Below are positions 1-64,000 of a DNA stretch of 64,000 nt, piece after piece (within the stretch, counting starts at the first letter, position 1; each line of letters opens with the position of its first letter). The stretch covers positions 2,823,001-2,887,000 of the forward strand of contig NZ_CP107902.1 of assembly GCF_036013935.1 (NCBI RefSeq). Direction: 5' to 3'. Both the position numbers and the translations under genes were made by a program. This DNA is from Streptomyces sp. NBC_00461 (GTDB lineage Bacteria; Actinomycetota; Actinomycetes; Streptomycetales; Streptomycetaceae). The notes beneath the pieces were generated by a model. That model did no database searches. It saw only the letters and a program-made list of their open reading frames with translations, and was not told where the DNA came from.

Positions 1-1039
1 GACCGCCGGACCCGGCGCCCGCAGCGCCGGCCGCCGCCTGGACCGTCCCGTGGCTCGGCGTCACCTTCGCCCCGCCCTCGCTCAGCGGCTCGACCAGCGT
101 GCCCACCGCCCGCGCCGAACTCCCCTTCGTGAAGCCCCAGTCGAGCAGCGCGGCCGTCTCCTCGTACACGGCGTTGTAGCCGCTCTTCGGATGCATCACG
201 GTGACAAGAAGAGTCCGCCCGCCGCGGGTGGCGGCACCGGTGAAGGTGTTGCCGGCGTTGCTGGTGAAACCATTCTTGACCCCGATCAGTCCGTCGTACG
301 TCTTCACGCCCCACGCGCCCGTGAGCAGGCGGTCGGTGTTCTGGATCTGGAAGGTCTTCTTGCCGCCGGCCGGGAAGTTCGCGGTCCTGGTGTGGCAGTA
401 CGCGCGGAAGTCGGCGTTCTTCAGTCCGTGCCGGGCGAACAGGGTGAGGTCGTAGGCCGAGGACAGCTGGCCCTTGTGGTCGAAGCCGTCGGGGCTGACG
501 ACATGGGTGTCCAGGGCCTGCAGGTCCTCGGCCTTGGCCTGCATCTCGGCGACCGTCCTCGCCACCCCGCCGTTCATGTGGGCGAGGACGTGCACGGCGT
601 CGTTGCCGGAGCGCAGGAAGACGCCCTGCCACAGCTGCTCGACGGTGTACGTGATCCCGGGCTTGACCCCGACGAGGCTGGAGCCGGCCGGGATGTCGGC
701 CAGGTCGGCCTCGGTCACCGTGTACCGCTCGGTGCGGTCGAACTTCTTCAGCACGGTGTCGGCGAACAGCATCTTCAGCGTGGAGGCGGGGGCCAGGCGC
801 CGGTGCGCGGCATTGGAAGCGAGCACCTCTCCGCTGTCGCAGTCGGCGACGAGCCAGGCGCTCGCGGTGAGTTTCCCGGGCAGACCTGTGACGCCGCTCA
901 CTTGAATTCCCGCGCGGGCAAGTCGCGCACCGCCGACGACGGTGGCCGCGGCGGCAGCGGGAGTCGCCGCGGCGAGCGGAACGGCGACGGCGGTCAGGCC
1001 GAGAGCGGCACGCCGTGTGAGCGGAGAAGAATCGCGCAT
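1..1039 (-). CDS. D-alanyl-D-alanine carboxypeptidase, peptidase S11 (3' end outside window)
   Basis: A penicillin-binding-protein-type serine peptidase that trims the terminal D-Ala from peptidoglycan stem peptides outside the membrane. The minus-strand frame stays open from an ATG at 1039 to the window edge. It starts with an export signal (MRDSSPLTRRAALGL followed by an Ala-rich hydrophobic stretch). The three active-site boxes occur in the right order: STLK (SxxK, near position 790), SGN (near 620) and KNG in GVKNGFT (near 275), the last being the KTG-box variant. The C-terminal part, which often carries a membrane anchor, lies outside the window. It appears to be an unrelated housekeeping gene next to the accessory region. 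Confidence 0.88.
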   Translation of the reverse strand, partial: MRDSSPLTRRAALGLTAVAVPLAAATPAAAAATVVGGARLARAGIQVSGVTGLPGKLTASAWLVADCDSGEVLASNAAHRRLAPASTLKMLFADTVLKKFDRTERYTVTEADLADIPAGSSLVGVKPGITYTVEQLWQGVFLRSGNDAVHVLAHMNGGVARTVAEMQAKAEDLQALDTHVVSPDGFDHKGQLSSAYDLTLFARHGLKNADFRAYCHTRTANFPAGGKKTFQIQNTDRLLTGAWGVKTYDGLIGVKNGFTSNAGNTFTGAATRGGRTLLVTVMHPKSGYNAVYEETAALLDWGFTKGSSARAVGTLVEPLSEGGAKVTPSHGTVQAAAGAAGAGSGG

Positions 1040-1132
1040 TCCGGGACCGTACACCGCACCCAACAGGGGCTTCCTGGCAGTACGCCCGTACGGCGACCAG
1101 GGCCGTTGGGCGCTGCCCCCCGCGGGAACCCT

Positions 1133-2113
1133 TCACCGCCCGAGCAGCCGGTCGATCTCGGCCAACTGCCCGGCGGCGAGCGGGCCCTTGGCGATCGCGC
1201 CGGCGTTCTGTTCGGCCTGGGAGACCGAGCGGAACCCGGGGATCGGGATCGTGTGCGGGCTGCGTGCCCACAGCCAGGCGAGGGAGCCCTGCGCGAGGGT
1301 CCGGCCGTCACTGGTGAGGATCTCGTTGAGCGCGTCGACGCGGGAGAGCCACCGCGGGTCGACGCCCGCGCCGTCCCCGAAGCCCTGGAGCCAGGCCGGC
1401 GGCCTGCTGCGGATGTCCCCGGCATCCGCGCTTCCCTGGCGCTTGCCCGCCAGCAGCCCCATCGCGAGCGGACTGCGGTTGACGCTCGCGAGTCCCGACT
1501 CCTCGCACAGCGCGAGCATGTCCGGCGCGTCCTGCAGGACATTGAGCGCGTGCTGTACGGCCGTGCCGTGCTCCCCCTGCGCGAACACGGCGGCACGGGC
1601 CGGGTCGTCCGTGCTCCAGCCGTAGGAGCGGATCAGCCCCTCCCGCACGAACTCCTCGCAGGCGTCCCGGAGTTCGGCCGCGCGCGCCGGGTCGAGGTCG
1701 CTGAGGTGCAGCTGGTAGAGATCGATGTGACCGGTGCCCAGGCGCTTCAGGGACGCGGTCAGCGCGCGGCGGGCGTACGCCGGGGAGTCGTCGCTGCCGG
1801 TGAGGGTGCGGGTCTCCTCGTCGAAGACGTTGCCCCACTTGGTGGCGAGCACGACGTCGTCGCGGCGCCTGCCGAGGGCGCGCCCGAGGATCCGCTCGCT
1901 GTGCCCGGCGCCGTAGGTGTCCGCCGTGTCGAAGAAGGTCACGCCGAGGTCGAGGGCGCGGCGGACCGCCCGTACGGACTCGTCGTCGTCGACCTTGCCC
2001 CAGCCGAGCGGCTGCCCGTCGGCCGCCTGCCACTCGCCGCCGATGGCCCAGCAGCCGAAGCCGAGCGCGCTTACGTCCATGCCGCTGCGTCCGAGAGTCC
2101 TGTTCGTCTCCAT
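1133..2113 (-). CDS. Aldo/keto reductase
   Basis: NAD(P)H-dependent aldo/keto reductase, 326 residues, the usual length for a TIM-barrel AKR. The family signature is clear: a start resembling LGRSGMDVSALGFG, then FFDTADTYGAGHSERILGRA, which carries the cofactor-side Asp and the catalytic Tyr, and later KWGNVFDE with the catalytic Lys. The ATG at 2113 is chosen because homology begins there; an in-frame extension further upstream looks non-coding. The physiological substrate cannot be read from sequence. The gene is oriented away from the RiPP and NRPS regions and looks like core chromosome. Confidence 0.9.
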   Translation of the reverse strand: METNRTLGRSGMDVSALGFGCWAIGGEWQAADGQPLGWGKVDDDESVRAVRRALDLGVTFFDTADTYGAGHSERILGRALGRRRDDVVLATKWGNVFDEETRTLTGSDDSPAYARRALTASLKRLGTGHIDLYQLHLSDLDPARAAELRDACEEFVREGLIRSYGWSTDDPARAAVFAQGEHGTAVQHALNVLQDAPDMLALCEESGLASVNRSPLAMGLLAGKRQGSADAGDIRSRPPAWLQGFGDGAGVDPRWLSRVDALNEILTSDGRTLAQGSLAWLWARSPHTIPIPGFRSVSQAEQNAGAIAKGPLAAGQLAEIDRLLGR

Positions 2114-2169
2114 GGGTGAGGACGTTAGAAGCTGGAGCGCACACGAAGACAAGAGCCGGGTCGCGCCGC

Positions 2170-2496
2170 TTACGCCTGCCCGGTCTCGAAGCGGGAGATC
2201 CTGCCGTCGTCCTCGACCTGGAAGCTCCACCGGGTCTGCATCTCGCCCCAGGTGTCGTTGCGGTAGTGGGCGAGGAGGGCACGGCCGCCCTGCGACTCGT
2301 TGTCGACGTCCAGGTGACCGTTGGAGGAGAAGATCTCCCGGTCGATCCACTCGTTCAGATCGCGGTCGGAGCCGTCGTCCGCCATGGTCGCGTTCTCCGT
2401 GAGAAGGGCCAGGAAGCCCGAGCGGTCATGGGCGTTGACGGCGGTGACGAAGGCGCGGACGGCCGGGTCGCTGAGTCTGGCGGGCTGAATCGTCAT
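2170..2496 (-). CDS. NTF2-like / SnoaL-like small protein
   Basis: A 108-residue protein with the appearance of a nuclear-transport-factor-2 fold. It has an N-terminal helix (FVTAVNAHDRSGFLALLTENATM), a central acidic segment and a C-terminal beta region ending RFETGQA. Such folds serve as small enzymes or binding proteins, and no catalytic assignment is possible here. The ATG at 2496 is used because the similarity starts there. It lies 56 bp upstream of, and parallel to, the aldo/keto reductase and divergent from the DoxX gene, so the 2497-2635 gap should hold two divergent promoters. Confidence 0.65.
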   Translation of the reverse strand: MTIQPARLSDPAVRAFVTAVNAHDRSGFLALLTENATMADDGSDRDLNEWIDREIFSSNGHLDVDNESQGGRALLAHYRNDTWGEMQTRWSFQVEDDGRISRFETGQA

Positions 2497-2635
2497 GCCA
2501 GCAGACTCACACCACCCGCCGGGACCCGCCACCCGTACGGCGGCGCGGGCGGGTACGGCGGCGCGAGAGGTGCGACGGTGGAAGGCGGAGGGGACTGTTT
2601 CCTGCCGACTCGTTCCAGTTGCTCCAGGAGAAACC

Positions 2636-3202
2636 ATGACCTCTTACGACCGGCGTGATCTGGGGCTGCTGCTGCTCCGGCTGGGTACCGGCGGTGTGCT
2701 GGCGGCACACGGCGCGCAGAAGCTGTTCGGCTGGTTCGGCGGACACGGCATCGAGGGGACCGGCCAGTTCATGGAGTCCGTCGGCTATGCGCCCGGCCGG
2801 GCGAGCGCGACCGCGGCGGGCTTGGCGGAGACCGGCGGCGGCGCGCTGCTGGCGCTGGGTCTGGCGACCCCGGCGGCGGGCGCCGCGGCGGCCGGCGCGA
2901 TGGCGGGAGCGTCGGCGGTGCACGCCCCCAACGGCTTCTTCAACATGGAGGGCGGCTACGAGTACGCGGCGACCCTGGCCCTGGCCGCCACCGGCCTCGC
3001 GGTCACCGGCCCCGGCCGCCTCTCGCTCGACCACGCGCTCGGCCATGTCCTGGACCGCGGCTGGATGGTCCCGACGGCACTCGGCGCGACGGCCGCGGTC
3101 ACGGCGCTGGTCGTGGGCGCGCGCAACAAGAGGCTGCGGGATGAGAAGAAGGACGACCAGGAGGCCCTGTTCGAGGAGGAGGAAGCGCTGTTCAGGGAGT
3201 GA
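2636..3202 (+). CDS. DoxX family membrane protein
   Basis: A DoxX/DUF417-type integral membrane protein of 188 residues. The start matches the family (DRRDLGLLLLRLGTGGVLAAHG followed by QKLFGWFGG), and about four hydrophobic segments follow. The C-terminus is charged and acidic (EEEEALFRE), probably a cytoplasmic tail. The ATG at 2636 has a good ribosome site (CCAGGAGAAACC) and was preferred to upstream in-frame starts. DoxX proteins are linked to redox and thiol stress in actinobacteria, but the role of this one is not shown by its neighbours. Confidence 0.85.
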   Translation: MTSYDRRDLGLLLLRLGTGGVLAAHGAQKLFGWFGGHGIEGTGQFMESVGYAPGRASATAAGLAETGGGALLALGLATPAAGAAAAGAMAGASAVHAPNGFFNMEGGYEYAATLALAATGLAVTGPGRLSLDHALGHVLDRGWMVPTALGATAAVTALVVGARNKRLRDEKKDDQEALFEEEEALFRE

Positions 3203-3224
3203 CCGGGGTGGGCAGGCTGCGCCC

Positions 3225-3551
3225 ATGACCGACCTCTGGGAATCTGTCGACGACCTGTGGACCTGGCTGGACGAGAACCGTGCGCACGGCGGCCGGGAGG
3301 GCCTGCTGCTGCGCATGCTCAAGCTGTCGGAGGAGGTCGGCGAGGTCGCGCAGGCGGTCATCGGCGCGACCGGGCAGAACCCGCGCAAGGGCGTGACCCA
3401 CACCTGGGAGGACGTCGAGGGCGAGCTCTGCGATGTCGTGATCACCGCCCTGGTCGCCCTGCGCACTCTCACCCCCGACACCCGTGAGGTGTTCACCCGC
3501 CATCTGGAGCGGGTCACCGCACGCTCCCTCGGGCCGTCCGCCGGCCACTGA
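3225..3551 (+). CDS. MazG-like nucleotide pyrophosphohydrolase
   Basis: A 108-residue MazG-like protein that probably hydrolyses non-canonical nucleoside triphosphates to monophosphates. The all-alpha NTP-PPase signature is present: KLSEEVGEVAQAV gives the EExxE metal-binding half and EGELCDVVITAL gives the ExxD half. It starts 22 bp after the DoxX stop and probably shares its transcript. It is a short single-domain member rather than the two-domain E. coli MazG type. It is the last intact gene before the P450 remnant and the lasso locus. Confidence 0.82.
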   Translation: MTDLWESVDDLWTWLDENRAHGGREGLLLRMLKLSEEVGEVAQAVIGATGQNPRKGVTHTWEDVEGELCDVVITALVALRTLTPDTREVFTRHLERVTARSLGPSAGH

Positions 3552-3601
3552 GGATCCAGGTCGGTCCTCGTGGCCGTCGTCTGCGGGGTCGTACAATTTG
3601 G

Positions 3602-3893
3602 ATCCGAACGACATCCGAGATCCGACATGCTGAGATGGACGGCGGCCGCCACCGCGCGCTGCGCAGCGTGATCCAGCGGCAGTTCGGGGCGAGCGTCATC
3701 AACAGCTACAGCGACTTCCTGCGGGGCCTGACCGCGAAGACGCTGGACGCGGCGCTGGCGAAGGGAAGCTTCGACTTCGTGGCCGACGTCTCCGCGGACT
3801 TCCCCATCAACGTCCTGGCCCGTCTCCTGGACGTCCCGCCGGAGGACAACCAGCAGCTCATCGACTGGGGTCGCTCGCCTGACACAAAGATCT
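3602..3893 (+). pseudogene. Cytochrome P450 fragment, truncated at both ends
   Basis: From about 3635 the plus strand reads MDGGRHRALRSVIQRQFGA and continues through DVSADFPINVLARLLDVPPED to about residue 85. This is the B-C helix to E helix part of an actinobacterial P450, including the HRALR segment (normally HTRLR). There is no sensible N-terminus. The oxygen-binding I helix, ExxR and haem-Cys regions are all missing, because the similarity stops at about 3893 exactly where the oppositely oriented lasso protease gene ends. The best explanation is a P450 cut by the recombination that placed the lasso locus here. A short in-frame peptide from it may still be translated. Confidence 0.72.
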
Positions 3894-4334
3894 TCAGCAG
3901 CTTTCTGGCGCGCCTCGCCGGCCGACCGGAGGGACCACCAGCAAGGGGCGGTAGTGGCCCGCCGGGACCGGCTCACCGACAGGCAGGCCGGCGACCTCGA
4001 TCCAGGCGTGGGCCGCGAAAGGACTGGTGCGGACTCCGGTGCACCACGTGGGCCACACCCCGCGGAACCTGCACAGGAGGGCCACCGCTATCGACCGCTG
4101 CAGACAGGCCTGGCCCGCGCAGCGCAGACTTACGGAGACGATCGCCTGTCGGGCCTGCAGGGCCTGATCCGCCGTGGCGGGCGGCGCGCCCCGGCGGAGG
4201 AACTCAAGAACCGACCGCAACCGGGCCGGCCTGCGGGAGGCGAGCACACGGGCCGCGGCGACCGCGAGCAACGGTGCCAGGCGGCGATGAGGCGGAAGGC
4301 CGCTTTGCTCGGGCAGAGCCAAGGGGGCGCTCAT
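3894..4334 (-). CDS. Lasso peptide leader protease (B2, transglutaminase-like)
   Basis: A 146-residue B2 protein that removes the leader from the lasso precursor. It is a papain/transglutaminase-like cysteine protease: Cys77 lies in QACLQRSIAVALLCR and His109 in AHAWIEV, the standard arrangement of lasso B2 proteins. Its start overlaps the stop of the PqqD-like gene (ATGA), so the two are translationally coupled. The last residues run into the P450 remnant and may be shorter or altered compared with relatives, although both catalytic residues are present. Confidence 0.87.
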   Translation of the reverse strand: MSAPLALPEQSGLPPHRRLAPLLAVAAARVLASRRPARLRSVLEFLRRGAPPATADQALQARQAIVSVSLRCAGQACLQRSIAVALLCRFRGVWPTWCTGVRTSPFAAHAWIEVAGLPVGEPVPAGHYRPLLVVPPVGRRGAPESC

Positions 4335-4597
4335 GTGACGTCCAAGAGGAGTTCGGCCGCCTGCAGTTGGGCCACCACCGCCGAGACGTCACGGTGGGCG
4401 TGCGCCAGGACGATCCGGTGCCGCTCGACCAGCGCATGCGCGGCGCGCTCGTCCGACTGGTCGTCGAGCAGGCTGTGGAGTACGAGCACACCGGTGCGGT
4501 TGAGCTGCCAGTAGCGGCCGGTGCGTTGGTGGAGAAGGACGGCGCCGTCGTCGGTTTCGGCCATCACCACGTCGGGGTGCAGACGCATGGGCATCAT
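4331..4597 (-). CDS. Lasso peptide RRE protein (B1, PqqD-like)
   Basis: An 88-residue PqqD-family RiPP recognition element that binds the leader peptide and presents the precursor to the B2 protease and the cyclase. Family features are the N-terminal strand LHPDVVMAETDDGAVLLHQRTGRYWQLNRTG and the following helices. It overlaps the cyclase stop codon upstream by 4 bp and the protease start downstream by 4 bp, so C, B1 and B2 are one translationally coupled unit. Split B1/B2 genes are typical of actinobacterial lasso loci. Confidence 0.88.
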   Translation of the reverse strand: MMPMRLHPDVVMAETDDGAVLLHQRTGRYWQLNRTGVLVLHSLLDDQSDERAAHALVERHRIVLAHAHRDVSAVVAQLQAAELLLDVT

Positions 4598-6408
4598 CGT
4601 CTCCCAGGGGTCGGTGGAAGCTGCCTGGCGGCGCGGGCCCAGACCTCGAGGCCGATCAGGTCCTCGACCGCTATGTCGGTGGAGATGCCGGCGTGCGGAG
4701 TCAGGAGTTGGCTGCGCAGCACTCCGGTGGAGATCAGCCCCATGTCGCTCAGGACCGAGTCGGAGAACAGTTCAAGAAGCGCTGTGAGGTTGCGTTTTCG
4801 TCCGGCTCGCAGGTCGGCGCTGAATTCTCCCTTCGTGGTGCGGTCGAGTACGACGTCCGGGACGAGGCCGCGCATGGAGGTGGCCAGCAGCGGCTTGTAG
4901 CGCCGTGGGGTGACCCGCTCATGGAGACGCACGGCCAGGGCCGCTTCCACGACCTGGTTGTCGAGGTACGGCTGGTGCAGGCGCACGCCTGATTCCTCGT
5001 ACAGGCGGGCCACCTGGCGATAGGCCGGCGCGGTCGTCCGCAGTGCGGTGAGGAACTGGTGCTGTCCGCGGTCATGAGCGAAGGGCTGAGCGTGCTGGGC
5101 GGTGTCCCGGAGAGCTTCTCGCGCGGCGTCGACCGCCTCGTCGGTGGCCCATGCCGGAGCACGCAGCGATGCGAGTCCCCAGTCCAGGGAGGGAGTGCGG
5201 CGCGGCGGTGCCGGACGCGTCAGTTCCGCGGCCTGCCCGAGCCACCAGTCCCGCACGTCGCCCCGGCGCTTGAGCTGGTGGACGACTCCGTCCCACGGCC
5301 ATCGGTGCAGTGCGCGGTAACCCCGCAGGTGCCGTAGTGCGATCGCCGGGTGGCGGCGGGCCAGGCGGTACAGATAGCCGGGGGCCCGGCCGAACAGCTC
5401 GTCCCCTCCGTGCCCCGCGATGTGCCGGCGAACGCCGTGTTCGGCGAGCAGGTGGGCGGAGTAGCGCACGCGTGCCAGGGTGCGCGAGAACGGGTAGGGG
5501 CGCTCGCCGTCCGCCGCTGCGTCGGGATGTGCGAACACCGGGGGCAGTTCGTGCTGCCCTGCGACGACATGGCGGGCCTCGGGGAGCCAACGCGCGGACT
5601 CTCCGGCGAAATAGGCGTCGTCGTTGCCGGCTTCGGCCTCGCCCCATCGGAAGGTCAGCAGGTCGGGCGTGTGTCGTGCCGCGAGGAAACACAGAGATGT
5701 CGAATCCATGCCACCCGAGAGGTCCGCGCCCAGTGATCCGCTGCCGGCTCGGCGGCCGTCCGTCGCGGTCACCAATGCGTCTCTGAGGTGTGCGGCACCT
5801 TCGAGCAGCGGGATGTCAGGCTCCGGCGGGTGCCACCAGCGTTCTTCTGCCGTTCCGTGGGGCTCCAGCACAAGGCGGTGGTCGTGCGGCACCGTGCTCA
5901 CGCCGGCCCAGACGCTCCTGTCGGACAGTGGCGGTGGGAGCAGGCCCCCGCACACCAGCCGGGCAGCCAACGCCTTCTCGTCGACGCCGGCCCCCGTCAT
6001 AATGGCGAGCACGTCGGCCCGGTCGGAAGCGACCGGCAGGTGGCCCGCCCGTGCGTGAAAGACCTGCCGCAGGCCGGACAGACTGCCGTAGACATGGATC
6101 GCGGGGCCGGCTGCGGCCACCAGATGAAAACTGCCCGGCAGCTCCGTCACCAGGGCGGCGGCCTCGGACAGCGTCCGGATCCGTCGGCAGTGGTCGGCGA
6201 GGCGGGTGGTGGTGACCGGGCAGAACCCGATCACCACCACCCTCATGGGGGATGCCGTCGCCTCAAGGATCTCGTCCGGATCCCATTCGCCCACCAACCA
6301 CGGCCGCCCCGAGGGATGTTCGATCACGTTCGGGCTGTTGAACGGCCCTGGGGCGTCGGTGACGTGGATTCCTGGTGCGTCCGGAAGGACGACAAACCCC
6401 TTGCTCAT
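4594..6408 (-). CDS. Lasso peptide cyclase (asparagine-synthetase-like, C protein)
   Basis: A 604-residue ATP-dependent macrolactam synthetase homologous to asparagine synthetase B. It adenylates the side-chain acid of the core (here the Asp at core position 8) and joins it to the N-terminal amine. The PP-loop SGGMDS is at residues 231-236. The N-terminal glutaminase-like domain starts MSKGF without the Cys2 nucleophile of true Asn synthetases, as expected for lasso cyclases. It begins 21 bp after the precursor stop, so it is almost certainly co-transcribed with it. The length is normal for the family. Confidence 0.92.
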   Translation of the reverse strand: MSKGFVVLPDAPGIHVTDAPGPFNSPNVIEHPSGRPWLVGEWDPDEILEATASPMRVVVIGFCPVTTTRLADHCRRIRTLSEAAALVTELPGSFHLVAAAGPAIHVYGSLSGLRQVFHARAGHLPVASDRADVLAIMTGAGVDEKALAARLVCGGLLPPPLSDRSVWAGVSTVPHDHRLVLEPHGTAEERWWHPPEPDIPLLEGAAHLRDALVTATDGRRAGSGSLGADLSGGMDSTSLCFLAARHTPDLLTFRWGEAEAGNDDAYFAGESARWLPEARHVVAGQHELPPVFAHPDAAADGERPYPFSRTLARVRYSAHLLAEHGVRRHIAGHGGDELFGRAPGYLYRLARRHPAIALRHLRGYRALHRWPWDGVVHQLKRRGDVRDWWLGQAAELTRPAPPRRTPSLDWGLASLRAPAWATDEAVDAAREALRDTAQHAQPFAHDRGQHQFLTALRTTAPAYRQVARLYEESGVRLHQPYLDNQVVEAALAVRLHERVTPRRYKPLLATSMRGLVPDVVLDRTTKGEFSADLRAGRKRNLTALLELFSDSVLSDMGLISTGVLRSQLLTPHAGISTDIAVEDLIGLEVWARAARQLPPTPGRR

Positions 6409-6429
6409 GTCATCGGACCTCGACGGGCC

Positions 6430-6573
6430 CTACCAGCCCTGCTTGCCCAGCACGTCGGTGTGGTCGCTGCCGAACCCGAGCGTGTCCTCGGAGAACTCCC
6501 CGACGGCCACCAGCGCCGGCGGCTCGTAGCTCTCGGCAACGTCCTGCTGGTCGCGCACGGTGTTGTTTTCCAT
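6430..6573 (-). CDS. Lasso peptide precursor (A), predicted core GFGSDHTDVLGKQGW
   Basis: A 47-codon gene with an excellent ribosome site (AAGGAGGAATGAAGCC before the ATG at 6573). The leader has the conserved YxxPxLxxxG motif (Y16, P19, L21, G25, reading YEPPALVAVG) recognised by PqqD-like RRE proteins. It also has the conserved Thr at the penultimate leader position (T31, followed by L32). The core is therefore G33-W47, 15 residues. Asp at core position 8 would close an eight-residue Gly1-Asp8 macrolactam ring, leaving the tail VLGKQGW. The order A-C-B1-B2 matches actinobacterial lasso loci. The opening GFGS resembles class II lasso peptides such as sungsanpin, while the rest differs from any I recall. 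Confidence 0.93.
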   Translation of the reverse strand: MENNTVRDQQDVAESYEPPALVAVGEFSEDTLGFGSDHTDVLGKQGW

Positions 6574-6730
6574 GGCTTCATTCCTCCTTGTAGACGAACG
6601 GGCTCTCGGCTGGAGGGCCCGCCTGCCGCACGGCTTCAGGCGCTGATCACGGCCTTCTCGATCCGGCGAGGCCACGTCCTGAACCGTGCGGAGTCCCCGC
6701 GGCCTCTGCCGCGCCGCGACCGCGCCGGTC

Positions 6731-7660
6731 TCACGGCCGTTCGGAACGGACCCACTCCAGGACGGCCATCGCGCTGTGCATCTTGTTCTCGGCCTGCTCG
6801 AAGGCGATCGACCGCTCTCCGTCGAGCACCTGCGCGCTGACCTCCTCGCCGCGATGGGCCGGCAGATCATGCATGAACAGCGCGTCCGCTCCGCCGTCCC
6901 ACAGCCGCTCGTCGACCTGGAACGGGGCGAAGACCTCGCCCCAGTGCGGATCCGGCTTGGAGGTGCCGGTGGTCTGCCAGCGCGTCGTGTACACCACGTC
7001 GAACTGCCCGGCCGCGCCCGCGGCCGGCGGCTCGCTCCGCTCCAGCACCGTCGCGCCGTGCTTCTCGGCCTGCCGCTCGGCCCTGGCTAGTACGCCGTCG
7101 GGGAGGCCGTATCCGGGCGGCGTGCGCAGTTCGAGGCGGACGCCGGAGAACCGGCTGAGCGCGAGGGCCAGCGCGACCGCGCTGTTGTTGCCCTCGCCGA
7201 CGTAGAGCACGCGCAGATCCTCGACGGTCGAGAACTTGTCGAGCAGCGTCGTCAGATCCGCCAACGCCTGGGTGGGGTGCTCGTCGGTTGTCATCGCGTT
7301 GACCACCGACATGCCGCCGGGCGCCGCGAACTCGCGCAGCTCCTGCGGGTCGCCGGCGGTGCGGGCCACCAGCAGGTCGAGCATGCCGGAGAATACGCGC
7401 CCGGTGTCGGCGATGGACTCGCCGGTGTTCAGCTGCAGGTCCCCGGGCCCGTAGGCGAGCACCTGGGCGCCCAGCCGCAGTGCCGCCGCCGAGAAGGCGG
7501 TGCGGGTCCGTGTCGACGTCTTGCGGAAATAGGTGCCGACGATCTGGCCGTCCAGCGGTTTGCCCGCGGCGGCGAGGTCATGGCGGAACTGGACGCCGCG
7601 GGCAGCGATCGCCTCCAGATCGGCGTCGCTGAGGTCGTCGAGCGATATCAGATGTCTCAT
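6731..7660 (-). CDS. Ornithine-carbamoyltransferase-like enzyme, probable 2,3-diaminopropionate carbamoyltransferase
   Basis: A 309-residue carbamoyltransferase. The carbamoyl-phosphate site is intact: STRTR at 49-53 and HPTQ at 128-131. The ornithine-recognition residues are not. The usual D-x-W-x-SMG loop reads TTRWQTTG (225-232), so its Asp is replaced by Thr and SMG by TTG. The HCLP box is HDLP (264-267). This points to carbamoylation of a different amine. It is the last gene of an overlapping operon with SbnA/SbnB homologues that make diaminopropionate (4-bp overlap with the LOG gene). The inferred product is therefore 3-ureidoalanine (albizziin), as proposed for the OTC homologue VioL in viomycin biosynthesis. 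A simple arginine-pathway OTC is the alternative. Confidence 0.8.
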   Translation of the reverse strand: MRHLISLDDLSDADLEAIAARGVQFRHDLAAAGKPLDGQIVGTYFRKTSTRTRTAFSAAALRLGAQVLAYGPGDLQLNTGESIADTGRVFSGMLDLLVARTAGDPQELREFAAPGGMSVVNAMTTDEHPTQALADLTTLLDKFSTVEDLRVLYVGEGNNSAVALALALSRFSGVRLELRTPPGYGLPDGVLARAERQAEKHGATVLERSEPPAAGAAGQFDVVYTTRWQTTGTSKPDPHWGEVFAPFQVDERLWDGGADALFMHDLPAHRGEEVSAQVLDGERSIAFEQAENKMHSAMAVLEWVRSERP

Positions 7661-8268
7661 GCGGGGCCTTCCAAACCTGTCGCAACGGGGACCCTGGGGG
7701 CCTGGCCGAGCAGGTCCAGCGCCTGCTCGCAGTCCTGGGCGACCTGCACGAGCGCCCGCTCGGACGCGGTGATGAAGCCCTCCGCGTGCAGGTGGTCGAG
7801 CAGCGCGGTCAGCGGATCGAAGAAGCCGTCGACATTGAGCAACACCACGGGTTTCTCATGGAGGTTCAGCCGGTTCCAGGTGACCACCTCCATCAGCTCG
7901 TCGAGGGTGCCGAACCCGCCGGGCAGTACCGCGAACGCCGACGCCAGCCGGTACATGAGGGCCTTGCGCTGGTGCATGGAGCGGACGATGAAGAGCTCCG
8001 CGCCGACCCGGTCGGGATGCTCCCGGTCGAACAGCTCGTGCGGGATCACTCCGGTCACCCGCGCGCCCGCGTCGACGGCTCCGTTGGCCAGTGCGCCCAT
8101 CACGCCGACGCCACCGGCTCCGTACACGAGCCCGACGCCCCGGCCGACGAGCGCCGCTCCGAACTCGGCCGCGACGTCCGTGTACTGGGGCCTGGTCCCC
8201 GCTCTGGAGCCGCAGAAGACGCCGATGCCCCGGGTGTGACGGGCAGTCTGCGCGGACACCTCGGTCAC
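7657..8268 (-). CDS. LOG-family protein (nucleoside 5'-monophosphate phosphoribohydrolase fold)
   Basis: A 203-residue LOG/YgdH-type Rossmann protein, often misannotated as lysine decarboxylase. The signature PGGFGTLDELMEV (PGGxGTxxE) and the early GVFCGSRAG segment are present. LOG enzymes cleave cytokinin nucleotides or other nucleoside monophosphates to base plus ribose 5-phosphate. The gene is embedded with 4-bp overlaps between sbnB and the carbamoyltransferase, so it belongs to the same translation-coupled operon. Its role in diaminopropionate metabolism is not obvious from known pathways, and I assign family only. Confidence 0.85.
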   Translation of the reverse strand: MTEVSAQTARHTRGIGVFCGSRAGTRPQYTDVAAEFGAALVGRGVGLVYGAGGVGVMGALANGAVDAGARVTGVIPHELFDREHPDRVGAELFIVRSMHQRKALMYRLASAFAVLPGGFGTLDELMEVVTWNRLNLHEKPVVLLNVDGFFDPLTALLDHLHAEGFITASERALVQVAQDCEQALDLLGQAPRVPVATGLEGPA

Positions 8269-9269
8269 GAGTCGGTCCCGTCGAGGAAGTCGGTCACGGC
8301 CACTCCCGATCCGCGTTCCCGGGCACTGTCGAAGACGAGCCGGGCCACGGCGAGGTCGAGCACCCCGAGTCCGAACGGCGAGTAGACCGCGACGCGGCCG
8401 GGATCACGCCGCAGCTGTGTTCGCTTGGTCAGCAGGTCACCGATCTGGGCGTCGACGAAGTCCTGGTTTCCCGCCTCCTGCCGGGCCAGATCCAGCGAGG
8501 TCTTCTCGCGCAGTACGTGGTCGGTGTCGTCGACGACGTTGTGCGCACCGCGAATCGCGTCGGGGTGGATGTCGCGCAGCGAGATGTGCAGCACCGTCGC
8601 GCCCGGTTGGCATGCCTCAAGTCCGGTGTGCGGGGACGCCGCCGTGGTGGCCAGCGAGACCAGTTCGTGGGCGCCGAGAGCCTCGCTGATCGTCGCGGCA
8701 ATCGTGTACCGCAGTTCCGGCAGGCGCCCCGCGGCCTTCACGATGAACGACCGCGCCCGCTCGGCGTCCTGGTCGAAGACGGTCACCTCGGCCAGTGCGG
8801 GCAGCTTGGCGGCGAGGAAGGCGAGGATCTCCGCGTTGATCACGCCGGCTCCGACCAGGCCGACTCCGCGCACTCGCTCGGGCGCGGGGACCAGCAGCGC
8901 GGCGCCCAGCGCGGCACTCGCGGCGGTGCGCTTGGCGGAGATCAGCGACGCTTCGAGCAGGGCCTGCGCCCGGCCGGTGCGCGGCGAGTTGAGCACCATC
9001 ACCGCGCTGGCCCGTTCCAGCCCCACGTCGAGGTTGCCGGGGAAGGAGGCGATCCACTTGACCCCCGCGCTCTCGTGCGCGCCGCCCAGATAGCCGGGCA
9101 GCCCGATGATGCGTTTGCGCACGTCGTCGGGGAACCGCAGAAAGACCGAATGCGGCAGCACCGAAGCGCCCTGTGCGTGTGCCGCGTACGCCTCACCGAC
9201 GAGGTCGATCAGATCGTGCTCGCGACCGTCGAGGATCTCCCGCACCTCGCGCTGTCGAATGATGAGCAT
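8265..9269 (-). CDS. sbnB: 2,3-diaminopropionate biosynthesis protein SbnB-like (ornithine cyclodeaminase family)
   Basis: A 334-residue NAD-dependent enzyme of the ornithine cyclodeaminase/mu-crystallin family. In the established SbnA/SbnB route it oxidatively cleaves N-(1-amino-1-carboxyethyl)-glutamate to L-2,3-diaminopropionate and 2-oxoglutarate. Visible features are the GVKWIASFPGN segment around residue 70, the Rossmann loop GVGLVGAGVINAEIL and the conserved HISLRDIHPDAI region. It lies 2 bp after the sbnA stop, which pairs the two enzymes of the route. The downstream LOG gene overlaps its stop codon. Confidence 0.9.
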   Translation of the reverse strand: MLIIRQREVREILDGREHDLIDLVGEAYAAHAQGASVLPHSVFLRFPDDVRKRIIGLPGYLGGAHESAGVKWIASFPGNLDVGLERASAVMVLNSPRTGRAQALLEASLISAKRTAASAALGAALLVPAPERVRGVGLVGAGVINAEILAFLAAKLPALAEVTVFDQDAERARSFIVKAAGRLPELRYTIAATISEALGAHELVSLATTAASPHTGLEACQPGATVLHISLRDIHPDAIRGAHNVVDDTDHVLREKTSLDLARQEAGNQDFVDAQIGDLLTKRTQLRRDPGRVAVYSPFGLGVLDLAVARLVFDSARERGSGVAVTDFLDGTDS

Positions 9270-9271
9270 CG

Positions 9272-10303
9272 TTACCCTTTCTCCCGCTGCGTCGCGGCGA
9301 CCGAATCAGGGGTCTTCCACAGGTGCGAGACTTCGCCGAAGTGCTCCTGCACCCAGCTGTCCGAGTAGACGGTGTGCAGATAGCGGTCGCCTCCGTCAGG
9401 GAAGATCAGCACGCACACCGATCCGGCCGGGAGCCGCGGCCGCAACCGCTCGAACGCGGCAACGGTCGCCCCGGACGAGCCGCCGGCGAGGAGCGCCTCG
9501 CGCTGGCTCAGCCGGCGACAGCCCACCACGCAGTCCAGGTCGGTGACATGGACGACCTCGTCGGCGGCGCCCGGCTCGAACAGCGCGGAGCGGACCGAGG
9601 CGCCATGGCCCGGGATCAGCCGCCGGGGCGGCGGGCCGGACTCGGAGCCGGGCTGGAACAGCACGCTGCCCATGGCGTCGACCGCGATGACCTTCGTGTC
9701 CAGCCCGTGCTCGCGCACGTATCTGCTGCAGCCCAGCAGGGTTCCGGTGGTGCTGGTGGCGGAGAAGAGATAGTCCACGCGACCGTCGAGTGCCTCGACG
9801 ATCTCCCGCATCGTCCCGGTGTGGGCCCGCGGGTTCATCTCGTTGGCGTACTGGTTCGTCCAGTACGCGTGCGGGATCGACTGCACCAGCTCCTTGACCC
9901 GGCGCAGCCGCACCGACAGGTACTCGCCGTCGGTGTCCGGCTCGGTCACCACCTCGACCTCGGCGTGCAACGCCCGCAGGATCGCCAGGTTCTGCTCGGT
10001 GGTCTTGGCGTCCACGACGCAGATGAAGCGGATGTCGTGGTAGCGGCAGACCTGGGCCAGGCCGACCGCGAGATTGCCCGAGCTGGATTCGACGACGACC
10101 GAGCGGCCCGGCACCAGCCGGCCGGAGCGGATCTCGTCCATCAGCATGCTGACCGCGGGGCGGTCCTTGATGCTGCCGCCCGGATTGAACCGCTCCATCT
10201 TGGCGAAGATCCGTCCGTCGAATCCCGGACGTAACCGCTCCAGTTCGATCAGTGGGGTGCTGCCGACGGCGGAAAGGATGCCGGTGAGCTCATGTTCTGC
10301 CAC
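9272..10303 (-). CDS. sbnA: 2,3-diaminopropionate biosynthesis protein SbnA-like (PLP, cysteine synthase family)
   Basis: A 343-residue fold-type II PLP enzyme. Known SbnA enzymes condense O-phosphoserine with glutamate to give the substrate of SbnB. The PLP lysine is K46 in NPGGSIKDR, followed by the SSSGNLAVGLAQ substrate loop and a C-terminal GGSSGATV phosphate-binding segment. The start is GTG at 10303 with an AAGGA ribosome site 8-9 bp upstream. The TATAG-N6-TATAG direct repeat (10326-10341) lies 22 bp upstream of this start. It is the first gene of the four-gene operon ending at 6731. Confidence 0.9.
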   Translation of the reverse strand: MAEHELTGILSAVGSTPLIELERLRPGFDGRIFAKMERFNPGGSIKDRPAVSMLMDEIRSGRLVPGRSVVVESSSGNLAVGLAQVCRYHDIRFICVVDAKTTEQNLAILRALHAEVEVVTEPDTDGEYLSVRLRRVKELVQSIPHAYWTNQYANEMNPRAHTGTMREIVEALDGRVDYLFSATSTTGTLLGCSRYVREHGLDTKVIAVDAMGSVLFQPGSESGPPPRRLIPGHGASVRSALFEPGAADEVVHVTDLDCVVGCRRLSQREALLAGGSSGATVAAFERLRPRLPAGSVCVLIFPDGGDRYLHTVYSDSWVQEHFGEVSHLWKTPDSVAATQREKG

Positions 10304-10325
10304 AACTCGATCCTTCGCGCCGGCC

Positions 10326-10341
10326 CTATAGCACCCCTATA
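10326..10341 (-). promoter_or_regulatory. Direct-repeat operator/promoter element, copy 1 (TATAG-GGGTGC-TATAG)
   Basis: Read on the minus strand, two TATAG pentamers are spaced with an 11-bp period, 22 bp upstream of the sbnA GTG. The same arrangement at the same distance precedes the PCP gene at 17618, and a further copy precedes MbtH. Direct repeats with an 11-bp period are the known binding geometry of SARP activators, and a SARP is encoded at 48534. The promoter-proximal TATAG may also act as the -10 box. Function is inferred. Confidence 0.6.
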
Positions 10342-10362
10342 CGTGCCGCCCCGGCACGGGTC

Positions 10363-11349
10363 CTAGGGCAGCGTGGCGAGCAGGCCGGCATAGCTGAGAC
10401 CCGCGCCGAAGCCGAGCAGCAGCGCGAGGTCGCCTCGTTTGACCTGTCCCGACGAGCGCATCCGCTCCATCGCCAGCGGAATGGACGCCGCCGAGGTGTT
10501 CGCCTGCTCGACGATGTCGCGGGCGACGACGACGCCGCCGAGGCCCGTGCTCTGTGCCACGGCGTCGATGATCCTGAGGTTGGCCTGATGCGGAATGAAG
10601 GCATCGACCTCGCCCGGTGTCAGGCCGGCGCCGTCAAGGATCTGCCCCACCACGCCGGGCAGTTCGGTCAGCGCCCAGCGGAACACGGTCGGACCCTGCA
10701 TCCGGATGACGGGGCCCCGGTCCGGCAGCTCCGGGCGGCGGCGGACGGTGATCGCCTCGGCCAGGCTCGGCTGCCCGCCCATCACCGCGGGACCGATCTG
10801 CGGACGACGGCTCGCGGCGACGAGTACGGCGCCCGCGCCGTCGGAGAAGATGAAGGCCGTGCTCCGGTCGGTGGGATCGAGCAGGTCCGACATCCGCTCG
10901 ACGCCGATCACCAGGGCCGTTCTGGCGCCGCCGGCGGTCACCGCGTCGGCGGCCAGCCGCAGCGCCACGGCGAATCCCGAGCAGGCGGCGCTCACTTGGA
11001 CGGCGGGCGCGCGCACGCCCATCCGCGCCGCCACCGCCGACGGCAGGTCCACCGGATCGTCGCCCACGTGCGACATGGTCGCGATGATGACGCGATCCAC
11101 TTCCGCGGGGCTCGCGCCGGCGTCGGCCAGCGCCTTCTCCCCCGCCGTGGCAGCCATCTCCGCCAGGGTCTCGTCGGCCTGCGCGAAACGGCGCGTACTG
11201 ATTCCGGTGCGGCGCACGATCCATTCCGGGGAGGAGTCCAGCACCCGGCAGATCTCGTCGTTGCCGACCACGCGCCGCGGACGGAACACCCCGAGGCCCA
11301 CCATCGCCGCACCACTCATACCGGCACCGCTCATGCCAGTACCGCTCAT
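10363..11349 (-). CDS. Beta-ketoacyl-ACP synthase III (FabH-like)
   Basis: A 328-residue FabH-family condensing enzyme that would start acyl-chain synthesis by condensing an acyl-CoA with malonyl-ACP. The full catalytic triad is present: Cys123 (VSAACSGF), His254 (IPHQANLRI) and Asn284 (EQANTSAAS). The start overlaps the oxygenase stop (ATGA at 11346-11349), so the first of several in-frame ATGs is used. The N-terminus is a curious MSGTGMSGAGMSGAAM repeat that provides four possible starts. With the KAS II and ACP at 44-46 kb it would make a small dedicated fatty-acid synthase, as in lipopeptide clusters such as CDA. Confidence 0.9.
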   Translation of the reverse strand: MSGTGMSGAGMSGAAMVGLGVFRPRRVVGNDEICRVLDSSPEWIVRRTGISTRRFAQADETLAEMAATAGEKALADAGASPAEVDRVIIATMSHVGDDPVDLPSAVAARMGVRAPAVQVSAACSGFAVALRLAADAVTAGGARTALVIGVERMSDLLDPTDRSTAFIFSDGAGAVLVAASRRPQIGPAVMGGQPSLAEAITVRRRPELPDRGPVIRMQGPTVFRWALTELPGVVGQILDGAGLTPGEVDAFIPHQANLRIIDAVAQSTGLGGVVVARDIVEQANTSAASIPLAMERMRSSGQVKRGDLALLLGFGAGLSYAGLLATLP

Positions 11350-12320
11350 GCCAGCACCGCTGACCCGTCCGGCCGGTGTCCCCGGGTGCGGCGTGCGTCG
11401 AGATGGACGAACGTGCGGTGCAGCCAGCGGTCCCGGCCGTCGTAGCGCGGCGTGAAGGCGGTACGGCCGTGGATCGAGATCCTGTTGTCCACGAACGCGA
11501 GCTCGCCCGCGGCCAGCGTCAGCTGCGTGGAAACGCCCACGAACGCGTCGCGCAGAAGCTCCAGTGCCTGCTTCGCCTCGTCGTCCAGGGCGACGGTGGC
11601 GTTGAAGTCCACGCGCACATCGGGATCGTCCGGTGCGCCCGCGAGCACGGCGTGCGCCGCACCGGCGTCACCCTGCTGGAACGACGGCGGCGGGTCCGTG
11701 ACGAAACGCGGACGGTGCAGCACCTGCCGGGCCGCCTGGGGAAGGTGGGCCAGCGCTCGTCGAATCGAGGAGACCACCGTGCCTGCTTTGCCGTCGTGGT
11801 CGCTGCGGAGGCACAACAGCCCGACGTAGTCGGGACGATGCGGGTGGAAGGCGTTCTCCACGTGCATCTCCAGCGAAACCGAGCCGGCGTTGCTCTGACT
11901 GCCCTCCCGGCCGGGCACCGGCACGACGTTCTGCACCAGCGCGCCGCCCTTCTCCGCCCGGTACGCGGCGAGTTCGCCCAGGCACGACGTGAGCAGCGCG
12001 ATGATCGCCGCGGGCGCGGTCGGGGTGCGTACGACCGATTCCGCCGCCGTCGGAGTGGGCGGCAGGGTCGACTCGTCGACCGGCAGATTGCGGACGATCA
12101 GCAGGCCGTCGACGCCTGGATCGTGCCGGTAGTGGCGCACCGCTTCGCGCAGCCGAACCGGCAGGCGCACGGAGAACTCCCGCGCGCGAGCGACCCAGGC
12201 GTCCTCGTCAATTCTCGGCAGTTCCTCTCCGACCAGATCCGCGCCGACCGCGGCCACCGCGGCACGCTCGGACGTGGTCAGGGTGATGTCACCGGCGTCG
12301 GCGCTCCCTGTGCGGCCCAT
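11346..12320 (-). CDS. Fe(II)/2-oxoglutarate-dependent amino-acid beta-hydroxylase (clavaminate synthase/VioC/AsnO family)
   Basis: A non-haem iron oxygenase of the TauD-like clavaminate-synthase group, which hydroxylates the beta carbon of free or carrier-bound amino acids such as Arg (VioC) or Asn (AsnO). The facial triad is HVE in LEMHVENAFHPHRPDYVG (His153, Glu155) and the distal His284 in DNRISIHGR. The 2-oxoglutarate Arg298 follows in YDGRDRWLHR. The ATG at 12320 is preferred because GGAGC sits at a proper distance; an in-frame ATG at 12338 has no clear ribosome site. It is translationally coupled to the FabH gene. Given the Asn-like adenylation codes, an Asn- or ureidoalanine-type substrate is plausible. 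Confidence 0.86.
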   Translation of the reverse strand: MGRTGSADAGDITLTTSERAAVAAVGADLVGEELPRIDEDAWVARAREFSVRLPVRLREAVRHYRHDPGVDGLLIVRNLPVDESTLPPTPTAAESVVRTPTAPAAIIALLTSCLGELAAYRAEKGGALVQNVVPVPGREGSQSNAGSVSLEMHVENAFHPHRPDYVGLLCLRSDHDGKAGTVVSSIRRALAHLPQAARQVLHRPRFVTDPPPSFQQGDAGAAHAVLAGAPDDPDVRVDFNATVALDDEAKQALELLRDAFVGVSTQLTLAAGELAFVDNRISIHGRTAFTPRYDGRDRWLHRTFVHLDARRTRGHRPDGSAVLA

Positions 12321-12370
12321 GATGATGCTCCGTTCCATCTCGAACAGGGCGCCCAGGATGGAGGAACGGG

Positions 12371-12386
12371 CAATATTTGATCGATA
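12371..12386 (-). promoter_or_regulatory. Possible degenerate direct-repeat operator, copy 4 (TATCG-ATCAAA-TATTG)
   Basis: Upstream of the oxygenase-FabH operon the minus strand reads TATCG, six bases, TATTG. The 11-bp period matches the three better TATAG repeats, with one mismatch in each pentamer. It lies in the 102-bp gap between the LuxR gene stop (12423) and the oxygenase start. The degeneracy makes this a weaker call than the other copies. Confidence 0.35.
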
Positions 12387-12422
12387 CTTCCTGACTTCCC
12401 ACGTGGACGAGGTCCTCGACGC

Positions 12423-13298
12423 TCACGAACCGGGCGTCTCCTCCAGGGCGAGGTCGTCCAGCACACTCTGCTGCCCGAGCAGGAAGCACAGCTCCGACCG
12501 GGAACTGGCACCCAGCTCGTTCTTGATCCGCCGCAGGTGGTTCTGGACCGCCCGTGGTTTCAGTCCGACGCGCCGACCGATCTGCTCGTCGGTCTTGCCC
12601 TCGATGACGAGGCGCTTGACCGCCTCCTGGACCTCGGCGCCGACCAGGTTCGCCGTCTCGGCGAGCGGAGCGGACTCGAAGATGATCGCCCGGCTCCAGA
12701 AACGGTCGAACAGGTCCCCCGCGAACCGCGCGACCGCGGGGTCGGTGAACATGGCCGCCTCGGTGCGCTCGGAGTTGGTGGGCACGATCACCACCTGGTG
12801 GTCGACGACGATGAGCCGGTCGAAGAACTCGTCGAGGGTGCGTACTTGGGCACCGTGCTCGGCGGTCTCACGGACGTAGTCCTTCGTGGGCTGGTCGTAG
12901 CGCGCGGGATGCTGGTACAGGGTGCGGGTGATCACACCGCGCTTCAGGCAGTCCAGGTGCGTGGGAAGCGCCTTGGCCAGCGTCGACTTGGACCGGGCGC
13001 CGCCGGGCTGGGCCAGCAGCACCTCTTCGCGCGAGGATTCGAGGGTGAAGCGGATGGTATCGTTGATCTTCTTCATGCCGGAGATCAAGCACGTGGACCT
13101 GCCGTTGGGCCCCGCCCCCGTCTTCGGTTCGTACTCCGACGGTATGACGCCGCGCCCCAGGGCTTCGCCCAACTCCCCCAGCAGATCGCGCAGTTCGTTC
13201 TCCACTCTGCGTGCGCGTGCCAGCAGTCGTCCGCTAGCGGGATCCGAGTCGCCTGGCCCAGTGGAGTGAGTGGCTCTTAACTGATCGGAAACCGCCAT
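12423..13298 (-). CDS. LuxR-type transcriptional regulator with N-terminal sensor domain and a TTA codon
   Basis: A regulator of about 291 residues with a C-terminal LuxR/GerE helix-turn-helix (VIEGKTDEQIGRRVGLKPRAVQNHLRRI). The N-terminal region of about 210 residues has no response-regulator phosphoacceptor; it resembles the sensor part of TrmB/PLD-like HTH proteins. The ATG at 13298 is chosen for GGGGAGGA just upstream; an ATG at 13316 would add six residues. Codon 7 is TTA (13278-13280), a Leu codon that in Streptomyces requires the bldA tRNA, so translation should be tied to development. It faces the same way as the oxygenase-FabH operon and is the likely pathway-level regulator of the left half. 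Confidence 0.85.
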   Translation of the reverse strand: MAVSDQLRATHSTGPGDSDPASGRLLARARRVENELRDLLGELGEALGRGVIPSEYEPKTGAGPNGRSTCLISGMKKINDTIRFTLESSREEVLLAQPGGARSKSTLAKALPTHLDCLKRGVITRTLYQHPARYDQPTKDYVRETAEHGAQVRTLDEFFDRLIVVDHQVVIVPTNSERTEAAMFTDPAVARFAGDLFDRFWSRAIIFESAPLAETANLVGAEVQEAVKRLVIEGKTDEQIGRRVGLKPRAVQNHLRRIKNELGASSRSELCFLLGQQSVLDDLALEETPGS

Positions 13299-14010
13299 GA
13301 ATCCTCCCCGTGTCATCTGGCTGTCTGTGGCGATGCTACTGGAAGCTGTGGATCATGTGTGCGAAGCATGTCCATGGCCCTGACCGAGCTTTTTGTCCCA
13401 GCGGGACTGTTGCTCGGGGCTTCGAACGCGGAGTCGTGTGGGACATGTGGGACAGATTCGCTTGAGGGCATCACCGGCGACAGATGGCGCCGTTGATTCC
13501 GTTTACGCCCTGAGAGGCACGGCGCCACTGCGCCAAACGGTACTACTGAAACAAGACACGACACCGCCCATATTCCACGGCCCCCACGATGCGGCGCAGG
13601 CCGCGCCCGGGCGGGCACGGCCTATGTCCAGGGGGAGACGGTCTTACGGGCACTTCGCCGCCTGGCCGACAGAGGGCAGCTGCGGCCCTGCTCAACGGCC
13701 TTCTGTGGTGCCGGTCCGGGACGTGCCGTCGCAGACGCCCGACGCGCCCCCGGCGAGAGCCACCCGCGCCACTCCGGCGCCATATTCCGGATCGCGTCAA
13801 TCGGCCTCATGGAGCCGACGGCTCACCCGCGCGTCCACCCCGGGCCGGCGCGACACCCGAGCCTCGAACCGGGCAACGTCACCGGGACGCCCTACGAGCC
13901 GTTTTTTGACCGACATTTTGGCTCCCGGTTCCGAGCCCGCCGTGAGCAAGGGTCCGCTCGGCCCTCTCCCGTGAACGCGGATGTGTACCAGGGCGAGACG
14001 ACCGCTCACA
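13299..14010. other. 712-bp intergenic region without a supportable gene
   Basis: This lies between the LuxR start and the type II thioesterase stop. Several short frames are open on both strands, as expected at this GC content. None has a convincing ribosome site, recognisable domain or position-specific codon bias. A short TTTTTT run occurs near 13903-13908. The stretch must contain the LuxR promoter and the 3' end of the thioesterase transcript. I see no tRNA, insertion sequence ends or strong hairpin. Confidence 0.5.
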
Positions 14011-14784
14011 TCAAGGTTCGCTGCGGGTCACCGTGAGTTCATTCAGCAGGAACCCGAGCACCTCGTCGCGCTGCTCGCCGAGATAGAAGTGGGCGCCGGG
14101 GAAACGCCGGACACGAAACGGCCCGGCCGTCGTGTGCGCCCAGGCCGTCAGCTCCTCGGCGCCGACGCGGGGGTCGTCGAGGCCGCCGATGGCGGACACA
14201 GGTATCTCCAGCGGGGTGCGCCGCTCGCAGACGTAGCTGTCGCACAGCCGGTAGTCGGCTCGGATCGTCGGGGCCAGCAGTTCCAACAGGGCGGGGTCGG
14301 TCAGCACTTCGGCCCGGGTTCCGCCCAACGACGCCAGGTGGTCGCGCAGTTGGCCGTCGGACATCAGATGCACCGCGGGGCTCTCCCTCACGAGATGCGG
14401 CGCCGCATATCCGGACACGACGAGCGAGTCCGGCGCGCGGCCCGCCTCGGTCAGCGCACAGGCGAGTTCGAACGCGATCAGGGCACCCATGCTGTGGCCG
14501 AACAGCACGAACGGACCGTCCTGTGCGTGCTCGATCAGCGCCTGGGCCGCCTCGGCCGCGACCGCCTGCACCGAGTCGGCCATGGGTTCGCCGAACCGCC
14601 CCTCACGTCCGGGCAGTTGCACGGGGACCACACGGGTCGCGGGAGCCAGCTCGGCGATCCACTCCCGGTAGGCCGACGCCGCGCCGCCCGCATGCGGCAG
14701 GGCGTACAGTCGCGGTCCCGAACCCGGGCCGTCGCCGTAGGGAAACCACTTCTTCAGCAGGCGCTCCGCCGCGCTCTGCGCCAT
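14011..14784 (-). CDS. Type II thioesterase
   Basis: A 257-residue alpha/beta-hydrolase that frees stalled or mis-primed carrier-protein arms during NRPS synthesis. The nucleophile elbow is GHSMG with Ser98. The N-terminal LYALPHAGGAASAYREW oxyanion region is typical of NRPS/PKS editing thioesterases. The Asp (GGLDDPRV) and His (GAHFYL) follow near the C-terminus. The ATG at 14784 has GTGAGGAC just upstream; a longer frame to 14826 would run into the preceding hydrolase gene. It is the last gene of the PCP-C-hydrolase-TE operon. Confidence 0.92.
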   Translation of the reverse strand: MAQSAAERLLKKWFPYGDGPGSGPRLYALPHAGGAASAYREWIAELAPATRVVPVQLPGREGRFGEPMADSVQAVAAEAAQALIEHAQDGPFVLFGHSMGALIAFELACALTEAGRAPDSLVVSGYAAPHLVRESPAVHLMSDGQLRDHLASLGGTRAEVLTDPALLELLAPTIRADYRLCDSYVCERRTPLEIPVSAIGGLDDPRVGAEELTAWAHTTAGPFRVRRFPGAHFYLGEQRDEVLGFLLNELTVTRSEP

Positions 14785-14797
14785 GTCCTCACCCCGA

Positions 14798-15952
14798 TCA
14801 CAGCTCTTGGCCGGTGCCCGGCACATGGGCGACGACTGATTCGAGCAACGCCTGTGCGCCGCGGACCAGTTGCGGAGCCGGAGTGTCCTCCTTCGGGTTG
14901 TGGCTCACCCCCGCGGCACTGGGTACGAAGATCATCGCGGTCGGCACCCGGCCGGCCAGCACGCTGGCGTCATGTCCCGCGTAGCTGAACATCCGCGACC
15001 TCGTGCCGCCCGCTCGGCCGCAGCCTCGTTCGAGGACCTCGCACAGCCGCGCGTCGAAGGTGGTCACCGGCTTCGCCGAGATGCGGACCACGTCGCAGGT
15101 GCACCCCTCCGCCGCGGCCGCCTCGTCCGCCGCGGCCCTGAGCGCGAGGGCCACGTCGCCCAGGGCGCGCTCGGAGCCGGACCGCCACTCGACCACCAGC
15201 CTGGCCTCACCAGGGATGACGTTGGGAGCGCCGGGGAGGAACTCGATGAATCCGATGGTGACCACCATCGCCGGATCGGTCGCCGAAGCGATCCGGCGAA
15301 CTCGCGTCGCGAGGGCGGCCGCTGCCATCCCGGCGTCGGCCCGCTGCTCCATCGGCGTGGTGCCCGCGTGGTTGGCCGACCCGGTCATCGTGACGGCGTA
15401 GCGGTCGATGCCGACGATGCCCTCGACCACCGCCAGATCCAGCTCGGCGTGCTCCATCCGCGGCCCCTGCTCGATGTGCAGTTCGATGAACGCCTCGACA
15501 TCGGCGATGGCCGCCGACCGGGCGAACGCCGTCGAGCCGATCAGCCCGCCGGGTGAGTCCGGCCGCGCGCCCTCCTCGTCGAAGAACCCCGCCACCCGGA
15601 GGCTGCGCGCCGCCGGATGGTGGTTCTCGTGCAGCGTGCGCAGCACTTCGAGCGCGGCGATCACGCCGTAGGCGCCGTCCAGGCGTCCTCCTGCCGGAAC
15701 CGTGTCGGTATGGGATCCGGTCAGCAGATACCGGTCCTCGCCGTCGGGTGCGGCGGCGAAGACATTGCCGATCTCGTCCGTCGAACCCGTCAGACCCGCC
15801 TCGCGGATGCGTCCCAGGAGCCAGGCCCGCCCTTGCAGGTCGGCTGCGGATCCCGCGATCCGGTCGACGCCCCCGTCCGGGCGTTCGCCGAACTTCGCGA
15901 AGCCGGCGATGTCATCGAGGAGACGCTCGGCGGAGACTCTCGGTGTCGTCAT
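14798..15952 (-). CDS. Zn-dependent N-carbamoyl-amino-acid / allantoate amidohydrolase (M20 family)
   Basis: A 384-residue metallohydrolase of the allantoate amidohydrolase / N-carbamoyl-L-amino-acid hydrolase (HyuC-type) group, which cleaves ureido groups. Metal-site motifs in order are GSHTDTV, LDGAYGV, FDEEGARP and HIEQGP, then the substrate/dimer region SANHAGTTPMEQRAD and the late AGHDASVLA. The ATG at 15952 is where family similarity begins. It is 14 bp after the condensation gene, so it is part of the biosynthetic operon. Because the cluster also encodes a carbamoyltransferase, the substrate may be a ureido amino acid or ureido-peptide intermediate. Purine or hydantoin catabolism would not explain this location. 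Confidence 0.86.
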   Translation of the reverse strand: MTTPRVSAERLLDDIAGFAKFGERPDGGVDRIAGSAADLQGRAWLLGRIREAGLTGSTDEIGNVFAAAPDGEDRYLLTGSHTDTVPAGGRLDGAYGVIAALEVLRTLHENHHPAARSLRVAGFFDEEGARPDSPGGLIGSTAFARSAAIADVEAFIELHIEQGPRMEHAELDLAVVEGIVGIDRYAVTMTGSANHAGTTPMEQRADAGMAAAALATRVRRIASATDPAMVVTIGFIEFLPGAPNVIPGEARLVVEWRSGSERALGDVALALRAAADEAAAAEGCTCDVVRISAKPVTTFDARLCEVLERGCGRAGGTRSRMFSYAGHDASVLAGRVPTAMIFVPSAAGVSHNPKEDTPAPQLVRGAQALLESVVAHVPGTGQEL

Positions 15953-15966
15953 GGTGATCGCCCCCT

Positions 15967-17349
15967 TCACCCGACGCCGATCGCCAGCAGCGCCTGGCGT
16001 TCCGGCTCGCTGAGAATCGACACCCGGCCGACCTGCTGGTCCGGATCGTCGGTCGCGACCTCCACGAACCGGATGAACCGGTCGGCGAAGCGCTCCATCC
16101 ACGCGCGGTCGAACAACGCGACGTCGTACTTGAAGAAGGCCCGGATCGAGGTGCTGCTCTGCACGATCTCCAGCATCACGTCGCACTGGCCCTCCTGTTG
16201 GGGGACGTCGAACGCCCGCACCCGGAGCGGCCCCGCCGTGTGCTCCCGTCCGCCCTCCTCCCCCGCGGCCAGCACGTCGGAGAGGGGACGGAGCCGATTG
16301 GCCGTCACCATGGTCACCGCGACCTGGGTGAGCGGCGGCCGGGAGGGGTCGTGCGGCAGCCCGAGCGCCTTCGGCAGCAGCGCGAACGGGTAGCCGACAT
16401 GGGAGAGGCCCTGCTTCACCTGGGTGTCCACCGCGCGGAACAGATCGTCGAAGGTCGTCTCCCGGTCGAGGGTGGCGCGCAGCACCAGGGAGTTGGCGAA
16501 GGAGCCCGCCACCTCACGCATGTCGCGCGTCAGCCGCGTGGTGGTCGGCCAGCCCGTCAGGAAGTCGCTCTGACCGCTGTGCCGGTGCACCACCGCCTGG
16601 AACACCCCGGTGAGGAAGACGAACGGCGTGAAGCCGCGCCCGAACGCGCTCTCGCGCAGCCGTCCGGTGAGCTCGTCGGGGAGCCTGACCTCCACGGTGG
16701 CACCCTGCATGCGCGAACGCGCCGGGCGGGGGCGGTCCGTCGGCAGGTCGACCACGGTCGGGGCGCCGGCGCAGATCTCCCGCCAGTACTGTTCGTGCTC
16801 GGCGAAGCCCTGACCGCGTAACAGCGCCTGTTCCGCGGCGACATGGTCGTCCCAGGTGGCGGGCAACGGCTCCCAGTCCGGGTCGCCGCCCTGCGCGCAG
16901 GCGTCGATGAGATCGCGCATGACGATTCCCTGGGAACTCGCGTCGGTGGCGACGTGATGCGCGGTCACGGCCAGTACGCCGTCGAGGGGGGTGCGCCGGA
17001 AGAACGCCACCCGGTACGCGGACTCGTCGAGCCGCAAAGGCTTCGCCGTACTGCGGTGGACCAGCTCGTGGAGTCGGTCCTCGCCGATGTCCGCGGGCGT
17101 CTCGTGCAACTCCAGGAGGACCGAGTCGGCGTCGTGCACCACGCGGCGCACCCCGCCGTCGGTCTCGACGAACGCGGAGCGCATCATGTCGTGTCGTTGC
17201 GCGGTGGCCCGGAGCGCGGCCCGCAGGACGTCCGGGTCGAGTTCGCCGACGATGCGCGCGGCCACCACCACGTTGTAGGCCGGGCTGTCCGGCGCCATGC
17301 GATGGATCAGCCACAAGGCTTCCTGCCCGACCGAAAGCAGCCGTGTCAT
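15967..17349 (-). CDS. Stand-alone NRPS condensation domain
   Basis: A 460-residue free condensation domain. The core motif reads AHHVATDASSQG, an HHxxxDG variant in which the final Gly is Ala; the catalytic second His is kept. Later motifs (DLPTDRPRPARS, PTTTRLTRDMREVAGSFANSLVLR) are typical. It overlaps the free PCP gene by 4 bp. Since NRPS A begins directly with an adenylation domain, this protein is a good candidate for joining the acyl-ACP, or a unit carried on the adjacent PCP, to the first module in trans. That role is inferred from architecture. Confidence 0.88.
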   Translation of the reverse strand: MTRLLSVGQEALWLIHRMAPDSPAYNVVVAARIVGELDPDVLRAALRATAQRHDMMRSAFVETDGGVRRVVHDADSVLLELHETPADIGEDRLHELVHRSTAKPLRLDESAYRVAFFRRTPLDGVLAVTAHHVATDASSQGIVMRDLIDACAQGGDPDWEPLPATWDDHVAAEQALLRGQGFAEHEQYWREICAGAPTVVDLPTDRPRPARSRMQGATVEVRLPDELTGRLRESAFGRGFTPFVFLTGVFQAVVHRHSGQSDFLTGWPTTTRLTRDMREVAGSFANSLVLRATLDRETTFDDLFRAVDTQVKQGLSHVGYPFALLPKALGLPHDPSRPPLTQVAVTMVTANRLRPLSDVLAAGEEGGREHTAGPLRVRAFDVPQQEGQCDVMLEIVQSSTSIRAFFKYDVALFDRAWMERFADRFIRFVEVATDDPDQQVGRVSILSEPERQALLAIGVG

Positions 17350-17618
17350 CGCGATTCCGCGACGTCCTCGGCCAGCCGCCCGGCCAGCGATCCGACCGTC
17401 GGATGGTCCCAGATCATGGCTGCGTCAACCACGACGCCCAGCTCGTCCTCGATGTCGCCGCACATGGTCAGCACGTAGATCGAGTCGAGTCCCAGCTCGG
17501 TGAGTTTCCGGTCCGGATCGATCCGCTCGATCGGGAGGTCTATGTAGAAGGCGATCCGCTCGGTCAGCCACCGGCGGATCTCGTCTGTGGTCGGCGCTGT
17601 GCCAGTCTCACTGATCAT
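17346..17618 (-). CDS. Stand-alone peptidyl carrier protein
   Basis: A 90-residue carrier protein with the phosphopantetheine site Ser46 in ELGLDSIYVL. It would carry an aminoacyl or acyl unit as a thioester. It overlaps the free condensation gene (ATGA), which implies they act together. It is the first gene of the four-gene unit ending at 14011, with the TATAG-type direct repeat 22 bp upstream. No dedicated free adenylation domain lies beside it, so the loading partner is unknown. Confidence 0.9.
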   Translation of the reverse strand: MISETGTAPTTDEIRRWLTERIAFYIDLPIERIDPDRKLTELGLDSIYVLTMCGDIEDELGVVVDAAMIWDHPTVGSLAGRLAEDVAESR

Positions 17619-17640
17619 CGCCCCAGCGTCACAGGACCGT

Positions 17641-17656
17641 CTATACAGGAGCTATC
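17641..17656 (-). promoter_or_regulatory. Direct-repeat operator/promoter element, copy 2 (GATAG-CTCCTG-TATAG)
   Basis: On the minus strand GATAG and TATAG are spaced with an 11-bp period, 22 bp upstream of the PCP start codon at 17618. Spacing and distance are the same as copy 1 before sbnA. This shared placement argues for a functional promoter element. It may be a SARP site overlapping the -35/-10 region, or an activator half-site plus a -10 box. Confidence 0.58.
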
Positions 17657-17686
17657 GGCGGGGAGGCCGGGTACCGGAACCCCGGT

Positions 17687-17727
17687 GTCCCCGGCGTCCC
17701 CGCCGTCCCTGCCGTCCCTGCCGTCCG
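17687..17727. repeat. 9-bp tandem repeat (GTCCCTGCC type), about 4.5 units
   Basis: Four to five consecutive 9-mers of the form GTCCC(C/T)G(G/C)C lie just beyond the stop of the DUF4097 gene and upstream of the PCP promoter. Two units are identical (GTCCCTGCC). A similar but longer 9-bp array occurs near 49.9 kb at the other end of the cluster. It is probably a slippage-prone spacer, and no function is shown. Confidence 0.6.
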
Positions 17728-17729
17728 GC

Positions 17730-18500
17730 TCAGGCCGGCTTCACTACCACGTCGCCCGACGAGGTGGTGACCGAGATGGCCGGCCCGGATCCCGTGGGCA
17801 CGCTCACCGACCGGCTCCCTGACGAGGTGTGTGCCGTCACCGCGTACGGTCCGCCGGGCACGGACAGCTCCACGGCGCCGGAACTGCTGTGCGTGGTGAC
17901 CGAGTTGGGCCGCTCGGCGAAGGCGAGATCGATGCGGCCCGAGCTGGAGTTCGCGGTCGCCGCGCCCTTGCCCAGGCCCGCGCCGTGCACCGCCCCGGAC
18001 GAACTGTCGACGTCCACCGCGCCGGCGATGCGATCGAGGGTGACCTCGCCGGAATCGGTGCTCACCTTGACGGCGGCGACGCCGGTGATGTCGACCGCGC
18101 CGCTGCTGTTGCTCGCGCTGACCTTCGCTGTCGCGGGCACGGTCAGGTCGTAGTCGATGTAGCAGTTGTCGCATCCGTTGCTGAAGGTCAGCGACCCGTC
18201 GGAAAGCGACTGGTCCGGGTGCGGTTTCGCGCTGTCGTGGTAGTGGACGGTCCGGTGAATCGTCACCGTGCCGTCTTTGCCGGGGTGGACGCGGACGGAG
18301 CCGTGGCGTCCGTCCTCGATGGAGACCGAGGTGACGCGGCCGGTGACCGACGTGTCGGCGCTCATCTGCTTGAGGGGGCCCTCGTTCAGGGCCGAGCCCT
18401 GGCATCCGCTCGCGCCCAGCACAGCCGCCGAGACGACCGCGGCCGCGGCGAGCAGACGAGGGGACGAGGGAACGAGGGAGACAAGACGGCTACGGGACAT
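17730..18500 (-). CDS. DUF4097-type adhesin-like lipoprotein
   Basis: A 256-residue exported protein. The N-terminus has an Arg-rich start, a hydrophobic Ala/Val stretch and a lipobox LGASGC, so it should be lipidated at Cys and anchored outside the membrane. The rest is a Gly/Ser/Thr/Val-rich repetitive beta-helix (repeated SSSGAV / SSSGxI elements) of the DUF4097 type found in putative surface adhesins. It lies 30 bp after the MFS gene on the same strand and may be read from the NRPS transcript. A role in biosynthesis is not evident; it may belong to the envelope or simply be trapped in the cluster. Confidence 0.75.
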   Translation of the reverse strand: MSRSRLVSLVPSSPRLLAAAAVVSAAVLGASGCQGSALNEGPLKQMSADTSVTGRVTSVSIEDGRHGSVRVHPGKDGTVTIHRTVHYHDSAKPHPDQSLSDGSLTFSNGCDNCYIDYDLTVPATAKVSASNSSGAVDITGVAAVKVSTDSGEVTLDRIAGAVDVDSSSGAVHGAGLGKGAATANSSSGRIDLAFAERPNSVTTHSSSGAVELSVPGGPYAVTAHTSSGSRSVSVPTGSGPAISVTTSSGDVVVKPA

Positions 18501-18530
18501 GGGGGGTTGTACCTCTCGGTCTGTGGATCT

Positions 18531-19775
18531 TCAGGTCTGCGACGCCAAGTCGTGGGGTGCCGTCGCGAGTTCACGGATCGCCGGGCTGAGTGCGGTCCAC
18601 ACGGCCAGTCCCGCCATGCACGCCCCCAGCGCCAGCACGGTATGCACACTGCCCCATGAGTTCAGGAGGAATCCTCCCGCCATGGACCCCAGAGGAACGG
18701 TACCGTACGCGACCAGAATGGCTACGGAGAGTAGTCGGCCCTGGAGTTCATCCGGCGTCACTCGCTGCTGGTACGAGGCGGCCGCCACGTTCCACAGGGC
18801 GCCCGCGTATCCCATTCCGGCGAACAGGGCGCCGAGGCCGGCCGGCGAGCGCACCACCGCGACCAGGGGCATGAGCACGGCCCAGGCGACGTTGCAGCCG
18901 ATGACGAGCGCGGGCAGCGACGCGACCCGTGTCCACCACGCCGCGTTCAGCGCGCCCAGCAGTCCGCCGACGCCGGAGATCCCGAAGATCACGCCGATCG
19001 CCACGCCCGCCTGTGCCGCCGAGGAGTGTTCGTTGCGGACGATGTACTGCAGCGACAGCGTCAGCGCGGCGAACAGCATGTTGCTTCCGGCGATCAACAG
19101 GGCGATCACCCGCACGATCGGCTGATGCCACGCCCAGGACAGACCCGCTCCGAGATCCGCCGTCATCGAACGGCGAGGCCCTTTCACCCGCTCCGTCTGG
19201 AACTTGGTGCGGATCATCAGCAGCGACACCAGCGACGCCAGCGAGCTGACCAGGGTGGAGACGAACGGCGCCCATCGGGCCACGGCGAACAGAAAGCTGC
19301 CGATCGGGGCTCCGATCAGGCCGGCGCCGCGCTGCCGCGCCTCGTTGCGGGACAGCGCGACCGGAAGGTCGTCGTCGCTCACCAGATTGCGCACCGAGGC
19401 ACGCTCGGCTATCCGGTACAGGATCGCCAGCCCGTTGTCGAAGAAGGCGACGCAGGCCACCTGGGGCAGCCAGAACCGCCCCCACGCCAGGGCGGCGATC
19501 AGGGTGGTGACAGCGGTGATCCGCCCCAGGTCGCACGCGATCATCAGCCGTCTGCGGTCCACCCGGTCGGCGAGCACCCCGCCGGCCAGCTGCAGCAGGT
19601 ACGGCAGATTGGCGAAGAACCCGACGATCCCGGCGTCCGACGCCGACCCGGTGCAGGCCAGGACGAGCATCGGATAGGCCACCGTGCTGATCCGTGATCC
19701 GACGAAGGCCAGGCCCGCGCCGGTCCACAGCAGCAGGAAGTCGCGGTTGGCGCGCAGCGGCCGGGGCGAACTCAA
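18531..19775 (-). CDS. MFS exporter (EntS-like)
   Basis: A 414-residue major facilitator with about 12 hydrophobic segments. It has the MFS loop 2-3 motif GGVLADRVDRRRLMIACD and the start LRANRDFLLLWTGAGLAFVGSRIS, typical of the MFS_3/enterobactin-exporter group. It overlaps the NRPS B stop codon by 4 bp, so it is translated with the synthetase. Export of the finished peptide is the natural inference. The product's self-resistance may depend on it, because no other transporter for the peptide is visible in the cluster. Confidence 0.88.
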   Translation of the reverse strand: MSSPRPLRANRDFLLLWTGAGLAFVGSRISTVAYPMLVLACTGSASDAGIVGFFANLPYLLQLAGGVLADRVDRRRLMIACDLGRITAVTTLIAALAWGRFWLPQVACVAFFDNGLAILYRIAERASVRNLVSDDDLPVALSRNEARQRGAGLIGAPIGSFLFAVARWAPFVSTLVSSLASLVSLLMIRTKFQTERVKGPRRSMTADLGAGLSWAWHQPIVRVIALLIAGSNMLFAALTLSLQYIVRNEHSSAAQAGVAIGVIFGISGVGGLLGALNAAWWTRVASLPALVIGCNVAWAVLMPLVAVVRSPAGLGALFAGMGYAGALWNVAAASYQQRVTPDELQGRLLSVAILVAYGTVPLGSMAGGFLLNSWGSVHTVLALGACMAGLAVWTALSPAIRELATAPHDLASQT

Positions 19776-22700
19776 TCCGTCATCACCTCGTTGACCAGCG
19801 CGGCGAGCAGGCTGGTGCCGGGCTTCGCGAACGGCGCCTCATGGCTTCCCGGCAACCGGTCGACCCGCAGGCCCGCGCCGCTCAGCTGCACCCACCGGCT
19901 CAGATAGGACCGGTAGGAGTGGCCACGGGACACGGAGTGCGTTCCCTCGGCGCACGCGTCGGTGACGATCAGGCGCACCGGCGAGACCGTGTCCTCGTAC
20001 CGGTAGTCGATGCACGCGCGCGTCAGCGTCCGCCACGACTCGACATGGCCGGCCACGTCGTCGAGCGCGCCGGCCCCGCCGGTGATGCCGATCTTGGCCA
20101 GCAGGTCCGACACGGCCTGCTCGCGCACCGCGTCGTCCAGGCCGCGCGCGTCGAGCAGTTCGGTGAGGATCTCACCGGCATGCCTGGGCGCGGACGCCGT
20201 CGGTTCCAGGTCGGCCAGCGGGTCGACGAGGATCAGTTCCGGTGCGCCATGCCCGCGTTCGACCAGCAGCCGGGACATCTCCCAGGCGATCGTCGCGCCG
20301 GAGGACCAGCCCAACAGGGTGTGCGGCCCCTCGGGTTGGGCGGCGAGCAGCTCCGGCAGATAGCGCGCGGCCATCTGCCGGACCGAGCCGGGTTCGACGA
20401 CCTCGAACGCGGCCACGGGACGCACTCCGTCCAGCCGGTCCGCGAGCGGCACGAACCAGTGCGCGCTGCCGCCCTCGGTGTGCGGTACGAACAGGGTGCG
20501 CCGCGGCCCGGTTTCAGCCAGCCACACCAACGCCGCGCTGCGTGCCGTGGCCTGCGAGTCGACGTGCGCAGCGAGCCGTGCCACCGTGCGCTCGCGCACC
20601 AAGTCCCGTACGGACAGAGCCATTCCCTGTTTACGGGCTTGCGCGACGATGCGCAGCATGAGCAGCGAGTGGCCGCCCAGGGCGAAGAAGTCGTGCTCGA
20701 CACCGATCTCGTCGACGCCGAGTGCGACACTCCACAGCGCCGCCAGCGCGCGCTCGGTCGGGGTGCGCGGCGGGACGAGGGGTACGGCACTCGGTCCGCT
20801 CGCCCCCGGCGCCGGCAGCGCGCCGCGGTCGAGTTTGCCGTTGGCGTTCAACGGCAGACCGCCCAGCGCGACGAAGGCCGCCGGAACCATGTAGGGGGGC
20901 AGCTTCTTCGCGCAGTGCGCCGCCAGTTCCTCGGGCGTCGCGGCGGATTCGGACGCCGGCACGTGATACGCGACGAGCGTCTCCTCGCGGACGATCACCA
21001 CGACGTCCTTGACCGCCGGATGCGTGGCGAGTACCTGCTGGACCTCGTCCGGCTCGATGCGGTATCCGCGCAGTTTGATCTGATGGTCGGCGCGGCCGAG
21101 GAACTCGACGTTGCCGTCCGGGCGGATCCGGGCCAGGTCGCCGGTGCGATAGAGCCGCGAACCGGCCTCACCGAACGGGTCGGGCACGAACGCGGCGGCG
21201 GTGCGTGCCGGAAGGTTGGCGTAACCACGGGCCAGGCCCGCCCCGCCGATGTAGATCTCACCGACGGACCCCACCGGCAGGGGTCGCATACGCCCGTCGA
21301 GCACGTACATGGTGGTGTTGGGTACGGGCAGGCCGATCGAGACGACCTCGCCCTCGACCGGTCCGTCGAGGTGGTGGACGCTGTTGGCCACCGAGATCTC
21401 GGTCGGGCCGTACTCGTTGAGCATCCGCGGGCCGGGGCCGACACCGACGAGTTCGAACCACCGTTCGGCGATCCGGGCGGGGAAGGAGTCCGCTCCGACG
21501 GCGAGCATTCCGGCGAGGGTCGCGGCCTGCTCGGTGCCGAGCTGGTGGGTGAGCAGGTCCAGGTGGCCCGGCGTCAGCTTGATGAAGCTGTACGGGCCGC
21601 CGCGCGCCAACAGCTGGCCCAGATCGTCCAGTTCGAACCGCGGCGGCAGCAAGGTCACCGGTTCGCCCGCCATCAGCGGCGCGTAGATGTTGGGCACCAC
21701 CATGTCGAAGGCGATCGACGAGAACAGTGGCGCGCCGCCCTTTCCGTAGGCGCCGTAGCCCTCCACCGCCCACCACAGGTAGTTGGCGAGACCGGCGTGC
21801 GATATCTGCACGCCCTTGGGCCGTCCCGTCGATCCGGAGGTGTAGATCACGTAGGCGAGGCTCTGCGGGTCGGGGTCGGCCGTCCGCTCGGGTGGCGTTC
21901 CCCCCGCACTGAAGTCGGTGACGACCGTGCCGTCGTATCCGTGCAGGATCGCCGCGAACCGGTCCTCGGATGCGGTGAGGACAACCCGCGCACCGGAATC
22001 GGCGAGCATGTATCCGATGCGGTCGGCCGGCAGGTCCGGATCGAGCGGCACGTACGCGCCGTGCGCCTTCCACACCGCCAGGAACGCGACGATCAGCTCG
22101 GGGCCCCGGTCCAGCAGAACGCCCACGGTGGTCTCGGCGCCGACACCCGCGGCACGCAGCCGGGCCGCAAGCGCTGACGCGCGTGCGTCCAACTCCGCGA
22201 AGGTGAGGCGCTGTTCACCGGCGACGACCGCGCAGGCGTCCGGGTCGCTCGACGCCCGGCGCTCGATCGTGGCGAGCACCGATTCCTGCGGGCGCGGCTT
22301 CTCGTTGCTGTTCCAGGCCCGCAGTTGCCGGTCCGACTCGCCGTCCGGCAGGAAGGTGGCGGTCGCGTCGCCGTCCGGATCCGTGGCGATCGCCACCAGT
22401 ACGGCCCGGTACAGCTGGGCGATCCGCCCCGCGTGCTCCTGGGAGAGCACCCGGGTGTCGGTGGCGATGGTGATGAAGCCGCCGCCGGTGGTCACCGAGA
22501 ACGGGGAGTCGTTGGAGCCGGCACCGATCACCGCCGCCTGCGCGTCGGGGGCGATCGCCTCGTACTCGGCCTCGAACTCGTGGAAGTCCAGGTAGTTGAA
22601 GAGCACGTCGATCAGGTCGCTGTCCTTGACCGCGCGTTGCAGGGCGGGCAGGGGCAGCCGCCGGTGCGGCCAGAGCTCTGTCTCCTGGTCGTACACCTGC

Positions 22701-25700
22701 CTGGCCAGCTCGCTCCAGGTGGCGGCGGTGCGCTCGAAGACGAACGGAACGCTGTTGAGGTACATCCCGTAGACGCGTTCGGCACCGGACGCCTCCGGAC
22801 GGGCGTCGACGACGAGGCCGGTGTGGAAGCGGGACTCGTGGGTGAGCATGCTCATGACCTTCAGGTGGGCCGCGTGCAGCACCGCCTTCATCGAGGTCCG
22901 CGACGCGTACACCGCCGAACGCAGCCCGGTCGCCAGGTCGGCGAACGGAACACGGACCTGGAACCTCTTCGGCCGGCCCGAAGGCACCGCCCACTGCTGC
23001 GGCAGGGTGAACTTGGCGACGTCGGCCACGCGTCGCCGCCAGAACTCGACGTCGTCGCCTGCCTGGACCGCCTCGTTCTCCGCCGCGATGAAGTCGGCGT
23101 AGCGCACGGCCTGCGGGCGATGCGGCTCAAGCGCGACACCGTCGCGAAGCCGTGTGTACGCGCCGATCAGCTCGGCGAGCAGGCTGTGATGACTCCAGCC
23201 CTCCAGTACAGCGTGGCAGTGCGTCAGGCACAGCCACCAGGTGTCGTCCGCGACGAGATACGCGCCGATGCGCATCAGCGGCGCCTGCTCCACATCGAAC
23301 AGCGCCCTGGTCTCCCGCTCCACCGCCGCCCGGATCGACGCCTCCCGCTCCGTCGCCGGACGGCCGCGCAGATCCTGCACGGTGACCGGGACGGCGACCT
23401 GGCCGTGCACCAGTTGCAGCGGGACGGGATGACCGGTCAGGTCGAAGGAGGTCCGCAGCACCTCGTGGCGCTGCAGCACGATCGCCGCGGCGTCCCGCAA
23501 CGCCCGCTCGGAGAACGGACGGCCGCCGCTGATCGGGAACGCGGTCACCGTGTGGTACGGACGGTCATGCTCCGGATCCGCGGCGAGCATCTCGGTAAGC
23601 ATGCCCAACTGCACCTGGGAGATGGGATAGGCGTCCACCACGTCGTCCGGGAAGACCGAACCCTCAGGTGCCAGGGCGAACCGTGCCACGCCCGGGGCGG
23701 CGGGCGCCGCGATGGTCTCGCGGGACGCCAGTGCCTCGGCCAGCCCGGCCACGGTGCGCTGCTCGAAGACGTCCCGCACGGACACGTCGTATCCGCTCGC
23801 GCGCAGGGCCCCCACCAGACTCACGGCCTTGATCGAGTCGCCACCGACGTCGAAGAAGGCGTCGTCGACCGCCAGATGTTCCACACCCAGCACCTCGCGC
23901 CACACCGCGGCGACCGCTTCCTGCTGCGCGGTCATCGGCGACGCGTCGCTCCCCTGCTCGCGCTCGACCGACGTGGGCTCGGGCAGCGCGGCGCGGTCGA
24001 CCTTCCCGTTGGCGGTCACCGGAATGCTCGCGACCGGCACGATGAAGGACGGCACCATGTAGCCGGGCAGCCGGGCGGCGAGTTCGGCGCGCAGGCCGGC
24101 GGCGGACAGCACCGCTCCGCGTTCCGGGCTCGCGTAGCCGACCAGCTCCCGGGCACCGTCGCCGCCGCGCACGGTGACGACGGCCCGGCGGACGCCGGCG
24201 CAGCCGGACAGCGCCGCCTCGACCTCGCCCAGCTCGATCCGGTAGCCGTGCACCTTCACCTGGTCGTCCACGCGTTCCACGAACTCGAACTCGCCGTCCG
24301 GCCGCATCCGGCCGCGGTCGCCGGTGCGGTAGAGCCGCGATCCGGGCGGGCCGTACGGGTTGGGCACGAAGGCCGCCGCGGTGCGGTCCGGCAACTGCCC
24401 GTAGCCGCGGGCCAGTCCGTCGCCGCCGACATGGATCTCGCCGACCACGCCGACCGGCACCGGTTCCCTGTGGCGGTCGAGCACGTACATGCTGGTGTTC
24501 GGGATCGGCAGCCCGATCGGCAGCTGGTCGCCGCCCTCGGTGCCGTCGGCCACGTGCGCGCTGTTCCCGACGGTGATCTCGGTGGGGCCGTACTCGTTGA
24601 CGATCCGCACCGTCCGGCCGTCTCGGGCGCCCCTCGCCAACCGTGCCCAGCGTCGCGCCAGTCCGGTGTCGAAGACCTCTCCGCCGGCGACCGCGACGGC
24701 GGCGATCTCCGCCGCCTGCCGCGGGCCGAGCTGTCCGGACAGCAGGTCGAGCAGGGTCGGTGCGACCTTGACGAAGCTGAACGGTCCGGACTCCAGCAGC
24801 AACAGGCCGAGGTCCTCGATCGGGGTCTCCTCGTCGAAGATCGTCACCGGGTTTCCGGTCATCAACGGCGCGTACAGGATGGTGACCACCATGTCGAACG
24901 ACGGCGAGGACAGCAGCGGGGCGCCGCCCGGAGCGCCGGCGTACTGCTCGACCGACCAGTGCAGATAGGTGGCCACGCCACGGTGGGTGTTCTGCACGCC
25001 CTTCGGCCTGCCGGTCGATCCCGACGTGTAGATCACGTACGCGAGCGAGTCGGGATCGAGGTCGCGGCCGCTCTCGATCGGCGTGCCAGGCTCGACACCG
25101 GCGACGTCGATCACCGGTCCGTCGAATCCGCCGAGCAGGTGCCGATGCCTGTCCAGCGTGATGACCGCGCAGGACCGGGAGTCGCCGAGCATGTGGTCGA
25201 CGCGTTCCTGCGGCAGCGTCGGATCGATGGGCACGTAGGCGCCGCCCGCCTTCCACACGCCCAGGAACGCGACCAGCAGTTCGGCGGTGCGGCCGAGCAG
25301 CACTCCGACCGTCGACTCGGCGGCGACGCCGTGTTCTCGCAGCCGGACGGCGAGTGCGCTCGCGCGCGCGTCCAGCTCGGCGAAGCTGATCCGCTCGTCG
25401 CCGTGGATCACGGCGTCGGCGTCGGGAGTGGCGCGTGCCTGCAGCTCGATGGTCTCCAGGACGCCGGGTCCACGGTCGAGGACGGGCCCGCGGGCGGACG
25501 TCGCCCGCTCCCGTTCGCCGTCCGGCAGGTGGGCGACGCACGCGTCCCCGTCCGGGTCGGCGGCCATGGCCTCCAGCACGGCGCGGTACATCTGGCCGAT
25601 GCGGTCGGCGTTGCGCAGCGACAACACGCCGGTGTGCGTGGCCAGTGTGACGTGGCCGCCGCCCGTGGTGACCGCGAGATCGAATTCGGTGGCCCCCTCG

Positions 25701-28700
25701 CCGATCGCCTCCCCGGCGTCGACCAGATCGGAGGAGAACGCGCTGAAGTCAAGGTAGTTGAAGAGCACGCTGAGCAGCTGACCGTCACCGGAGCTGCGGG
25801 CGATCTCCGGCAGCGGATGGCGCCGGTGCGGCCACAGCTCGACCTCCCGGGCGAACACCGTGCGGACCAGGTCCACCCAGGTGCTGCCCGCGGCGACCCC
25901 GTCGAAGGCGAACGGCACCGAGTTCAGGTACATGCCGTACACGCGGTCCGCGCCGATCGACTCCGGACGTCCGTCGCACACCAGCCCGTCGAAGAACGGC
26001 TCGTCGCCCAGGAGCGAACTCATCACCTTCAGATGCGCCGCGTGCAGAACGCTCTTGAGCGAGGTACGGGAGCGGACGGCGAGGGCGTTCAGGCCCGGCC
26101 GCAGATCGTGGAAGGGAATCCGCCGACGGTAGTCCGACCTCGGCAGGTCGGGGTCGTGCCATCCCGCGGGCAGCACGGCGCTGCGCCGGCCGGCGACGAC
26201 GGACGCCCAGTAGGCGCGGTCCTCCTCGGAGTCGAGCGACGCCAGCTCGGCGGCGATGTAGTCCGCGAAGCGCACCGCCGGAGCCTGCCACGGCTCCGGT
26301 TCACCGCCGTCGCGCAGGGTCGCGTACGCGCGCAGCAGCTCGGACGTCAGCGCGTGCAGGCTGAAGCCCTCCAGGATCGCGTGGCAGTAGGCGATCGAAA
26401 GCCACCAGGTGCCGTCGTCGACGACGGACGCCGTCAGGCGCATCAGCGGCGCGTCGGTGAGCGTCATCGGTGTGGAGCGTTCCACGGCGGCGAAGCCCTG
26501 CATGGCCTCGCTCGCCTCGTGTGTGCCGTATCCGCGCAGATCCCTGACGGCGAGCGGCAGTTCGGCCTGCGCGTGCACCGATTGCAGCGGCGTGCCGTAC
26601 TCGGTCAGCTCGATGGAGGTCCGCAGGATCTCGTGCCGCTCGACGACGACGGCCGTCGCCCGCCGCAGCGCTTGTTCGTCGAACGGGACGCCGTCGTTGA
26701 CCGGGAAGGCGGTGACCGTGTGATAGCGGGTGCTGCCGGTGCCGGAGAGCATCTGGGCGACCATGCCCAGCTGCACCATCGACAACGGATAGGCGTCCAC
26801 GACGTCGTCCGGCAGGACGACGTCCCGTGGCGCCAGTGCGAACGGTTCGACCGGCGCCGCGGACTGACGCGGCGCGGGACGGCCGCTGAGGTGCGCGGCA
26901 AGCGTGCGCACCGTGGAGTGCTCGAACACGTCCCGGGCCGAGGCGTCGTAGCCGGCCGCCCGGAGTGCGCCGACCAGGCCGACCGCCTTGATCGAATCGC
27001 CGCCGAGTTCGAAGAACCCGTCGAGTGCGCCGACCCGCGGCACGTCCAGTGCCTGCCGCCAGATCAACGCGATCCGCTCCTCGTCGACGCCGCTGGGCGC
27101 GGTGAACGTCTCGGCCGCCGTGTACGCGGGCTCGGGCAGCGCCAGGCGGTCGACCTTGCCCGCCGGATTGAGCGGGAACGCGTCCAACGCCGTGTAGACC
27201 GAGGGCACCATGTACGAGGGCAGCGCTTCGGCGGCGAACGCGGCCAGGCCGTCGAGGGCGCCGATCACATAGGCGACCAGCGTCTTGTCCTGCGCGCCGC
27301 GGGCCGTGACGACGACGTCGCGCACGCCCGGTGCGGTGCGCAGCACCGTCTCGATCTCGCCGAGTTCGATGCGGTGCCCGCGTACCTTCACCTGGTCGTC
27401 GGCGCGGCCGAGGAACTCGATCTCGCCGTCCTCGCCCACCCGGACGAGATCCCCGGTGCGGTACTCCCGGCCGCCCGTCCGTGCCGGGGTGAAGCGGGCC
27501 GCGGTCAGCTGCGGCTGCGCGTGGTATCCGCGGGCCACGCCCGCACCGCCGATGACGAGTTCGCCGACGACGCCGACCGGAACCCGGGCTCCGCGCGCGT
27601 CGAGCACCCGCAGCCGGGTGTCGGCGAGCGGGGCGCCGACGACCACCCGGTCCGGCTGAACCGGCACCTCCCAGGCGGTGGACCAGATGGTGGTCTCGGT
27701 GGGTCCGTACACGTTGAGCAGGCGGCCGACCCGGCCTCGGAGGTGACGGGCCAGATCGAGCGGCAGCGCCTCGCCGCCGCACAGCGCGGTCACCTCGGGC
27801 CGGTCGAACCCGGCCGCCAGCAGCATCTTCCAGCCGGACGGGGTGGCCTGCACATGGTCGACGCCGTGTTCCTCCACCAGCCGCACCAGCTCGGCGCCGT
27901 CGCGCAGTTGACTGTCCGCGGCGAGCACGATCCGTCCGCCCGCGGTGAGCGGGCCGAACAGTTCGAGTCCGCAGATGTCGAACGAGAGTGCGGTCGAGGC
28001 CAGCCAGCAGCCGTCGCCCGCGAGGTCACGCATCGAGGCGAGCAGATTGGCGAGTGCGCCGTGGCCGATCTCCACGCCCTTGGGCTTGCCGGTGGATCCG
28101 GACGTGTAGATCACGTAGGCCAGATCGTCGTCCGCCCACACGGTCGTGGGCGGTGTCGGTGCCGGCGCCGGCGCCGTCGAGTCCTGGGCGAGATCGGAGA
28201 GCGCGTCGTCGAGGACGATGCGCGCGCCGGAGTCGGCGAGCATGTGGCGCACCCGCTCCGCCGGCAGCCCCACGTCCAACGGCAGATAGGCCGCTCCGGC
28301 CTTCCACACGCCCAGCAGGGCCGCGATCATCGCAGGAGTACGACGCATCGACACCGCGACGACGTCTCCGCGGGAGACACCCCGCCGTCGCAGCAGTTCC
28401 GCGACGAGATCGGAGCGACGGTCCAGTTCGCCGTAGGCGACCTGCTCGCCGTCGCAGACCACCGCGATGTCGTCGGGACGCTTCCCGGCCCGCGTCCGGA
28501 ACGCGGACGGCGCCGCCGGACGCCGCTCGGCGGGAAGCGGTGCGCCGACCAGCCCGTCGAGCACCCGCAGGTCGTCGTCGGCCAGCGGAACCCGGGACGC
28601 CTCGCCGTCCGGGTCGGTGAGCATCGCCTCCAGTACCGCCCGGTACATGGCTGCCAGCCGGTCGGCGTTGGCCCTGCTGACGACGTGGGTGTTGACGGTG

Positions 28701-31700
28701 ACCGAGAAGTGCTTGGCCTGGGTGGTGACCCGGAGCGAGAACTCGTTGGGGCTGATGTCCATCGTCTTGAGGTAGTCGACGCGTTCGCCGTCGACCACGT
28801 GGAAGTCGATGAAGTTGAAGTAGGCGTCGATCATCCGCTCGCCACCCGCGGCCCGCTGGATCGCCGGGATCGGGTGACGGCGGTGCGGCCACAGGTCGAT
28901 CTCCGTGGCGAACACCCGCCGCACCAGCTCGGTCCAGGTCCCGTCGGTGCCTTCGAACGGGAACGGCACGGTGTTGAGGTACATGCCGTAGACGCGGTCG
29001 GCGCCCACCGCCTCGGGCCGCGCGTCGCACACCAGCCCGGAGAAGAAGCGCTCCTCCGCGGTGATCATCGACATGACCTTGAGATGGACGGCGTGCAGCA
29101 CCGCCTTCACCGAGACACCCGCGCGCGCGGCGAATCCCTTGATCTGCGGCAGCAGGTCCAGGTAGGACACACCGGTCCGGTAGGTCTCGCGCGGCGTCGC
29201 CGGGTCGGCCCCCCAGCCCTGCGGAAGACGGAACGCCGGACGGCCGGCGACGATCCCCGCCCAGTACGCGGCGTCCTCGCCGTCGGCCAGCGACTCCAGC
29301 TCGGCAGCGATGAAGTCGGCGTAGCGCACGGCGGCCGCCGGCTCGGGTTCCGGCTGTCGGCCGGAGCGGAACAGCCCGAACAGATCGATGATCTCCATCA
29401 GCATCTGGTGGTAGCTCCACCCCTCCAGCACGGCGTGGCACTCGGTGATCGTCAACCACCAGGTGTTCTCGCCGGTGAGATGGGCGGCCAGCCGGATCAG
29501 CGACGGCCGGGACAGGTCGAACGGCTGGTCGCGCTCGCGGGCCATCCACGCGCGCATCGCACCGAGCTGCTCCTGCTCGCCCAGCTCCCGCAGATCCTGT
29601 ACGTCGACGCTGATCCCGGCGCTCTCGTGCACCAGTTGCAGCGGACGCGAATAGCCGTCCAGGTCGAACGAGGTCCGCAGGTTCTCGTGCCGCGCGACCA
29701 CGGCCTGGGCGGCCCGGTCGAAGGCGTCGGCGTCGAAGGCCGCGTCGTCGTCGATCTTCATCGAGGTGACGTTGTGGTAGTTGCGCTCACCGCTGTCGGC
29801 GAGCATCTCGACCACCATGCCCAGCTGCACGCCCGAGATCGGGTAGGCGTCGACGACGCCGGCGGGCAGCCGCTCGCGGTCCTGCTCCGCGAGCAGCGCG
29901 AACGGCTCGACCGGCGGCCGCTGCTCGACCAGCGGGTCCCGCCCGGCCAGGTGCGCGCAGAGCTGTGCCACGGTGCGCTGTTCGAAGACGTCCTTGACCG
30001 CCACGTCGAAACCGGCCGCGCGCATCGTTCCGGTCAACGCCACCGCGAGCAGCGAGTCCCCGCCGAGTTCGAAGAATCCGTCCTCGACGCCGACCCGGTC
30101 GATGCCCAGGACCTCACGCCAGATCTCGGCCGCCCGCTGCTCCTCATGGGTGCGCGGCGCGACGTACCGCGCGGTGACGGCGAGCGCGGCGCCGTCCGGC
30201 GCGGGCAGGGCGCGTCGGTCCAGCTTCCCGTTGACCGTCAACGGCAGCGCGGCCAGCGTCACGAACGCCGACGGGACCATGTAGGCCGGAAGCGCCGCCT
30301 CGGCGACCGAGCGCAGCTGCGCGGCCCAGGTGCGCTGCTCGGTGGCCACGCCCTCCTCGGGCACGACGTAGGCGACCAGCCGCTTGTCGCCGGGCGTGTC
30401 CTCGCGCACGATCACCACGGCGTCCCGCACCGTCGGCGCCGACGCCACCGTCGCCTCGATCTCGCCGAGTTCGACGCGGTATCCGCGGATCTTCACCTGG
30501 TGGTCGGCTCGGCCGAGGAACTCCAGCGAGCCGTCGGCGCGCCGGCGTGCCAGGTCGCCGCTGCGGTAGAGCCGGGCGCCGGGCCTGCCGAAGGGATCGG
30601 GCACGAAGCGTGCCGCGGTCAGGTCCGGGCGGCCCGCGTATCCGCGGGCGACGCCCGCTCCGCCGACGTAGATCTCCCCCGGCACGCCGACCGGGGCGAG
30701 GCCTCCGTCGCCGTCCAGCAGATAGATGCGCAGGTCGTCCAGGGGGCGGCCGATCGCGTTGGGGGCGCTCGGCGCCAGGTCCTGCTCGGTGATCCGGTAG
30801 AAGGTGGAGTGCACCGTGGTCTCGGTGATCCCGTACATGTTGTACAGGCACGGCGCGTCCAGACCGAGCCGGTCCGTCCACGGCCTGAGCTCCGCCGGTT
30901 CGAGTTTCTCGCCCGCGAACACCACGGCGCGCAACGCCAGATGCCCGATCCGCGGATCATCGTCGGCAGCTGCGGCGACCAGGGCGCGGAACGCCGACGG
31001 CGTCTGGTTGAGGAAGGTGACCTCGTGGCGCACCAGAACGTCGAGGAAGTCGCTGGGCGAGCGGGTGACCGAGGCGGGGACGACGACGAGCTTGCCGCCG
31101 TACAGCAGCGAGCCCCACAGCTCCCACACCGAGACGTCGAACGCGTAGGAGTGGAACAGCGGCCAGACGTCCTTCGGCGAGAACCCGTAGTGGCGCTCGG
31201 CGGAGGTGAGCAGCCGCGCCACGTGGGCGTGCGTGAGGACGACGCCCTTGGGCCTGCCGGTCGATCCGGAGGTGTAGATCGTGTAGATCAGGTTGTCCGG
31301 GACAGACCACGGCTTCGGATCGGCCGTCGGCAGGCCGTCCAGGTCCTCGGAGTCGAGGTCGAGGACGGCACCGGTGTGCACGGCGGCGATCTTCTCGGCG
31401 TGCTCGCTCTGGGTGAGCACGATCGGGGCGTGGGCGTCGCCGATGACGTAGGCCAGGCGGTCCGCGGGCGCCGCCGGGTCCAGCGGCAGGTAGCCGGCGC
31501 CTGATTTGAGGATGCCCAGCAGCGCGGGGACCAGGTGTTCGCCGCGTTCCAGGCAGATTCCGATCATCTGCTCCGGACCGGCACCGAGTTGCCGCAGCCG
31601 ATGCGCGATCCGGTTGGCCCGCTGGTTCAGTTGGGCGTAGCTGAGTTCCGCGGCGGGCGCGCCGTCGCCGCTGTCCACCACCAGGGCGGTCGCGTCCGGG

Positions 31701-33262
31701 GTGCGCAGGGCCTGGGCCTCGAACAGCTCGTGCACGGTGGCCCGCACATCGTGGTCGAAGGTGTCGGCGCGCGGTCGTGAACCCGCTTCGGTGAGCAGGT
31801 CGATCTCCGGCTGGTCCAGGAAGGACAGCCGTGAGAGCGGCAGTTGGGGCGCCTCGGCGACGGATCGCAGCAGAGCGAGATAGTGCCGCCCGATCCGTTC
31901 CACGGTGGCGTCGTCGAACAGTGCCGTCGGGAAGAGGATCTCACCGTTGAGCGAACCGTCGGGGTGTTCACTGGCGAGTACGGTCAGGTCGAATCGCGAG
32001 GACTTGGCGGCGATCGGGAACTCGCTGACGGTGAGCCCGGCCAGGTTGGCCTCGTAGGCACCGGTGGTGCGCAGGCCCAGCATGACCTGGAACAGCGGTG
32101 AGCGGGCCGGGTCCCGGTCCGGTGCCAGCTCCCGCACCAGGTGCTCGAACGGAACCTCCTGGCTGATCAGCGCCTGCTGCACGGTGCGGCCCGTGTCACG
32201 CAGCAGCTGGGCGAAGGCCGGATCACCCTCCCAGCGGTTGCGCAGCACCAGGGTGTTGATGAAGAAGCCGATCAGGTTCGACGCCTCGGGACGGCCGCGG
32301 CCCGCGACCGGCGACCCGACGCTGATGTCCCTGCTGCCGGTGTACCGGTGCAGCAGTACGTTGAAGGACGCGAGCAGAACCGCGTAGAGGGTGGTGTCCT
32401 GGTCCCGGCCGATCGCCCGAAGCCGGTCGGCCAGCTCGGCCGGGATGTCGAACGGAACCATCCGGCCGGTCCAGTCCCGCCGTGCCGGCCGCGGGCGGTC
32501 GGTGGGCAGTTCCAGCGGCTCGATGTCGGCGAGCTGTTCCCGCCAGTACCGCTGCGCCGAGGTGAAGCTCTCCCGGCGGGCGAGCGTCTCGCGCTCCCAC
32601 ACCGCGTAGTCGGCGTACTGGATGGGGAGTTCCGGCAGCGGGGACGGCCGGCCCTCGACCCGGGCCTGGTAGAGCGCGCGCAGCTCGCGCACCAGGATGT
32701 CGATCGACCAGCCGTCCAGCGCGATGTGATGGCAGGACAACGCCAGTACGTGGTCCTGCTCGCCGAGCCGGATCAGCAGCGCCCGCACCGGCCAGTCGGC
32801 GGCCAGGTCGAACGGTCGCGACGAGAGCTCGGTCGCGAGTTCGTGCGCGAGTGCCTGCGGATCCGGCGCCGACGCGACGTCGACGACCTCCAGTTCGGCG
32901 GCCGTGACCGGCGGATCGATCAACTGCTGCGGCTCGCCGCCGCGTTCGACGTAGCGAGTCCGCAACACCTCGTGGCGCGCGACGACGTCCTGCCACGCCT
33001 GGCTCCAGGCCGGTGTGTCCAGGCTGCCGCGCAGGCGCAGCGCAAGCGGAACCACGTACTCCGTGGACCCGGGATCGATCCGGTCGATCAACCACAGCCG
33101 CTGCTGCCCGAACGACAGCGGCAGCGGACGCGAGCGGTCGGTCGGTGCGATACGGGAGCTCGCACCCGAGCGTGCTCCCGCGCCGCCCGCCAGACGGCTG
33201 CGCAGCAGTTGCGCGCGCAGCTCGTCAGGGGCAGAGGTTTCAACGCCGGTCATCGTGGCCAA
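19772..33262 (-). CDS. NRPS B, tetramodular: (C-A-T)x4-TE
   Basis: A 4,496-residue non-ribosomal peptide synthetase. Approximate landmarks: C1 HHIALDG 176; A1 709; T1 GGDS 1067; C2 CHAVLEG 1276; A2 1762; T2 GGDS 2089; C3 CHAILEG 2296; A3 2788; T3 GGDS 3139; C4 CHAVLEG 3350; A4 3851; T4 GGHS 4197; thioesterase GWSSG 4317. Specificity codes I extracted: A1 DVWNVAMVHK (close to Thr), A2 DILQLGVIWK (close to Gly), A3 DMTKVGEVGK (close to Asn), A4 DMPKLVEVAK (Asn-like, altered). There is no separate epimerisation or methylation domain. C2-C4 share an unusual CHAxLEG core in place of HHxxxDG; the catalytic His is kept. It starts 5 bp after NRPS A and ends in overlap with the MFS gene. The C-terminal TE releases the product by hydrolysis or cyclisation. 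Confidence 0.95.
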   Translation of the reverse strand: MATMTGVETSAPDELRAQLLRSRLAGGAGARSGASSRIAPTDRSRPLPLSFGQQRLWLIDRIDPGSTEYVVPLALRLRGSLDTPAWSQAWQDVVARHEVLRTRYVERGGEPQQLIDPPVTAAELEVVDVASAPDPQALAHELATELSSRPFDLAADWPVRALLIRLGEQDHVLALSCHHIALDGWSIDILVRELRALYQARVEGRPSPLPELPIQYADYAVWERETLARRESFTSAQRYWREQLADIEPLELPTDRPRPARRDWTGRMVPFDIPAELADRLRAIGRDQDTTLYAVLLASFNVLLHRYTGSRDISVGSPVAGRGRPEASNLIGFFINTLVLRNRWEGDPAFAQLLRDTGRTVQQALISQEVPFEHLVRELAPDRDPARSPLFQVMLGLRTTGAYEANLAGLTVSEFPIAAKSSRFDLTVLASEHPDGSLNGEILFPTALFDDATVERIGRHYLALLRSVAEAPQLPLSRLSFLDQPEIDLLTEAGSRPRADTFDHDVRATVHELFEAQALRTPDATALVVDSGDGAPAAELSYAQLNQRANRIAHRLRQLGAGPEQMIGICLERGEHLVPALLGILKSGAGYLPLDPAAPADRLAYVIGDAHAPIVLTQSEHAEKIAAVHTGAVLDLDSEDLDGLPTADPKPWSVPDNLIYTIYTSGSTGRPKGVVLTHAHVARLLTSAERHYGFSPKDVWPLFHSYAFDVSVWELWGSLLYGGKLVVVPASVTRSPSDFLDVLVRHEVTFLNQTPSAFRALVAAAADDDPRIGHLALRAVVFAGEKLEPAELRPWTDRLGLDAPCLYNMYGITETTVHSTFYRITEQDLAPSAPNAIGRPLDDLRIYLLDGDGGLAPVGVPGEIYVGGAGVARGYAGRPDLTAARFVPDPFGRPGARLYRSGDLARRRADGSLEFLGRADHQVKIRGYRVELGEIEATVASAPTVRDAVVIVREDTPGDKRLVAYVVPEEGVATEQRTWAAQLRSVAEAALPAYMVPSAFVTLAALPLTVNGKLDRRALPAPDGAALAVTARYVAPRTHEEQRAAEIWREVLGIDRVGVEDGFFELGGDSLLAVALTGTMRAAGFDVAVKDVFEQRTVAQLCAHLAGRDPLVEQRPPVEPFALLAEQDRERLPAGVVDAYPISGVQLGMVVEMLADSGERNYHNVTSMKIDDDAAFDADAFDRAAQAVVARHENLRTSFDLDGYSRPLQLVHESAGISVDVQDLRELGEQEQLGAMRAWMARERDQPFDLSRPSLIRLAAHLTGENTWWLTITECHAVLEGWSYHQMLMEIIDLFGLFRSGRQPEPEPAAAVRYADFIAAELESLADGEDAAYWAGIVAGRPAFRLPQGWGADPATPRETYRTGVSYLDLLPQIKGFAARAGVSVKAVLHAVHLKVMSMITAEERFFSGLVCDARPEAVGADRVYGMYLNTVPFPFEGTDGTWTELVRRVFATEIDLWPHRRHPIPAIQRAAGGERMIDAYFNFIDFHVVDGERVDYLKTMDISPNEFSLRVTTQAKHFSVTVNTHVVSRANADRLAAMYRAVLEAMLTDPDGEASRVPLADDDLRVLDGLVGAPLPAERRPAAPSAFRTRAGKRPDDIAVVCDGEQVAYGELDRRSDLVAELLRRRGVSRGDVVAVSMRRTPAMIAALLGVWKAGAAYLPLDVGLPAERVRHMLADSGARIVLDDALSDLAQDSTAPAPAPTPPTTVWADDDLAYVIYTSGSTGKPKGVEIGHGALANLLASMRDLAGDGCWLASTALSFDICGLELFGPLTAGGRIVLAADSQLRDGAELVRLVEEHGVDHVQATPSGWKMLLAAGFDRPEVTALCGGEALPLDLARHLRGRVGRLLNVYGPTETTIWSTAWEVPVQPDRVVVGAPLADTRLRVLDARGARVPVGVVGELVIGGAGVARGYHAQPQLTAARFTPARTGGREYRTGDLVRVGEDGEIEFLGRADDQVKVRGHRIELGEIETVLRTAPGVRDVVVTARGAQDKTLVAYVIGALDGLAAFAAEALPSYMVPSVYTALDAFPLNPAGKVDRLALPEPAYTAAETFTAPSGVDEERIALIWRQALDVPRVGALDGFFELGGDSIKAVGLVGALRAAGYDASARDVFEHSTVRTLAAHLSGRPAPRQSAAPVEPFALAPRDVVLPDDVVDAYPLSMVQLGMVAQMLSGTGSTRYHTVTAFPVNDGVPFDEQALRRATAVVVERHEILRTSIELTEYGTPLQSVHAQAELPLAVRDLRGYGTHEASEAMQGFAAVERSTPMTLTDAPLMRLTASVVDDGTWWLSIAYCHAILEGFSLHALTSELLRAYATLRDGGEPEPWQAPAVRFADYIAAELASLDSEEDRAYWASVVAGRRSAVLPAGWHDPDLPRSDYRRRIPFHDLRPGLNALAVRSRTSLKSVLHAAHLKVMSSLLGDEPFFDGLVCDGRPESIGADRVYGMYLNSVPFAFDGVAAGSTWVDLVRTVFAREVELWPHRRHPLPEIARSSGDGQLLSVLFNYLDFSAFSSDLVDAGEAIGEGATEFDLAVTTGGGHVTLATHTGVLSLRNADRIGQMYRAVLEAMAADPDGDACVAHLPDGERERATSARGPVLDRGPGVLETIELQARATPDADAVIHGDERISFAELDARASALAVRLREHGVAAESTVGVLLGRTAELLVAFLGVWKAGGAYVPIDPTLPQERVDHMLGDSRSCAVITLDRHRHLLGGFDGPVIDVAGVEPGTPIESGRDLDPDSLAYVIYTSGSTGRPKGVQNTHRGVATYLHWSVEQYAGAPGGAPLLSSPSFDMVVTILYAPLMTGNPVTIFDEETPIEDLGLLLLESGPFSFVKVAPTLLDLLSGQLGPRQAAEIAAVAVAGGEVFDTGLARRWARLARGARDGRTVRIVNEYGPTEITVGNSAHVADGTEGGDQLPIGLPIPNTSMYVLDRHREPVPVGVVGEIHVGGDGLARGYGQLPDRTAAAFVPNPYGPPGSRLYRTGDRGRMRPDGEFEFVERVDDQVKVHGYRIELGEVEAALSGCAGVRRAVVTVRGGDGARELVGYASPERGAVLSAAGLRAELAARLPGYMVPSFIVPVASIPVTANGKVDRAALPEPTSVEREQGSDASPMTAQQEAVAAVWREVLGVEHLAVDDAFFDVGGDSIKAVSLVGALRASGYDVSVRDVFEQRTVAGLAEALASRETIAAPAAPGVARFALAPEGSVFPDDVVDAYPISQVQLGMLTEMLAADPEHDRPYHTVTAFPISGGRPFSERALRDAAAIVLQRHEVLRTSFDLTGHPVPLQLVHGQVAVPVTVQDLRGRPATEREASIRAAVERETRALFDVEQAPLMRIGAYLVADDTWWLCLTHCHAVLEGWSHHSLLAELIGAYTRLRDGVALEPHRPQAVRYADFIAAENEAVQAGDDVEFWRRRVADVAKFTLPQQWAVPSGRPKRFQVRVPFADLATGLRSAVYASRTSMKAVLHAAHLKVMSMLTHESRFHTGLVVDARPEASGAERVYGMYLNSVPFVFERTAATWSELARQVYDQETELWPHRRLPLPALQRAVKDSDLIDVLFNYLDFHEFEAEYEAIAPDAQAAVIGAGSNDSPFSVTTGGGFITIATDTRVLSQEHAGRIAQLYRAVLVAIATDPDGDATATFLPDGESDRQLRAWNSNEKPRPQESVLATIERRASSDPDACAVVAGEQRLTFAELDARASALAARLRAAGVGAETTVGVLLDRGPELIVAFLAVWKAHGAYVPLDPDLPADRIGYMLADSGARVVLTASEDRFAAILHGYDGTVVTDFSAGGTPPERTADPDPQSLAYVIYTSGSTGRPKGVQISHAGLANYLWWAVEGYGAYGKGGAPLFSSIAFDMVVPNIYAPLMAGEPVTLLPPRFELDDLGQLLARGGPYSFIKLTPGHLDLLTHQLGTEQAATLAGMLAVGADSFPARIAERWFELVGVGPGPRMLNEYGPTEISVANSVHHLDGPVEGEVVSIGLPVPNTTMYVLDGRMRPLPVGSVGEIYIGGAGLARGYANLPARTAAAFVPDPFGEAGSRLYRTGDLARIRPDGNVEFLGRADHQIKLRGYRIEPDEVQQVLATHPAVKDVVVIVREETLVAYHVPASESAATPEELAAHCAKKLPPYMVPAAFVALGGLPLNANGKLDRGALPAPGASGPSAVPLVPPRTPTERALAALWSVALGVDEIGVEHDFFALGGHSLLMLRIVAQARKQGMALSVRDLVRERTVARLAAHVDSQATARSAALVWLAETGPRRTLFVPHTEGGSAHWFVPLADRLDGVRPVAAFEVVEPGSVRQMAARYLPELLAAQPEGPHTLLGWSSGATIAWEMSRLLVERGHGAPELILVDPLADLEPTASAPRHAGEILTELLDARGLDDAVREQAVSDLLAKIGITGGAGALDDVAGHVESWRTLTRACIDYRYEDTVSPVRLIVTDACAEGTHSVSRGHSYRSYLSRWVQLSGAGLRVDRLPGSHEAPFAKPGTSLLAALVNEVMTD

Positions 33263-33266
33263 CCCT

Positions 33267-36200
33267 TCACTGCTGTTCCAGTTGTTCCTGATGGGCCGCC
33301 GCGAGCTGTGCGTCGGACATGTTCTCGATCTCGGCCTGGATCGCCTCCTCCACCGCCTGGGCGAGTTCGGCGACGGTCGGCCCGGCGAAGACGGTGCGCA
33401 CCGGAAGGTCGACGTCGAACTCGTCCTGGATGCGGGCGATCAGCCGCACCGCGGCCAGCGAATTCCCGCCGGCGGCGAAGAAGTTCGTATGCGCTCCGGG
33501 GTCGACGCCCAGCAGCGCCGAGAAGATCGTCGCGACGCGGATCTGCGCCGGACCGGTGGGAGTGTCGCCGTGCGCGAGAGCGGCGTCGTCGACCCGGATC
33601 CGCGGCAGCGCCGACCGGTCGACCTTTCCGTTGCGGTTGAGCGGGATCAGCTCGATCGCCGCGAACGCCACCGGAACCATGTAGTCGGGCAGCCGCCGTT
33701 CGGTGTGGGCGGTGAGTTCGGAGCCCGTGACCTCCGCGCCCGCCGGCACGTAGTAGGCGTGCAGCCGGACGTCGCCCGACTCGGGGCCCTGGGACGTGTC
33801 GGATCCGGTGGCCGCGGCGACCACCACGGCGTCGCGGACGCCGGGGTGCTCACGCAGTACGGCCTCGATCTCGCCGGTCTCCACCCGGTAGCCGCGCACT
33901 TTGAGCTGGCCGTCCATCCGGCCGAGGAACATCACGTCGCCGGTGGGCCCGAACCTGGCCAGGTCCCCGGTGCGGTAGAGGCGTTCGCCCGGCGCGCCGT
34001 AGGGATCGGGCACGAACCGTGCCGCCGTCCTGGCCGGATCGCCCGTGTACCCGTCGGCGACGCCGGCGCCGCCGACGCACAGTTCACCGGGCGACCCGAT
34101 CGGTACGCGGTTCAACGCGTCGTCGAGCACGTGCACGGTGACGCCCGGAAGCGGTCTGCCCAGCGGCACGATCCGCTGTACCGGCTCGCCGGCCACCGGA
34201 TGGATCGTCGAGCCGACCGATCCCTCGGTGGGGCCGTACTCGTTGATCAGCCTTCCGTCGCCGAGCAGCCGGCGCCAGTGCTCGGCCTGGCGCGCCGGCA
34301 GTGCCTCGCCGGCGACGACGATCACCGAGGCGAGACTGGCCGCGGCGGCGTCGCCGAGCTGGTGGGCGAGGAGTTCGAGGTGGCCCGGGGTGAGCTTGAT
34401 GAAGCTGAACGGACCCGTCTCGGCCAGCACTCGGCCGAGTTCGGCAACCGGAAGGTCACGCGGAGCCATGTGCACCGGCTGCCCGGCGAGCAGCGGCGCG
34501 TACAGGTTGGGCACCACCAGGTCGAACGCGGTCGAGGAGAAGACCGGCGCACCGGTCGTCCCCTGCGAGGCGAGATCGCGGACGGCCCACTGCAGATGGT
34601 TCGCCAGCCCCCGGTGCGGCACTCGCACGCCCTTGGGCCTGCCGGTGGAACCGGAGGTGTAGATGACGTAGGCGGTGTCCTGCGGCGTGGCGTGCGGGCC
34701 GACCGGATCTCCCGGCCGGTTCTCGACGCGTTCGCGGTGCAGATCCACCATGACCAGTTCACCGTCGAAGGCCTCGGGCAGCATGGTGCGGTAGCACGAT
34801 TCGCTGATCAGCACCTTTGCTCGCGCGTCGGTGAGCATGTGCCCGATGCGTTCCGCCGGGAAGAGCGGGTCGATCGGCACGTAGGCGGCGCCCGCCTTCC
34901 ACACCCCGAGCAGTACGGCGTGCAGATCGAGCCCGCGTCCGACCAGGACACCCACCGCGTCGCCGCGGCACACACCGAGGTCCTTCAGCAGTCCGGCGAA
35001 CTGGTTCGCCTTCACGTCCAGTTCGCGATAGCTCATCGCCGTGCCCGAGTACGTCACCGCCGGCGCGTCCGGGGTCTTCGCCGCCTGCCGCTCGAAGAGC
35101 GCGAGCGTCGTCTCGGGGCCGAATGCGGCGTCCCTACGATTCCACGCGTCGAATTGCCCGTGTTCGGTCTCCGACAGCAGATCGACTTCGCGCAACGGCA
35201 GTTCGGGGCGGGCCGCGAGGCGGCCGAGCAGCAGACGGAACTGTTCGGCCAGCGCCTCGACCGTGTCGCGGTCGAACAGCGCGGTGGCGTATTCGAAGCC
35301 GAAGGCGTACGAACCGTCGGGTCTGCGGCGTGCGAAGACGGTCAGATCCGTCTTCGCCACCCGCCACGCCTCGCGCATCGCCGCCAGGTCGTCCGAACTG
35401 GACATGCCGCCGGTGAGTTCCTGGTCGTGCAGGTCGAACGCGACCTGGTACAGCGGAGTTCGGGACATGTCCCGCTCGCCGCCGTAGGCGTCGACGAGGC
35501 GGTCGAACGGCACGTCCTGGTGGGCCAGGGCGAAGCGCCTGGCCTCGTCGACCCGCCGCACCGACCGCTCGAAGTCCTCCTCGGGACGCAGCCGGGGACG
35601 CACGACCAGGGAATTGAGGAAGAAGCCGACGACGTCCTGGGTCTCCGGGCGCAGCCTGCCCGCGGTCGGCGTGCCGACGGCCACGTCCCACTGTCCGGTC
35701 CGCCGTGCCAGCAACGCGGTGAGCCCGGTCAGCAGCACGGCGAACGGCGTGGCACCGCACCGGCGGCCGATCCGCGTCAGTTCTTCGGCGGTCTCGGCGG
35801 GCACGTCGAAGGTGACCAGGGCGCCGGCCTCGTCGCGGACCTGCGGGCGCGGGCGGTCCGTGGGCAGTACGAGCGGTTCGAGGTCCGCCAGTGTGTCCCG
35901 CCAGGCGGCGACCCCGCGCTCGGTGCGGGCGTCGGTGTGCCATTGCCGCTGCCAGTGCGCGTAGTCGGCGTACTGGACAGGTGGCGGCGTCGGCTCGTCT
36001 CTGGCGAGAAGGGCGTGGAAGTCCCGTTCCAGGATGACCGCCGACCAGCCGTCGCAGGCGATGTGGTGCAGGGTCAGCAACAGCAGGTCGTTCCCGCGGC
36101 CGTCCGCGGAGCGCACCAGCAGCGCCCGCCAGACCGGACCGGCGGCCAGGTCGAAGCCGCGGGCGATCTCGGCGTTCACCTCTCCGACCGGGTTCGAGCT

Positions 36201-38243
36201 CTCGCTGGTGCGCAGTTCGACCGGGGTGGACGGATCGATGATCTGCAGCGGCTCGCCGTCCTCCTGCGCGTACCGGGTACGCAGGATCTCGTGGCGCTCG
36301 GCGAGCCGGCCGAGCGCCCCTCGGACCTGCCCCGGGTCGGCCCTGCCGTGGAGGCGGACGAACAGCGGAACGGTGTATTCGCCGCTTCCCGGGCGCAGTT
36401 GGTCCAGGAACCACATGCGCCGCTGTCCGAAGGACAACGGGAGCCGGCCGTCACGGGGCGCGCGGGCGATCGGCGGCGGCTCCTCGCGACCGGGACCGTC
36501 GGCCGGCGGTGCCACCAGCAGCGCCTGGTCCGCGACGGTCGTGTGGGTGTAGAGATCCTGGAGACCCACGTCCGTTCCCGTCGCCCGGGTCAGCCGCCCC
36601 GCGAGCCGGGTGAGCAGCAGCGAGTAGCCGCCCAGCTGGAAGAAGTCGTCGTCGGCTCCGACCTTCTCCACACCGAGCAGTTCCTGCCAGACCTCGGCGA
36701 CCGCGAGTTCGGCGTCGGTGCGGGGTGCGAGGTAGGCCGGGCGCGAGGCGAGCACGGACTCCATGCTCGACAGCGCCGATCTGTCGATCTTCCCGTTGGA
36801 CAGCAGCGGGAAGCTGTCGACCGGGGTCAGCACCGAGGGGATCATCGGCGCGGGCAGGCGCTCGCGCAGGAAGGAGCGCAAGGCCGCCGGAGCGACGTCG
36901 CCGACGACATACGCCGTCAGCCGTGCCGCTCCGTCGGATCCGGCCGCCGTGCCGACGACCGCGGCCGTGACCTGGGGATGCGCGGCGATCGCCGTCTCGA
37001 CCTCGCCCGGCTCGATGCGGACGCCGCCGACCTTCACCTGCTGGTCGAGGCGACCCAGGTATTCCAGGTTGCCGTCCTCGCGCCACCGGACCCGGTCGCC
37101 GGTGCGGTAGAGCCGGCCGCCGGCCGGTCCGTAGGGATCGGGGACGAAGCGCTGCGCGGTCAGGTCCGGGCGGCCCTCATAGCCGCGGGCCTGCGCCGCG
37201 CCTCCCACATACAGCTCGCCGGGCACGCCGACCGGGCACGGCTCGCCACCCGGGTCGAGAACCAGCAGGCGTACGCCGGTCACCGGCCGCCCGATGGGAG
37301 CCGGCCCGGACGACACGTCCCGGTCGCACGGGTGTGCGGCGACGTCGATGGTGCACTCGGTCGGCCCGTAGGTGTTGTACACCTGCGCCGTGGCGGGCAC
37401 GGCGGTCAGGTACTCGGCGTGCAGCGCCTCGCCGCCGGAGGTCAGCAGCCTGAGGCTGTGGCAGCGCGACCAGCCGGGTTCGTCGGCCAGCAGCCGCAGA
37501 ATCGAGGGCACGACCTGCAGCACGCTCACCTCGGCGTCGAGGACCGCCCTGACGATCTCGGCCGGGTCGCGTTCGGCTCCCGGCGGGGCGATCACCAAGG
37601 TGGCGCCGCAGGCCTGCGGGGCGAAGATCTCCCAGCCGGCCGCGTCGAACCCCACCGGCGTGCGTTGCAGCACCCGGTCGCCGGGGCCGAGGCCGTGGGT
37701 CCTGACCCGCCAGTCGACGTAGCCGGCGATCCCCTCGTGCGTGATGACGACGCCCTTGGGGTGCCCGGTCGACCCGGACGTGTACAGCACGTAGGCGGCG
37801 TTCGCGGGATCCGGCACCGGACGGACGACGTCCGACGGCCGTGCCGCGACCGGCGGTTCGTCGGCCGCACCGACCAGCAGGGTGGGCACCGCGTCGGCCG
37901 GCAGGACGCCGGCGTGCGCGTCGTCGGTCAGGACGACGCGCACGCCGGCGTCGGCGACGATCCACCTGGTCCGCTCGGCGGGATGGGCCGGGTCGAGCGG
38001 AACGTAGGCCGCCGCCGCCCGCCACACGCCGAGGAGCGCCACGACGAGATCCAGACCGCGCGGCATCAGTACGCCGACCCGGTCCTCCGGGCCGAGGCCG
38101 CGGGCGCGCAACGTGTCGGCCACCCGGTCCGCCGCGGCGACAAGCTCCCCGTAGGTGAGCGACCGGTCGCCGTCGACCACGGCGACCGCCGCCGGGGTGC
38201 GAGCCGCCTGATCGACGATCCGGGCAGGCAGCAGCGGGCTCAA
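33267..38243 (-). CDS. NRPS A, bimodular starter: A-T-C-A-T
   Basis: About 1,658 residues. It begins at a TTG (38243) that overlaps the MbtH stop (TTGA); upstream in-frame sequence is MbtH antiframe, not protein-like. Approximate landmarks: A1 GFDAAGW 198; T1 LGGYS 538; C HHIACDG 726 (canonical); A2 AFDLVVP 1239; T2 GGNS 1593. Codes I extracted: A1 DAWQTGTIDK (Gln-like, not an exact known code) and A2 DLPKVAEVGK (Asn-like, compare DLTKLGEVGK). There is no N-terminal condensation domain, so acyl transfer to the first residue must come from another protein or not happen. The C-terminal tail after T2 (QEQLEQQ) looks like a docking segment for NRPS B, which starts 5 bp downstream. Confidence 0.93.
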   Translation of the reverse strand: MSPLLPARIVDQAARTPAAVAVVDGDRSLTYGELVAAADRVADTLRARGLGPEDRVGVLMPRGLDLVVALLGVWRAAAAYVPLDPAHPAERTRWIVADAGVRVVLTDDAHAGVLPADAVPTLLVGAADEPPVAARPSDVVRPVPDPANAAYVLYTSGSTGHPKGVVITHEGIAGYVDWRVRTHGLGPGDRVLQRTPVGFDAAGWEIFAPQACGATLVIAPPGAERDPAEIVRAVLDAEVSVLQVVPSILRLLADEPGWSRCHSLRLLTSGGEALHAEYLTAVPATAQVYNTYGPTECTIDVAAHPCDRDVSSGPAPIGRPVTGVRLLVLDPGGEPCPVGVPGELYVGGAAQARGYEGRPDLTAQRFVPDPYGPAGGRLYRTGDRVRWREDGNLEYLGRLDQQVKVGGVRIEPGEVETAIAAHPQVTAAVVGTAAGSDGAARLTAYVVGDVAPAALRSFLRERLPAPMIPSVLTPVDSFPLLSNGKIDRSALSSMESVLASRPAYLAPRTDAELAVAEVWQELLGVEKVGADDDFFQLGGYSLLLTRLAGRLTRATGTDVGLQDLYTHTTVADQALLVAPPADGPGREEPPPIARAPRDGRLPLSFGQRRMWFLDQLRPGSGEYTVPLFVRLHGRADPGQVRGALGRLAERHEILRTRYAQEDGEPLQIIDPSTPVELRTSESSNPVGEVNAEIARGFDLAAGPVWRALLVRSADGRGNDLLLLTLHHIACDGWSAVILERDFHALLARDEPTPPPVQYADYAHWQRQWHTDARTERGVAAWRDTLADLEPLVLPTDRPRPQVRDEAGALVTFDVPAETAEELTRIGRRCGATPFAVLLTGLTALLARRTGQWDVAVGTPTAGRLRPETQDVVGFFLNSLVVRPRLRPEEDFERSVRRVDEARRFALAHQDVPFDRLVDAYGGERDMSRTPLYQVAFDLHDQELTGGMSSSDDLAAMREAWRVAKTDLTVFARRRPDGSYAFGFEYATALFDRDTVEALAEQFRLLLGRLAARPELPLREVDLLSETEHGQFDAWNRRDAAFGPETTLALFERQAAKTPDAPAVTYSGTAMSYRELDVKANQFAGLLKDLGVCRGDAVGVLVGRGLDLHAVLLGVWKAGAAYVPIDPLFPAERIGHMLTDARAKVLISESCYRTMLPEAFDGELVMVDLHRERVENRPGDPVGPHATPQDTAYVIYTSGSTGRPKGVRVPHRGLANHLQWAVRDLASQGTTGAPVFSSTAFDLVVPNLYAPLLAGQPVHMAPRDLPVAELGRVLAETGPFSFIKLTPGHLELLAHQLGDAAAASLASVIVVAGEALPARQAEHWRRLLGDGRLINEYGPTEGSVGSTIHPVAGEPVQRIVPLGRPLPGVTVHVLDDALNRVPIGSPGELCVGGAGVADGYTGDPARTAARFVPDPYGAPGERLYRTGDLARFGPTGDVMFLGRMDGQLKVRGYRVETGEIEAVLREHPGVRDAVVVAAATGSDTSQGPESGDVRLHAYYVPAGAEVTGSELTAHTERRLPDYMVPVAFAAIELIPLNRNGKVDRSALPRIRVDDAALAHGDTPTGPAQIRVATIFSALLGVDPGAHTNFFAAGGNSLAAVRLIARIQDEFDVDLPVRTVFAGPTVAELAQAVEEAIQAEIENMSDAQLAAAHQEQLEQQ

Positions 38244-38455
38244 CTGAACTGCCCCATGCGTCGGCGAAGGCTGGCCGGGCGCATGTCCGTCCACACTTCG
38301 GCGATGTGCGCCAGGCACGCGTCCTCGGTGCCCTGGAAGCCTTCCGCGTGCCATCCGGCCGGAAGCTCACGTCCGAGCCACCAGATGGAGTGCTGGTCCT
38401 CGTCGTTGCGCACCACCAGATGGGTCGGCGCCGCCTGTTCCGTCTGCTCTGTCAC
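38240..38455 (-). CDS. MbtH-like protein
   Basis: A 71-residue MbtH chaperone that activates and stabilises NRPS adenylation domains. The family pattern is complete: NDEDQHSIW, LPAGWHAEGF, ACLAHIAEVWTDMRP and SLRRRM. The start is GTG at 38455 with GAGGGGAAC upstream. It is the first gene of the NRPS operon and overlaps NRPS A by 4 bp. It would serve the six A domains encoded here. Confidence 0.95.
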   Translation of the reverse strand: MTEQTEQAAPTHLVVRNDEDQHSIWWLGRELPAGWHAEGFQGTEDACLAHIAEVWTDMRPASLRRRMGQFS

Positions 38456-38498
38456 AGCGTTCCCCTCATTCGACCTGAGTCCACTGTCGAAAGCAGCG

Positions 38499-38514
38499 CT
38501 ATATCGGACCTATA
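38499..38514 (-). promoter_or_regulatory. Direct-repeat operator/promoter element, copy 3 (TATAG-GTCCGA-TATAG)
   Basis: This is a perfect TATAG pair with an 11-bp period, read on the minus strand, 43 bp upstream of the MbtH GTG. It heads the operon MbtH-NRPS A-NRPS B-MFS. The distal pentamer includes the TAG stop codon of the upstream acyl-CoA dehydrogenase, so the element is squeezed into the gene junction. It is the third copy in the cluster and one of the two with both pentamers intact. Confidence 0.6.
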
Positions 38515-39670
38515 CCGAATCAGGACGGTGCAGCAGATCGTCGGCAATGATGCCGCGCATAATCTCTGACGTGCCGCCGTAAAGCCGGGTCACCCGGGTG
38601 TCGGTGTAGAGGCGGGCGATCGGGAATTCGGTGACGAACCCGTAGCCGCCGTGCAACTGCAGGCATTGGTCGATCACTTGGCCGGCGGTCTCGGAGGCGA
38701 ACAGTTTGCAGGCGGCCGCGTCGACCGCGGTCAGCTCGCCCGCGTCGAACAGGTCGAGCGCCTTATCGGTCATCGCCTGCATGGCGCGTACTCGTGCCGT
38801 GCAGTCGGCGAGCACGAATTTGGTGTTCTGAAAAGTGGAGACGGCCCGGCCGAACGCCTTGCGCTCCTTGACGTAGGCGACGGTGTGGCGGACCGCCGCG
38901 GCTGCCTGCGCCGTCGCCCCCAGCGCGATCGTCATCCGTTCCTCGGCGAGGTTGTGCACCAGGTACTTGAAGCCCTGGCCCGCCTCACCGAGCAGGTTGG
39001 CCGCGGGTACCCGCACCTCGTCGAAGAACAACTCGACCGTGTCCTGGGCGTGCAGTCCGATCTTCTCCAGCCGCCGGCCCACCGTGAACCCGGGCGAGTG
39101 GGCGTCGACGCACAGGATCGACAGGCCGCGCCGTTCGTCCCCGGGTATGCGCACCACCACCAGCACCAGATCCGCCTGGGCGCCGCCTGAGATGAACGTC
39201 TTGGATCCGCGCAGCACGTAGTGCTTGCCGTCCTCGGACAGCGTCGCGGTGGTGGTGATCCCGGCGAGGTCGGAACCGGCTCCCGGTTCGGTCATCGCGA
39301 TGGCGGTCATCATCTCGCCGCTGATGAACGGCGGTAGCCAGCGCTCCTTCTGCTCGTCGTCGGCGAAGGTCATCAGGTACGGGAGCACCAGGTTGAAGTG
39401 GATCGGGGCGGCGCCCAGACCGACGCCGGCCCTGGTGGTCTCCTCGATGAGGATCGCGTTGTACTTGTAGCTGTGCTCTCCCGCGCCGCCGTACGCGACG
39501 GGGGCGCGGATGCCGAACACACCCAGCTCGCCGAGCCGCCGGTAGAGCCGGCGCGGAACCTGGCCGGTCCGTTCCCATTCCTGGTGGTGCGGCACGACCT
39601 CCGCCTGCAGGAAGTCGCGGATCACGCGCCGGAACGCCTCGTGGTCTGCGTCATAGACAGTGCGCCGCAT
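38510..39670 (-). CDS. Acyl-CoA dehydrogenase family flavoenzyme
   Basis: A 386-residue FAD-dependent acyl-thioester dehydrogenase that introduces an alpha,beta double bond. Signatures are AMTEPGAGSDLAGI (substrate/FAD region), the CLQLHGGYGFVTEFPIARLYTD stretch and the catalytic Glu in RLYGGTSEIMR. It is last in the operon with the acyl-AMP ligase, R2-like oxidase and GMC oxidoreductase, so desaturation of the lipid chain on its carrier is most likely. Comparable enzymes unsaturate fatty acids in other lipopeptide clusters. The alternative is oxidation of a ureidoalanine residue, as proposed for VioJ in the viomycin pathway. Confidence 0.9.
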   Translation of the reverse strand: MRRTVYDADHEAFRRVIRDFLQAEVVPHHQEWERTGQVPRRLYRRLGELGVFGIRAPVAYGGAGEHSYKYNAILIEETTRAGVGLGAAPIHFNLVLPYLMTFADDEQKERWLPPFISGEMMTAIAMTEPGAGSDLAGITTTATLSEDGKHYVLRGSKTFISGGAQADLVLVVVRIPGDERRGLSILCVDAHSPGFTVGRRLEKIGLHAQDTVELFFDEVRVPAANLLGEAGQGFKYLVHNLAEERMTIALGATAQAAAAVRHTVAYVKERKAFGRAVSTFQNTKFVLADCTARVRAMQAMTDKALDLFDAGELTAVDAAACKLFASETAGQVIDQCLQLHGGYGFVTEFPIARLYTDTRVTRLYGGTSEIMRGIIADDLLHRPDSV

Positions 39671-39673
39671 GGG

Positions 39674-41221
39674 TCAGCCCTTTCGCTCGGCCGCGATCAG
39701 TTCCGCGGCGCGCTCACCGATGAGCATCGACGGCGCGGCGGTGTGTCCGCGCACGATCTCCGGCATGACCGAGGCGTCCGCCACCCGCAGGCCGCGGAGG
39801 CCGCGCACCCGGAGCCGTTCGTCCACGACGGACGCCGGGTCGGTTCCCATCCGGCATGTTCCGGTCGGGTGGTAGAGCGACTGCGCCGCCTGGACGGCGG
39901 CGTGACGGCGGTCCGGGCCGGGGGGCAGCGCCGGTTGTACGGGGGCGCCGGCCTCCGAGGCGAGGGGCTCGGTGGCGAGCACCTCCTCCGCGATGCGCAG
40001 CCCGGCGTCCAGGACTCGCCGGTCCTCCGGATCGCTCAGATATCCCGGATCGATCAGCGGCCGGGACAGCGGATCCGCGTCGCGCAGCGCGATCTCGCCG
40101 CGGCTTCGCGGCTGGAGCAGCACCACGGCGAGGGTGAACCCGGCGGACTGCGACCGAGTGCGCCCCTCGTCGACGAACTGCCCGGTCAGCAGCACCAGTT
40201 CGATGTCCGGGTGCGGCAGCGCCGGGTCGCTGCGCACGAACGCGTACGCCTCGCCGAGGTTGGAGGTGAGCGGACCGCGGCCGTTCGCGCGGAACTGCGT
40301 GAACGCCCCCGGAGCACGGCGCGGATCGGGGCCGGGCTCCGCCGCCTCGACCAGCAGCATCGCGGCCAGGTGGTCGCGCAGGTTGCGCCCGACCTCCGGC
40401 GCGTCGGCGACCAACTCGATCCCGTGGTCGCGCAGTCGGTCGGCGGGCCCGATCCCGGACAGCATCAGCAGTCTCGGCGAATCGACGGCCCCCGCGCACA
40501 GGATGACCTCGCGGCGGGCCGTCACCGTGACCGGCCGGCCGTCGACGGAGTACCGGACCCCTTCGGCCCGCCCGTCGACGATCTCCACCTTGTGTACGGC
40601 CGCTCCGTGGCGCACGACGAGGTTGGGCCGGTGCGCGGCGGGCCGCAGATATCCGTCCGCCGTACTGCGCCGTCGCCCGCCGGCTTGCATCACCATGGTG
40701 GGCCGGGCGCCGTCGGACGCCGAGCCGTTCTCGTCGGCGGCGAGGGGAATCCCGGCCTTGCCGCAGGCGTCGAGGAACGCCGAGGTCACCGGGGCCGGAT
40801 CGGGCAGCGCCGCGACGCGCATCGGGGCGCCGTCGTCGCAGCCGATCCGGGACAGCACGGGGCGGACCGCCGCGTAGGACCAGAGCGGGCCGGCGAGTTC
40901 GCCCCAGCGGTCGTAGTCGGCTCGCTGGCCGGGGACCCACATCATCGCGTTGATCGACGACGAGCCGCCGAGGGTCCTGCCGTGCGGCCAGTACACCCGC
41001 CGTCCGGCCAGCCGCTGCTGCGGGGCGGTCTCGTCGGCCCAGTCGACGGCGCTGCCGAACAAGCCGGGGAACAGGGCGGGGACAGCGATCGAGGGCAGGT
41101 CGTCGGCCGGTCCCGCCTCAAGCACCAGCACGGTCGTGTCCGGGTCCTCGCTGAGCCGGGCGGCCAGCGGTGCGCCCGCCGCCCCGGCGCCGACGACGAC
41201 GTAGTCGTACGCCTCGTTCAC
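39674..41221 (-). CDS. GMC-family FAD oxidoreductase
   Basis: A 515-residue glucose-methanol-choline oxidoreductase that oxidises an alcohol to an aldehyde or ketone. Features are the N-terminal dinucleotide site VVVGAGAAGAPLAARL with the Glu of LVLEAGP, GRTLGGSSSIN (GMC signature 1), GAVDSPRLLMLSGIGP (signature 2) and the C-terminal YHPTGTCRMG with the catalytic His. The start overlaps the R2-like oxidase stop by 4 bp. In this operon it may oxidise a hydroxyl on the fatty acyl chain made by one of the di-metal enzymes. The substrate is inferred. Confidence 0.9.
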   Translation of the reverse strand: MNEAYDYVVVGAGAAGAPLAARLSEDPDTTVLVLEAGPADDLPSIAVPALFPGLFGSAVDWADETAPQQRLAGRRVYWPHGRTLGGSSSINAMMWVPGQRADYDRWGELAGPLWSYAAVRPVLSRIGCDDGAPMRVAALPDPAPVTSAFLDACGKAGIPLAADENGSASDGARPTMVMQAGGRRRSTADGYLRPAAHRPNLVVRHGAAVHKVEIVDGRAEGVRYSVDGRPVTVTARREVILCAGAVDSPRLLMLSGIGPADRLRDHGIELVADAPEVGRNLRDHLAAMLLVEAAEPGPDPRRAPGAFTQFRANGRGPLTSNLGEAYAFVRSDPALPHPDIELVLLTGQFVDEGRTRSQSAGFTLAVVLLQPRSRGEIALRDADPLSRPLIDPGYLSDPEDRRVLDAGLRIAEEVLATEPLASEAGAPVQPALPPGPDRRHAAVQAAQSLYHPTGTCRMGTDPASVVDERLRVRGLRGLRVADASVMPEIVRGHTAAPSMLIGERAAELIAAERKG

Positions 41222-42180
41222 CGCGGCGTACTCGCCTTGCGGCGGTCCTCGTCGGCGAACTCTTCCTCAAGCCGCTCTGCCACGACGTCACGCTCGACCT
41301 CGCCCGCGGACTCGTTCAGCGCCGAGGAGATCGCCCGCAGGCGTCGGCGCGGACGGCTGCTCGCGTACAGCAGGATCTCCTTGACCTCGATGTCGAACAG
41401 GTCCGCGGGATAGGACTTGGCGGCGAAGTCGATCTGCCGCAGCGCGTGCGGTATCAGCTCCCGCATGGTGCTCTGGGCGACGTTCCAGTTCTCCGGATCG
41501 GCGGCGACGTGCCGGCGGCAGGTGTACGTGCCCCACGCCATGTGCCGCCGCTCGTCGTCGCCGATCAGTTCCACGACCCTGCGCATGCCCGGGAAGATCC
41601 CGAGTGAGGTGCAGAACCGGTTCCAGGTGTAGTAGCCGGTGAGCGCGAGCGTCCCCTCGACGAGGTGGTTGTACGTGATCGAGGCGCGCACCTGGTTGGC
41701 CGGGCTCGGATCGTGGTGCAGTTTCTCCAGCGCCTCCGGCAGGGCGATGCCAAAGATCTCCTGGTAGCCGGGGTTGCCGGTCACCAACTCGTTGAGATCG
41801 TCGTGCAGTCCCACGGCGTCCATCCACCGGCGGAAGACCTCGACGTGCTTGGCCTCTTCGAAGCAGAACTGCGCCAGGTACATCTCGTCACCCAGCCGTC
41901 CCTCGGACGCGACGGCGGACATGAACGGCTGGATGTCCCGGGTGACCGCCTCCTCGCCCGCCACGAACTGGGCGCACATGACCGCCACGGCCTCCTGGGC
42001 CTGCGGGGACAGTGCCGCGAAATCCTCGGCGTCGCGGGTGAAGTCGAGGTCCGCCGGATTCCAGAACCTGCGGTTGCCCTTCGCGAACAGCCGCATGGGC
42101 AGCATGTCCCAGTCGATGCCGCCCGCGTTCAACGACGCGTAACCGGTGCGCCGGGCTGGTGAGTCGGGTTGGTTCGTCAT
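41218..42180 (-). CDS. R2-like ligand-binding oxidase (R2lox, Mn/Fe)
   Basis: A 320-residue ferritin-like di-metal protein of the R2lox type. All six metal ligands are present: Glu76, Glu109, His112, Glu175, Glu210, His213 (in GEEAVT, FEEAKHVEVF, NHLVEG, DDERRHMAWG). The residue pair that forms the characteristic Tyr-Val ether cross-link is also conserved: Val79 three residues after the first Glu, and Tyr170 five before Glu175, as in the Geobacillus enzyme. It is not a ribonucleotide reductase: no R1 partner is nearby, and the residues match R2lox. R2lox proteins assemble a Mn/Fe site and bind long-chain fatty acids, which fits this lipid-modifying operon. The physiological reaction of the family is unknown. 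Confidence 0.9.
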   Translation of the reverse strand: MTNQPDSPARRTGYASLNAGGIDWDMLPMRLFAKGNRRFWNPADLDFTRDAEDFAALSPQAQEAVAVMCAQFVAGEEAVTRDIQPFMSAVASEGRLGDEMYLAQFCFEEAKHVEVFRRWMDAVGLHDDLNELVTGNPGYQEIFGIALPEALEKLHHDPSPANQVRASITYNHLVEGTLALTGYYTWNRFCTSLGIFPGMRRVVELIGDDERRHMAWGTYTCRRHVAADPENWNVAQSTMRELIPHALRQIDFAAKSYPADLFDIEVKEILLYASSRPRRRLRAISSALNESAGEVERDVVAERLEEEFADEDRRKASTPR

Positions 42181-42211
42181 GGTTCGTTCCTTTCCGAAGT
42201 GCCGGCCTCGC

Positions 42212-44011
42212 TCAGAGGAGGTCCAGCTGCTTGGCGAGATATCGGCTCCGGCATTCGGCGCGCTTGATCTTGGCGCTGCTGGTGTAGGGCAGTGAACCGG
42301 CCGCCAGCAGCACCACCTCGTCCACGCGCACTCCCTGCGCGGACGCGACGGCAGCGGCGACCGCCGTCTCGATCTCGGCGGCGTCCACGGGCCGGCGCAC
42401 CGAGTCCTGCACGGTCTGCGCCCCCCGCACCACCTGGTGCCGGCGCTGCACCTCCGTCAGCACGACCAGCCGCTCCCGGCTGCCGTCGTCGACCGAGAAG
42501 GCACAGCACCGGTCCTCGCGCAACGCCGGATGGGCTCCGTGCAGCGCGGCCTCGATGTCGTGCGGGTAGTAGTTGAGCCCGTTGAGGATGATCGCGTCCT
42601 TGCGCCGGCCGGTGACGAACACCTGGCCGTCGTGGACGAATCCGAGGTCGCCGGTGGCCAGGAAGCGGAGCCCGGGTGCTTCGGCCAGTTCGATGCCGAA
42701 CGTCTCGGCGGTCTGCCGCGGCGCGTTCCAGTAACCCTCGCTGACGCTGGGTCCGGCGATGTAGATCTCGCCGACCTCGTCCGCGGCGCACACGCGGCGG
42801 GTCAGCGGAGCGACGATGCGCAGGCACAGGGTGTCCTGGATCTGCCCGCACCCCACCAGCGCCTGGACGCCGGCGACACCGCGGCGGCCGGCGACCGGGA
42901 CCACCCGGCCCGCGGCCAGTCGCTCGGCGTCGAAAGTGGCGATGACCGGGTCGCGCAGTGCGGGACCGCCGCTGACCATCACCGTCGACTCGGCCAGCCC
43001 GTAGCAGGGGAAGAACGCGGAGCTGCGGAACCCGGCGGCGGCGAACTTGGCGCTGAACGCCTCCAGCGTCTCCGGCCGCACCGGCTCGGCGCCCACGCCC
43101 GCCAACTCCCAGCCGGAAAGGTCGAGTTCGGCGACCTGCTCCTCGGGCACCCGGCGCACGGCAAGCTCGTAGGCGAAGTTCGGCGCGACACTCACCGCCC
43201 TGCCGCGGTCCGAGACGGCGCGCAACCAGCTGACGGGACGCTGCACGAAGGCCATCGGCGACATGTGCACGGCCTCGTAGTCGCGGTACAGCGGCGACAG
43301 AACTCCGTTGACCAGACCCATGTCGTGGAAGAAGGGGAGGAACAGCACGTTGGGCGGGGGGCGTTCACCGGCGCGCAGCTCGCCTCGATAGGCGTTGGCC
43401 CGGATGAGTTCCAGGTTGTTCAGCACGTTGCGATGGGTGAGGGTCACGCCCTTGGGCACACCCGTCGACCCGGACGAGTACTGCAGATACGCGACCGAGC
43501 CCGGCTCGATCTCCGGAGGGCTCCACTTTTCCGCCAGTTCCCGTGCGTCCTCGCCGAGAACCGTGTCCGAGGCGAGGCAGACCACGTCGGCCAGCGACGC
43601 GACGGCCCGGCCCCCGTCCAGCCGCGTGAGCGCGGACTGCGTGGTCAGGAGCACCCTGGGCTCGGCGCTGCCGCAGACCGCGTCCACCTTGTCGGTCTTC
43701 GGTCCGGTGCGGCCGATCTCAACGGGCGGTATCGGTACGGCGATCAGGCCGGCGTACAGGCAGCCGAAGAATCCGACGATGAACTCGAGGCCGGGCGGAT
43801 ACGCCAGCAGAACCCGGTCGCCGGGATCGGCATGCCGCAACAGCAGCACCGCCAGTGCCCTGGCGCCGCGGTCCACCGCCTCGGCGGTCAGCGACGCGCC
43901 GACGGTGCGCCCGTCGGGAAGATAGGTGAAGTACACGCGCTCGGGATCCTCGGCGGCTCTCGACGCGCACATGTCGACCAGGGTCGGCCATCGCCCGGAT
44001 TCCAATGGCAT
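42212..44011 (-). CDS. Fatty acyl-AMP ligase (FAAL)
   Basis: About 599 residues, an ANL-superfamily enzyme that activates a fatty acid as acyl-AMP and passes it to a carrier protein. Motifs are LQYSSGSTGVPKGVTLTH (ATP loop), LPFFHDMGLVNGV (typical of FAALs), CYGLAESTV and LATGDLGFVHDGQVFVTGRRKD. The ATG at 44011 is chosen because AAAGGAG lies 9 bp upstream, inside the longer GTG-started frame. The C-terminal ASSAKIKRAECR replaces the usual catalytic-Lys tail and may be slightly short. The likely partner is the ACP at 46351. It heads the FAAL-R2lox-GMC-dehydrogenase operon. Confidence 0.9.
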   Translation of the reverse strand: MPLESGRWPTLVDMCASRAAEDPERVYFTYLPDGRTVGASLTAEAVDRGARALAVLLLRHADPGDRVLLAYPPGLEFIVGFFGCLYAGLIAVPIPPVEIGRTGPKTDKVDAVCGSAEPRVLLTTQSALTRLDGGRAVASLADVVCLASDTVLGEDARELAEKWSPPEIEPGSVAYLQYSSGSTGVPKGVTLTHRNVLNNLELIRANAYRGELRAGERPPPNVLFLPFFHDMGLVNGVLSPLYRDYEAVHMSPMAFVQRPVSWLRAVSDRGRAVSVAPNFAYELAVRRVPEEQVAELDLSGWELAGVGAEPVRPETLEAFSAKFAAAGFRSSAFFPCYGLAESTVMVSGGPALRDPVIATFDAERLAAGRVVPVAGRRGVAGVQALVGCGQIQDTLCLRIVAPLTRRVCAADEVGEIYIAGPSVSEGYWNAPRQTAETFGIELAEAPGLRFLATGDLGFVHDGQVFVTGRRKDAIILNGLNYYPHDIEAALHGAHPALREDRCCAFSVDDGSRERLVVLTEVQRRHQVVRGAQTVQDSVRRPVDAAEIETAVAAAVASAQGVRVDEVVLLAAGSLPYTSSAKIKRAECRSRYLAKQLDLL

Positions 44012-44171
44012 GCTGCTGCGCTCCTTTGACACCAGATGTGTGCTCAGCCTCCTGGTGTTCGCGGCGCCCTCACAACCGCCTCCCGGCGGCCCCGATCTCC
44101 TCCTTTGGTAGGGGGGAATCCCGCCCGATCGCCGGTGCCGACGCGCACCGTCACGTCGTTACCGTCGCGGC
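44012..44171. promoter_or_regulatory. Divergent promoter region between the FAAL and KAS II operons
   Basis: These 160 bp separate the minus-strand FAAL operon from the plus-strand KAS II-desaturase-ACP-NRAMP operon, so both promoters must lie here. I looked for the TATAG-N6-TATAG repeat found elsewhere in the cluster and did not see it. This lipid block may therefore use a different activator site. No other clear motif stands out. Confidence 0.45.
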
Positions 44172-45392
44172 GTGACGAGGAGCGAAGAACAGCAGGTCGT
44201 GATCACCGGTCTCGGCATGACCACTCCCCTCGGCGGCGATGTGCCCGGCACCTGGCGGGCGCTGCTGGCCGGCGAGAGCGGCGCCGCACGGCTGACCGAG
44301 CCGTGGGCCCAGGAGCTGGCCGCGCCGATTGCGGCCAGGGTGAAGGTGGAACCCGCCGAGGTCCTGGAACGGGTCAAGGTCCGCAGGCTGGACCGCAGTC
44401 AACAGCTCGCCCTGATCGCCGCGCGCGAGGCGTGGGCCGATGCCGGGTCTCCGGAGGTCGATCCGTACCGTCTCGCCGTCGTCATGGGCACCGGAATCGG
44501 CGGACCGCTGACCGTGCTCGGCCATGACGCGGTGATCAGCAGCCGCGGACCGCAGTCGGTCAGCCCGTTCTCCGTGCCGATGCAGATGGCCAGCGGCGCG
44601 GCGGCGACGATCGGTATCGAGCTGACCGCACGGGCCGGTGTCCACACCCCGGTGAGCGCCTGCGCCTCGGGTGCCGAGGCGATCGCCACCGGTCTCGCGC
44701 TGATCAGATCCGGCCGCGCCGACGCGGTGCTCGCCGGCGGGTCCGACGCCTTCATCCACCGGCTCGGCCTGACCGCCTTCGATCAGATGCGGGCCCTGTC
44801 CCGGCGGATCGACGATCCGGAGGGCGCGTTGCGCCCGTTCGACTCCGACCGGGACGGCTTCGTTCTCGCCGAGGGTGCCGGTGCCATGCTGCTGGAGACG
44901 GAGGAGCACGCCCGGGCGCGTGGCGCGCGGGTGCACGCCCGGCTTGCCGGTGCCGGACTGACCTCGGACGGGCGGGACATGACCGCGCCGGACCCGGCCG
45001 GTCAGATCAGGGCACTGCGCGGCGCCATGGAACAGGCGCGGCTGCGCGCCGCCGACGTGGTGCACGTCAACGCGCACGCCACCGGCACCTCGGCCGGCGA
45101 CATCGCCGAGGCGAGCGCCCTCGTGGACGGAGTCGGCGGCCACGTCCTGGTCAGCGCGACCAAGGCGGGCACCGGGCACATGATCGGCGGCTCCGGCGCC
45201 GTCGAGGCCGTCTTCACCGCGCTGTCGGTCCGCGACGACGTGCTCCCGCCGACCCGCAACCTGCACCGTCAGGACCCGCAGATCAAGCTCGACGTGGTCA
45301 CCACGGCGCTGCACACCCGGGTCGACGCCGCGCTGTCCAATTCGTTCGGGTTCGGCGGTCACAACGTCGTGCTCGCCTTCGTCAAACCGTGA
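44172..45392 (+). CDS. Beta-ketoacyl-ACP synthase II (KAS II/FabF-like)
   Basis: A 406-residue elongating ketosynthase. The catalytic residues are Cys164 (VSACASGAEA), His302 (VNAHATGTSAGD) and His336 (KAGTGHMIGG). It starts at GTG 44172 with only a weak ribosome site. Together with the FabH at 10363 and the ACP at 46351 it would extend a dedicated acyl chain; reductases and dehydratase would come from primary metabolism. It starts the plus-strand lipid operon and its stop overlaps an alternative GTG of the desaturase. Confidence 0.92.
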   Translation: MTRSEEQQVVITGLGMTTPLGGDVPGTWRALLAGESGAARLTEPWAQELAAPIAARVKVEPAEVLERVKVRRLDRSQQLALIAAREAWADAGSPEVDPYRLAVVMGTGIGGPLTVLGHDAVISSRGPQSVSPFSVPMQMASGAAATIGIELTARAGVHTPVSACASGAEAIATGLALIRSGRADAVLAGGSDAFIHRLGLTAFDQMRALSRRIDDPEGALRPFDSDRDGFVLAEGAGAMLLETEEHARARGARVHARLAGAGLTSDGRDMTAPDPAGQIRALRGAMEQARLRAADVVHVNAHATGTSAGDIAEASALVDGVGGHVLVSATKAGTGHMIGGSGAVEAVFTALSVRDDVLPPTRNLHRQDPQIKLDVVTTALHTRVDAALSNSFGFGGHNVVLAFVKP

Positions 45393-45421
45393 ATCGGCGA
45401 ACAACGAAAAGGGAAGCACCC

Positions 45422-46354
45422 GTGACACAACTCGATTTGCTCGCCGAGCTGGAGCCGGTGGTCGAGAAGAACCTCAACCGCCATCTGGCAACGGCCAAGG
45501 AGTGGTTCCCCCACGAGTACGTGCCCTGGTCCGAGGGGCGTGACTTCGACACCGAGCCGTGGGAGCCGGGCCAGTCGCGCCTGACGCCCGAGGCGCAGGC
45601 GGCGTTGGAGATCAATCTGCTCACCGAGGACAACCTGCCCTCCTACCACCACATCATCGCCGAGCGGTTCGGCCTGGACGGACCGTGGGGCACCTGGGTG
45701 CACCGGTGGACCGCGGAGGAAGGCAGGCACGGACAGGCGCTGCGCGACTACCTGCTGGTGACCCGGGGCGTCGATCCGATCGGCCTGGAGCGCACCCGGA
45801 TGGCCGCGGTCGGGATCGGCTATCCGGGCCGCGGAGACGATCCGCTCAGCTCCGTCGTCTACGTCACCTTCCAGGAGCTGGCCACCCGCGTCGCGCACCG
45901 CAACGCCGGCCGCGCCTGCGGCGATCCGATCGCGGACCGGCTGCTGGCGAGGATCGCCGTCGACGAGAACCTGCACATGGTGTTCTACCGCACCCTGGTG
46001 GAGACCGCGCTGGACCTCGACCCGTCGGCGACGGTCATCGCCGTGGAACGGATCCTGCGCGAGTTCGCCATGCCAGGACGCGGCATTCCCGGCTTCGCCC
46101 GGCGCAGCCTGACCGTGGCCAGATCAGGGATTTTCAATCTGCGGACCCACCACGACGAGGTCGCCGCGCCGTTGCTGCGTTACCTGAAGGTCCTGGACAC
46201 CGGCGGTCTCGACGCGCAGGCCGGCGCCGCACAGGAGCGGCTCGGTGAGTTCATGGCCGATTTGGACCGGGCGGCCGCCCGGCAGAGCGAACAGATCGAG
46301 GCGGCGAACGCGAGAGACCGTGCCGCCCGCCCCACCACAAGGAGGACATCATGA
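45422..46354 (+). CDS. Soluble acyl-ACP desaturase (di-iron)
   Basis: A 310-residue protein of the stearoyl-ACP desaturase (DesA-type) family that uses O2 to desaturate, or otherwise oxidise, an ACP-bound acyl chain. The complete di-iron ligand set is visible: Glu69, Glu100, His103 (TAEEGRHGQ), Glu152, Glu182, His185 (DENLHMVF). The GTG at 45422 is preferred because AAGGGAAG lies upstream; a GTG at 45389 overlaps the KAS II stop. It overlaps the ACP gene by 4 bp, which suggests that ACP is the substrate carrier. It is the second ferritin-like oxidase in the cluster after R2lox. Confidence 0.9.
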   Translation: MTQLDLLAELEPVVEKNLNRHLATAKEWFPHEYVPWSEGRDFDTEPWEPGQSRLTPEAQAALEINLLTEDNLPSYHHIIAERFGLDGPWGTWVHRWTAEEGRHGQALRDYLLVTRGVDPIGLERTRMAAVGIGYPGRGDDPLSSVVYVTFQELATRVAHRNAGRACGDPIADRLLARIAVDENLHMVFYRTLVETALDLDPSATVIAVERILREFAMPGRGIPGFARRSLTVARSGIFNLRTHHDEVAAPLLRYLKVLDTGGLDAQAGAAQERLGEFMADLDRAAARQSEQIEAANARDRAARPTTRRTS

Positions 46355-46620
46355 CCATACCCGCCGAGCAGGCCAAGCCCCTGACCAGGGAGGAAGCCAC
46401 GACGAAGGTCACGGAGATCTTCGAGCTGATCGCCGCGATCCCGGCGACCGACCTCACTCCGGACCGAGGACTCGTCGATGACCTGGGAATCGACTCGCTG
46501 ACGATGATGGAAATCGCCGTCACGATCCAGGACGAGCTGCAGGTCTCCGTCTCCGACGACAAGATCAAGGACCTGCGCACGGTCGGCGACATCATCGATC
46601 TGGTCGCCACGGCGACGTGA
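46351..46620 (+). CDS. Acyl carrier protein
   Basis: An 89-residue ACP with the phosphopantetheine serine at Ser49 in DDLGIDSLTMMEI. It overlaps the desaturase stop (4 bp) and the NRAMP start (4 bp). It should receive the acyl group from FAAL or the KAS enzymes, present it for desaturation and hand it to the first condensation event. The acidic helix II after Ser is typical of fatty-acid ACPs and unlike the PCP at 17346. Confidence 0.94.
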   Translation: MTIPAEQAKPLTREEATTKVTEIFELIAAIPATDLTPDRGLVDDLGIDSLTMMEIAVTIQDELQVSVSDDKIKDLRTVGDIIDLVATAT

Positions 46621-47858
46621 CGCGCCTCCTTTCCCCGCCGCGCCCTCCCGGCCGCTCCCGGCGCCTCGTGCAGCCGGCGGCCGGGAGGGCCGCGTCGCTC
46701 GTCGGCCCGGCCGCGGTGGCCGGCATGGCCTATGTGGATCCGGGCAACTTCGCGGCGAGCGCCGCCGCCGGGGCCGGGGTCGGATACGCGCTGATGTGGG
46801 CGGCGCTCACCGCGAGCGTCGCCGCGGCGTTCGTGCAGTACCTCGCGGCCAAACTCGGCGCCGTCAGCGGCGCGGGTCTGTCCCAGCTCTGCCGGGAGCG
46901 GCTACGGCCGGCCGCGGTGTGGCCGCTGTGGCTGCAGGCCGAGTTGGTGTGCGCCGCCACCGACCTGGCCGAGGTCGCCGGTACGGCCACCGCCCTGAAC
47001 ATGCTCACCGGCATGCCGCTGCTCGCCGGCGGGCTGCTCGCCGGTGCGGTCGGTTTCCTGATCATGGCTGCGACGCCGGGTGGCCGGCGCGGGGTGGAAC
47101 GGGTGATGGCCACGGCGCTGACGACGGTGTTCGTCTGCTTCGCCGCCGTCGTCACCGTCGTACGTCCGTCGGTCCACGGGGCCGCGGCCGGACTCGCTCC
47201 GCAGCTGCCCGCCGGCGACGGCGCCGCCTTGATGGCCGGCCTGGTCGGCGCGACGATCATGCCTCATGTGATCTATCTGCACTCGGCGTTGGCCGCGCGG
47301 ACGCCCCGCGTCGACGTCGACGCGGGGGTCAGGGCGCACCGGCTGAACGTGACGACCGCGATGACCGTCGCCGGCATCGTCAACCTCTCGATGCTCGCCA
47401 TCTTCGCCGGCGTCCTGCACGGACGCGCCGACGCCTCGGTGACGATGGAGCAGACGCATCACATCCTGTCGGCGCAGAGCCCCACGGCCGCGCTGATCCT
47501 GGCCCTGGCGCTGCTCGTGGCCGGACTCGCCTCGACCGGAGTCGGCGTCTACGCGGGCCAGGAGGTGATGCGCGGCTTCCTGCGCCGTTCGCCTCCCGCG
47601 ACGGTACGCCGTCTGGTGACACTCGTCCCGGCGCTGATTCTGCTGAGCGCAGGGGTCAGCCCCACCCGGGCGCTGGTGTTGTCTCAGATCGTGCTCTCGT
47701 TCGGAGTCCCGTTCGGCCTGGCACCGTTGATCTGGCTCTCACGCCGCGAGGACGTGATGGGCGAACGCCGGGCCGGCGTCTGGACGACGGCGGTGGCGAC
47801 GGCACTGTCCTGCGCCTTGGTCACGTTGAACGTGTGGACCGTCGTGGAAGCCGTATGA
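46617..47858 (+). CDS. mntH: NRAMP-family Mn2+/Fe2+ transporter
   Basis: A 413-residue membrane protein with about 11 hydrophobic segments. The two metal-binding motifs of NRAMP importers are present: DPGN (YVDPGNFAASAAAG, TM1) and the TM6 motif MPH (GATIMPHVIYLHSAL). It uses a GTG start overlapping the ACP stop and is therefore co-translated with the lipid genes. This is an unusual partner for a biosynthetic operon. The obvious explanation is supply of Mn and Fe to R2lox and the di-iron desaturase. Its 3' end overlaps the convergent response-regulator gene by about 175 bp. Confidence 0.88.
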   Translation: MTRLLSPPRPPGRSRRLVQPAAGRAASLVGPAAVAGMAYVDPGNFAASAAAGAGVGYALMWAALTASVAAAFVQYLAAKLGAVSGAGLSQLCRERLRPAAVWPLWLQAELVCAATDLAEVAGTATALNMLTGMPLLAGGLLAGAVGFLIMAATPGGRRGVERVMATALTTVFVCFAAVVTVVRPSVHGAAAGLAPQLPAGDGAALMAGLVGATIMPHVIYLHSALAARTPRVDVDAGVRAHRLNVTTAMTVAGIVNLSMLAIFAGVLHGRADASVTMEQTHHILSAQSPTAALILALALLVAGLASTGVGVYAGQEVMRGFLRRSPPATVRRLVTLVPALILLSAGVSPTRALVLSQIVLSFGVPFGLAPLIWLSRREDVMGERRAGVWTTAVATALSCALVTLNVWTVVEAV

Positions 47859-48532
47859 CGTTCCGGGCCGCCGTGTCCGCGCACCAGCCCGATGCGATAG
47901 GCGAGCAGTGCCGCGTGCACCCGGCTGGGCAGGCTCAGCTTGGACAGGATGTTGGACACGTGCGACTTCACCGTGGCGGTCGTCAGATGCAGATCACGTG
48001 CGATCTGCTGGTTGGAGCCGCCGTTGCCGATGGCGGTCAGGACGTCACGCTCCCGCTCCGTGAGCACGCTGACGGTGTAACTGAAGGCGTCCTCGGGCGG
48101 CAGGAAGATCTCGAAGCGGTCGATGAGCCGGCGCGTCAGCGCCGGCCCGATCACCGCATGCCCGCGGGCGATCGACCGGACCGCGTGGACCAGCTCGGGC
48201 GCCGACATGTCCTTGAGCAGGACTCCGCTGATCCCGGCGCGCAACGCCCTGAACAACTCCGCGTCGTCGGCCGTGTCGGTCAGCAACGCGATCCTGGTCC
48301 GCTCCGCGCGGACCGAGGTCTGCAGCCGGTCCAGGAAGGCCTGGCCGCTGCCGGCGTCCATGCGGGTGTCGACGAGTATGACGTCCGGCTCGTGCCGACG
48401 GGCCAGCAGATGCGTCTGCGGGGACCGGTCCGCCGCGACCACGACGTCGATGCCGTCCTGCGCCTGCAGCACGTGCTTGAACCCCTCGCGGACGATCGCG
48501 TGATCGTCGACGAGCATCACGGCAAGGCTCAC
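47684..48532 (-). CDS. NarL/LuxR-type response regulator with long C-terminal tail
   Basis: About 282 residues. The receiver domain has the acidic pair in VDDHAIVREG, the phosphoacceptor Asp in VILVDTRMD and the Lys in LLKD. The LuxR helix-turn-helix is LTERERDVLTAIGNGGSNQQIARDLHLTTATVKSHVSNIL. The start is GTG 48532, one base after the SARP stop; ATG 48517 is the alternative. About 60 residues of low-complexity Ser/Thr/Arg sequence follow the HTH and run antisense over the NRAMP 3' end, which is atypical. No sensor kinase lies beside it, so it is an orphan regulator of the cluster, co-transcribed with the SARP. Confidence 0.85.
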   Translation of the reverse strand: MSLAVMLVDDHAIVREGFKHVLQAQDGIDVVVAADRSPQTHLLARRHEPDVILVDTRMDAGSGQAFLDRLQTSVRAERTRIALLTDTADDAELFRALRAGISGVLLKDMSAPELVHAVRSIARGHAVIGPALTRRLIDRFEIFLPPEDAFSYTVSVLTERERDVLTAIGNGGSNQQIARDLHLTTATVKSHVSNILSKLSLPSRVHAALLAYRIGLVRGHGGPERHTASTTVHTFNVTKAQDSAVATAVVQTPARRSPITSSRRESQINGARPNGTPNESTI

Positions 48533-48533
48533 C

Positions 48534-49280
48534 TCAGGCGACCTTCTGGGGCAGTTCGCCGGCGAGTATCCCCTGGAACAGCCTGCTGAGCCCCGGCCCC
48601 GGATACACGCCGAGCTCCTCCTGCAGGATGCGGCGCATCTTGTCGTACTCAAGCAGGGCCTCCGACTGGCGGTTCGCCCCGTAGAGGGCGGTCATGAGCG
48701 AAGCCCGGAAGCCTTCGTGCAGGGGATGGCAGGACACCAGCGAGCGCAGCTCCGGCAGGAGTTCGACGGCGCGGCCCAGTTCGACCTCGGCCTCGATGCG
48801 CCGTTCCAGCACCGCCAGCCGCGTCTCCTCCAGGGCGGCGGCCTCGGCGCTGATCAGCGGGTCGGCGCCCCCTGCGAGCGCGGGTCCTCGCCACAGCGCC
48901 AGCGCGTCACGGTAGGCCGCGGCGGCTGCCGCGTGGTGGCCCTCGTCCCGTGCGGCGTCGCCCCGACGGCGCTGCCTGTCGAACTCCACGATGTCGATCC
49001 ACGCTCCGTCGGTGTGCAGCAGGTACCCCGGAGCCCGGCGCACCACGCGTACATGCCCGTCCAGATAGGAACGCAGTCGCGAGGCGTATGTGTAGAGCTG
49101 GGCGTCCAGCGTGGACGGCGGATTCGTTCCCCACAGATGTTCGGCCAGCCGGACATCATGAACGATGCGTCCCTGACCGAGCAGCAATGAAGCCAAGAAT
49201 GTTCGTTGTTTGGTCCCGTCAAGTCGTATTTCTTCGCCGGAATGCCAGGCTTCTATCGGCCCAAGAATGCGCAATTCCAT
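48534..49280 (-). CDS. SARP-family transcriptional activator (small, AfsR/DnrI type)
   Basis: A 248-residue regulator with an OmpR-like winged helix (MELRILGPIEAW, LDGTKQRTFLASLLLGQG, then the YTYASRLRSYLDG recognition region) followed by a bacterial transcriptional activation domain (AAAAYRDALALWRGPALAG and onward). This is the classic short SARP layout. The ATG at 49280 has AAGGGGGA upstream. SARPs are pathway activators of Streptomyces clusters and bind direct repeats spaced 11 bp. This makes it the best candidate to recognise the TATAG-N6-TATAG elements at 10326, 17641 and 38499. It lies downstream of the small secreted peptide gene. Confidence 0.9.
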   Translation of the reverse strand: MELRILGPIEAWHSGEEIRLDGTKQRTFLASLLLGQGRIVHDVRLAEHLWGTNPPSTLDAQLYTYASRLRSYLDGHVRVVRRAPGYLLHTDGAWIDIVEFDRQRRRGDAARDEGHHAAAAAAYRDALALWRGPALAGGADPLISAEAAALEETRLAVLERRIEAEVELGRAVELLPELRSLVSCHPLHEGFRASLMTALYGANRQSEALLEYDKMRRILQEELGVYPGPGLSRLFQGILAGELPQKVA

Positions 49281-49332
49281 GAACGTCCCCCTTACCTCTG
49301 ACCACTCCGTTCGTTCATTAATGCCGCGCACG

Positions 49333-49367
49333 GGCGCGCCGCGAATTCGAGAATTCCGCGGCGCGCC
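49333..49367. terminator. Strong GC-rich hairpin between peptide gene and SARP
   Basis: An almost perfect inverted repeat: arm 49333-49348 (GGCGCGCCGCGAATTC), two-base loop GA, arm 49351-49367 with a single bulged base. It lies 9 bp beyond the stop of the small peptide gene and 52 bp before the SARP start on the same strand. It could terminate or stabilise the peptide mRNA, or limit read-through into the SARP-response regulator operon. It has no U-tract on the minus strand. Confidence 0.65.
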
Positions 49368-49376
49368 TTTGGCGGG

Positions 49377-49580
49377 CTACGTGGTGCAGTCCCAGCCCGG
49401 ATCGTCCGGCGTTACAGATATGCACAACGAGATGCCCACGGCACCTGAATTTCCGGCTGTAGCGTGCTGAACAGCAGCTGACGCTTGATCAGAGGGTCCC
49501 GCGTGATGCGCACCCAGCGACACCGCCAAGCTCAGGCACAATGCGCCGAGCGCGGTCATGGCGATATTCCAGTTCTTCAT
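49377..49580 (-). CDS. Small secreted two-cysteine peptide
   Basis: A 67-codon gene with a good ribosome site (GGGGAGCTCG before the ATG). Residues 1-24 form a signal peptide (MKNWNIAMTALGALCLSLAV and onward to GAHH). The mature part ends in the motif SLCISVTPDDPGWDCTT, whose Cys53 and Cys65 could form a 13-residue disulfide loop. I do not recognise the family. It is immediately upstream of the SARP-response regulator pair, separated only by a hairpin, so a signalling or surface role tied to cluster regulation is conceivable. It uses some AT-rich codons (ATA, GTA) unlike its neighbours. Confidence 0.7.
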   Translation of the reverse strand: MKNWNIAMTALGALCLSLAVSLGAHHAGPSDQASAAVQHATAGNSGAVGISLCISVTPDDPGWDCTT

Positions 49581-49603
49581 CGAGCTCCCCGTGTTGACTC
49601 AAT

Positions 49604-49634
49604 CCCCTAAACCCGGTCATACAGCTGTTAGGGG
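49604..49634. promoter_or_regulatory. Inverted repeat CCCCTAA-N17-TTAGGGG upstream of the peptide gene
   Basis: Seven-base perfect arms at 49604-49610 and 49628-49634 lie 24-54 bp upstream of the small peptide start codon. The 24-bp centre-to-centre distance would place the half-sites on nearly the same face of the helix. A regulator site is plausible; no protein can be assigned. Confidence 0.4.
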
Positions 49635-49854
49635 CCTGACTCCTCCGCAAGGATCTCAGGATGGCCGCGCCGCAGGCTACAGACGACCCTCTGCGAGGTT
49701 GCGCACTGCTCACTTCGGCAGCAGTGAAACGCCCCTTTGGGAGACGCAGGGTGACGAGAGCTCCACAGCAGGTTGCCCTATAACCGTGATCGACGCCAGG
49801 TCGAGGCGACATCGAGATCAATCACGGCAGAGGAGGCTACGGATGCCGGTACGA

Positions 49855-49891
49855 GAAGTCCCCGTCGGCGAGCAAGGCCGACGGGGACTTC
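49855..49891. terminator. Perfect 15-bp-arm hairpin at the start of a minisatellite
   Basis: Arms GAAGTCCCCGTCGGC (49855-49869) and its exact complement (49877-49891) flank a 7-base loop. This is the strongest hairpin in the 49.6-50.1 kb gap. It lies between the small peptide promoter and the stop of the membrane-protein gene (50064), so it probably ends the minus-strand transcript arriving from 50597. Confidence 0.6.
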
Positions 49892-49982
49892 AGGAACATC
49901 AGGAACCTTGGGGACTTCGGGGACTTCAGGAACCTTGGGGACTTCAGGGGCTTCAGGGACGTCATGGGCTTCGGGAACATCA
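49884..49982. repeat. 9-bp minisatellite, 11 degenerate units (consensus GGGACTTCA)
   Basis: Eleven consecutive 9-mers vary around GGGACTTCA / GGAACCTTG, overlapping the second arm of the hairpin. Because 9 is a multiple of 3, every frame reads as a three-residue repeat (for example GTS/GTL on the plus strand). No frame here has a convincing gene start. The remainder of 49635-50063 shows no gene I can support. Confidence 0.75.
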
Positions 49983-50063
49983 GATCGGCCGCGTGTGCCG
50001 CATGTGCCGCACGTGCCGTCGAGCCGGACCTGGGTCCGACACGGCCGCCTCGCCCGGCAGTTG

Positions 50064-50597
50064 TCAATTGACGGCAGCCAGCGATGCGGTCTGCGTGACG
50101 GCCGCCGGCTTGGCCGTCATGGCCCTGCCGACCAGCGTCGCCGTGCGCGAGAGGGTCATCGTCACCGCCATGAAGATGAGGGCATCGGTCAGCGCGTGGG
50201 AGCTGATGTGGTGGTTCACGAGCCAGCGGCCGAGCTGCTGGTCGAAGATGTGGTTCGCCCCGTACACGAAGAAGAGACGGGCGCCGATCGCCGCGACCCA
50301 CAGAGCTGCGTAGCCCATACCCGCGCGGGAGACCGCACGTCCGGTCGCCGGGTCGCGGTGCACCTTCATCAGGGCGCCCGCCGAAAGCCCGAACAGGATG
50401 CCCACCACGGCGCCGGCCACCTCCAGAGCGAGTCCGGAACCGCTGGACGAGGGGTTCTTGATGTACACGGGAATGATCACAGCCGACAGCAGCAGCGGCC
50501 TGGCGATCCGGAACCAGGTGATTTTGCGGCGACCCAGATCGGCCTCAAGCACCGCGATCAGCACCGCGAGGTTGACGATCCAAACGCTGGCGCCCAT
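50064..50597 (-). CDS. Multi-pass membrane protein of unknown function
   Basis: A 177-residue protein with about five hydrophobic segments: WIVNLAVLIAVLEADL, a segment ending VIIPVYI, AGAVVGILFGLSAGAL, YAALWVAAIGARLFFVYG and ALIFMAVTMTLSRTATLVG. The ATG at 50597 is chosen because AAGGAG lies 6 bp upstream; an ATG at 50603 directly abuts it. It is divergent from a histidine kinase-response regulator pair, an arrangement often seen when the membrane protein is the target or sensor accessory of the system. I cannot assign a family with certainty. Confidence 0.75.
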   Translation of the reverse strand: MGASVWIVNLAVLIAVLEADLGRRKITWFRIARPLLLSAVIIPVYIKNPSSSGSGLALEVAGAVVGILFGLSAGALMKVHRDPATGRAVSRAGMGYAALWVAAIGARLFFVYGANHIFDQQLGRWLVNHHISSHALTDALIFMAVTMTLSRTATLVGRAMTAKPAAVTQTASLAAVN

Positions 50598-50733
50598 GAG
50601 CATCTCCTTGTGTCACTCCGGTGGTTCCGACATCCTCAAGGCTAGGAATCGCGTGCCGTCGACGCCTCAGCCTGCGGATTGAAGCCAGGTGGACGCCGGG
50701 TGGAACCGTCGGCCTCCACCCGGTCTCCACCCG

Positions 50734-50920
50734 TGCGTCGTTCCGCACACCCCTGCGTCGTTCCGCACACACGCACCGCGTGTGCCGCGGGCGCCGATGA
50801 ACCCAAGAACCCGGAACTTCCGCAGGTTTCCAGCCACTTGGGCACTACCGCCGAAAGTTCCGGCGCAGCGTACCGACTTTCACAGTGGTGGAAAGATCTC
50901 TGGAAAGCTCTCTGGAAAGA
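50734..50920. repeat. Direct repeats in the divergent promoter region (347-bp gap 50598-50944)
   Basis: Two sets are visible. First, a 17-bp direct repeat TGCGTCGTTCCGCACAC at 50734-50750 and 50754-50770 (period 20). Second, three copies of TGGAAAG starting at 50889, 50901 and 50913 (period 12), ending 25 bp before the kinase start codon. They lie in the shared promoter of the membrane protein and the two-component system and could be binding sites for its response regulator. No gene is supported in this gap. Confidence 0.5.
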
Positions 50921-50944
50921 GCGCAGCGTCTCGAAGGAGCTTGA

Positions 50945-52123
50945 ATGCCCGCTTCAGCCCCACGATCCGCGTGGTTCGCCTGGCCCTTGCGGGCCGCGCG
51001 CGCCCTCGGCCTCGTTCTGGTCATAGCGGAGAGCCTCACCGGGCATCCGGCTCCCGCCGCCGAGGGCCGTGGACTCGCCATCGCGCTGGCGTTGTCGGTC
51101 GCCGCGCTGTGCTGGGCGTTGTGCGTCTTCGCCGAGTTGCTCGACCGACGCGTCCTGACGCTGGCGCTCGGCGGTCTGGCGGCGGGCGGCGGCCTGCTCG
51201 CCTCACTGCAACACCACGGTGTCAGCCTGGTGTTCGGCTGCCTGGCCGGGTTCATGGCCGGCTACCTGCTGGAGCTGACCGCCGCTCTGGGTGTCACGGC
51301 GCTCGCCTGCCTGGGCGCGGCGTGCGGACAACTCGCTGTGGGCGGCAACACGGCCAAACTCGCCGTCAGTCTGTTGCTGTACTGCTGGTTCTTCTTCGCC
51401 GGGCGGGTCCGCGACGACTACTCCGCACGCGCGCGACAGGCCGAGCAGCTACTTGAGCAGAGCGCGAGGTTGTCCATAGAGGAGGCAAGGGTGGCCGCGT
51501 TGGCCGAACGTGCGCGGATCGCCCGGGAGATCCACGATGTACTCGCGCATTCGATGGCTTCGCTGTCAGTGCAGTTGCAGGCCGCCTCGGCGCTGCTCAA
51601 CAGTGACGGTCTGCCGAAGCATCCGGATCTCGCGACGGCGTCCACCTGCGTCAGACGGGCCGGCAGTCTTGCGCGTGAAGGTCTGATCGAGACCAGGCGC
51701 GCCATCCACGCCTTGCGCGAGGACCATGAGGACGACGCCGAGCAACTACCGGCGCTGCTGGCCACGTTGGCCGAGGACTATCAGGACGCCGACGGCTCGG
51801 CCGCGACCCTGGCGGTCACGGGCGACGTCAAGGCGTTGCCCGCGCAAGCCGGGCTGGCGCTGTTGCGTACGGCTCAGGAGGCATTGACCAACGTCCGTAA
51901 GCACGCGCCGGACGCGCCGGTGTCGATCACCCTGGACTATCAGGAGACGGAGACGAGACTCACGGTGACCAATCCGGCATCCGACGCGGCGGCACCGCTG
52001 GCCGACACCGGCGCGGGCTACGGTCTGACCGGGTTGCGCGAGCGCGCCGAGCTGGCCGGAGGGCAGCTCAGCGCGGGCCCGCTGGACGGCGGCTGGCAGC
52101 TTACGGCGAGGATTCCGTCATGA
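50945..52123 (+). CDS. Sensor histidine kinase (HisKA_3, NarX/DesK type)
   Basis: A 392-residue membrane kinase. The N-terminal half has about five hydrophobic segments with very short loops, so the signal is probably sensed in the membrane. The phosphoacceptor is His197 in RIAREIHDVLAHS. A HATPase domain follows (AQEALTNVRKHAPDAPVSITLDY, GAGYGLTGLRERAELAGG). The ATG at 50945 follows GAAGGAGCTTGA. It overlaps its response regulator by 4 bp. Nothing ties it to the NRPS cluster except position. Confidence 0.92.
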   Translation: MPASAPRSAWFAWPLRAARALGLVLVIAESLTGHPAPAAEGRGLAIALALSVAALCWALCVFAELLDRRVLTLALGGLAAGGGLLASLQHHGVSLVFGCLAGFMAGYLLELTAALGVTALACLGAACGQLAVGGNTAKLAVSLLLYCWFFFAGRVRDDYSARARQAEQLLEQSARLSIEEARVAALAERARIAREIHDVLAHSMASLSVQLQAASALLNSDGLPKHPDLATASTCVRRAGSLAREGLIETRRAIHALREDHEDDAEQLPALLATLAEDYQDADGSAATLAVTGDVKALPAQAGLALLRTAQEALTNVRKHAPDAPVSITLDYQETETRLTVTNPASDAAAPLADTGAGYGLTGLRERAELAGGQLSAGPLDGGWQLTARIPS

Positions 52124-52806
52124 GTGTGCAGAACGGTATGCAGAGCGCACAGGCGCCGATCCGGATCGTGATCGCCGACGATCAGACCGCTGTCCGCGAG
52201 GGTTTGGGTCTGCTGCTCGGCCTGCTGCCCGACATCGATGTGGTGGCCCAGGTCGGCGACGGCGACGCGGCGATCGAAGCGGTCGCCCGGCACGCACCGC
52301 AGGTGGTGTTGATGGACCTGCACATGCCGCGCCGCGACGGAATCGAGGCGACCAAAGCGATCCGCGCCGACCATCCGAATGTACAGGTGGTCATCTTGAC
52401 CACCTACGACGATGACGCGTCGATCCTGCACGCCCTGCAGGCCGGGGCGTTGGGCTTCTTGACCAAGGACGCCACACAGGCCGAGATCGGCCGCGCCCTG
52501 GCGGCCGCTGCCGCGGGCCAGGCCATCCTCGACCCGACCGTACAGACCCGCCTGCTGGCCGCGGCCGCCGGCGGCCCCCTGCTGTCGCAGGACCCGGGCG
52601 GCCTGACCGCACGCGAGACCGACGTGCTGCGGCTGATCGCGCAGGGACAGACCAACCGGGAGATCGCACACACCCTGTTCGTCACGGAAGCCACCGTGAA
52701 AACGCACATCAACCGCATCTTCGCCAAGACCGGAAGCCGGGACAGAGCCGCCGCGGTCCACTACGCGTACGCCCGAGGCATCGCGGAGCGGCCCTCGTCG
52801 GGATAA
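52120..52806 (+). CDS. NarL-family response regulator
   Basis: A 228-residue cognate regulator of the preceding kinase. The receiver domain has the acidic residues IADDQTAVREG, phosphoacceptor Asp66 (VLMDLHMP) and Lys in LTKDAT. The C-terminal LuxR helix-turn-helix is LTARETDVLRLIAQGQTNREIAHTLFVTEATVKTHINRI. Start and stop overlaps show translation coupling. The likely first target is the divergent promoter region at 50598-50944. Confidence 0.93.
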   Translation: MSVQNGMQSAQAPIRIVIADDQTAVREGLGLLLGLLPDIDVVAQVGDGDAAIEAVARHAPQVVLMDLHMPRRDGIEATKAIRADHPNVQVVILTTYDDDASILHALQAGALGFLTKDATQAEIGRALAAAAAGQAILDPTVQTRLLAAAAGGPLLSQDPGGLTARETDVLRLIAQGQTNREIAHTLFVTEATVKTHINRIFAKTGSRDRAAAVHYAYARGIAERPSSG

Positions 52807-52907
52807 CTGGTCCCCGTCGAAATGACTGGCCCACATCGGGATGACCCCGGTCAGGCCGTAGGCGTAACCGTGCAGCGCCCGTCTTCAGCGGCCTCGGCGA
52901 CTCCGGT

Positions 52908-55109
52908 TCAGCCGTCGTACTGAAAGCGTGCCGGCTCGCCGAGGACCGACCGAGCGTTCTCGAAATCGGCCAAGCGGGCCGCCACGGTGGCCACGGCGAG
53001 GCTTTCCGGGAGGGCGGCGGAGAACTTCAGGCCGCGTACGGCCCGGCGGTCCACGTCAGGCAGGACGAGGTTCTCGCCGACGTTGTCACGGGCCGCATGC
53101 CAGTCGGCCGGGGTGAGGTTCTCGCGCAGGCGCAGCCAGCTGTCAGTGGGCCGCTGCAGCGGATCGGTCACCGACTGCAGGGTGGCTGCCAGGGTGGCAT
53201 TGGCGCGATAACCAGCCCACGTCCACCAGCGCACGTCGCTGCCGACGCGCGCCACCAGGGTGCCGCCCGGATGCACGGTGTCCGGTGCGTCCACCTCACC
53301 CTGCTCCGCCAGGCACGCCTCCGCACGCCGGGTAAGGGAGACGGGCGGATCCGTGCCCAGCAGAACCTCGCGCATGGCACGCGTCAGGGCGTATGACAGT
53401 CCGGCGACTCCGCCGTTCATCCACTTGGCGATGCCGCCGCCGTCAGCCGGCTCGACGAAAACGCGCTTACGTAGCCAGTCGATGTACGTGACCTGCCAAC
53501 TGCGTCCGCCGAGCAGCAACCGTCTGGGGCCGGGGCGTTCCTCGGTGAGCACGCTCGGGTCGGTGCGGCCGATCTCTGTGCGTCCGGACAGGACCGTGAA
53601 CTGCGGCGGTGCGGTGAAGGAGGCGGTGAGTTCGATGAAGTGCCGCTTGCCGAAGCGGTGTTCCGCCTCGGGACCGACGAACAGCATGCCGCCGTCGCTG
53701 TCGAGGAAACCCTCCTCCCTGAGGAAGCGCAGGATGGGAGCAGCCGACTTGTCGAAGGGGGCGAGGCCGTTCCACTGCCGGTCCCACAACTGATCGCCGA
53801 GCTTGTGCTGTTGCAGGGTGACGGCGAGCAGTTGCTGGGCCACCAGGTGGCGCGGCTCGGGCGGGGGGACGACCGGTTCCACCCAGCCGCGCGACCACAT
53901 CAACAGCAAGCCCGCCGCCTGGAGCAGCGTTTCCTTGCGAGTGGTCAGGAAAAGACAGTTGCGCACCGTGCCCGACCGCCGCCCCGTGCGTCCGATGCGT
54001 TGCAGGAATGAAGCGACGGAGGCCGGCGAGTCGATCTGGATGACGCGGTCCAGGTCACCGACGTCAATGCCGAGCTCGAGGGTTGACGTGGAGACAATGA
54101 CGCAGTCGCGTGCCTCGGCGAATGCCTGCTCTGAACGGGTCCGCTCGTCGACCGAGAGGGAGGCGTGAGACAGGAAGACGGTCACCTCGCGCGCACGAAG
54201 CGCGGCGCCCAGCTCCTCGACTTGGCGGCGTGAATCGCAGAAGACGAGCCGCTTCTCTCCCCTGTGCAATGCCGCGATGAGTTTGGCTGCGTTGTCCAGG
54301 GAGCCGACGTAGTCGAGTTCCACTTCGCCCGCCGGCCTGTGAAAGGGTTCCGCGACCACCTTGTCGCCGTGTCCGCCGCTGCCATCGGCGGCCGGCGGTT
54401 GCACCCCAGGAGCGACGACCTGACCGGTGCGGCGGCCGGCGCCTGCGCCTTGCAGCCAGTGCAGCAACTCGGCGGGGTTGCCGACAGTCGCCGAGAGCCC
54501 GACGCGCTGGATGGGCCGTCCGGTGACCCGCTCCAACCGTTCGAGCACGGCCAGCAGGTGCCATCCCCGGTCGTCCCCTGCGAACGCGTGCACTTCGTCG
54601 ACGACGACGGCCCGCACGCTCCCCAACAGACGGGCGTGGTCGGTCTTGACGCCGATCAGCATCGCTTCGAGCGACTCGGGTGTGGTCAGCAGGACGTCCG
54701 GCGCCTCGCGCCGGATGCGCTGCCGTTGCGATTCCTTGGTGTCGCCGTGCCAGAGCGCGGCGCGTCGCCCAAGCCACTGGGCGTACGCATCGACACGGCC
54801 GGCCAGGTTGTTGAGGAGTGCCTTGAGCGGGCACAGGTACAGCACGGATGTTCCGGTCCACTTCTGCTCGGTCATCGCCGACAGCAGGGGGAAGCAGGCC
54901 GCCTCGGTCTTGCCGCCGGCCGTCGGAGCCAGCAGTACGGCGTCCTGTCCCTCCATGAGCGGGGTGATCGCCGCGCGCTGCAGGGGCCGCAGGTCGGGCC
55001 AGCCGAGGGTGTTGACGATGTGATGCAGGACCACGGGGTCGAGCCGGTCGAGTACGTCGGCGCGCTCGTCACTCGGGTCTTTCCCCGCCGGGTCCCCGTC
55101 TGCCATCAC
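52908..55109 (-). CDS. brxHI: BREX type 2 helicase BrxHI (Lhr-like, DEVH)
   Basis: A 733-residue superfamily 2 helicase. Motif I APTAGGKTEA is at about 61, motif II DEVH at about 170, motif III LSATVGN follows, and motif VI QRIGRTGRRSG is at about 375. A long C-terminal accessory region is typical of Lhr-like helicases. In type 2 BREX (Pgl) loci this protein is encoded last, after brxD, exactly as here; its start overlaps the brxD stop. BREX blocks phage replication and distinguishes self by methylation. The helicase's step is not defined. Confidence 0.86.
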   Translation of the reverse strand: MMADGDPAGKDPSDERADVLDRLDPVVLHHIVNTLGWPDLRPLQRAAITPLMEGQDAVLLAPTAGGKTEAACFPLLSAMTEQKWTGTSVLYLCPLKALLNNLAGRVDAYAQWLGRRAALWHGDTKESQRQRIRREAPDVLLTTPESLEAMLIGVKTDHARLLGSVRAVVVDEVHAFAGDDRGWHLLAVLERLERVTGRPIQRVGLSATVGNPAELLHWLQGAGAGRRTGQVVAPGVQPPAADGSGGHGDKVVAEPFHRPAGEVELDYVGSLDNAAKLIAALHRGEKRLVFCDSRRQVEELGAALRAREVTVFLSHASLSVDERTRSEQAFAEARDCVIVSTSTLELGIDVGDLDRVIQIDSPASVASFLQRIGRTGRRSGTVRNCLFLTTRKETLLQAAGLLLMWSRGWVEPVVPPPEPRHLVAQQLLAVTLQQHKLGDQLWDRQWNGLAPFDKSAAPILRFLREEGFLDSDGGMLFVGPEAEHRFGKRHFIELTASFTAPPQFTVLSGRTEIGRTDPSVLTEERPGPRRLLLGGRSWQVTYIDWLRKRVFVEPADGGGIAKWMNGGVAGLSYALTRAMREVLLGTDPPVSLTRRAEACLAEQGEVDAPDTVHPGGTLVARVGSDVRWWTWAGYRANATLAATLQSVTDPLQRPTDSWLRLRENLTPADWHAARDNVGENLVLPDVDRRAVRGLKFSAALPESLAVATVAARLADFENARSVLGEPARFQYDG

Positions 55110-56461
55110 AGCTCCAGGTCGATGTCGTCGGCCGATGCGGAGTTTCCGGAGACGGCGGCGGCCAGGTTCCGTTCGACGTCGGTGAGTTCGCTGCTGGCGA
55201 CGGTGAGCCGGTAGTGCTGCCGGGGGTCGAAGTCGTCGAACTGGTCCACACGGTCGAGCACATCCCCGACGAGTTTCTTCAGGAACAGCCGGGGAGCCAC
55301 CCCGACCTTGCCTCCCAGCGCTCCGCCGACGGCCAGCGCCAGGTCCGCGACGTACGCGTCGTCGACGACCTTCCGCACGCGCTCCGGTGCTTCCGCGGCA
55401 TCGGCGTACAGGTCGCGGATGGTGACGCCGAGTCCGACCAGGGACTCCTGGTTGAAGCCGGGCAGCCTGATCTGCACGGCGCGAGGGTTGTCGAAGCGGG
55501 GGTCGGTGGTGAAGTCGGTGGCCAGCCGCTGAGCCAGCGGGGCCAGGCGCTGCACGCCCTGCTGACCGTCATAGAAGGCCGGGGTGCCCGTGATGACCAG
55601 GTAGAGCCCGGGGAAGCGGCCTGAGTGCACTTCGTCGATCAGCTGCCGCAGCGCGTTGAGTGCCTTGTCCCGGGCGTCCGACCGGACCCGCTGCAGCGTC
55701 TCCACCTCATCGAGGACGACGAACAGCCCGGTGTGCCCGGAGTCGCGCAGCACGGTGAGGAGCCCCTGCAGGAACCCGAGAGCGCCGAAGTGGTCGAGGT
55801 CGCCACGCACCCCCGCGGTCCGGCGCGCGGAGGCCGCGACATGCGGCTGGCCGCCGAGCCACGCCAGGACGGCCGCAGCGGTCGCCTCGTCGCCGTCCGC
55901 GAGGGCGGCCCGGTAGCCGCGCAGAGCGGTGGCGAAGGACGGGGCGTGCCGGGAGACCTCGGCGAGCCGCGCGGCAAGCAGCTTCTCCACCTCGCCCGGA
56001 AGTTCGTCCTCGGTCGCGCCGGCCGCGAGGGCGTCCTCCTCCAGGGCGTAGAACCAGGCGTCGGCCACGGGCCGCAGCGCGCTGGGTGGGAAACTGGAGG
56101 TGGTGAGCCGTTCGGTGAGCCGCCTGTAGACCGTTTCCAGCCGGTGCAGCGGGGTCTCGTTCTCCGAGACCTGGATCTCGGCGACGGCGAAGTTACGGCG
56201 CTTGGCCCGTTCCCCCAGCCAACGAGTGAAGAACGTCTTTCCGGACCCGTACTCGCCCCGCACGGCCTTGAACACGGAGCCGCCGGACGCCACGGCGTCC
56301 AGCTCTGCGTCCAGGGCCGCCTCGAACCGGTCAAGTCCGGTGGCCAGTAGGTCGAGCCCGCTGTCGGGCACAGCACCGCGCCGCAGGGCGTCGATGACGA
56401 TACGGCGACGGGCGGCGCTCACCTGCGTGGGGCGCTGGGATCCGGTGGTGCTCACAAGCAC
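55106..56461 (-). CDS. brxD: BREX type 2 ATPase BrxD (DUF2791)
   Basis: A 451-residue P-loop ATPase. Walker A is GEYGSGKTFF (about residue 73) and Walker B is VVLDEVETL (about 250), in the ORC/DUF2791-type context ALRRGAVPDSGLDLLATG. It starts at GTG 56461, or 6 bp later at a second GTG. It is the member of the Pgl/BREX-2 system that normally follows pglZ. Here it is separated from pglZ by a plus-strand gene pair, and its promoter must be in the 170 bp shared with the divergent DUF262 gene. Confidence 0.85.
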   Translation of the reverse strand: MLVSTTGSQRPTQVSAARRRIVIDALRRGAVPDSGLDLLATGLDRFEAALDAELDAVASGGSVFKAVRGEYGSGKTFFTRWLGERAKRRNFAVAEIQVSENETPLHRLETVYRRLTERLTTSSFPPSALRPVADAWFYALEEDALAAGATEDELPGEVEKLLAARLAEVSRHAPSFATALRGYRAALADGDEATAAAVLAWLGGQPHVAASARRTAGVRGDLDHFGALGFLQGLLTVLRDSGHTGLFVVLDEVETLQRVRSDARDKALNALRQLIDEVHSGRFPGLYLVITGTPAFYDGQQGVQRLAPLAQRLATDFTTDPRFDNPRAVQIRLPGFNQESLVGLGVTIRDLYADAAEAPERVRKVVDDAYVADLALAVGGALGGKVGVAPRLFLKKLVGDVLDRVDQFDDFDPRQHYRLTVASSELTDVERNLAAAVSGNSASADDIDLEL

Positions 56462-56632
56462 CAGTCTTCCATTTCTACGGGCACCACCGTATGGGGACCG
56501 GAAGCCGGTCGGCCCACGGTCCCTGAGGGCACTGCGACGAGCCGCCTACTTCGTTGAATCGGTTGACGGTCACCTGAAGACGCTGCTGGAATCACTCTCC
56601 GTACATATGCCTGGGTGGGGAGTGGAACGAAC

Positions 56633-58450
56633 GTGGCGGCACTGGACAATGTGAAGCTGAAGGACGTACTCGCGGACGTGGCATCGGGCTCCTTACAGTT
56701 GCCCGACTTTCAGCGGAACTGGAAGTGGGACGACGACCGGATCCGCGCGATCATCGCGACAGTGACGCTGGATTACCCGCTCGGTGTGGTGATGACGCTC
56801 CAGACCGGCGGTGCCACCCGGTTCCGCTCCCGGACGCTCACCGGGGCACGCCCGGACGGGGATCCGGCCGCGGACCTCCTCCTGTTGGACGGGCAGCAGC
56901 GTCTCACCTCCCTCTTCCAGGCCCTGTGGCTGGACGCCCCGGTGGAGACCGCGGATGCCCGTAACAAGCCCATCGAGCGGTGGTACTACGTCGACATCGC
57001 GAAGGCGGTCGGCCCGCCCGCGGACCGCGACGAGGCCATCCTGTCCGTCCCGGCAGACAAGGTGCTACGTACCGACTTCAACCGCACGGTGGTGCTGGAT
57101 CTGAGCACCACGGAGAATGAGTGCGCGGCCGGTGTCTTCCCCCTGCATCTCGTCTTCGACGCCCAGCGCGTGAACCAGTGGATGATGTCGTACGTCAAGG
57201 CGGACGAGGACCGGAACTGGGACCTGTGGGGGCAGTTCGACGATTTGGTCCTCCAGCAGGTTCGCGCCTTCCAGGTCCCGATGATCCGGCTGGCCGCCTC
57301 CACCTCCATGGATGCCGTCTGTGCGGTGTTCGAGCGGGTCAACACGGGGGGTGTGCCGCTGAACGTCTTCGAACTGCTCACCGCCACCTATGCCGGGGAC
57401 CGCGAGTACGTGGACGGGACCGGGGACTACTACCAACTCCCTGAAGTGTGGCGGGAGATCAAGCAAGGGCTGGCGGCCAAGTACCCGGTCTTCGGCCGTC
57501 TGGACAGCAGCATCGAGAACGGACTGAGCAGTATCGACTTCCTGCAGGCCATCGCCCTGGTGCGCACGTGGGAGCGGAAGCAGGCCGGCATCGGGTCGAC
57601 GGTGTCGTGCAAGCGCCGGGATCTGCTGGACCTCCCGCTGGCCGATTTCGTCCGCTTGGCGCCGAAGCTCGCCGAGGCCTTCGCCTGGGTGGGCGACTTC
57701 CTGGAACGGCAGTGCATCGTCCGCCCGAGCGACCTGCCGTACAAGACGCAACTCGTCCCGCTCGCAGCCGTCCGTGCCATCCTCGACACGGCGCTGGACA
57801 GCCTGGGAGCGGAGGAAAAGACCGAACAGTGGTACTGGTGCGGCGTCCTCGGCGAGATGTACGGAGGCTCCACCGAGACTCGCTTCACCCGTGACGTCGA
57901 ACAGCTCGTCCCCTGGATCGCGCAGGAGGACCGGGCGCCCGACACCGTCACGGATGCGTTCTTCTTCGCCGACCGCCTCGACAGCCTCACCACCCGCAAC
58001 AGTGCCGCCTACAAGGGCATCTACGCCCTGCTGATCAAGCAGGGCGCAGTGGACTGGCACTACACGGACAGCCCTCTCAACCCCGGCAGGCTCGACGAGT
58101 ACAGCGTGGACGTCCGGCAGGTCTTCCCCAAGACCTGGTTCCGGCGGGGCAACAGCGAGGGCCTGCCCACGAACTCCATCGTGAACAAGACCCCCCTGTC
58201 CTACCGCGCGGCGATGGACATGACCGGGGCGCCGGCGTCCTACGTGTCCACCATGGTCGCCGCCTCCGACATGCGCCCCGAGTGGTTCGACGATGTCCTC
58301 GCCACCCACCTCATCGATCCGGAAGCACTCCGCGACAACGACTACGAACGGTTCTACAACGACCGTTCCAAGCAGCTGCAGGATCTCGTGCACGCCGCCA
58401 TGGGCAAGAGGACCATGCTCCGTGACCTCGCGGAGGGCGACGCCCGATGA
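56633..58450 (+). CDS. DUF262 (GmrS/ParB-like) protein with degenerate C-terminal HNH motif
   Basis: About 605 residues. The N-terminal DUF262 domain has the nucleotide-binding signature LLLDGQQRLTSL (DGQQR at about residue 86), preceded by LQLPDFQRNWKWDD. In relatives the C-terminal HNH segment reads D-x-HHIFPK. Here it reads VDVRQVFPKTW, with Arg495-Gln496 in place of His-His, and the later Asn-rich element is also altered (SIVNKTPLSYRAAM). Nuclease activity of that motif is therefore doubtful. GTG 56633 is preferred over 56615. It overlaps a CBS/HEPN-like gene by 4 bp, and the pair is inserted on the opposite strand within the BREX locus. A defence accessory role is inferred. Confidence 0.85.
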   Translation: MAALDNVKLKDVLADVASGSLQLPDFQRNWKWDDDRIRAIIATVTLDYPLGVVMTLQTGGATRFRSRTLTGARPDGDPAADLLLLDGQQRLTSLFQALWLDAPVETADARNKPIERWYYVDIAKAVGPPADRDEAILSVPADKVLRTDFNRTVVLDLSTTENECAAGVFPLHLVFDAQRVNQWMMSYVKADEDRNWDLWGQFDDLVLQQVRAFQVPMIRLAASTSMDAVCAVFERVNTGGVPLNVFELLTATYAGDREYVDGTGDYYQLPEVWREIKQGLAAKYPVFGRLDSSIENGLSSIDFLQAIALVRTWERKQAGIGSTVSCKRRDLLDLPLADFVRLAPKLAEAFAWVGDFLERQCIVRPSDLPYKTQLVPLAAVRAILDTALDSLGAEEKTEQWYWCGVLGEMYGGSTETRFTRDVEQLVPWIAQEDRAPDTVTDAFFFADRLDSLTTRNSAAYKGIYALLIKQGAVDWHYTDSPLNPGRLDEYSVDVRQVFPKTWFRRGNSEGLPTNSIVNKTPLSYRAAMDMTGAPASYVSTMVAASDMRPEWFDDVLATHLIDPEALRDNDYERFYNDRSKQLQDLVHAAMGKRTMLRDLAEGDAR

Positions 58451-59493
58451 CGACCCCACCGAGCGGGCAGGACCTCGCCGCGCTCAAGGGCAGGACCGTG
58501 CCCGTGCAGGACATCCTCGACCTGTTCCAGGTCAGGGTCCGCGACCACCGGACGGTGCACCGTATCTCGCATGCCCTCACGGACGCCGGGCTGACGACAC
58601 TGCCGGACTTCGCCGTCTGCGGCCTGCGCAGCAACGTCGACGTGGTGCCGCTCGCGTCCATTCCGGCGCAGGCCGCCTCCGCCGACACGGAGGAGGACGA
58701 GACGGAGGAGGCACTGCCTTCGGCCGCCCTTCCACAGCGGCTTCTGCTCGGGGACATTCCATCGGCGCGACGCGGACTGGTGTCCGTCGGTCCCGGTACA
58801 CCCCTCGCGCAAACGACGTTCCTGATGCGCACGAAGGGCGTCGCGCAGGTCCCGGTGACCACCGGCATGGCGCAGATCCACGGAGTGGTCACCTGGGGCT
58901 CTGTCGCCAAGATGTACGAGGCGGGCAAGCAGCCGACGCTGGACAACGCGATGGAGAAGGACTCGCTTCCGGTCGCCGACACCCGCCAGGAGTTCTTCTC
59001 CGCCCTGCCGGTCATCCGCGAACACGGCTACCTCCTGGTCCGTGGCGACGACGGCTGCCTCTCGGGCATTGTCACCGCCGCGGACGTCACGGACCGCTTC
59101 GAGGGCGCGGCACGGCCCTTTTTCATCGTTGGCGAGATCGAGTCCCTGCTGCGCCGCTGCCTGGGCGCGGCGCTGGACGAGGAGACCATCAAGGCCGTCC
59201 AGACGAACAAGAAGCCCGAGCACCGCACCGGCCAAGTATCCGACCTCATGTTCGGTGACTATCTGAGGCTCCTGGACGGCGACCAGACGAAGACATCGCT
59301 GGCCGAAGCGGCCGACGCCAACTGGGAAGCCCTCAAGTGGCCCAACATGCCCAGGGAACAGTTCATCGGCCGACTGAAGCGAGTGAAGGACATCCGCAAC
59401 CGGATCGCACACTTCGACGAGAAGCCGCTTCCGCAGGAGCTGATCGACGAGCTGACGACCTTCGCGAAGGTGCTGCGGGCGTTCGTGGCCTGA
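58447..59493 (+). CDS. CBS-domain protein with HEPN-like C-terminus
   Basis: A 348-residue protein. The middle (about 110-235) contains a pair of CBS motifs (VAQVPVTTGMAQIHGVVTWGSV and YLLVRGDDGCLSGIVTAADV) that usually bind adenine nucleotides or cyclic signals. The C-terminal helices carry RNRIAH at 317-322, an Rx4H motif like that of HEPN RNases, in the context VKDIRNRIAHFDEKPLP. It is translationally coupled to the DUF262 gene. A nucleotide-gated effector working with the DUF262 partner is a reasonable inference; the Rx4H could also be a coincidental helix feature. It is convergent with pglZ. Confidence 0.78.
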   Translation: MTTPPSGQDLAALKGRTVPVQDILDLFQVRVRDHRTVHRISHALTDAGLTTLPDFAVCGLRSNVDVVPLASIPAQAASADTEEDETEEALPSAALPQRLLLGDIPSARRGLVSVGPGTPLAQTTFLMRTKGVAQVPVTTGMAQIHGVVTWGSVAKMYEAGKQPTLDNAMEKDSLPVADTRQEFFSALPVIREHGYLLVRGDDGCLSGIVTAADVTDRFEGAARPFFIVGEIESLLRRCLGAALDEETIKAVQTNKKPEHRTGQVSDLMFGDYLRLLDGDQTKTSLAEAADANWEALKWPNMPREQFIGRLKRVKDIRNRIAHFDEKPLPQELIDELTTFAKVLRAFVA

Positions 59494-59551
59494 AGCAGCG
59501 CAGCGGCAGACGAAGGCAACGCCGGCTGCTTCCTCTCGGGAACAGTGAGTC

Positions 59552-59597
59552 GCGTTCGGGGTGCCTCCAGGCGAACGCCGGGGGGCACCCCGAACGC
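59552..59597. terminator. Bidirectional terminator-like hairpin between CBS gene and pglZ
   Basis: Perfect 14-bp arms GCGTTCGGGGTGCC (59552-59565) and its complement (59584-59597) flank an 18-base loop. They are placed exactly between the convergent CBS and pglZ stop codons. It probably ends both transcripts. It also marks the right border of the inserted gene pair. Confidence 0.75.
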
Positions 59598-59599
59598 TG

Positions 59600-62506
59600 T
59601 CAGCCGGCTCGAAGGGCGAACTGCTCACGCAGCAACGCCTCATGGAGCCGTAGCGTGCGCCCGTCCGGCAGGGTCTCCAGCACTTGTACCCCGTCGTAGT
59701 TGAGGAGCTGCCGCAGGACCGCGGCGAAGCCGTCGCTCCGGGTGGCGGGCATGCCCGCACGCTGGGCGAGCGCGGTCACCGGCAGCGTGCCGCCCGCGTC
59801 GAGCAGTGCGGCGAGGGCCTTGTGGACCTGTTCCTGCTGCGGCTTGCGGGCCAGACCGTCGAGCTGCCCCTGGTATGTCTCCGAGTCGAGCAGCGCCGTC
59901 ACGAGCGCCTCGGTCCGTGATACGGCGGTCGGAGTGAGGAGGGCATCATCCGCCTTGGCGGTCAGCGCCACGTCGAAGAGGGCGTCGGGCAGCGTCCCGG
60001 GGTCCGGTTGCTTCTTCCGGGGTTTCGCGGTGCCCTTCCTCGGAGCCGCGTCGGCCATCTGAGCCGCACGCTCGTCCGTGACCGGCCTCCCCGCCTCCTC
60101 CGGAGCCCACCAGATCGGCCGCTGATCCCCCAACTCCCTCCAGCTCTTGGGCGGTTCCGCCCCGAACGGCAGGAAGGCGAGCACCGGGATGGTGAACTCG
60201 GCGAGGGAGGCCCCGCCGTGGTAGCCCGCCTTGAGGGCGGTGTAGCGCGAGTCTGCGTCCCAGAGCGCGACGATGGACGCACCAGCTTCTGGCCACACCA
60301 CGCGCGGCCCGGAAAGGGCGATCTCCCGTTCGCCGAGCGGACCGCCGCCGGGCAGGCGGTGGCGCGCGGAGGCGGGTTCGGTGGCGGCGTCGGCTTTGGT
60401 GCCATGACGGTCGACGACGTGGCCGTGGTCGCTGGTGACGATGACGGCCATGCCCTGGGCCGCCGCCACCCGGAGCAGGTCGCGCAGGCCGGGTACGTCG
60501 TCGACCCGCCAGGCTCCGTCGCCGAGCTTCTGTTCCTTGGCAAGCCGGTCGTCAATGGCGTTGAGGACGACAGCGACATGAGTTCTGCCGTCGGTGAGCG
60601 CTTCCGTGAGCGCCGAACCGAAGGTGTCGCCCGCCATGTCGGTCCGCAGGTCATCCTTGTGGAATACGGCGGCCGGGGCCCCGCCCCACAGCTTCAGAGC
60701 AGGGAAGAGCCGCTTCTCATCGGCCTGAGTGCCCTTCATCAGAGTGCCCGCGAAGAGCGACGTCCGGGATACGGCCGTCACGGTGGGCAGGGCGGCGGCC
60801 ATCGCCCTCCGGAGGGGATCGTCCTCGGACAGTGGGTCGAACTCCGCCCAGGAGCGGCGCAGTTCCTCGCCTAGCTCGTTCGCTATGGCCGCGCTCATGC
60901 CGTCGAGCACGAGCAGCAGCACCCGCCGCTCCTCTCCGCGCCGGACGACCGGTCCGACCACGCGGTCGAGGAAGGTCTCGACGGTGAGCATGCTGCCCGG
61001 CTGGGTGCCGGCCTTGGTCCAGCCGGCCAGGCAGCGCGCGAAGGACGCGTCGATCTGCTGGCGCAGGTCCCGGACGCGGGTGCCCAGGGTGTCGTAGGCG
61101 GACTTGAGCACGAGGTTCGCGTCGCCGCCGGCCTCGATGTGCTCAAGGGCGAGGTCGGCCCAGCCGGTCTCGGTGATGTGCCTCTTTATGGCGTCGGCGA
61201 CGGTGGGGGCATCGGCGGACGGGTCGGTGGCCAGCCAGCGGGCGAGACGCTGCCCCATACGCGCGCGCTCTATGCGGGCGGATTCCTCCGGATCACTGGC
61301 GAGCCGGTGGTCAGCCAGGCGCAGCACGGCCTCAGCCACGGCGGCCGTGTCACCCGTCGCGAGGGCCTGGCCGACCGCGGTGAACCGTGCGTCGAGTCCG
61401 CCGCGCAGGACGGGGCTCGCCGCTACGACTGCCTCCGCACCGAATTGGCGCGCCAGCACGGCCGCCCGGTCGAGCACCATGCCGGTAGTGCGGCGTGCCT
61501 CGCGGGCCCGGTCGGCGTCGGCTCCACCGTTGCGGTATCCGACTGCCAGCAGCGTGGTCACGTACTCCTCGGCGGACCTGCCGAAGGCGGTTACCAAGGC
61601 GTCGAGTTGTTCGGCGACCGCCGGGGGCTGATCACCGAAGTAACGTTCGGCACGGCCCCGGGCCTGGTAGGTCTCCGGGGCGGGCTCGGCGTGCTGCCAC
61701 AGGGCCGCGCACACGAGGCCGAAGGCAGCGGCGTCCGAGCCACGTTCGGCGTCGACGAGGGCGAGCAGGGCGCGTCCGGCGAGGCCCGCCTGGTCCTCCT
61801 CGCCGAGGAAGGCGGTCAGTCCGGCGCGCTCAGGGCCGCGCAACCCGAGCAGCCCGTCGGAGGCGCTGGGGCGGGTCGACCAGTTCAACAGTGTCTGCGC
61901 ACCGAGCCGGTCGTCACCTGGGCGCCGCGTGCCACTCTCAGTGTCGTAACGGCCGAGACGCAGGCGGCGCTGGGCGAGCGCGGTGAGAGCGTACTGCCGG
62001 GACAGCCAACCGCCGGGCACGGGCGGCCAACCGCCGGGCGGAGTGGCGTCGAGCAGGGCTTCGGCCGCCCAGTTGATGTCCTTGAGGCGCGGGTCGATCT
62101 GTCGCGCGCCGAACGCCTCCCGCACGACGTCCCAGCTGTCGACCGTGTCGATACGCAGCTTGTGGACGCGGGCGAGGATCGCCGGGTCGAGTTCGTTCTG
62201 CTCGCGGTCGGTGAGGACGACCAGGACGGCGGGGCCGGGGCGGCGGCCCGTCAGGTGGTCGAGGACGAGTTCGTGGACGGCGAGCGGTGAGGGCGCCACC
62301 GCGACGCCGGCCGTCCGGCCCTCGCCCCAGGCGGGTTCGGCGGGCCCGTCCCACTGAGGTGCGGACCGCAGCAGCACGACCCGGCGCCTGCCTCCGCCAT
62401 CTCCGGTGAGGGAGGCGGCGAGGGAGGACTGCGAGGACAGGTACTGGGTGACGGTCGCGCTGTTCAGCCGGACGGCGCCCGGGACGGCGGCGACGGTGTC
62501 CGTCAT
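59600..62506 (-). CDS. pglZ: BREX type 2 phosphatase-domain protein PglZ
   Basis: A 968-residue PglZ protein. The alkaline-phosphatase-superfamily core shows [17 protein letters not shown] (metal Asp, about residue 535) and [15 protein letters not shown] (Asp-His, about 695). The N-terminal region ([22 protein letters not shown]) and C-terminal winged-helix-like end are as in Streptomyces PglZ. PglZ is the hallmark protein shared by all BREX types. Its start overlaps the pglY stop by 4 bp. Confidence 0.9.
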
Positions 62507-64000
62507 TCGACGACCTTCCAGGTGATCTCGATGGTCGCGTCGGGGTGGCGGGCAGCCAGTTCGGACAGTTCCGCCTGGAGGTCGGCGGCGGCGCGTGCCG
62601 CGGTCGTACGGCGGCCACCGGACGTCCGCGCGGAGCCGCTGCCGGAGGCGGCCGGTGTGGGTGTCTCCTGCGGGGCGTACGGGATGCGCGGGTCGCTCGT
62701 CGGCGTGTTCAGGGACAGGTCGTCAGCCGTGGGCTGGGGTGCGACGGGAGGGGGCGGCGGGGTGGCTGCCTGAGTGCGCTTCACCAGGGCGACGACCTCG
62801 CGCTGGGTACGGGCCAGGGCGTCGCGCAGGTCCGCGGTGCGCTGGTCGTCGCGGGCCACGTTGCGCAGCGAGTCGAGCAGTGCCGCGCCCTCGGGGCCGA
62901 GTCCGGCCGCGAGTTCGAGGGTGCTCCAGGGCGCGGAGGCGACGGCCTCCGCGACTCCGCGGGCCTGCTTGATGGAGGTCCCGTACCGGTCGGCGCTGGT
63001 CTCGCCGAGGTCGAAGGAGGCGAGGGCCTCCACGGTCTTCTTCGCCCCGGCCGCGCCCTTGCCGGCCTCCGCCGTGAGCGCGTCCAGCAGTTGCAGGGAG
63101 CGGCGGGCGAGGGCGAGTCGTCCGGTGTCGGCGGTCTGGTCGAGACCGAGGAAGGAGGCGTGGGCCTCCAACTGGTGCACCAGGTCCGCCGCGTGGTCCC
63201 GGTGGGCGCGGGCGGCCTCGATGATCTGGCGGGCGAACTGGTTGACCATCCGGCCGCGCCGCAGGGCGGGAGCCTTCTGCCCGAAGATCGTCTCGAAGCG
63301 CTGCCGTGCCGTGTCCCAGTCGGACTCGGCGGGCAGTGGCTGGCTGCGCAGCGCGTCATGGTCCTTGATCGCGGACAGTTCGGGCGCGGGGTCGAGTACG
63401 GTGCCGCCGCGCACCCACACCCGGTCGTCCATCTCGGCGAACGCGGCGACGACGAGCCGGGCGAGGAAGTCGGGCAGGCCGCGCGGGTCGGGCTTGTCCG
63501 TCCAATCGGTCAGGGTGATCAGGGACAGGTCCCCGGTGACGCCCTGGGCGCTGGCGAGCTGGCGGAAGTGGTCGGCCCAGTAGCGGGACAGCTCGAAGTA
63601 CGCCTCCTTCTGCTGCCCGAGGCGCAGGGGCCCGGCGATCCGCTGCATGAGCTTGCGGTCGGTGGCCGGGACCTCCACCCGCCCGTCACGCGCTTCCGCG
63701 GCGGACCGGACGTGGGTGAACACCTTCTTGGTGTCGACTGACTTGACGGCGGTGCCGGTGCCGTCGGGGTCGAGGTCGGGGTGCGCCGGGTACTGGTGGG
63801 CGAGCAGCTTGCCCGCGACGTGCCGGATGCCGTCGTGCAGGCTCTGCCCGAAGGACAGGGTGAGGCCGTCGACATCGGGCAGCGGGACGAGGTGGTCGTC
63901 GAAGTCGGGCACGACGTCGGCGGCCTGCTTCTGGGCTAGACCGTAGGCCTGCTTGAAGGCGCCCTTGACCTGCTTGAGCAGAGCCTCACGCTGGGTTTCG
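62503..64000 (-). CDS. pglY: BREX type 2 protein PglY, C-terminal part (start outside window)
   Basis: The frame is open from the stop at 62503-62505 to the right edge, giving about 499 residues of the C-terminal half of PglY, a large (about 1,200-residue) P-loop ATPase of Pgl/BREX-2. The Walker motifs are in the missing N-terminal part. The visible part has the helical region [26 protein letters not shown] and a Pro/Thr/Ser-rich linker near the end, then [16 protein letters not shown] and a C-terminal helix. Identification rests on its resemblance plus the immediate overlap with pglZ. The remaining genes of the system (pglW, pglX) would be expected beyond 64,000. Confidence 0.82.

Follow-up and report, generated by a model that had tools for sequence, protein, structure and literature searches.

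R2-like ligand-binding oxidases (R2lox) are known chiefly through structures and spectroscopy, and their substrate has been deduced from lipids that copurified with them and from a single lysate study. In the excerpts of the literature used here, R2lox binds fatty acids (PMC6399176, PMC4118035) and was proposed to work as a desaturase (PMC4118035). A 2024 report described GkR2loxI as an alkane monooxygenase on the basis of lysate data, with activity lost only in part in a ligand double mutant (PMC10867098, as excerpted), and this report makes the statement of the original prediction that the family has no known physiological substrate partly outdated. The Geobacillus gene sits in a fatty-acid/alkane locus (PMC10867098, same excerpts). 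The locus described here holds a member of the same family, with putative aliphatic-chain oxidation likewise beside alcohol-oxidation genes. However, the Geobacillus locus is catabolic, with alcohol and aldehyde dehydrogenases, whereas a fatty acyl-AMP ligase (FAAL), a carrier protein and a GMC oxidoreductase point to biosynthesis here.

Searches of the open-licence PMC literature found no report of R2lox together with a biosynthetic gene cluster, of FAAL with ribonucleotide reductase, desaturase and gene cluster in Streptomyces, or of an earlier FAAL and acyl-ACP desaturase cluster in this genus. The same literature gave no known lipopeptide product with diaminopropionate and carbamoyltransferase, only a prediction-software paper, and titles or abstract openings held nothing relevant on NRAMP in a Streptomyces cluster with manganese. 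Titles or abstract openings on Rv0233 likewise contained nothing on its reaction. What is new is the context, the R2lox family being already known.

In lipopeptide starter systems of the daptomycin DptE/DptF type, a FAAL and an acyl carrier protein (ACP) load a fatty acid onto the NRPS. The present cluster shares this pair but adds its own ketosynthase (KS), a soluble desaturase, R2lox, a GMC oxidoreductase and a metal importer.

R2lox in a FAAL-started gene cluster

The following features were annotated in the window, the whole 64,000-nucleotide stretch of DNA analysed.

4594..6408, minus strand: asparagine-synthase-like amidotransferase/cyclase, with a 69% homologue within the S. tuirus PKS-type cluster
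6731..7660, minus strand: carbamoyltransferase, ornithine/aspartate family
8265..10303, minus strand: SbnB and SbnA equivalogs, 2,3-diaminopropionate supply
11346..12338, minus strand: hydroxylase with a TauD fold; its top NCBIfam hits, GntD, clavaminate synthase and VioC, each stay below the cut-off
15967..17349, minus strand: free-standing condensation domain, candidate lipo-initiation enzyme
19772..33262, minus strand: NRPS2, with C, A and PCP domains (four of each) and a thioesterase
33267..38354, minus strand: NRPS1, A-PCP-C-A-PCP, without N-terminal condensation domain
38240..38455, minus strand: MbtH-like protein (domain search)
38510..39670, minus strand: acyl-CoA dehydrogenase-like flavoprotein (domain search)
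39674..41221, minus strand: GMC flavin oxidoreductase of alcohol oxidase type, 4-bp overlap with R2lox (domain search, tree)
41218..42180, minus strand: R2lox, 320 aa (phmmer, NCBIfam, alignment)
42212..44032, minus strand: FAAL, AMP-binding and DIP2-like C-terminal domain (domain search)
44033..44171, no strand: divergent promoter region of 139 bp separating the FAAL operon from the KS operon; parts of it are conserved in G083 and G019
44172..45392, plus strand: FabF-type ketosynthase (KS II), catalytic SACASG at 162
45389..46354, plus strand: soluble acyl-ACP desaturase (FA_desaturase_2, PF03405), EEGRH and DENLH di-iron motifs, cluster-specific clade
46351..46620, plus strand: ACP
46617..47858, plus strand: NRAMP-family metal importer, DPGN motif at 41 and MPH motif at 215; closest relative of known structure 8e5s (MntH)

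The R2lox matched 7qbp and 3ee4 in phmmer (E 1.1e-123 and 4.6e-111) and scored 490.2 bits against the NCBIfam R2lox equivalog NF006199, above its cut-off of 286. An alignment of 20 R2lox, six from clusters and 14 other actinobacterial, showed the metal ligands E76, E109, H112, E175, E210 and H213 to be invariant and the cross-link pair V79/Y170 and the tunnel alanine A179 to be kept in all 20. The equivalent of the cavity tyrosine, Y183, was also kept. Two aligned class I ribonucleotide reductase (RNR) R2 proteins carried Phe at the position of A179, which sets the window protein apart from that class; the meaning of the Val-Tyr pair and of Ala replacing the RNR Phe follows PMC6399176, as excerpted. 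Judged by its sequence, the protein is a true R2lox, and the predicted six ligands and Val79/Tyr170 pair were confirmed. It shares these residues and the conserved Ala with MtR2lox, GkR2loxI and SeR2lox (E down to 1e-123), but its gene, unlike those of most examined relatives, is part of a biosynthetic cluster that starts from a FAAL and also carries GMC, desaturase and NRAMP genes.

The gene layout agreed with the original prediction, which had placed R2lox in the operon of the FAAL and had coupled the NRAMP gene to the ACP and di-iron desaturase across the divergent promoter. The FAAL gene lies 31 bp upstream of R2lox on the same strand, and KS, desaturase, ACP and NRAMP each overlap the next by 4 bp. 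For the FAAL, the best matches to NCBIfam FAAL models fell below cut-off (e.g. PRK05850, 431 versus 775), and a 96% homologue is called fatty acyl-AMP ligase by its source. The desaturase matched PF03405 at 224.5 bits, with its two ExxH motifs at 110 (EEGRH) and 192 (DENLH). The importer scored 287.5 bits against Pfam Nramp (cut-off 29.8), missed the NCBIfam cut-offs for MntH and metal-ion Nramp (PRK00701, 351.6 versus 430; TIGR01197, 233.4 versus 272.5) and passed only the broad NF037982 (157.4 versus 50). These profile matches make it an Nramp-family transporter, not a certified MntH.

Recurrence and phylogeny of the module in Streptomycetales

Few genomes of the order carried R2lox (4 of 391), and FAAL, KS, desaturase, ACP, NRAMP, R2lox and GMC oxidase occurred together in all six R2lox loci examined there, so that the co-occurrence of R2lox, NRAMP and FAAL proposed as a check was found in two unrelated cluster types. 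The window, G083 and G019 represent an NRPS type, and S. harbinensis, S. radicis and S. tuirus represent a FAAL-PKS type without NRPS, with hydroxymalonyl-ACP-like genes. About 60 kb of each PKS-type locus contained no NRPS genes, only a 52-residue carrier-domain match in L006. Since NRPS genes are absent from these stretches, the shared substrate would be the acyl starter, and R2lox most likely oxidises the acyl chain. The arrangement of the window was conserved in another family of the order at 71-86% protein identity and recurred as a set in a different cluster type, which makes it more than chance. The ACP/NRAMP 4-bp overlap was kept in G083 and G019, and the KS/desaturase overlap was kept in G083 and absent in G019. 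A joint R2lox/NRAMP operon is not general, because in all three PKS-type clusters the NRAMP gene lies 18-22 kb from R2lox; there it stands beside VTT and PTE genes.

Phylogenetic analysis separated the cluster desaturases, as a single clade, from 28 further Streptomyces copies (100/99), and by score and a tree of best matches this type was recognised among 392 Streptomyces genomes only in G000 and G035, both R2lox genomes. The cluster GMC proteins fell in one seven-row clade (100/100), the cluster KS copies formed one clade in 27% of bootstraps, and a single origin was neither rejected nor demonstrated for KS and GMC. The cluster NRAMPs appear to be of separate lineages, with an AU p for a single clade of 0.0035 with 31 sequences and 0.072 with 28. 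An exclusive clade of the six cluster R2lox, seen in a 67-row quick tree (SH-aLRT 93), was broken in a 55-row tree by database proteins of unseen context; on these trees we claim only the larger 17-row clade (99/96). G019 has a further GMC and G000 a further KS, both in regions that lack the other module genes, and these two leads were set aside. An amidation route from R2lox and GMC to the asparagine-synthase-like enzyme was also rejected. The clusters of the window, G083 and S. tuirus contain a homologue of this enzyme, S. harbinensis and G019 gave no match at E <= 1e-60, and S. radicis had only a 49% match on another contig, which puts the enzyme outside the shared module.

Proposed function of the lipid-starter module

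It is reasonably likely that these genes form a lipid-starter module in which R2lox oxidises the acyl chain, the GMC enzyme oxidises the resulting alcohol and the NRAMP protein supplies metals. Gene identities, gene order, conservation and co-inheritance are observed; substrate, reaction, step order and metal delivery are inferred from them. KS II and the desaturase would build an unsaturated acyl-ACP, FAAL would activate the acid and pass it to ACP, and a condensation domain, in the window perhaps the free-standing one, would transfer the acyl group to the NRPS. Loaded with Mn and Fe and using O2, R2lox would oxidise an unactivated C-H of the acyl chain, hydroxylation being the likeliest reaction, and the GMC flavoenzyme coupled to it would turn the alcohol into a carbonyl, a division of labour like that of AlkB and AlkJ in alkane oxidation. 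The NRAMP protein, operon-mate of the desaturase and ACP, would increase the Mn(II) (and Fe(II)) content of the cell while the cluster is expressed, and R2lox would thereby obtain its Mn/Fe centre. The original prediction that R2lox acts on the lipopeptide acyl chain with NRAMP-supplied metals was supported in part by the recurrence of the set in two unrelated cluster types and by an NRAMP gene adjoining R2lox in G674, while its reaction, product and metal delivery stay at the level of inference. The pathway to which R2lox belongs here is dispensable and leads to a defined small product. R2lox is present in culturable Streptomyces and in two chemically different clusters, so its reaction is testable on that product.

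NRAMP transporters beside dinuclear oxidases

Strong Nramp matches (best E <= 1e-60) were found in 61 of the 391 genomes of the order, and the NRAMP gene lay inside the cluster in all four R2lox genomes of this draw. Elsewhere, G674 carries TetR, R2lox and NRAMP on one strand, with no desaturase homologue within the 14 kb searched; G290 has a distant R2lox-like protein 2.3 kb from NRAMP; G231 encodes a class Ic R2 (455 bits to 4d8f and 1syy, 701 bits to 6y2n) 91 bp upstream of NRAMP; and in G255 an ARO-type protein and a Rieske protein stand beside NRAMP. Class Ic R2 is likewise a Mn/Fe ferritin-like protein, but it is a radical generator for R1 and has Phe in place of both the tunnel Ala and the cross-link Tyr. 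The ARO-family monooxygenases AibH1H2 and SfbO share Mn/Fe C-H hydroxylation with the proposed R2lox reaction but have another fold and a Rieske partner (PMC10401708, PMC10811679, as excerpted). Their G255 relative is nearest to 8sm7-8sm9 (331-301 bits), which the excerpted sources describe with iron, ahead of SfbO (229 bits) and AibH (205 and 183 bits).

The 38 NRAMP control loci were not a random sample. Among the first 18, made up of 17 of the 19 best-scoring non-cluster loci plus G255, added as sister of the window NRAMP, four (G231, G290, G255 and G082) had an R2-type or ARO protein within 10 kb; the Tyr-type R2 of G082, about 7 kb away, is probably a coincidence. The next 20, including the other two of the 19 and five of the same NRAMP type, contained no R2-type protein. 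Counted by NRAMP type, such a neighbour occurs at 4 of the 23 loci of the same type (3 if G082 is left out) and at none of the 15 others. A search of 273,629 control bases, covering R2-type proteins, found none.

Tentatively, and with less than even confidence, NRAMP beside a dinuclear oxidase may be a genomic signature of manganese dependence, such that in actinomycetes a private NRAMP importer accompanies unrelated enzymes of Mn/Fe type (R2lox, class Ic RNR and ARO monooxygenases) and R2lox here is a Mn/Fe acyl-chain oxygenase of natural-product biosynthesis. The iron in the structures nearest to the G255 ARO protein lowers our confidence in this signature. The recurring neighbour suggests a way to predict manganese use of dinuclear oxidases, which sequence alone does not readily tell, and, if the signature is true, additional Mn/Fe oxygenases could be sought through their NRAMP neighbours.

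NRAMPs also transport Fe(II), and the importer may instead provide iron for the desaturase, itself of a di-iron family, or serve metal homeostasis or self-protection tied to a metal-chelating product. The NRAMP operon holds the desaturase and not R2lox, and the VTT and PTE neighbours in the PKS type fit such a role. We nevertheless regard it as unlikely, given the G674 pair and the NRAMP genes near class Ic R2, R2lox-like and ARO-type proteins in loci without a desaturase.

Alternative reactions of R2lox

Somewhat less likely again is that R2lox acts as a second desaturase on the acyl chain, giving with the acyl-ACP desaturase a diene, an alkyne precursor or an allylic product and no alcohol. 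The desaturase proposal in PMC4118035 (as excerpted), the desaturation already present in the cluster and the retained Y183 speak for it, but GMC and R2lox are co-inherited and their genes share a 4-bp overlap, a pairing that accords better with an alcohol intermediate. Modification of the peptide or another building block is very unlikely. The window cluster does make special amino acids (SbnA/SbnB, carbamoyltransferase and a VioC-like hydroxylase), but a TauD-type hydroxylase is already available for the peptide, R2lox is retained in the FAAL-PKS clusters, where the roughly 60 kb covered of each showed no NRPS, and R2lox is described as binding fatty acids in the excerpts cited above.

R2lox neighbourhoods outside these clusters

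That R2lox is a bystander caught in the cluster is most unlikely: the majority of examined R2lox genes are indeed found away from clusters of this kind, and many have a TetR regulator nearby, but R2lox was kept in 6 of 6 clusters of two types while other genes changed, and it overlaps GMC. Among 102 R2lox loci, which include the window, G083 and G019, come from two sources with some possibly from the same organism and were mostly seen within ±10 kb or less, 95 lacked FAAL and 95 lacked NRAMP in the stretches seen. In 35 R2lox genomes outside the order (a class draw, searched whole), FAAL adjoined R2lox in one (G882) and NRAMP in one (G674). On these counts the wider suggestion of the original prediction, of learning the family's natural reaction from this context, is weak. 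The R2lox of G882 lies beside a PKS with a thioesterase domain and a carboxyltransferase, and falls outside the R2lox clade of these clusters. Around 13 other actinobacterial R2lox genes, TetR_N was the commonest family among the best 25 of 136 (8 members in 94 neighbours; 94 of 106 neighbour proteins were used, loci L011 and L024 and one edge piece being left out). A phosphotriesterase-like gene was present near R2lox in 9 of the 35 class-draw loci, as well as in the PKS-type clusters.

R2lox and its gene arrangement

On sequence evidence, the protein encoded at 41218-42180(-) is a genuine R2lox. It matched the structures 7qbp (E 1.1e-123) and 3ee4 (E 4.6e-111) and passed the NCBIfam equivalog cut-off. 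An alignment of 20 actinobacterial R2lox proteins showed no exception at the metal ligands (E76, E109, H112, E175, E210 and H213), at the V79/Y170 pair or at A179, the alanine of the tunnel, bearing out the original observation of an R2lox with six ligands and the Val79/Tyr170 pair. The fatty acyl-AMP ligase (FAAL) gene was located 31 bp upstream of R2lox, a GMC oxidoreductase gene overlapped the R2lox end by 4 bp, and genes for an acyl-CoA dehydrogenase, MbtH and two NRPS proteins followed. Divergent to this operon, KS, acyl-ACP desaturase, ACP and NRAMP genes were all co-oriented, each overlapping the next by 4 bp; two relatives shared the overlap between ACP and NRAMP. The originally noted coupling of NRAMP to the ACP and desaturase across the divergent promoter from R2lox and FAAL was thus confirmed by gene order and overlaps.

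Within the divergent promoter, the stretch tcctttggtagggg (44101-44114) was identical in the window and the two relatives carrying its NRPS cluster, G083 and G019, with less similar flanks, and is a possible operator. The NRAMP gene and an opposite-strand LuxR-type regulator gene overlapped tail to tail by 175 bp (47684-47858), and matches to both genes overlapped similarly in G083 and G019. The lipopeptide cluster was adjoined by a BREX-like defence locus:

52908-62506, BREX-like defence locus
52908-55109, DEAD-box helicase
55106-56461, BrxC/D-family ATPase
59600-62506, PglZ-domain protein

Two cluster types share one module

Counting the host genome (10.37 Mb, single contig), 4 of the 391 genomes searched in the order carried R2lox at E <= 1e-40, and 37 of the 394 searched in the class did so at E <= 1e-80. 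The NRPS cluster was present in G083, which belongs to the host's genus, at ~91-98% protein identity and in G019, which has a protein match to Catenulispora sp. GP43, at 71-86% as far as the contig end. S. harbinensis, S. radicis and S. tuirus carried another cluster type, annotated by Pfam for S. harbinensis and by tblastn for the other two, in which FAAL is joined by a two-module type I PKS. This type also contained R2lox, thioesterase, PPTase, GMC and GDSL genes, together with 3-hydroxyacyl-CoA dehydrogenase, ACP, acyl-CoA dehydrogenase and HAD genes that appear hydroxymalonyl-ACP-like. KS-desaturase-ACP were again divergent from FAAL, and NRAMP lay further out, 18-22 kb from R2lox. Identities between the two types were 59-62% for FAAL, 59-61% for KS and desaturase, 61-62% for R2lox, 48-54% for GMC, 45-46% for ACP and 42-44% for NRAMP. 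The complete module was therefore present at all six R2lox loci examined in the order despite differing assembly lines, and the element common to both types is a modified fatty-acyl starter.

The Asn-synthase-like protein encoded at 4594-6408 of the window was placed by NCBIfam near ikarugamycin/albusnodin cyclases (272.9 bits vs a cut-off of 300), and the S. tuirus cluster also encoded a 69% homologue of it (L081:14748-16550). Several genes in the S. tuirus record (L081, L082), including MFS, PTE and ACAD, matched in at least two pieces, which suggests frameshifts in this assembly.

Inheritance of the module genes

The cluster desaturases formed a single clade (100/99), separate from 28 other copies in the tree; a desaturase match (E <= 1e-60) occurred in 373 of 392 Streptomyces. 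The cluster GMCs likewise formed one clade (100/100), together with one further Catenulispora copy. The KSs fell into two trios (100/100 each) united in 27% of bootstraps. The NRAMPs were grouped in 0% of 200 bootstrap trees and remained ungrouped once G674, an R2lox genome outside the order, was added. AU tests on their grouping gave p = 0.072 (28 rows, after removal of one long row) and p = 0.0035 (31 rows, including G674). If separate origins are true, the same module recruited NRAMPs of two lineages or had one swapped for the other.

Family-wide neighbourhoods of R2lox

The co-occurrence of R2lox, NRAMP and FAAL held at all six R2lox loci examined in the order, a count that leaves out S. 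xiamenensis and a Catenulispora MAG, but did not extend across the family. Among 102 R2lox loci (99 plus the window, G083 and G019; the same organism may occur twice), a FAAL-like ligase (at least 35% identity) was found at 7, namely the six clusters and G882, also outside the order, and NRAMP (at least 40%) at 7, the six clusters and G674. Because the clusters had been viewed over longer stretches than the other loci, whole-genome searches were made of all 35 R2lox genomes of the class draw that fall outside the order, with up to 37 FAAL candidates scored per genome. NRAMP was present in 20 (E <= 1e-50) and FAAL in 24 (E <= 1e-80), yet they stood beside R2lox only in G674 and G882, respectively; the next-closest copies were ~42 kb (FAAL, G793) and ~180 kb (NRAMP, G890) away. 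Among 94 neighbours of 13 other actinobacterial R2lox loci, TetR_N was counted 8 times and AMP-binding twice (25 of 136 families listed), and an AMP-ligase of 25-29% identity adjoined R2lox at eight Amycolatopsis loci. Given so few FAAL or NRAMP neighbours, the module is a special use of R2lox rather than its general setting.

By our gene calls, TetR, R2lox and NRAMP of G674 lay on the same strand, with a 4-bp R2lox/TetR overlap. In G882 (L234:833-10491), R2lox was directly upstream of a FAAL-PKS pair (KS-AT-DH-KR plus a thioesterase domain), with a carboxyltransferase and a PF00756 esterase nearby; the FAAL-PKS-carboxyltransferase set is reminiscent of FadD32-Pks13-AccD4, and the FAAL-PKS pair of the mycolate condensation locus. 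Both R2lox proteins fell outside the 17-row clade containing the streptomycete cluster R2lox.

Of the 35 class-draw loci, 9 had a phosphotriesterase-like (lactonase-type) gene no more than 10 kb from R2lox, and such a gene also lay beside NRAMP in the PKS-type clusters (L248-L263, L078:5871-6851); these neighbours may hint at hydroxy-acid lactones. An R2lox relative (P0009) and a FAAL relative (P0130) were each reported with a longest contig of 226390 bases, hinting at one further locus with both.

Proposed reaction

Published accounts describe Mn/Fe assembly, fatty-acid binding and an ether cross-link in R2lox (PMC6399176, PMC4118035). Alkane hydroxylation has been proposed (PMC10867098), and since a ligand double mutant retained most activity in that study, the family reaction is still unsettled. 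Desaturation, also proposed for R2lox (PMC4118035), is the main rival here. We favour hydroxylation of the acyl chain by R2lox, after which the GMC protein would oxidise the hydroxylated chain, because GMC is co-inherited with R2lox. No paper joining R2lox with a biosynthetic gene cluster was found in the open-licence PMC literature.

NRAMP near other R2-type and ARO proteins

A supply of Mn to R2lox by NRAMP, as originally predicted, would fit the recurring neighbourhood. Strong Nramp matches (best E <= 1e-60) occurred in 61 of 391 genomes and comprised at least two sub-types. In 4 of 18 further NRAMP control loci, which were not randomly sampled, an R2-type or ARO protein lay within 10 kb. 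In the Streptomyces G231 (L291:4868-10425), a class Ic-type nrdA-nrdB pair preceded NRAMP by 91 bp; its R2 scored 455 bits to the Chlamydia R2 structures 4d8f and 1syy and had Phe at the Tyr position of the G082 R2, a Tyr-type protein ~7 kb from NRAMP. G290 encoded an R2lox-like protein (28%) with six ligands and the V/Y pair intact, 2.3 kb from NRAMP. In G255, a PEP mutase, a Rieske protein and an amidohydrolase-type protein were near NRAMP, the last being closest to the ARO structures 8sm7-8sm9, described with iron, and then to SfbO and AibH; SfbO and AibH1H2 are reported to use Mn/Fe (PMC10401708, PMC10811679). This phosphonate-type Streptomyces cluster (PEP mutase; L279:392-4205), with its NRAMP, Rieske protein and ARO-type oxygenase, was adjoined by an AMP-ligase and a small acidic carrier-like protein. 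A second set of 20 NRAMP loci, only 5 of them of the same NRAMP type, had no R2-type neighbour. As a rough estimate from this non-random sample, chance would place ~0.1 R2-type genes no further than 10 kb from 23 NRAMP loci vs 3 seen, assuming about two such genes per genome (two in our own-genome search) and 8.5 Mb per genome.
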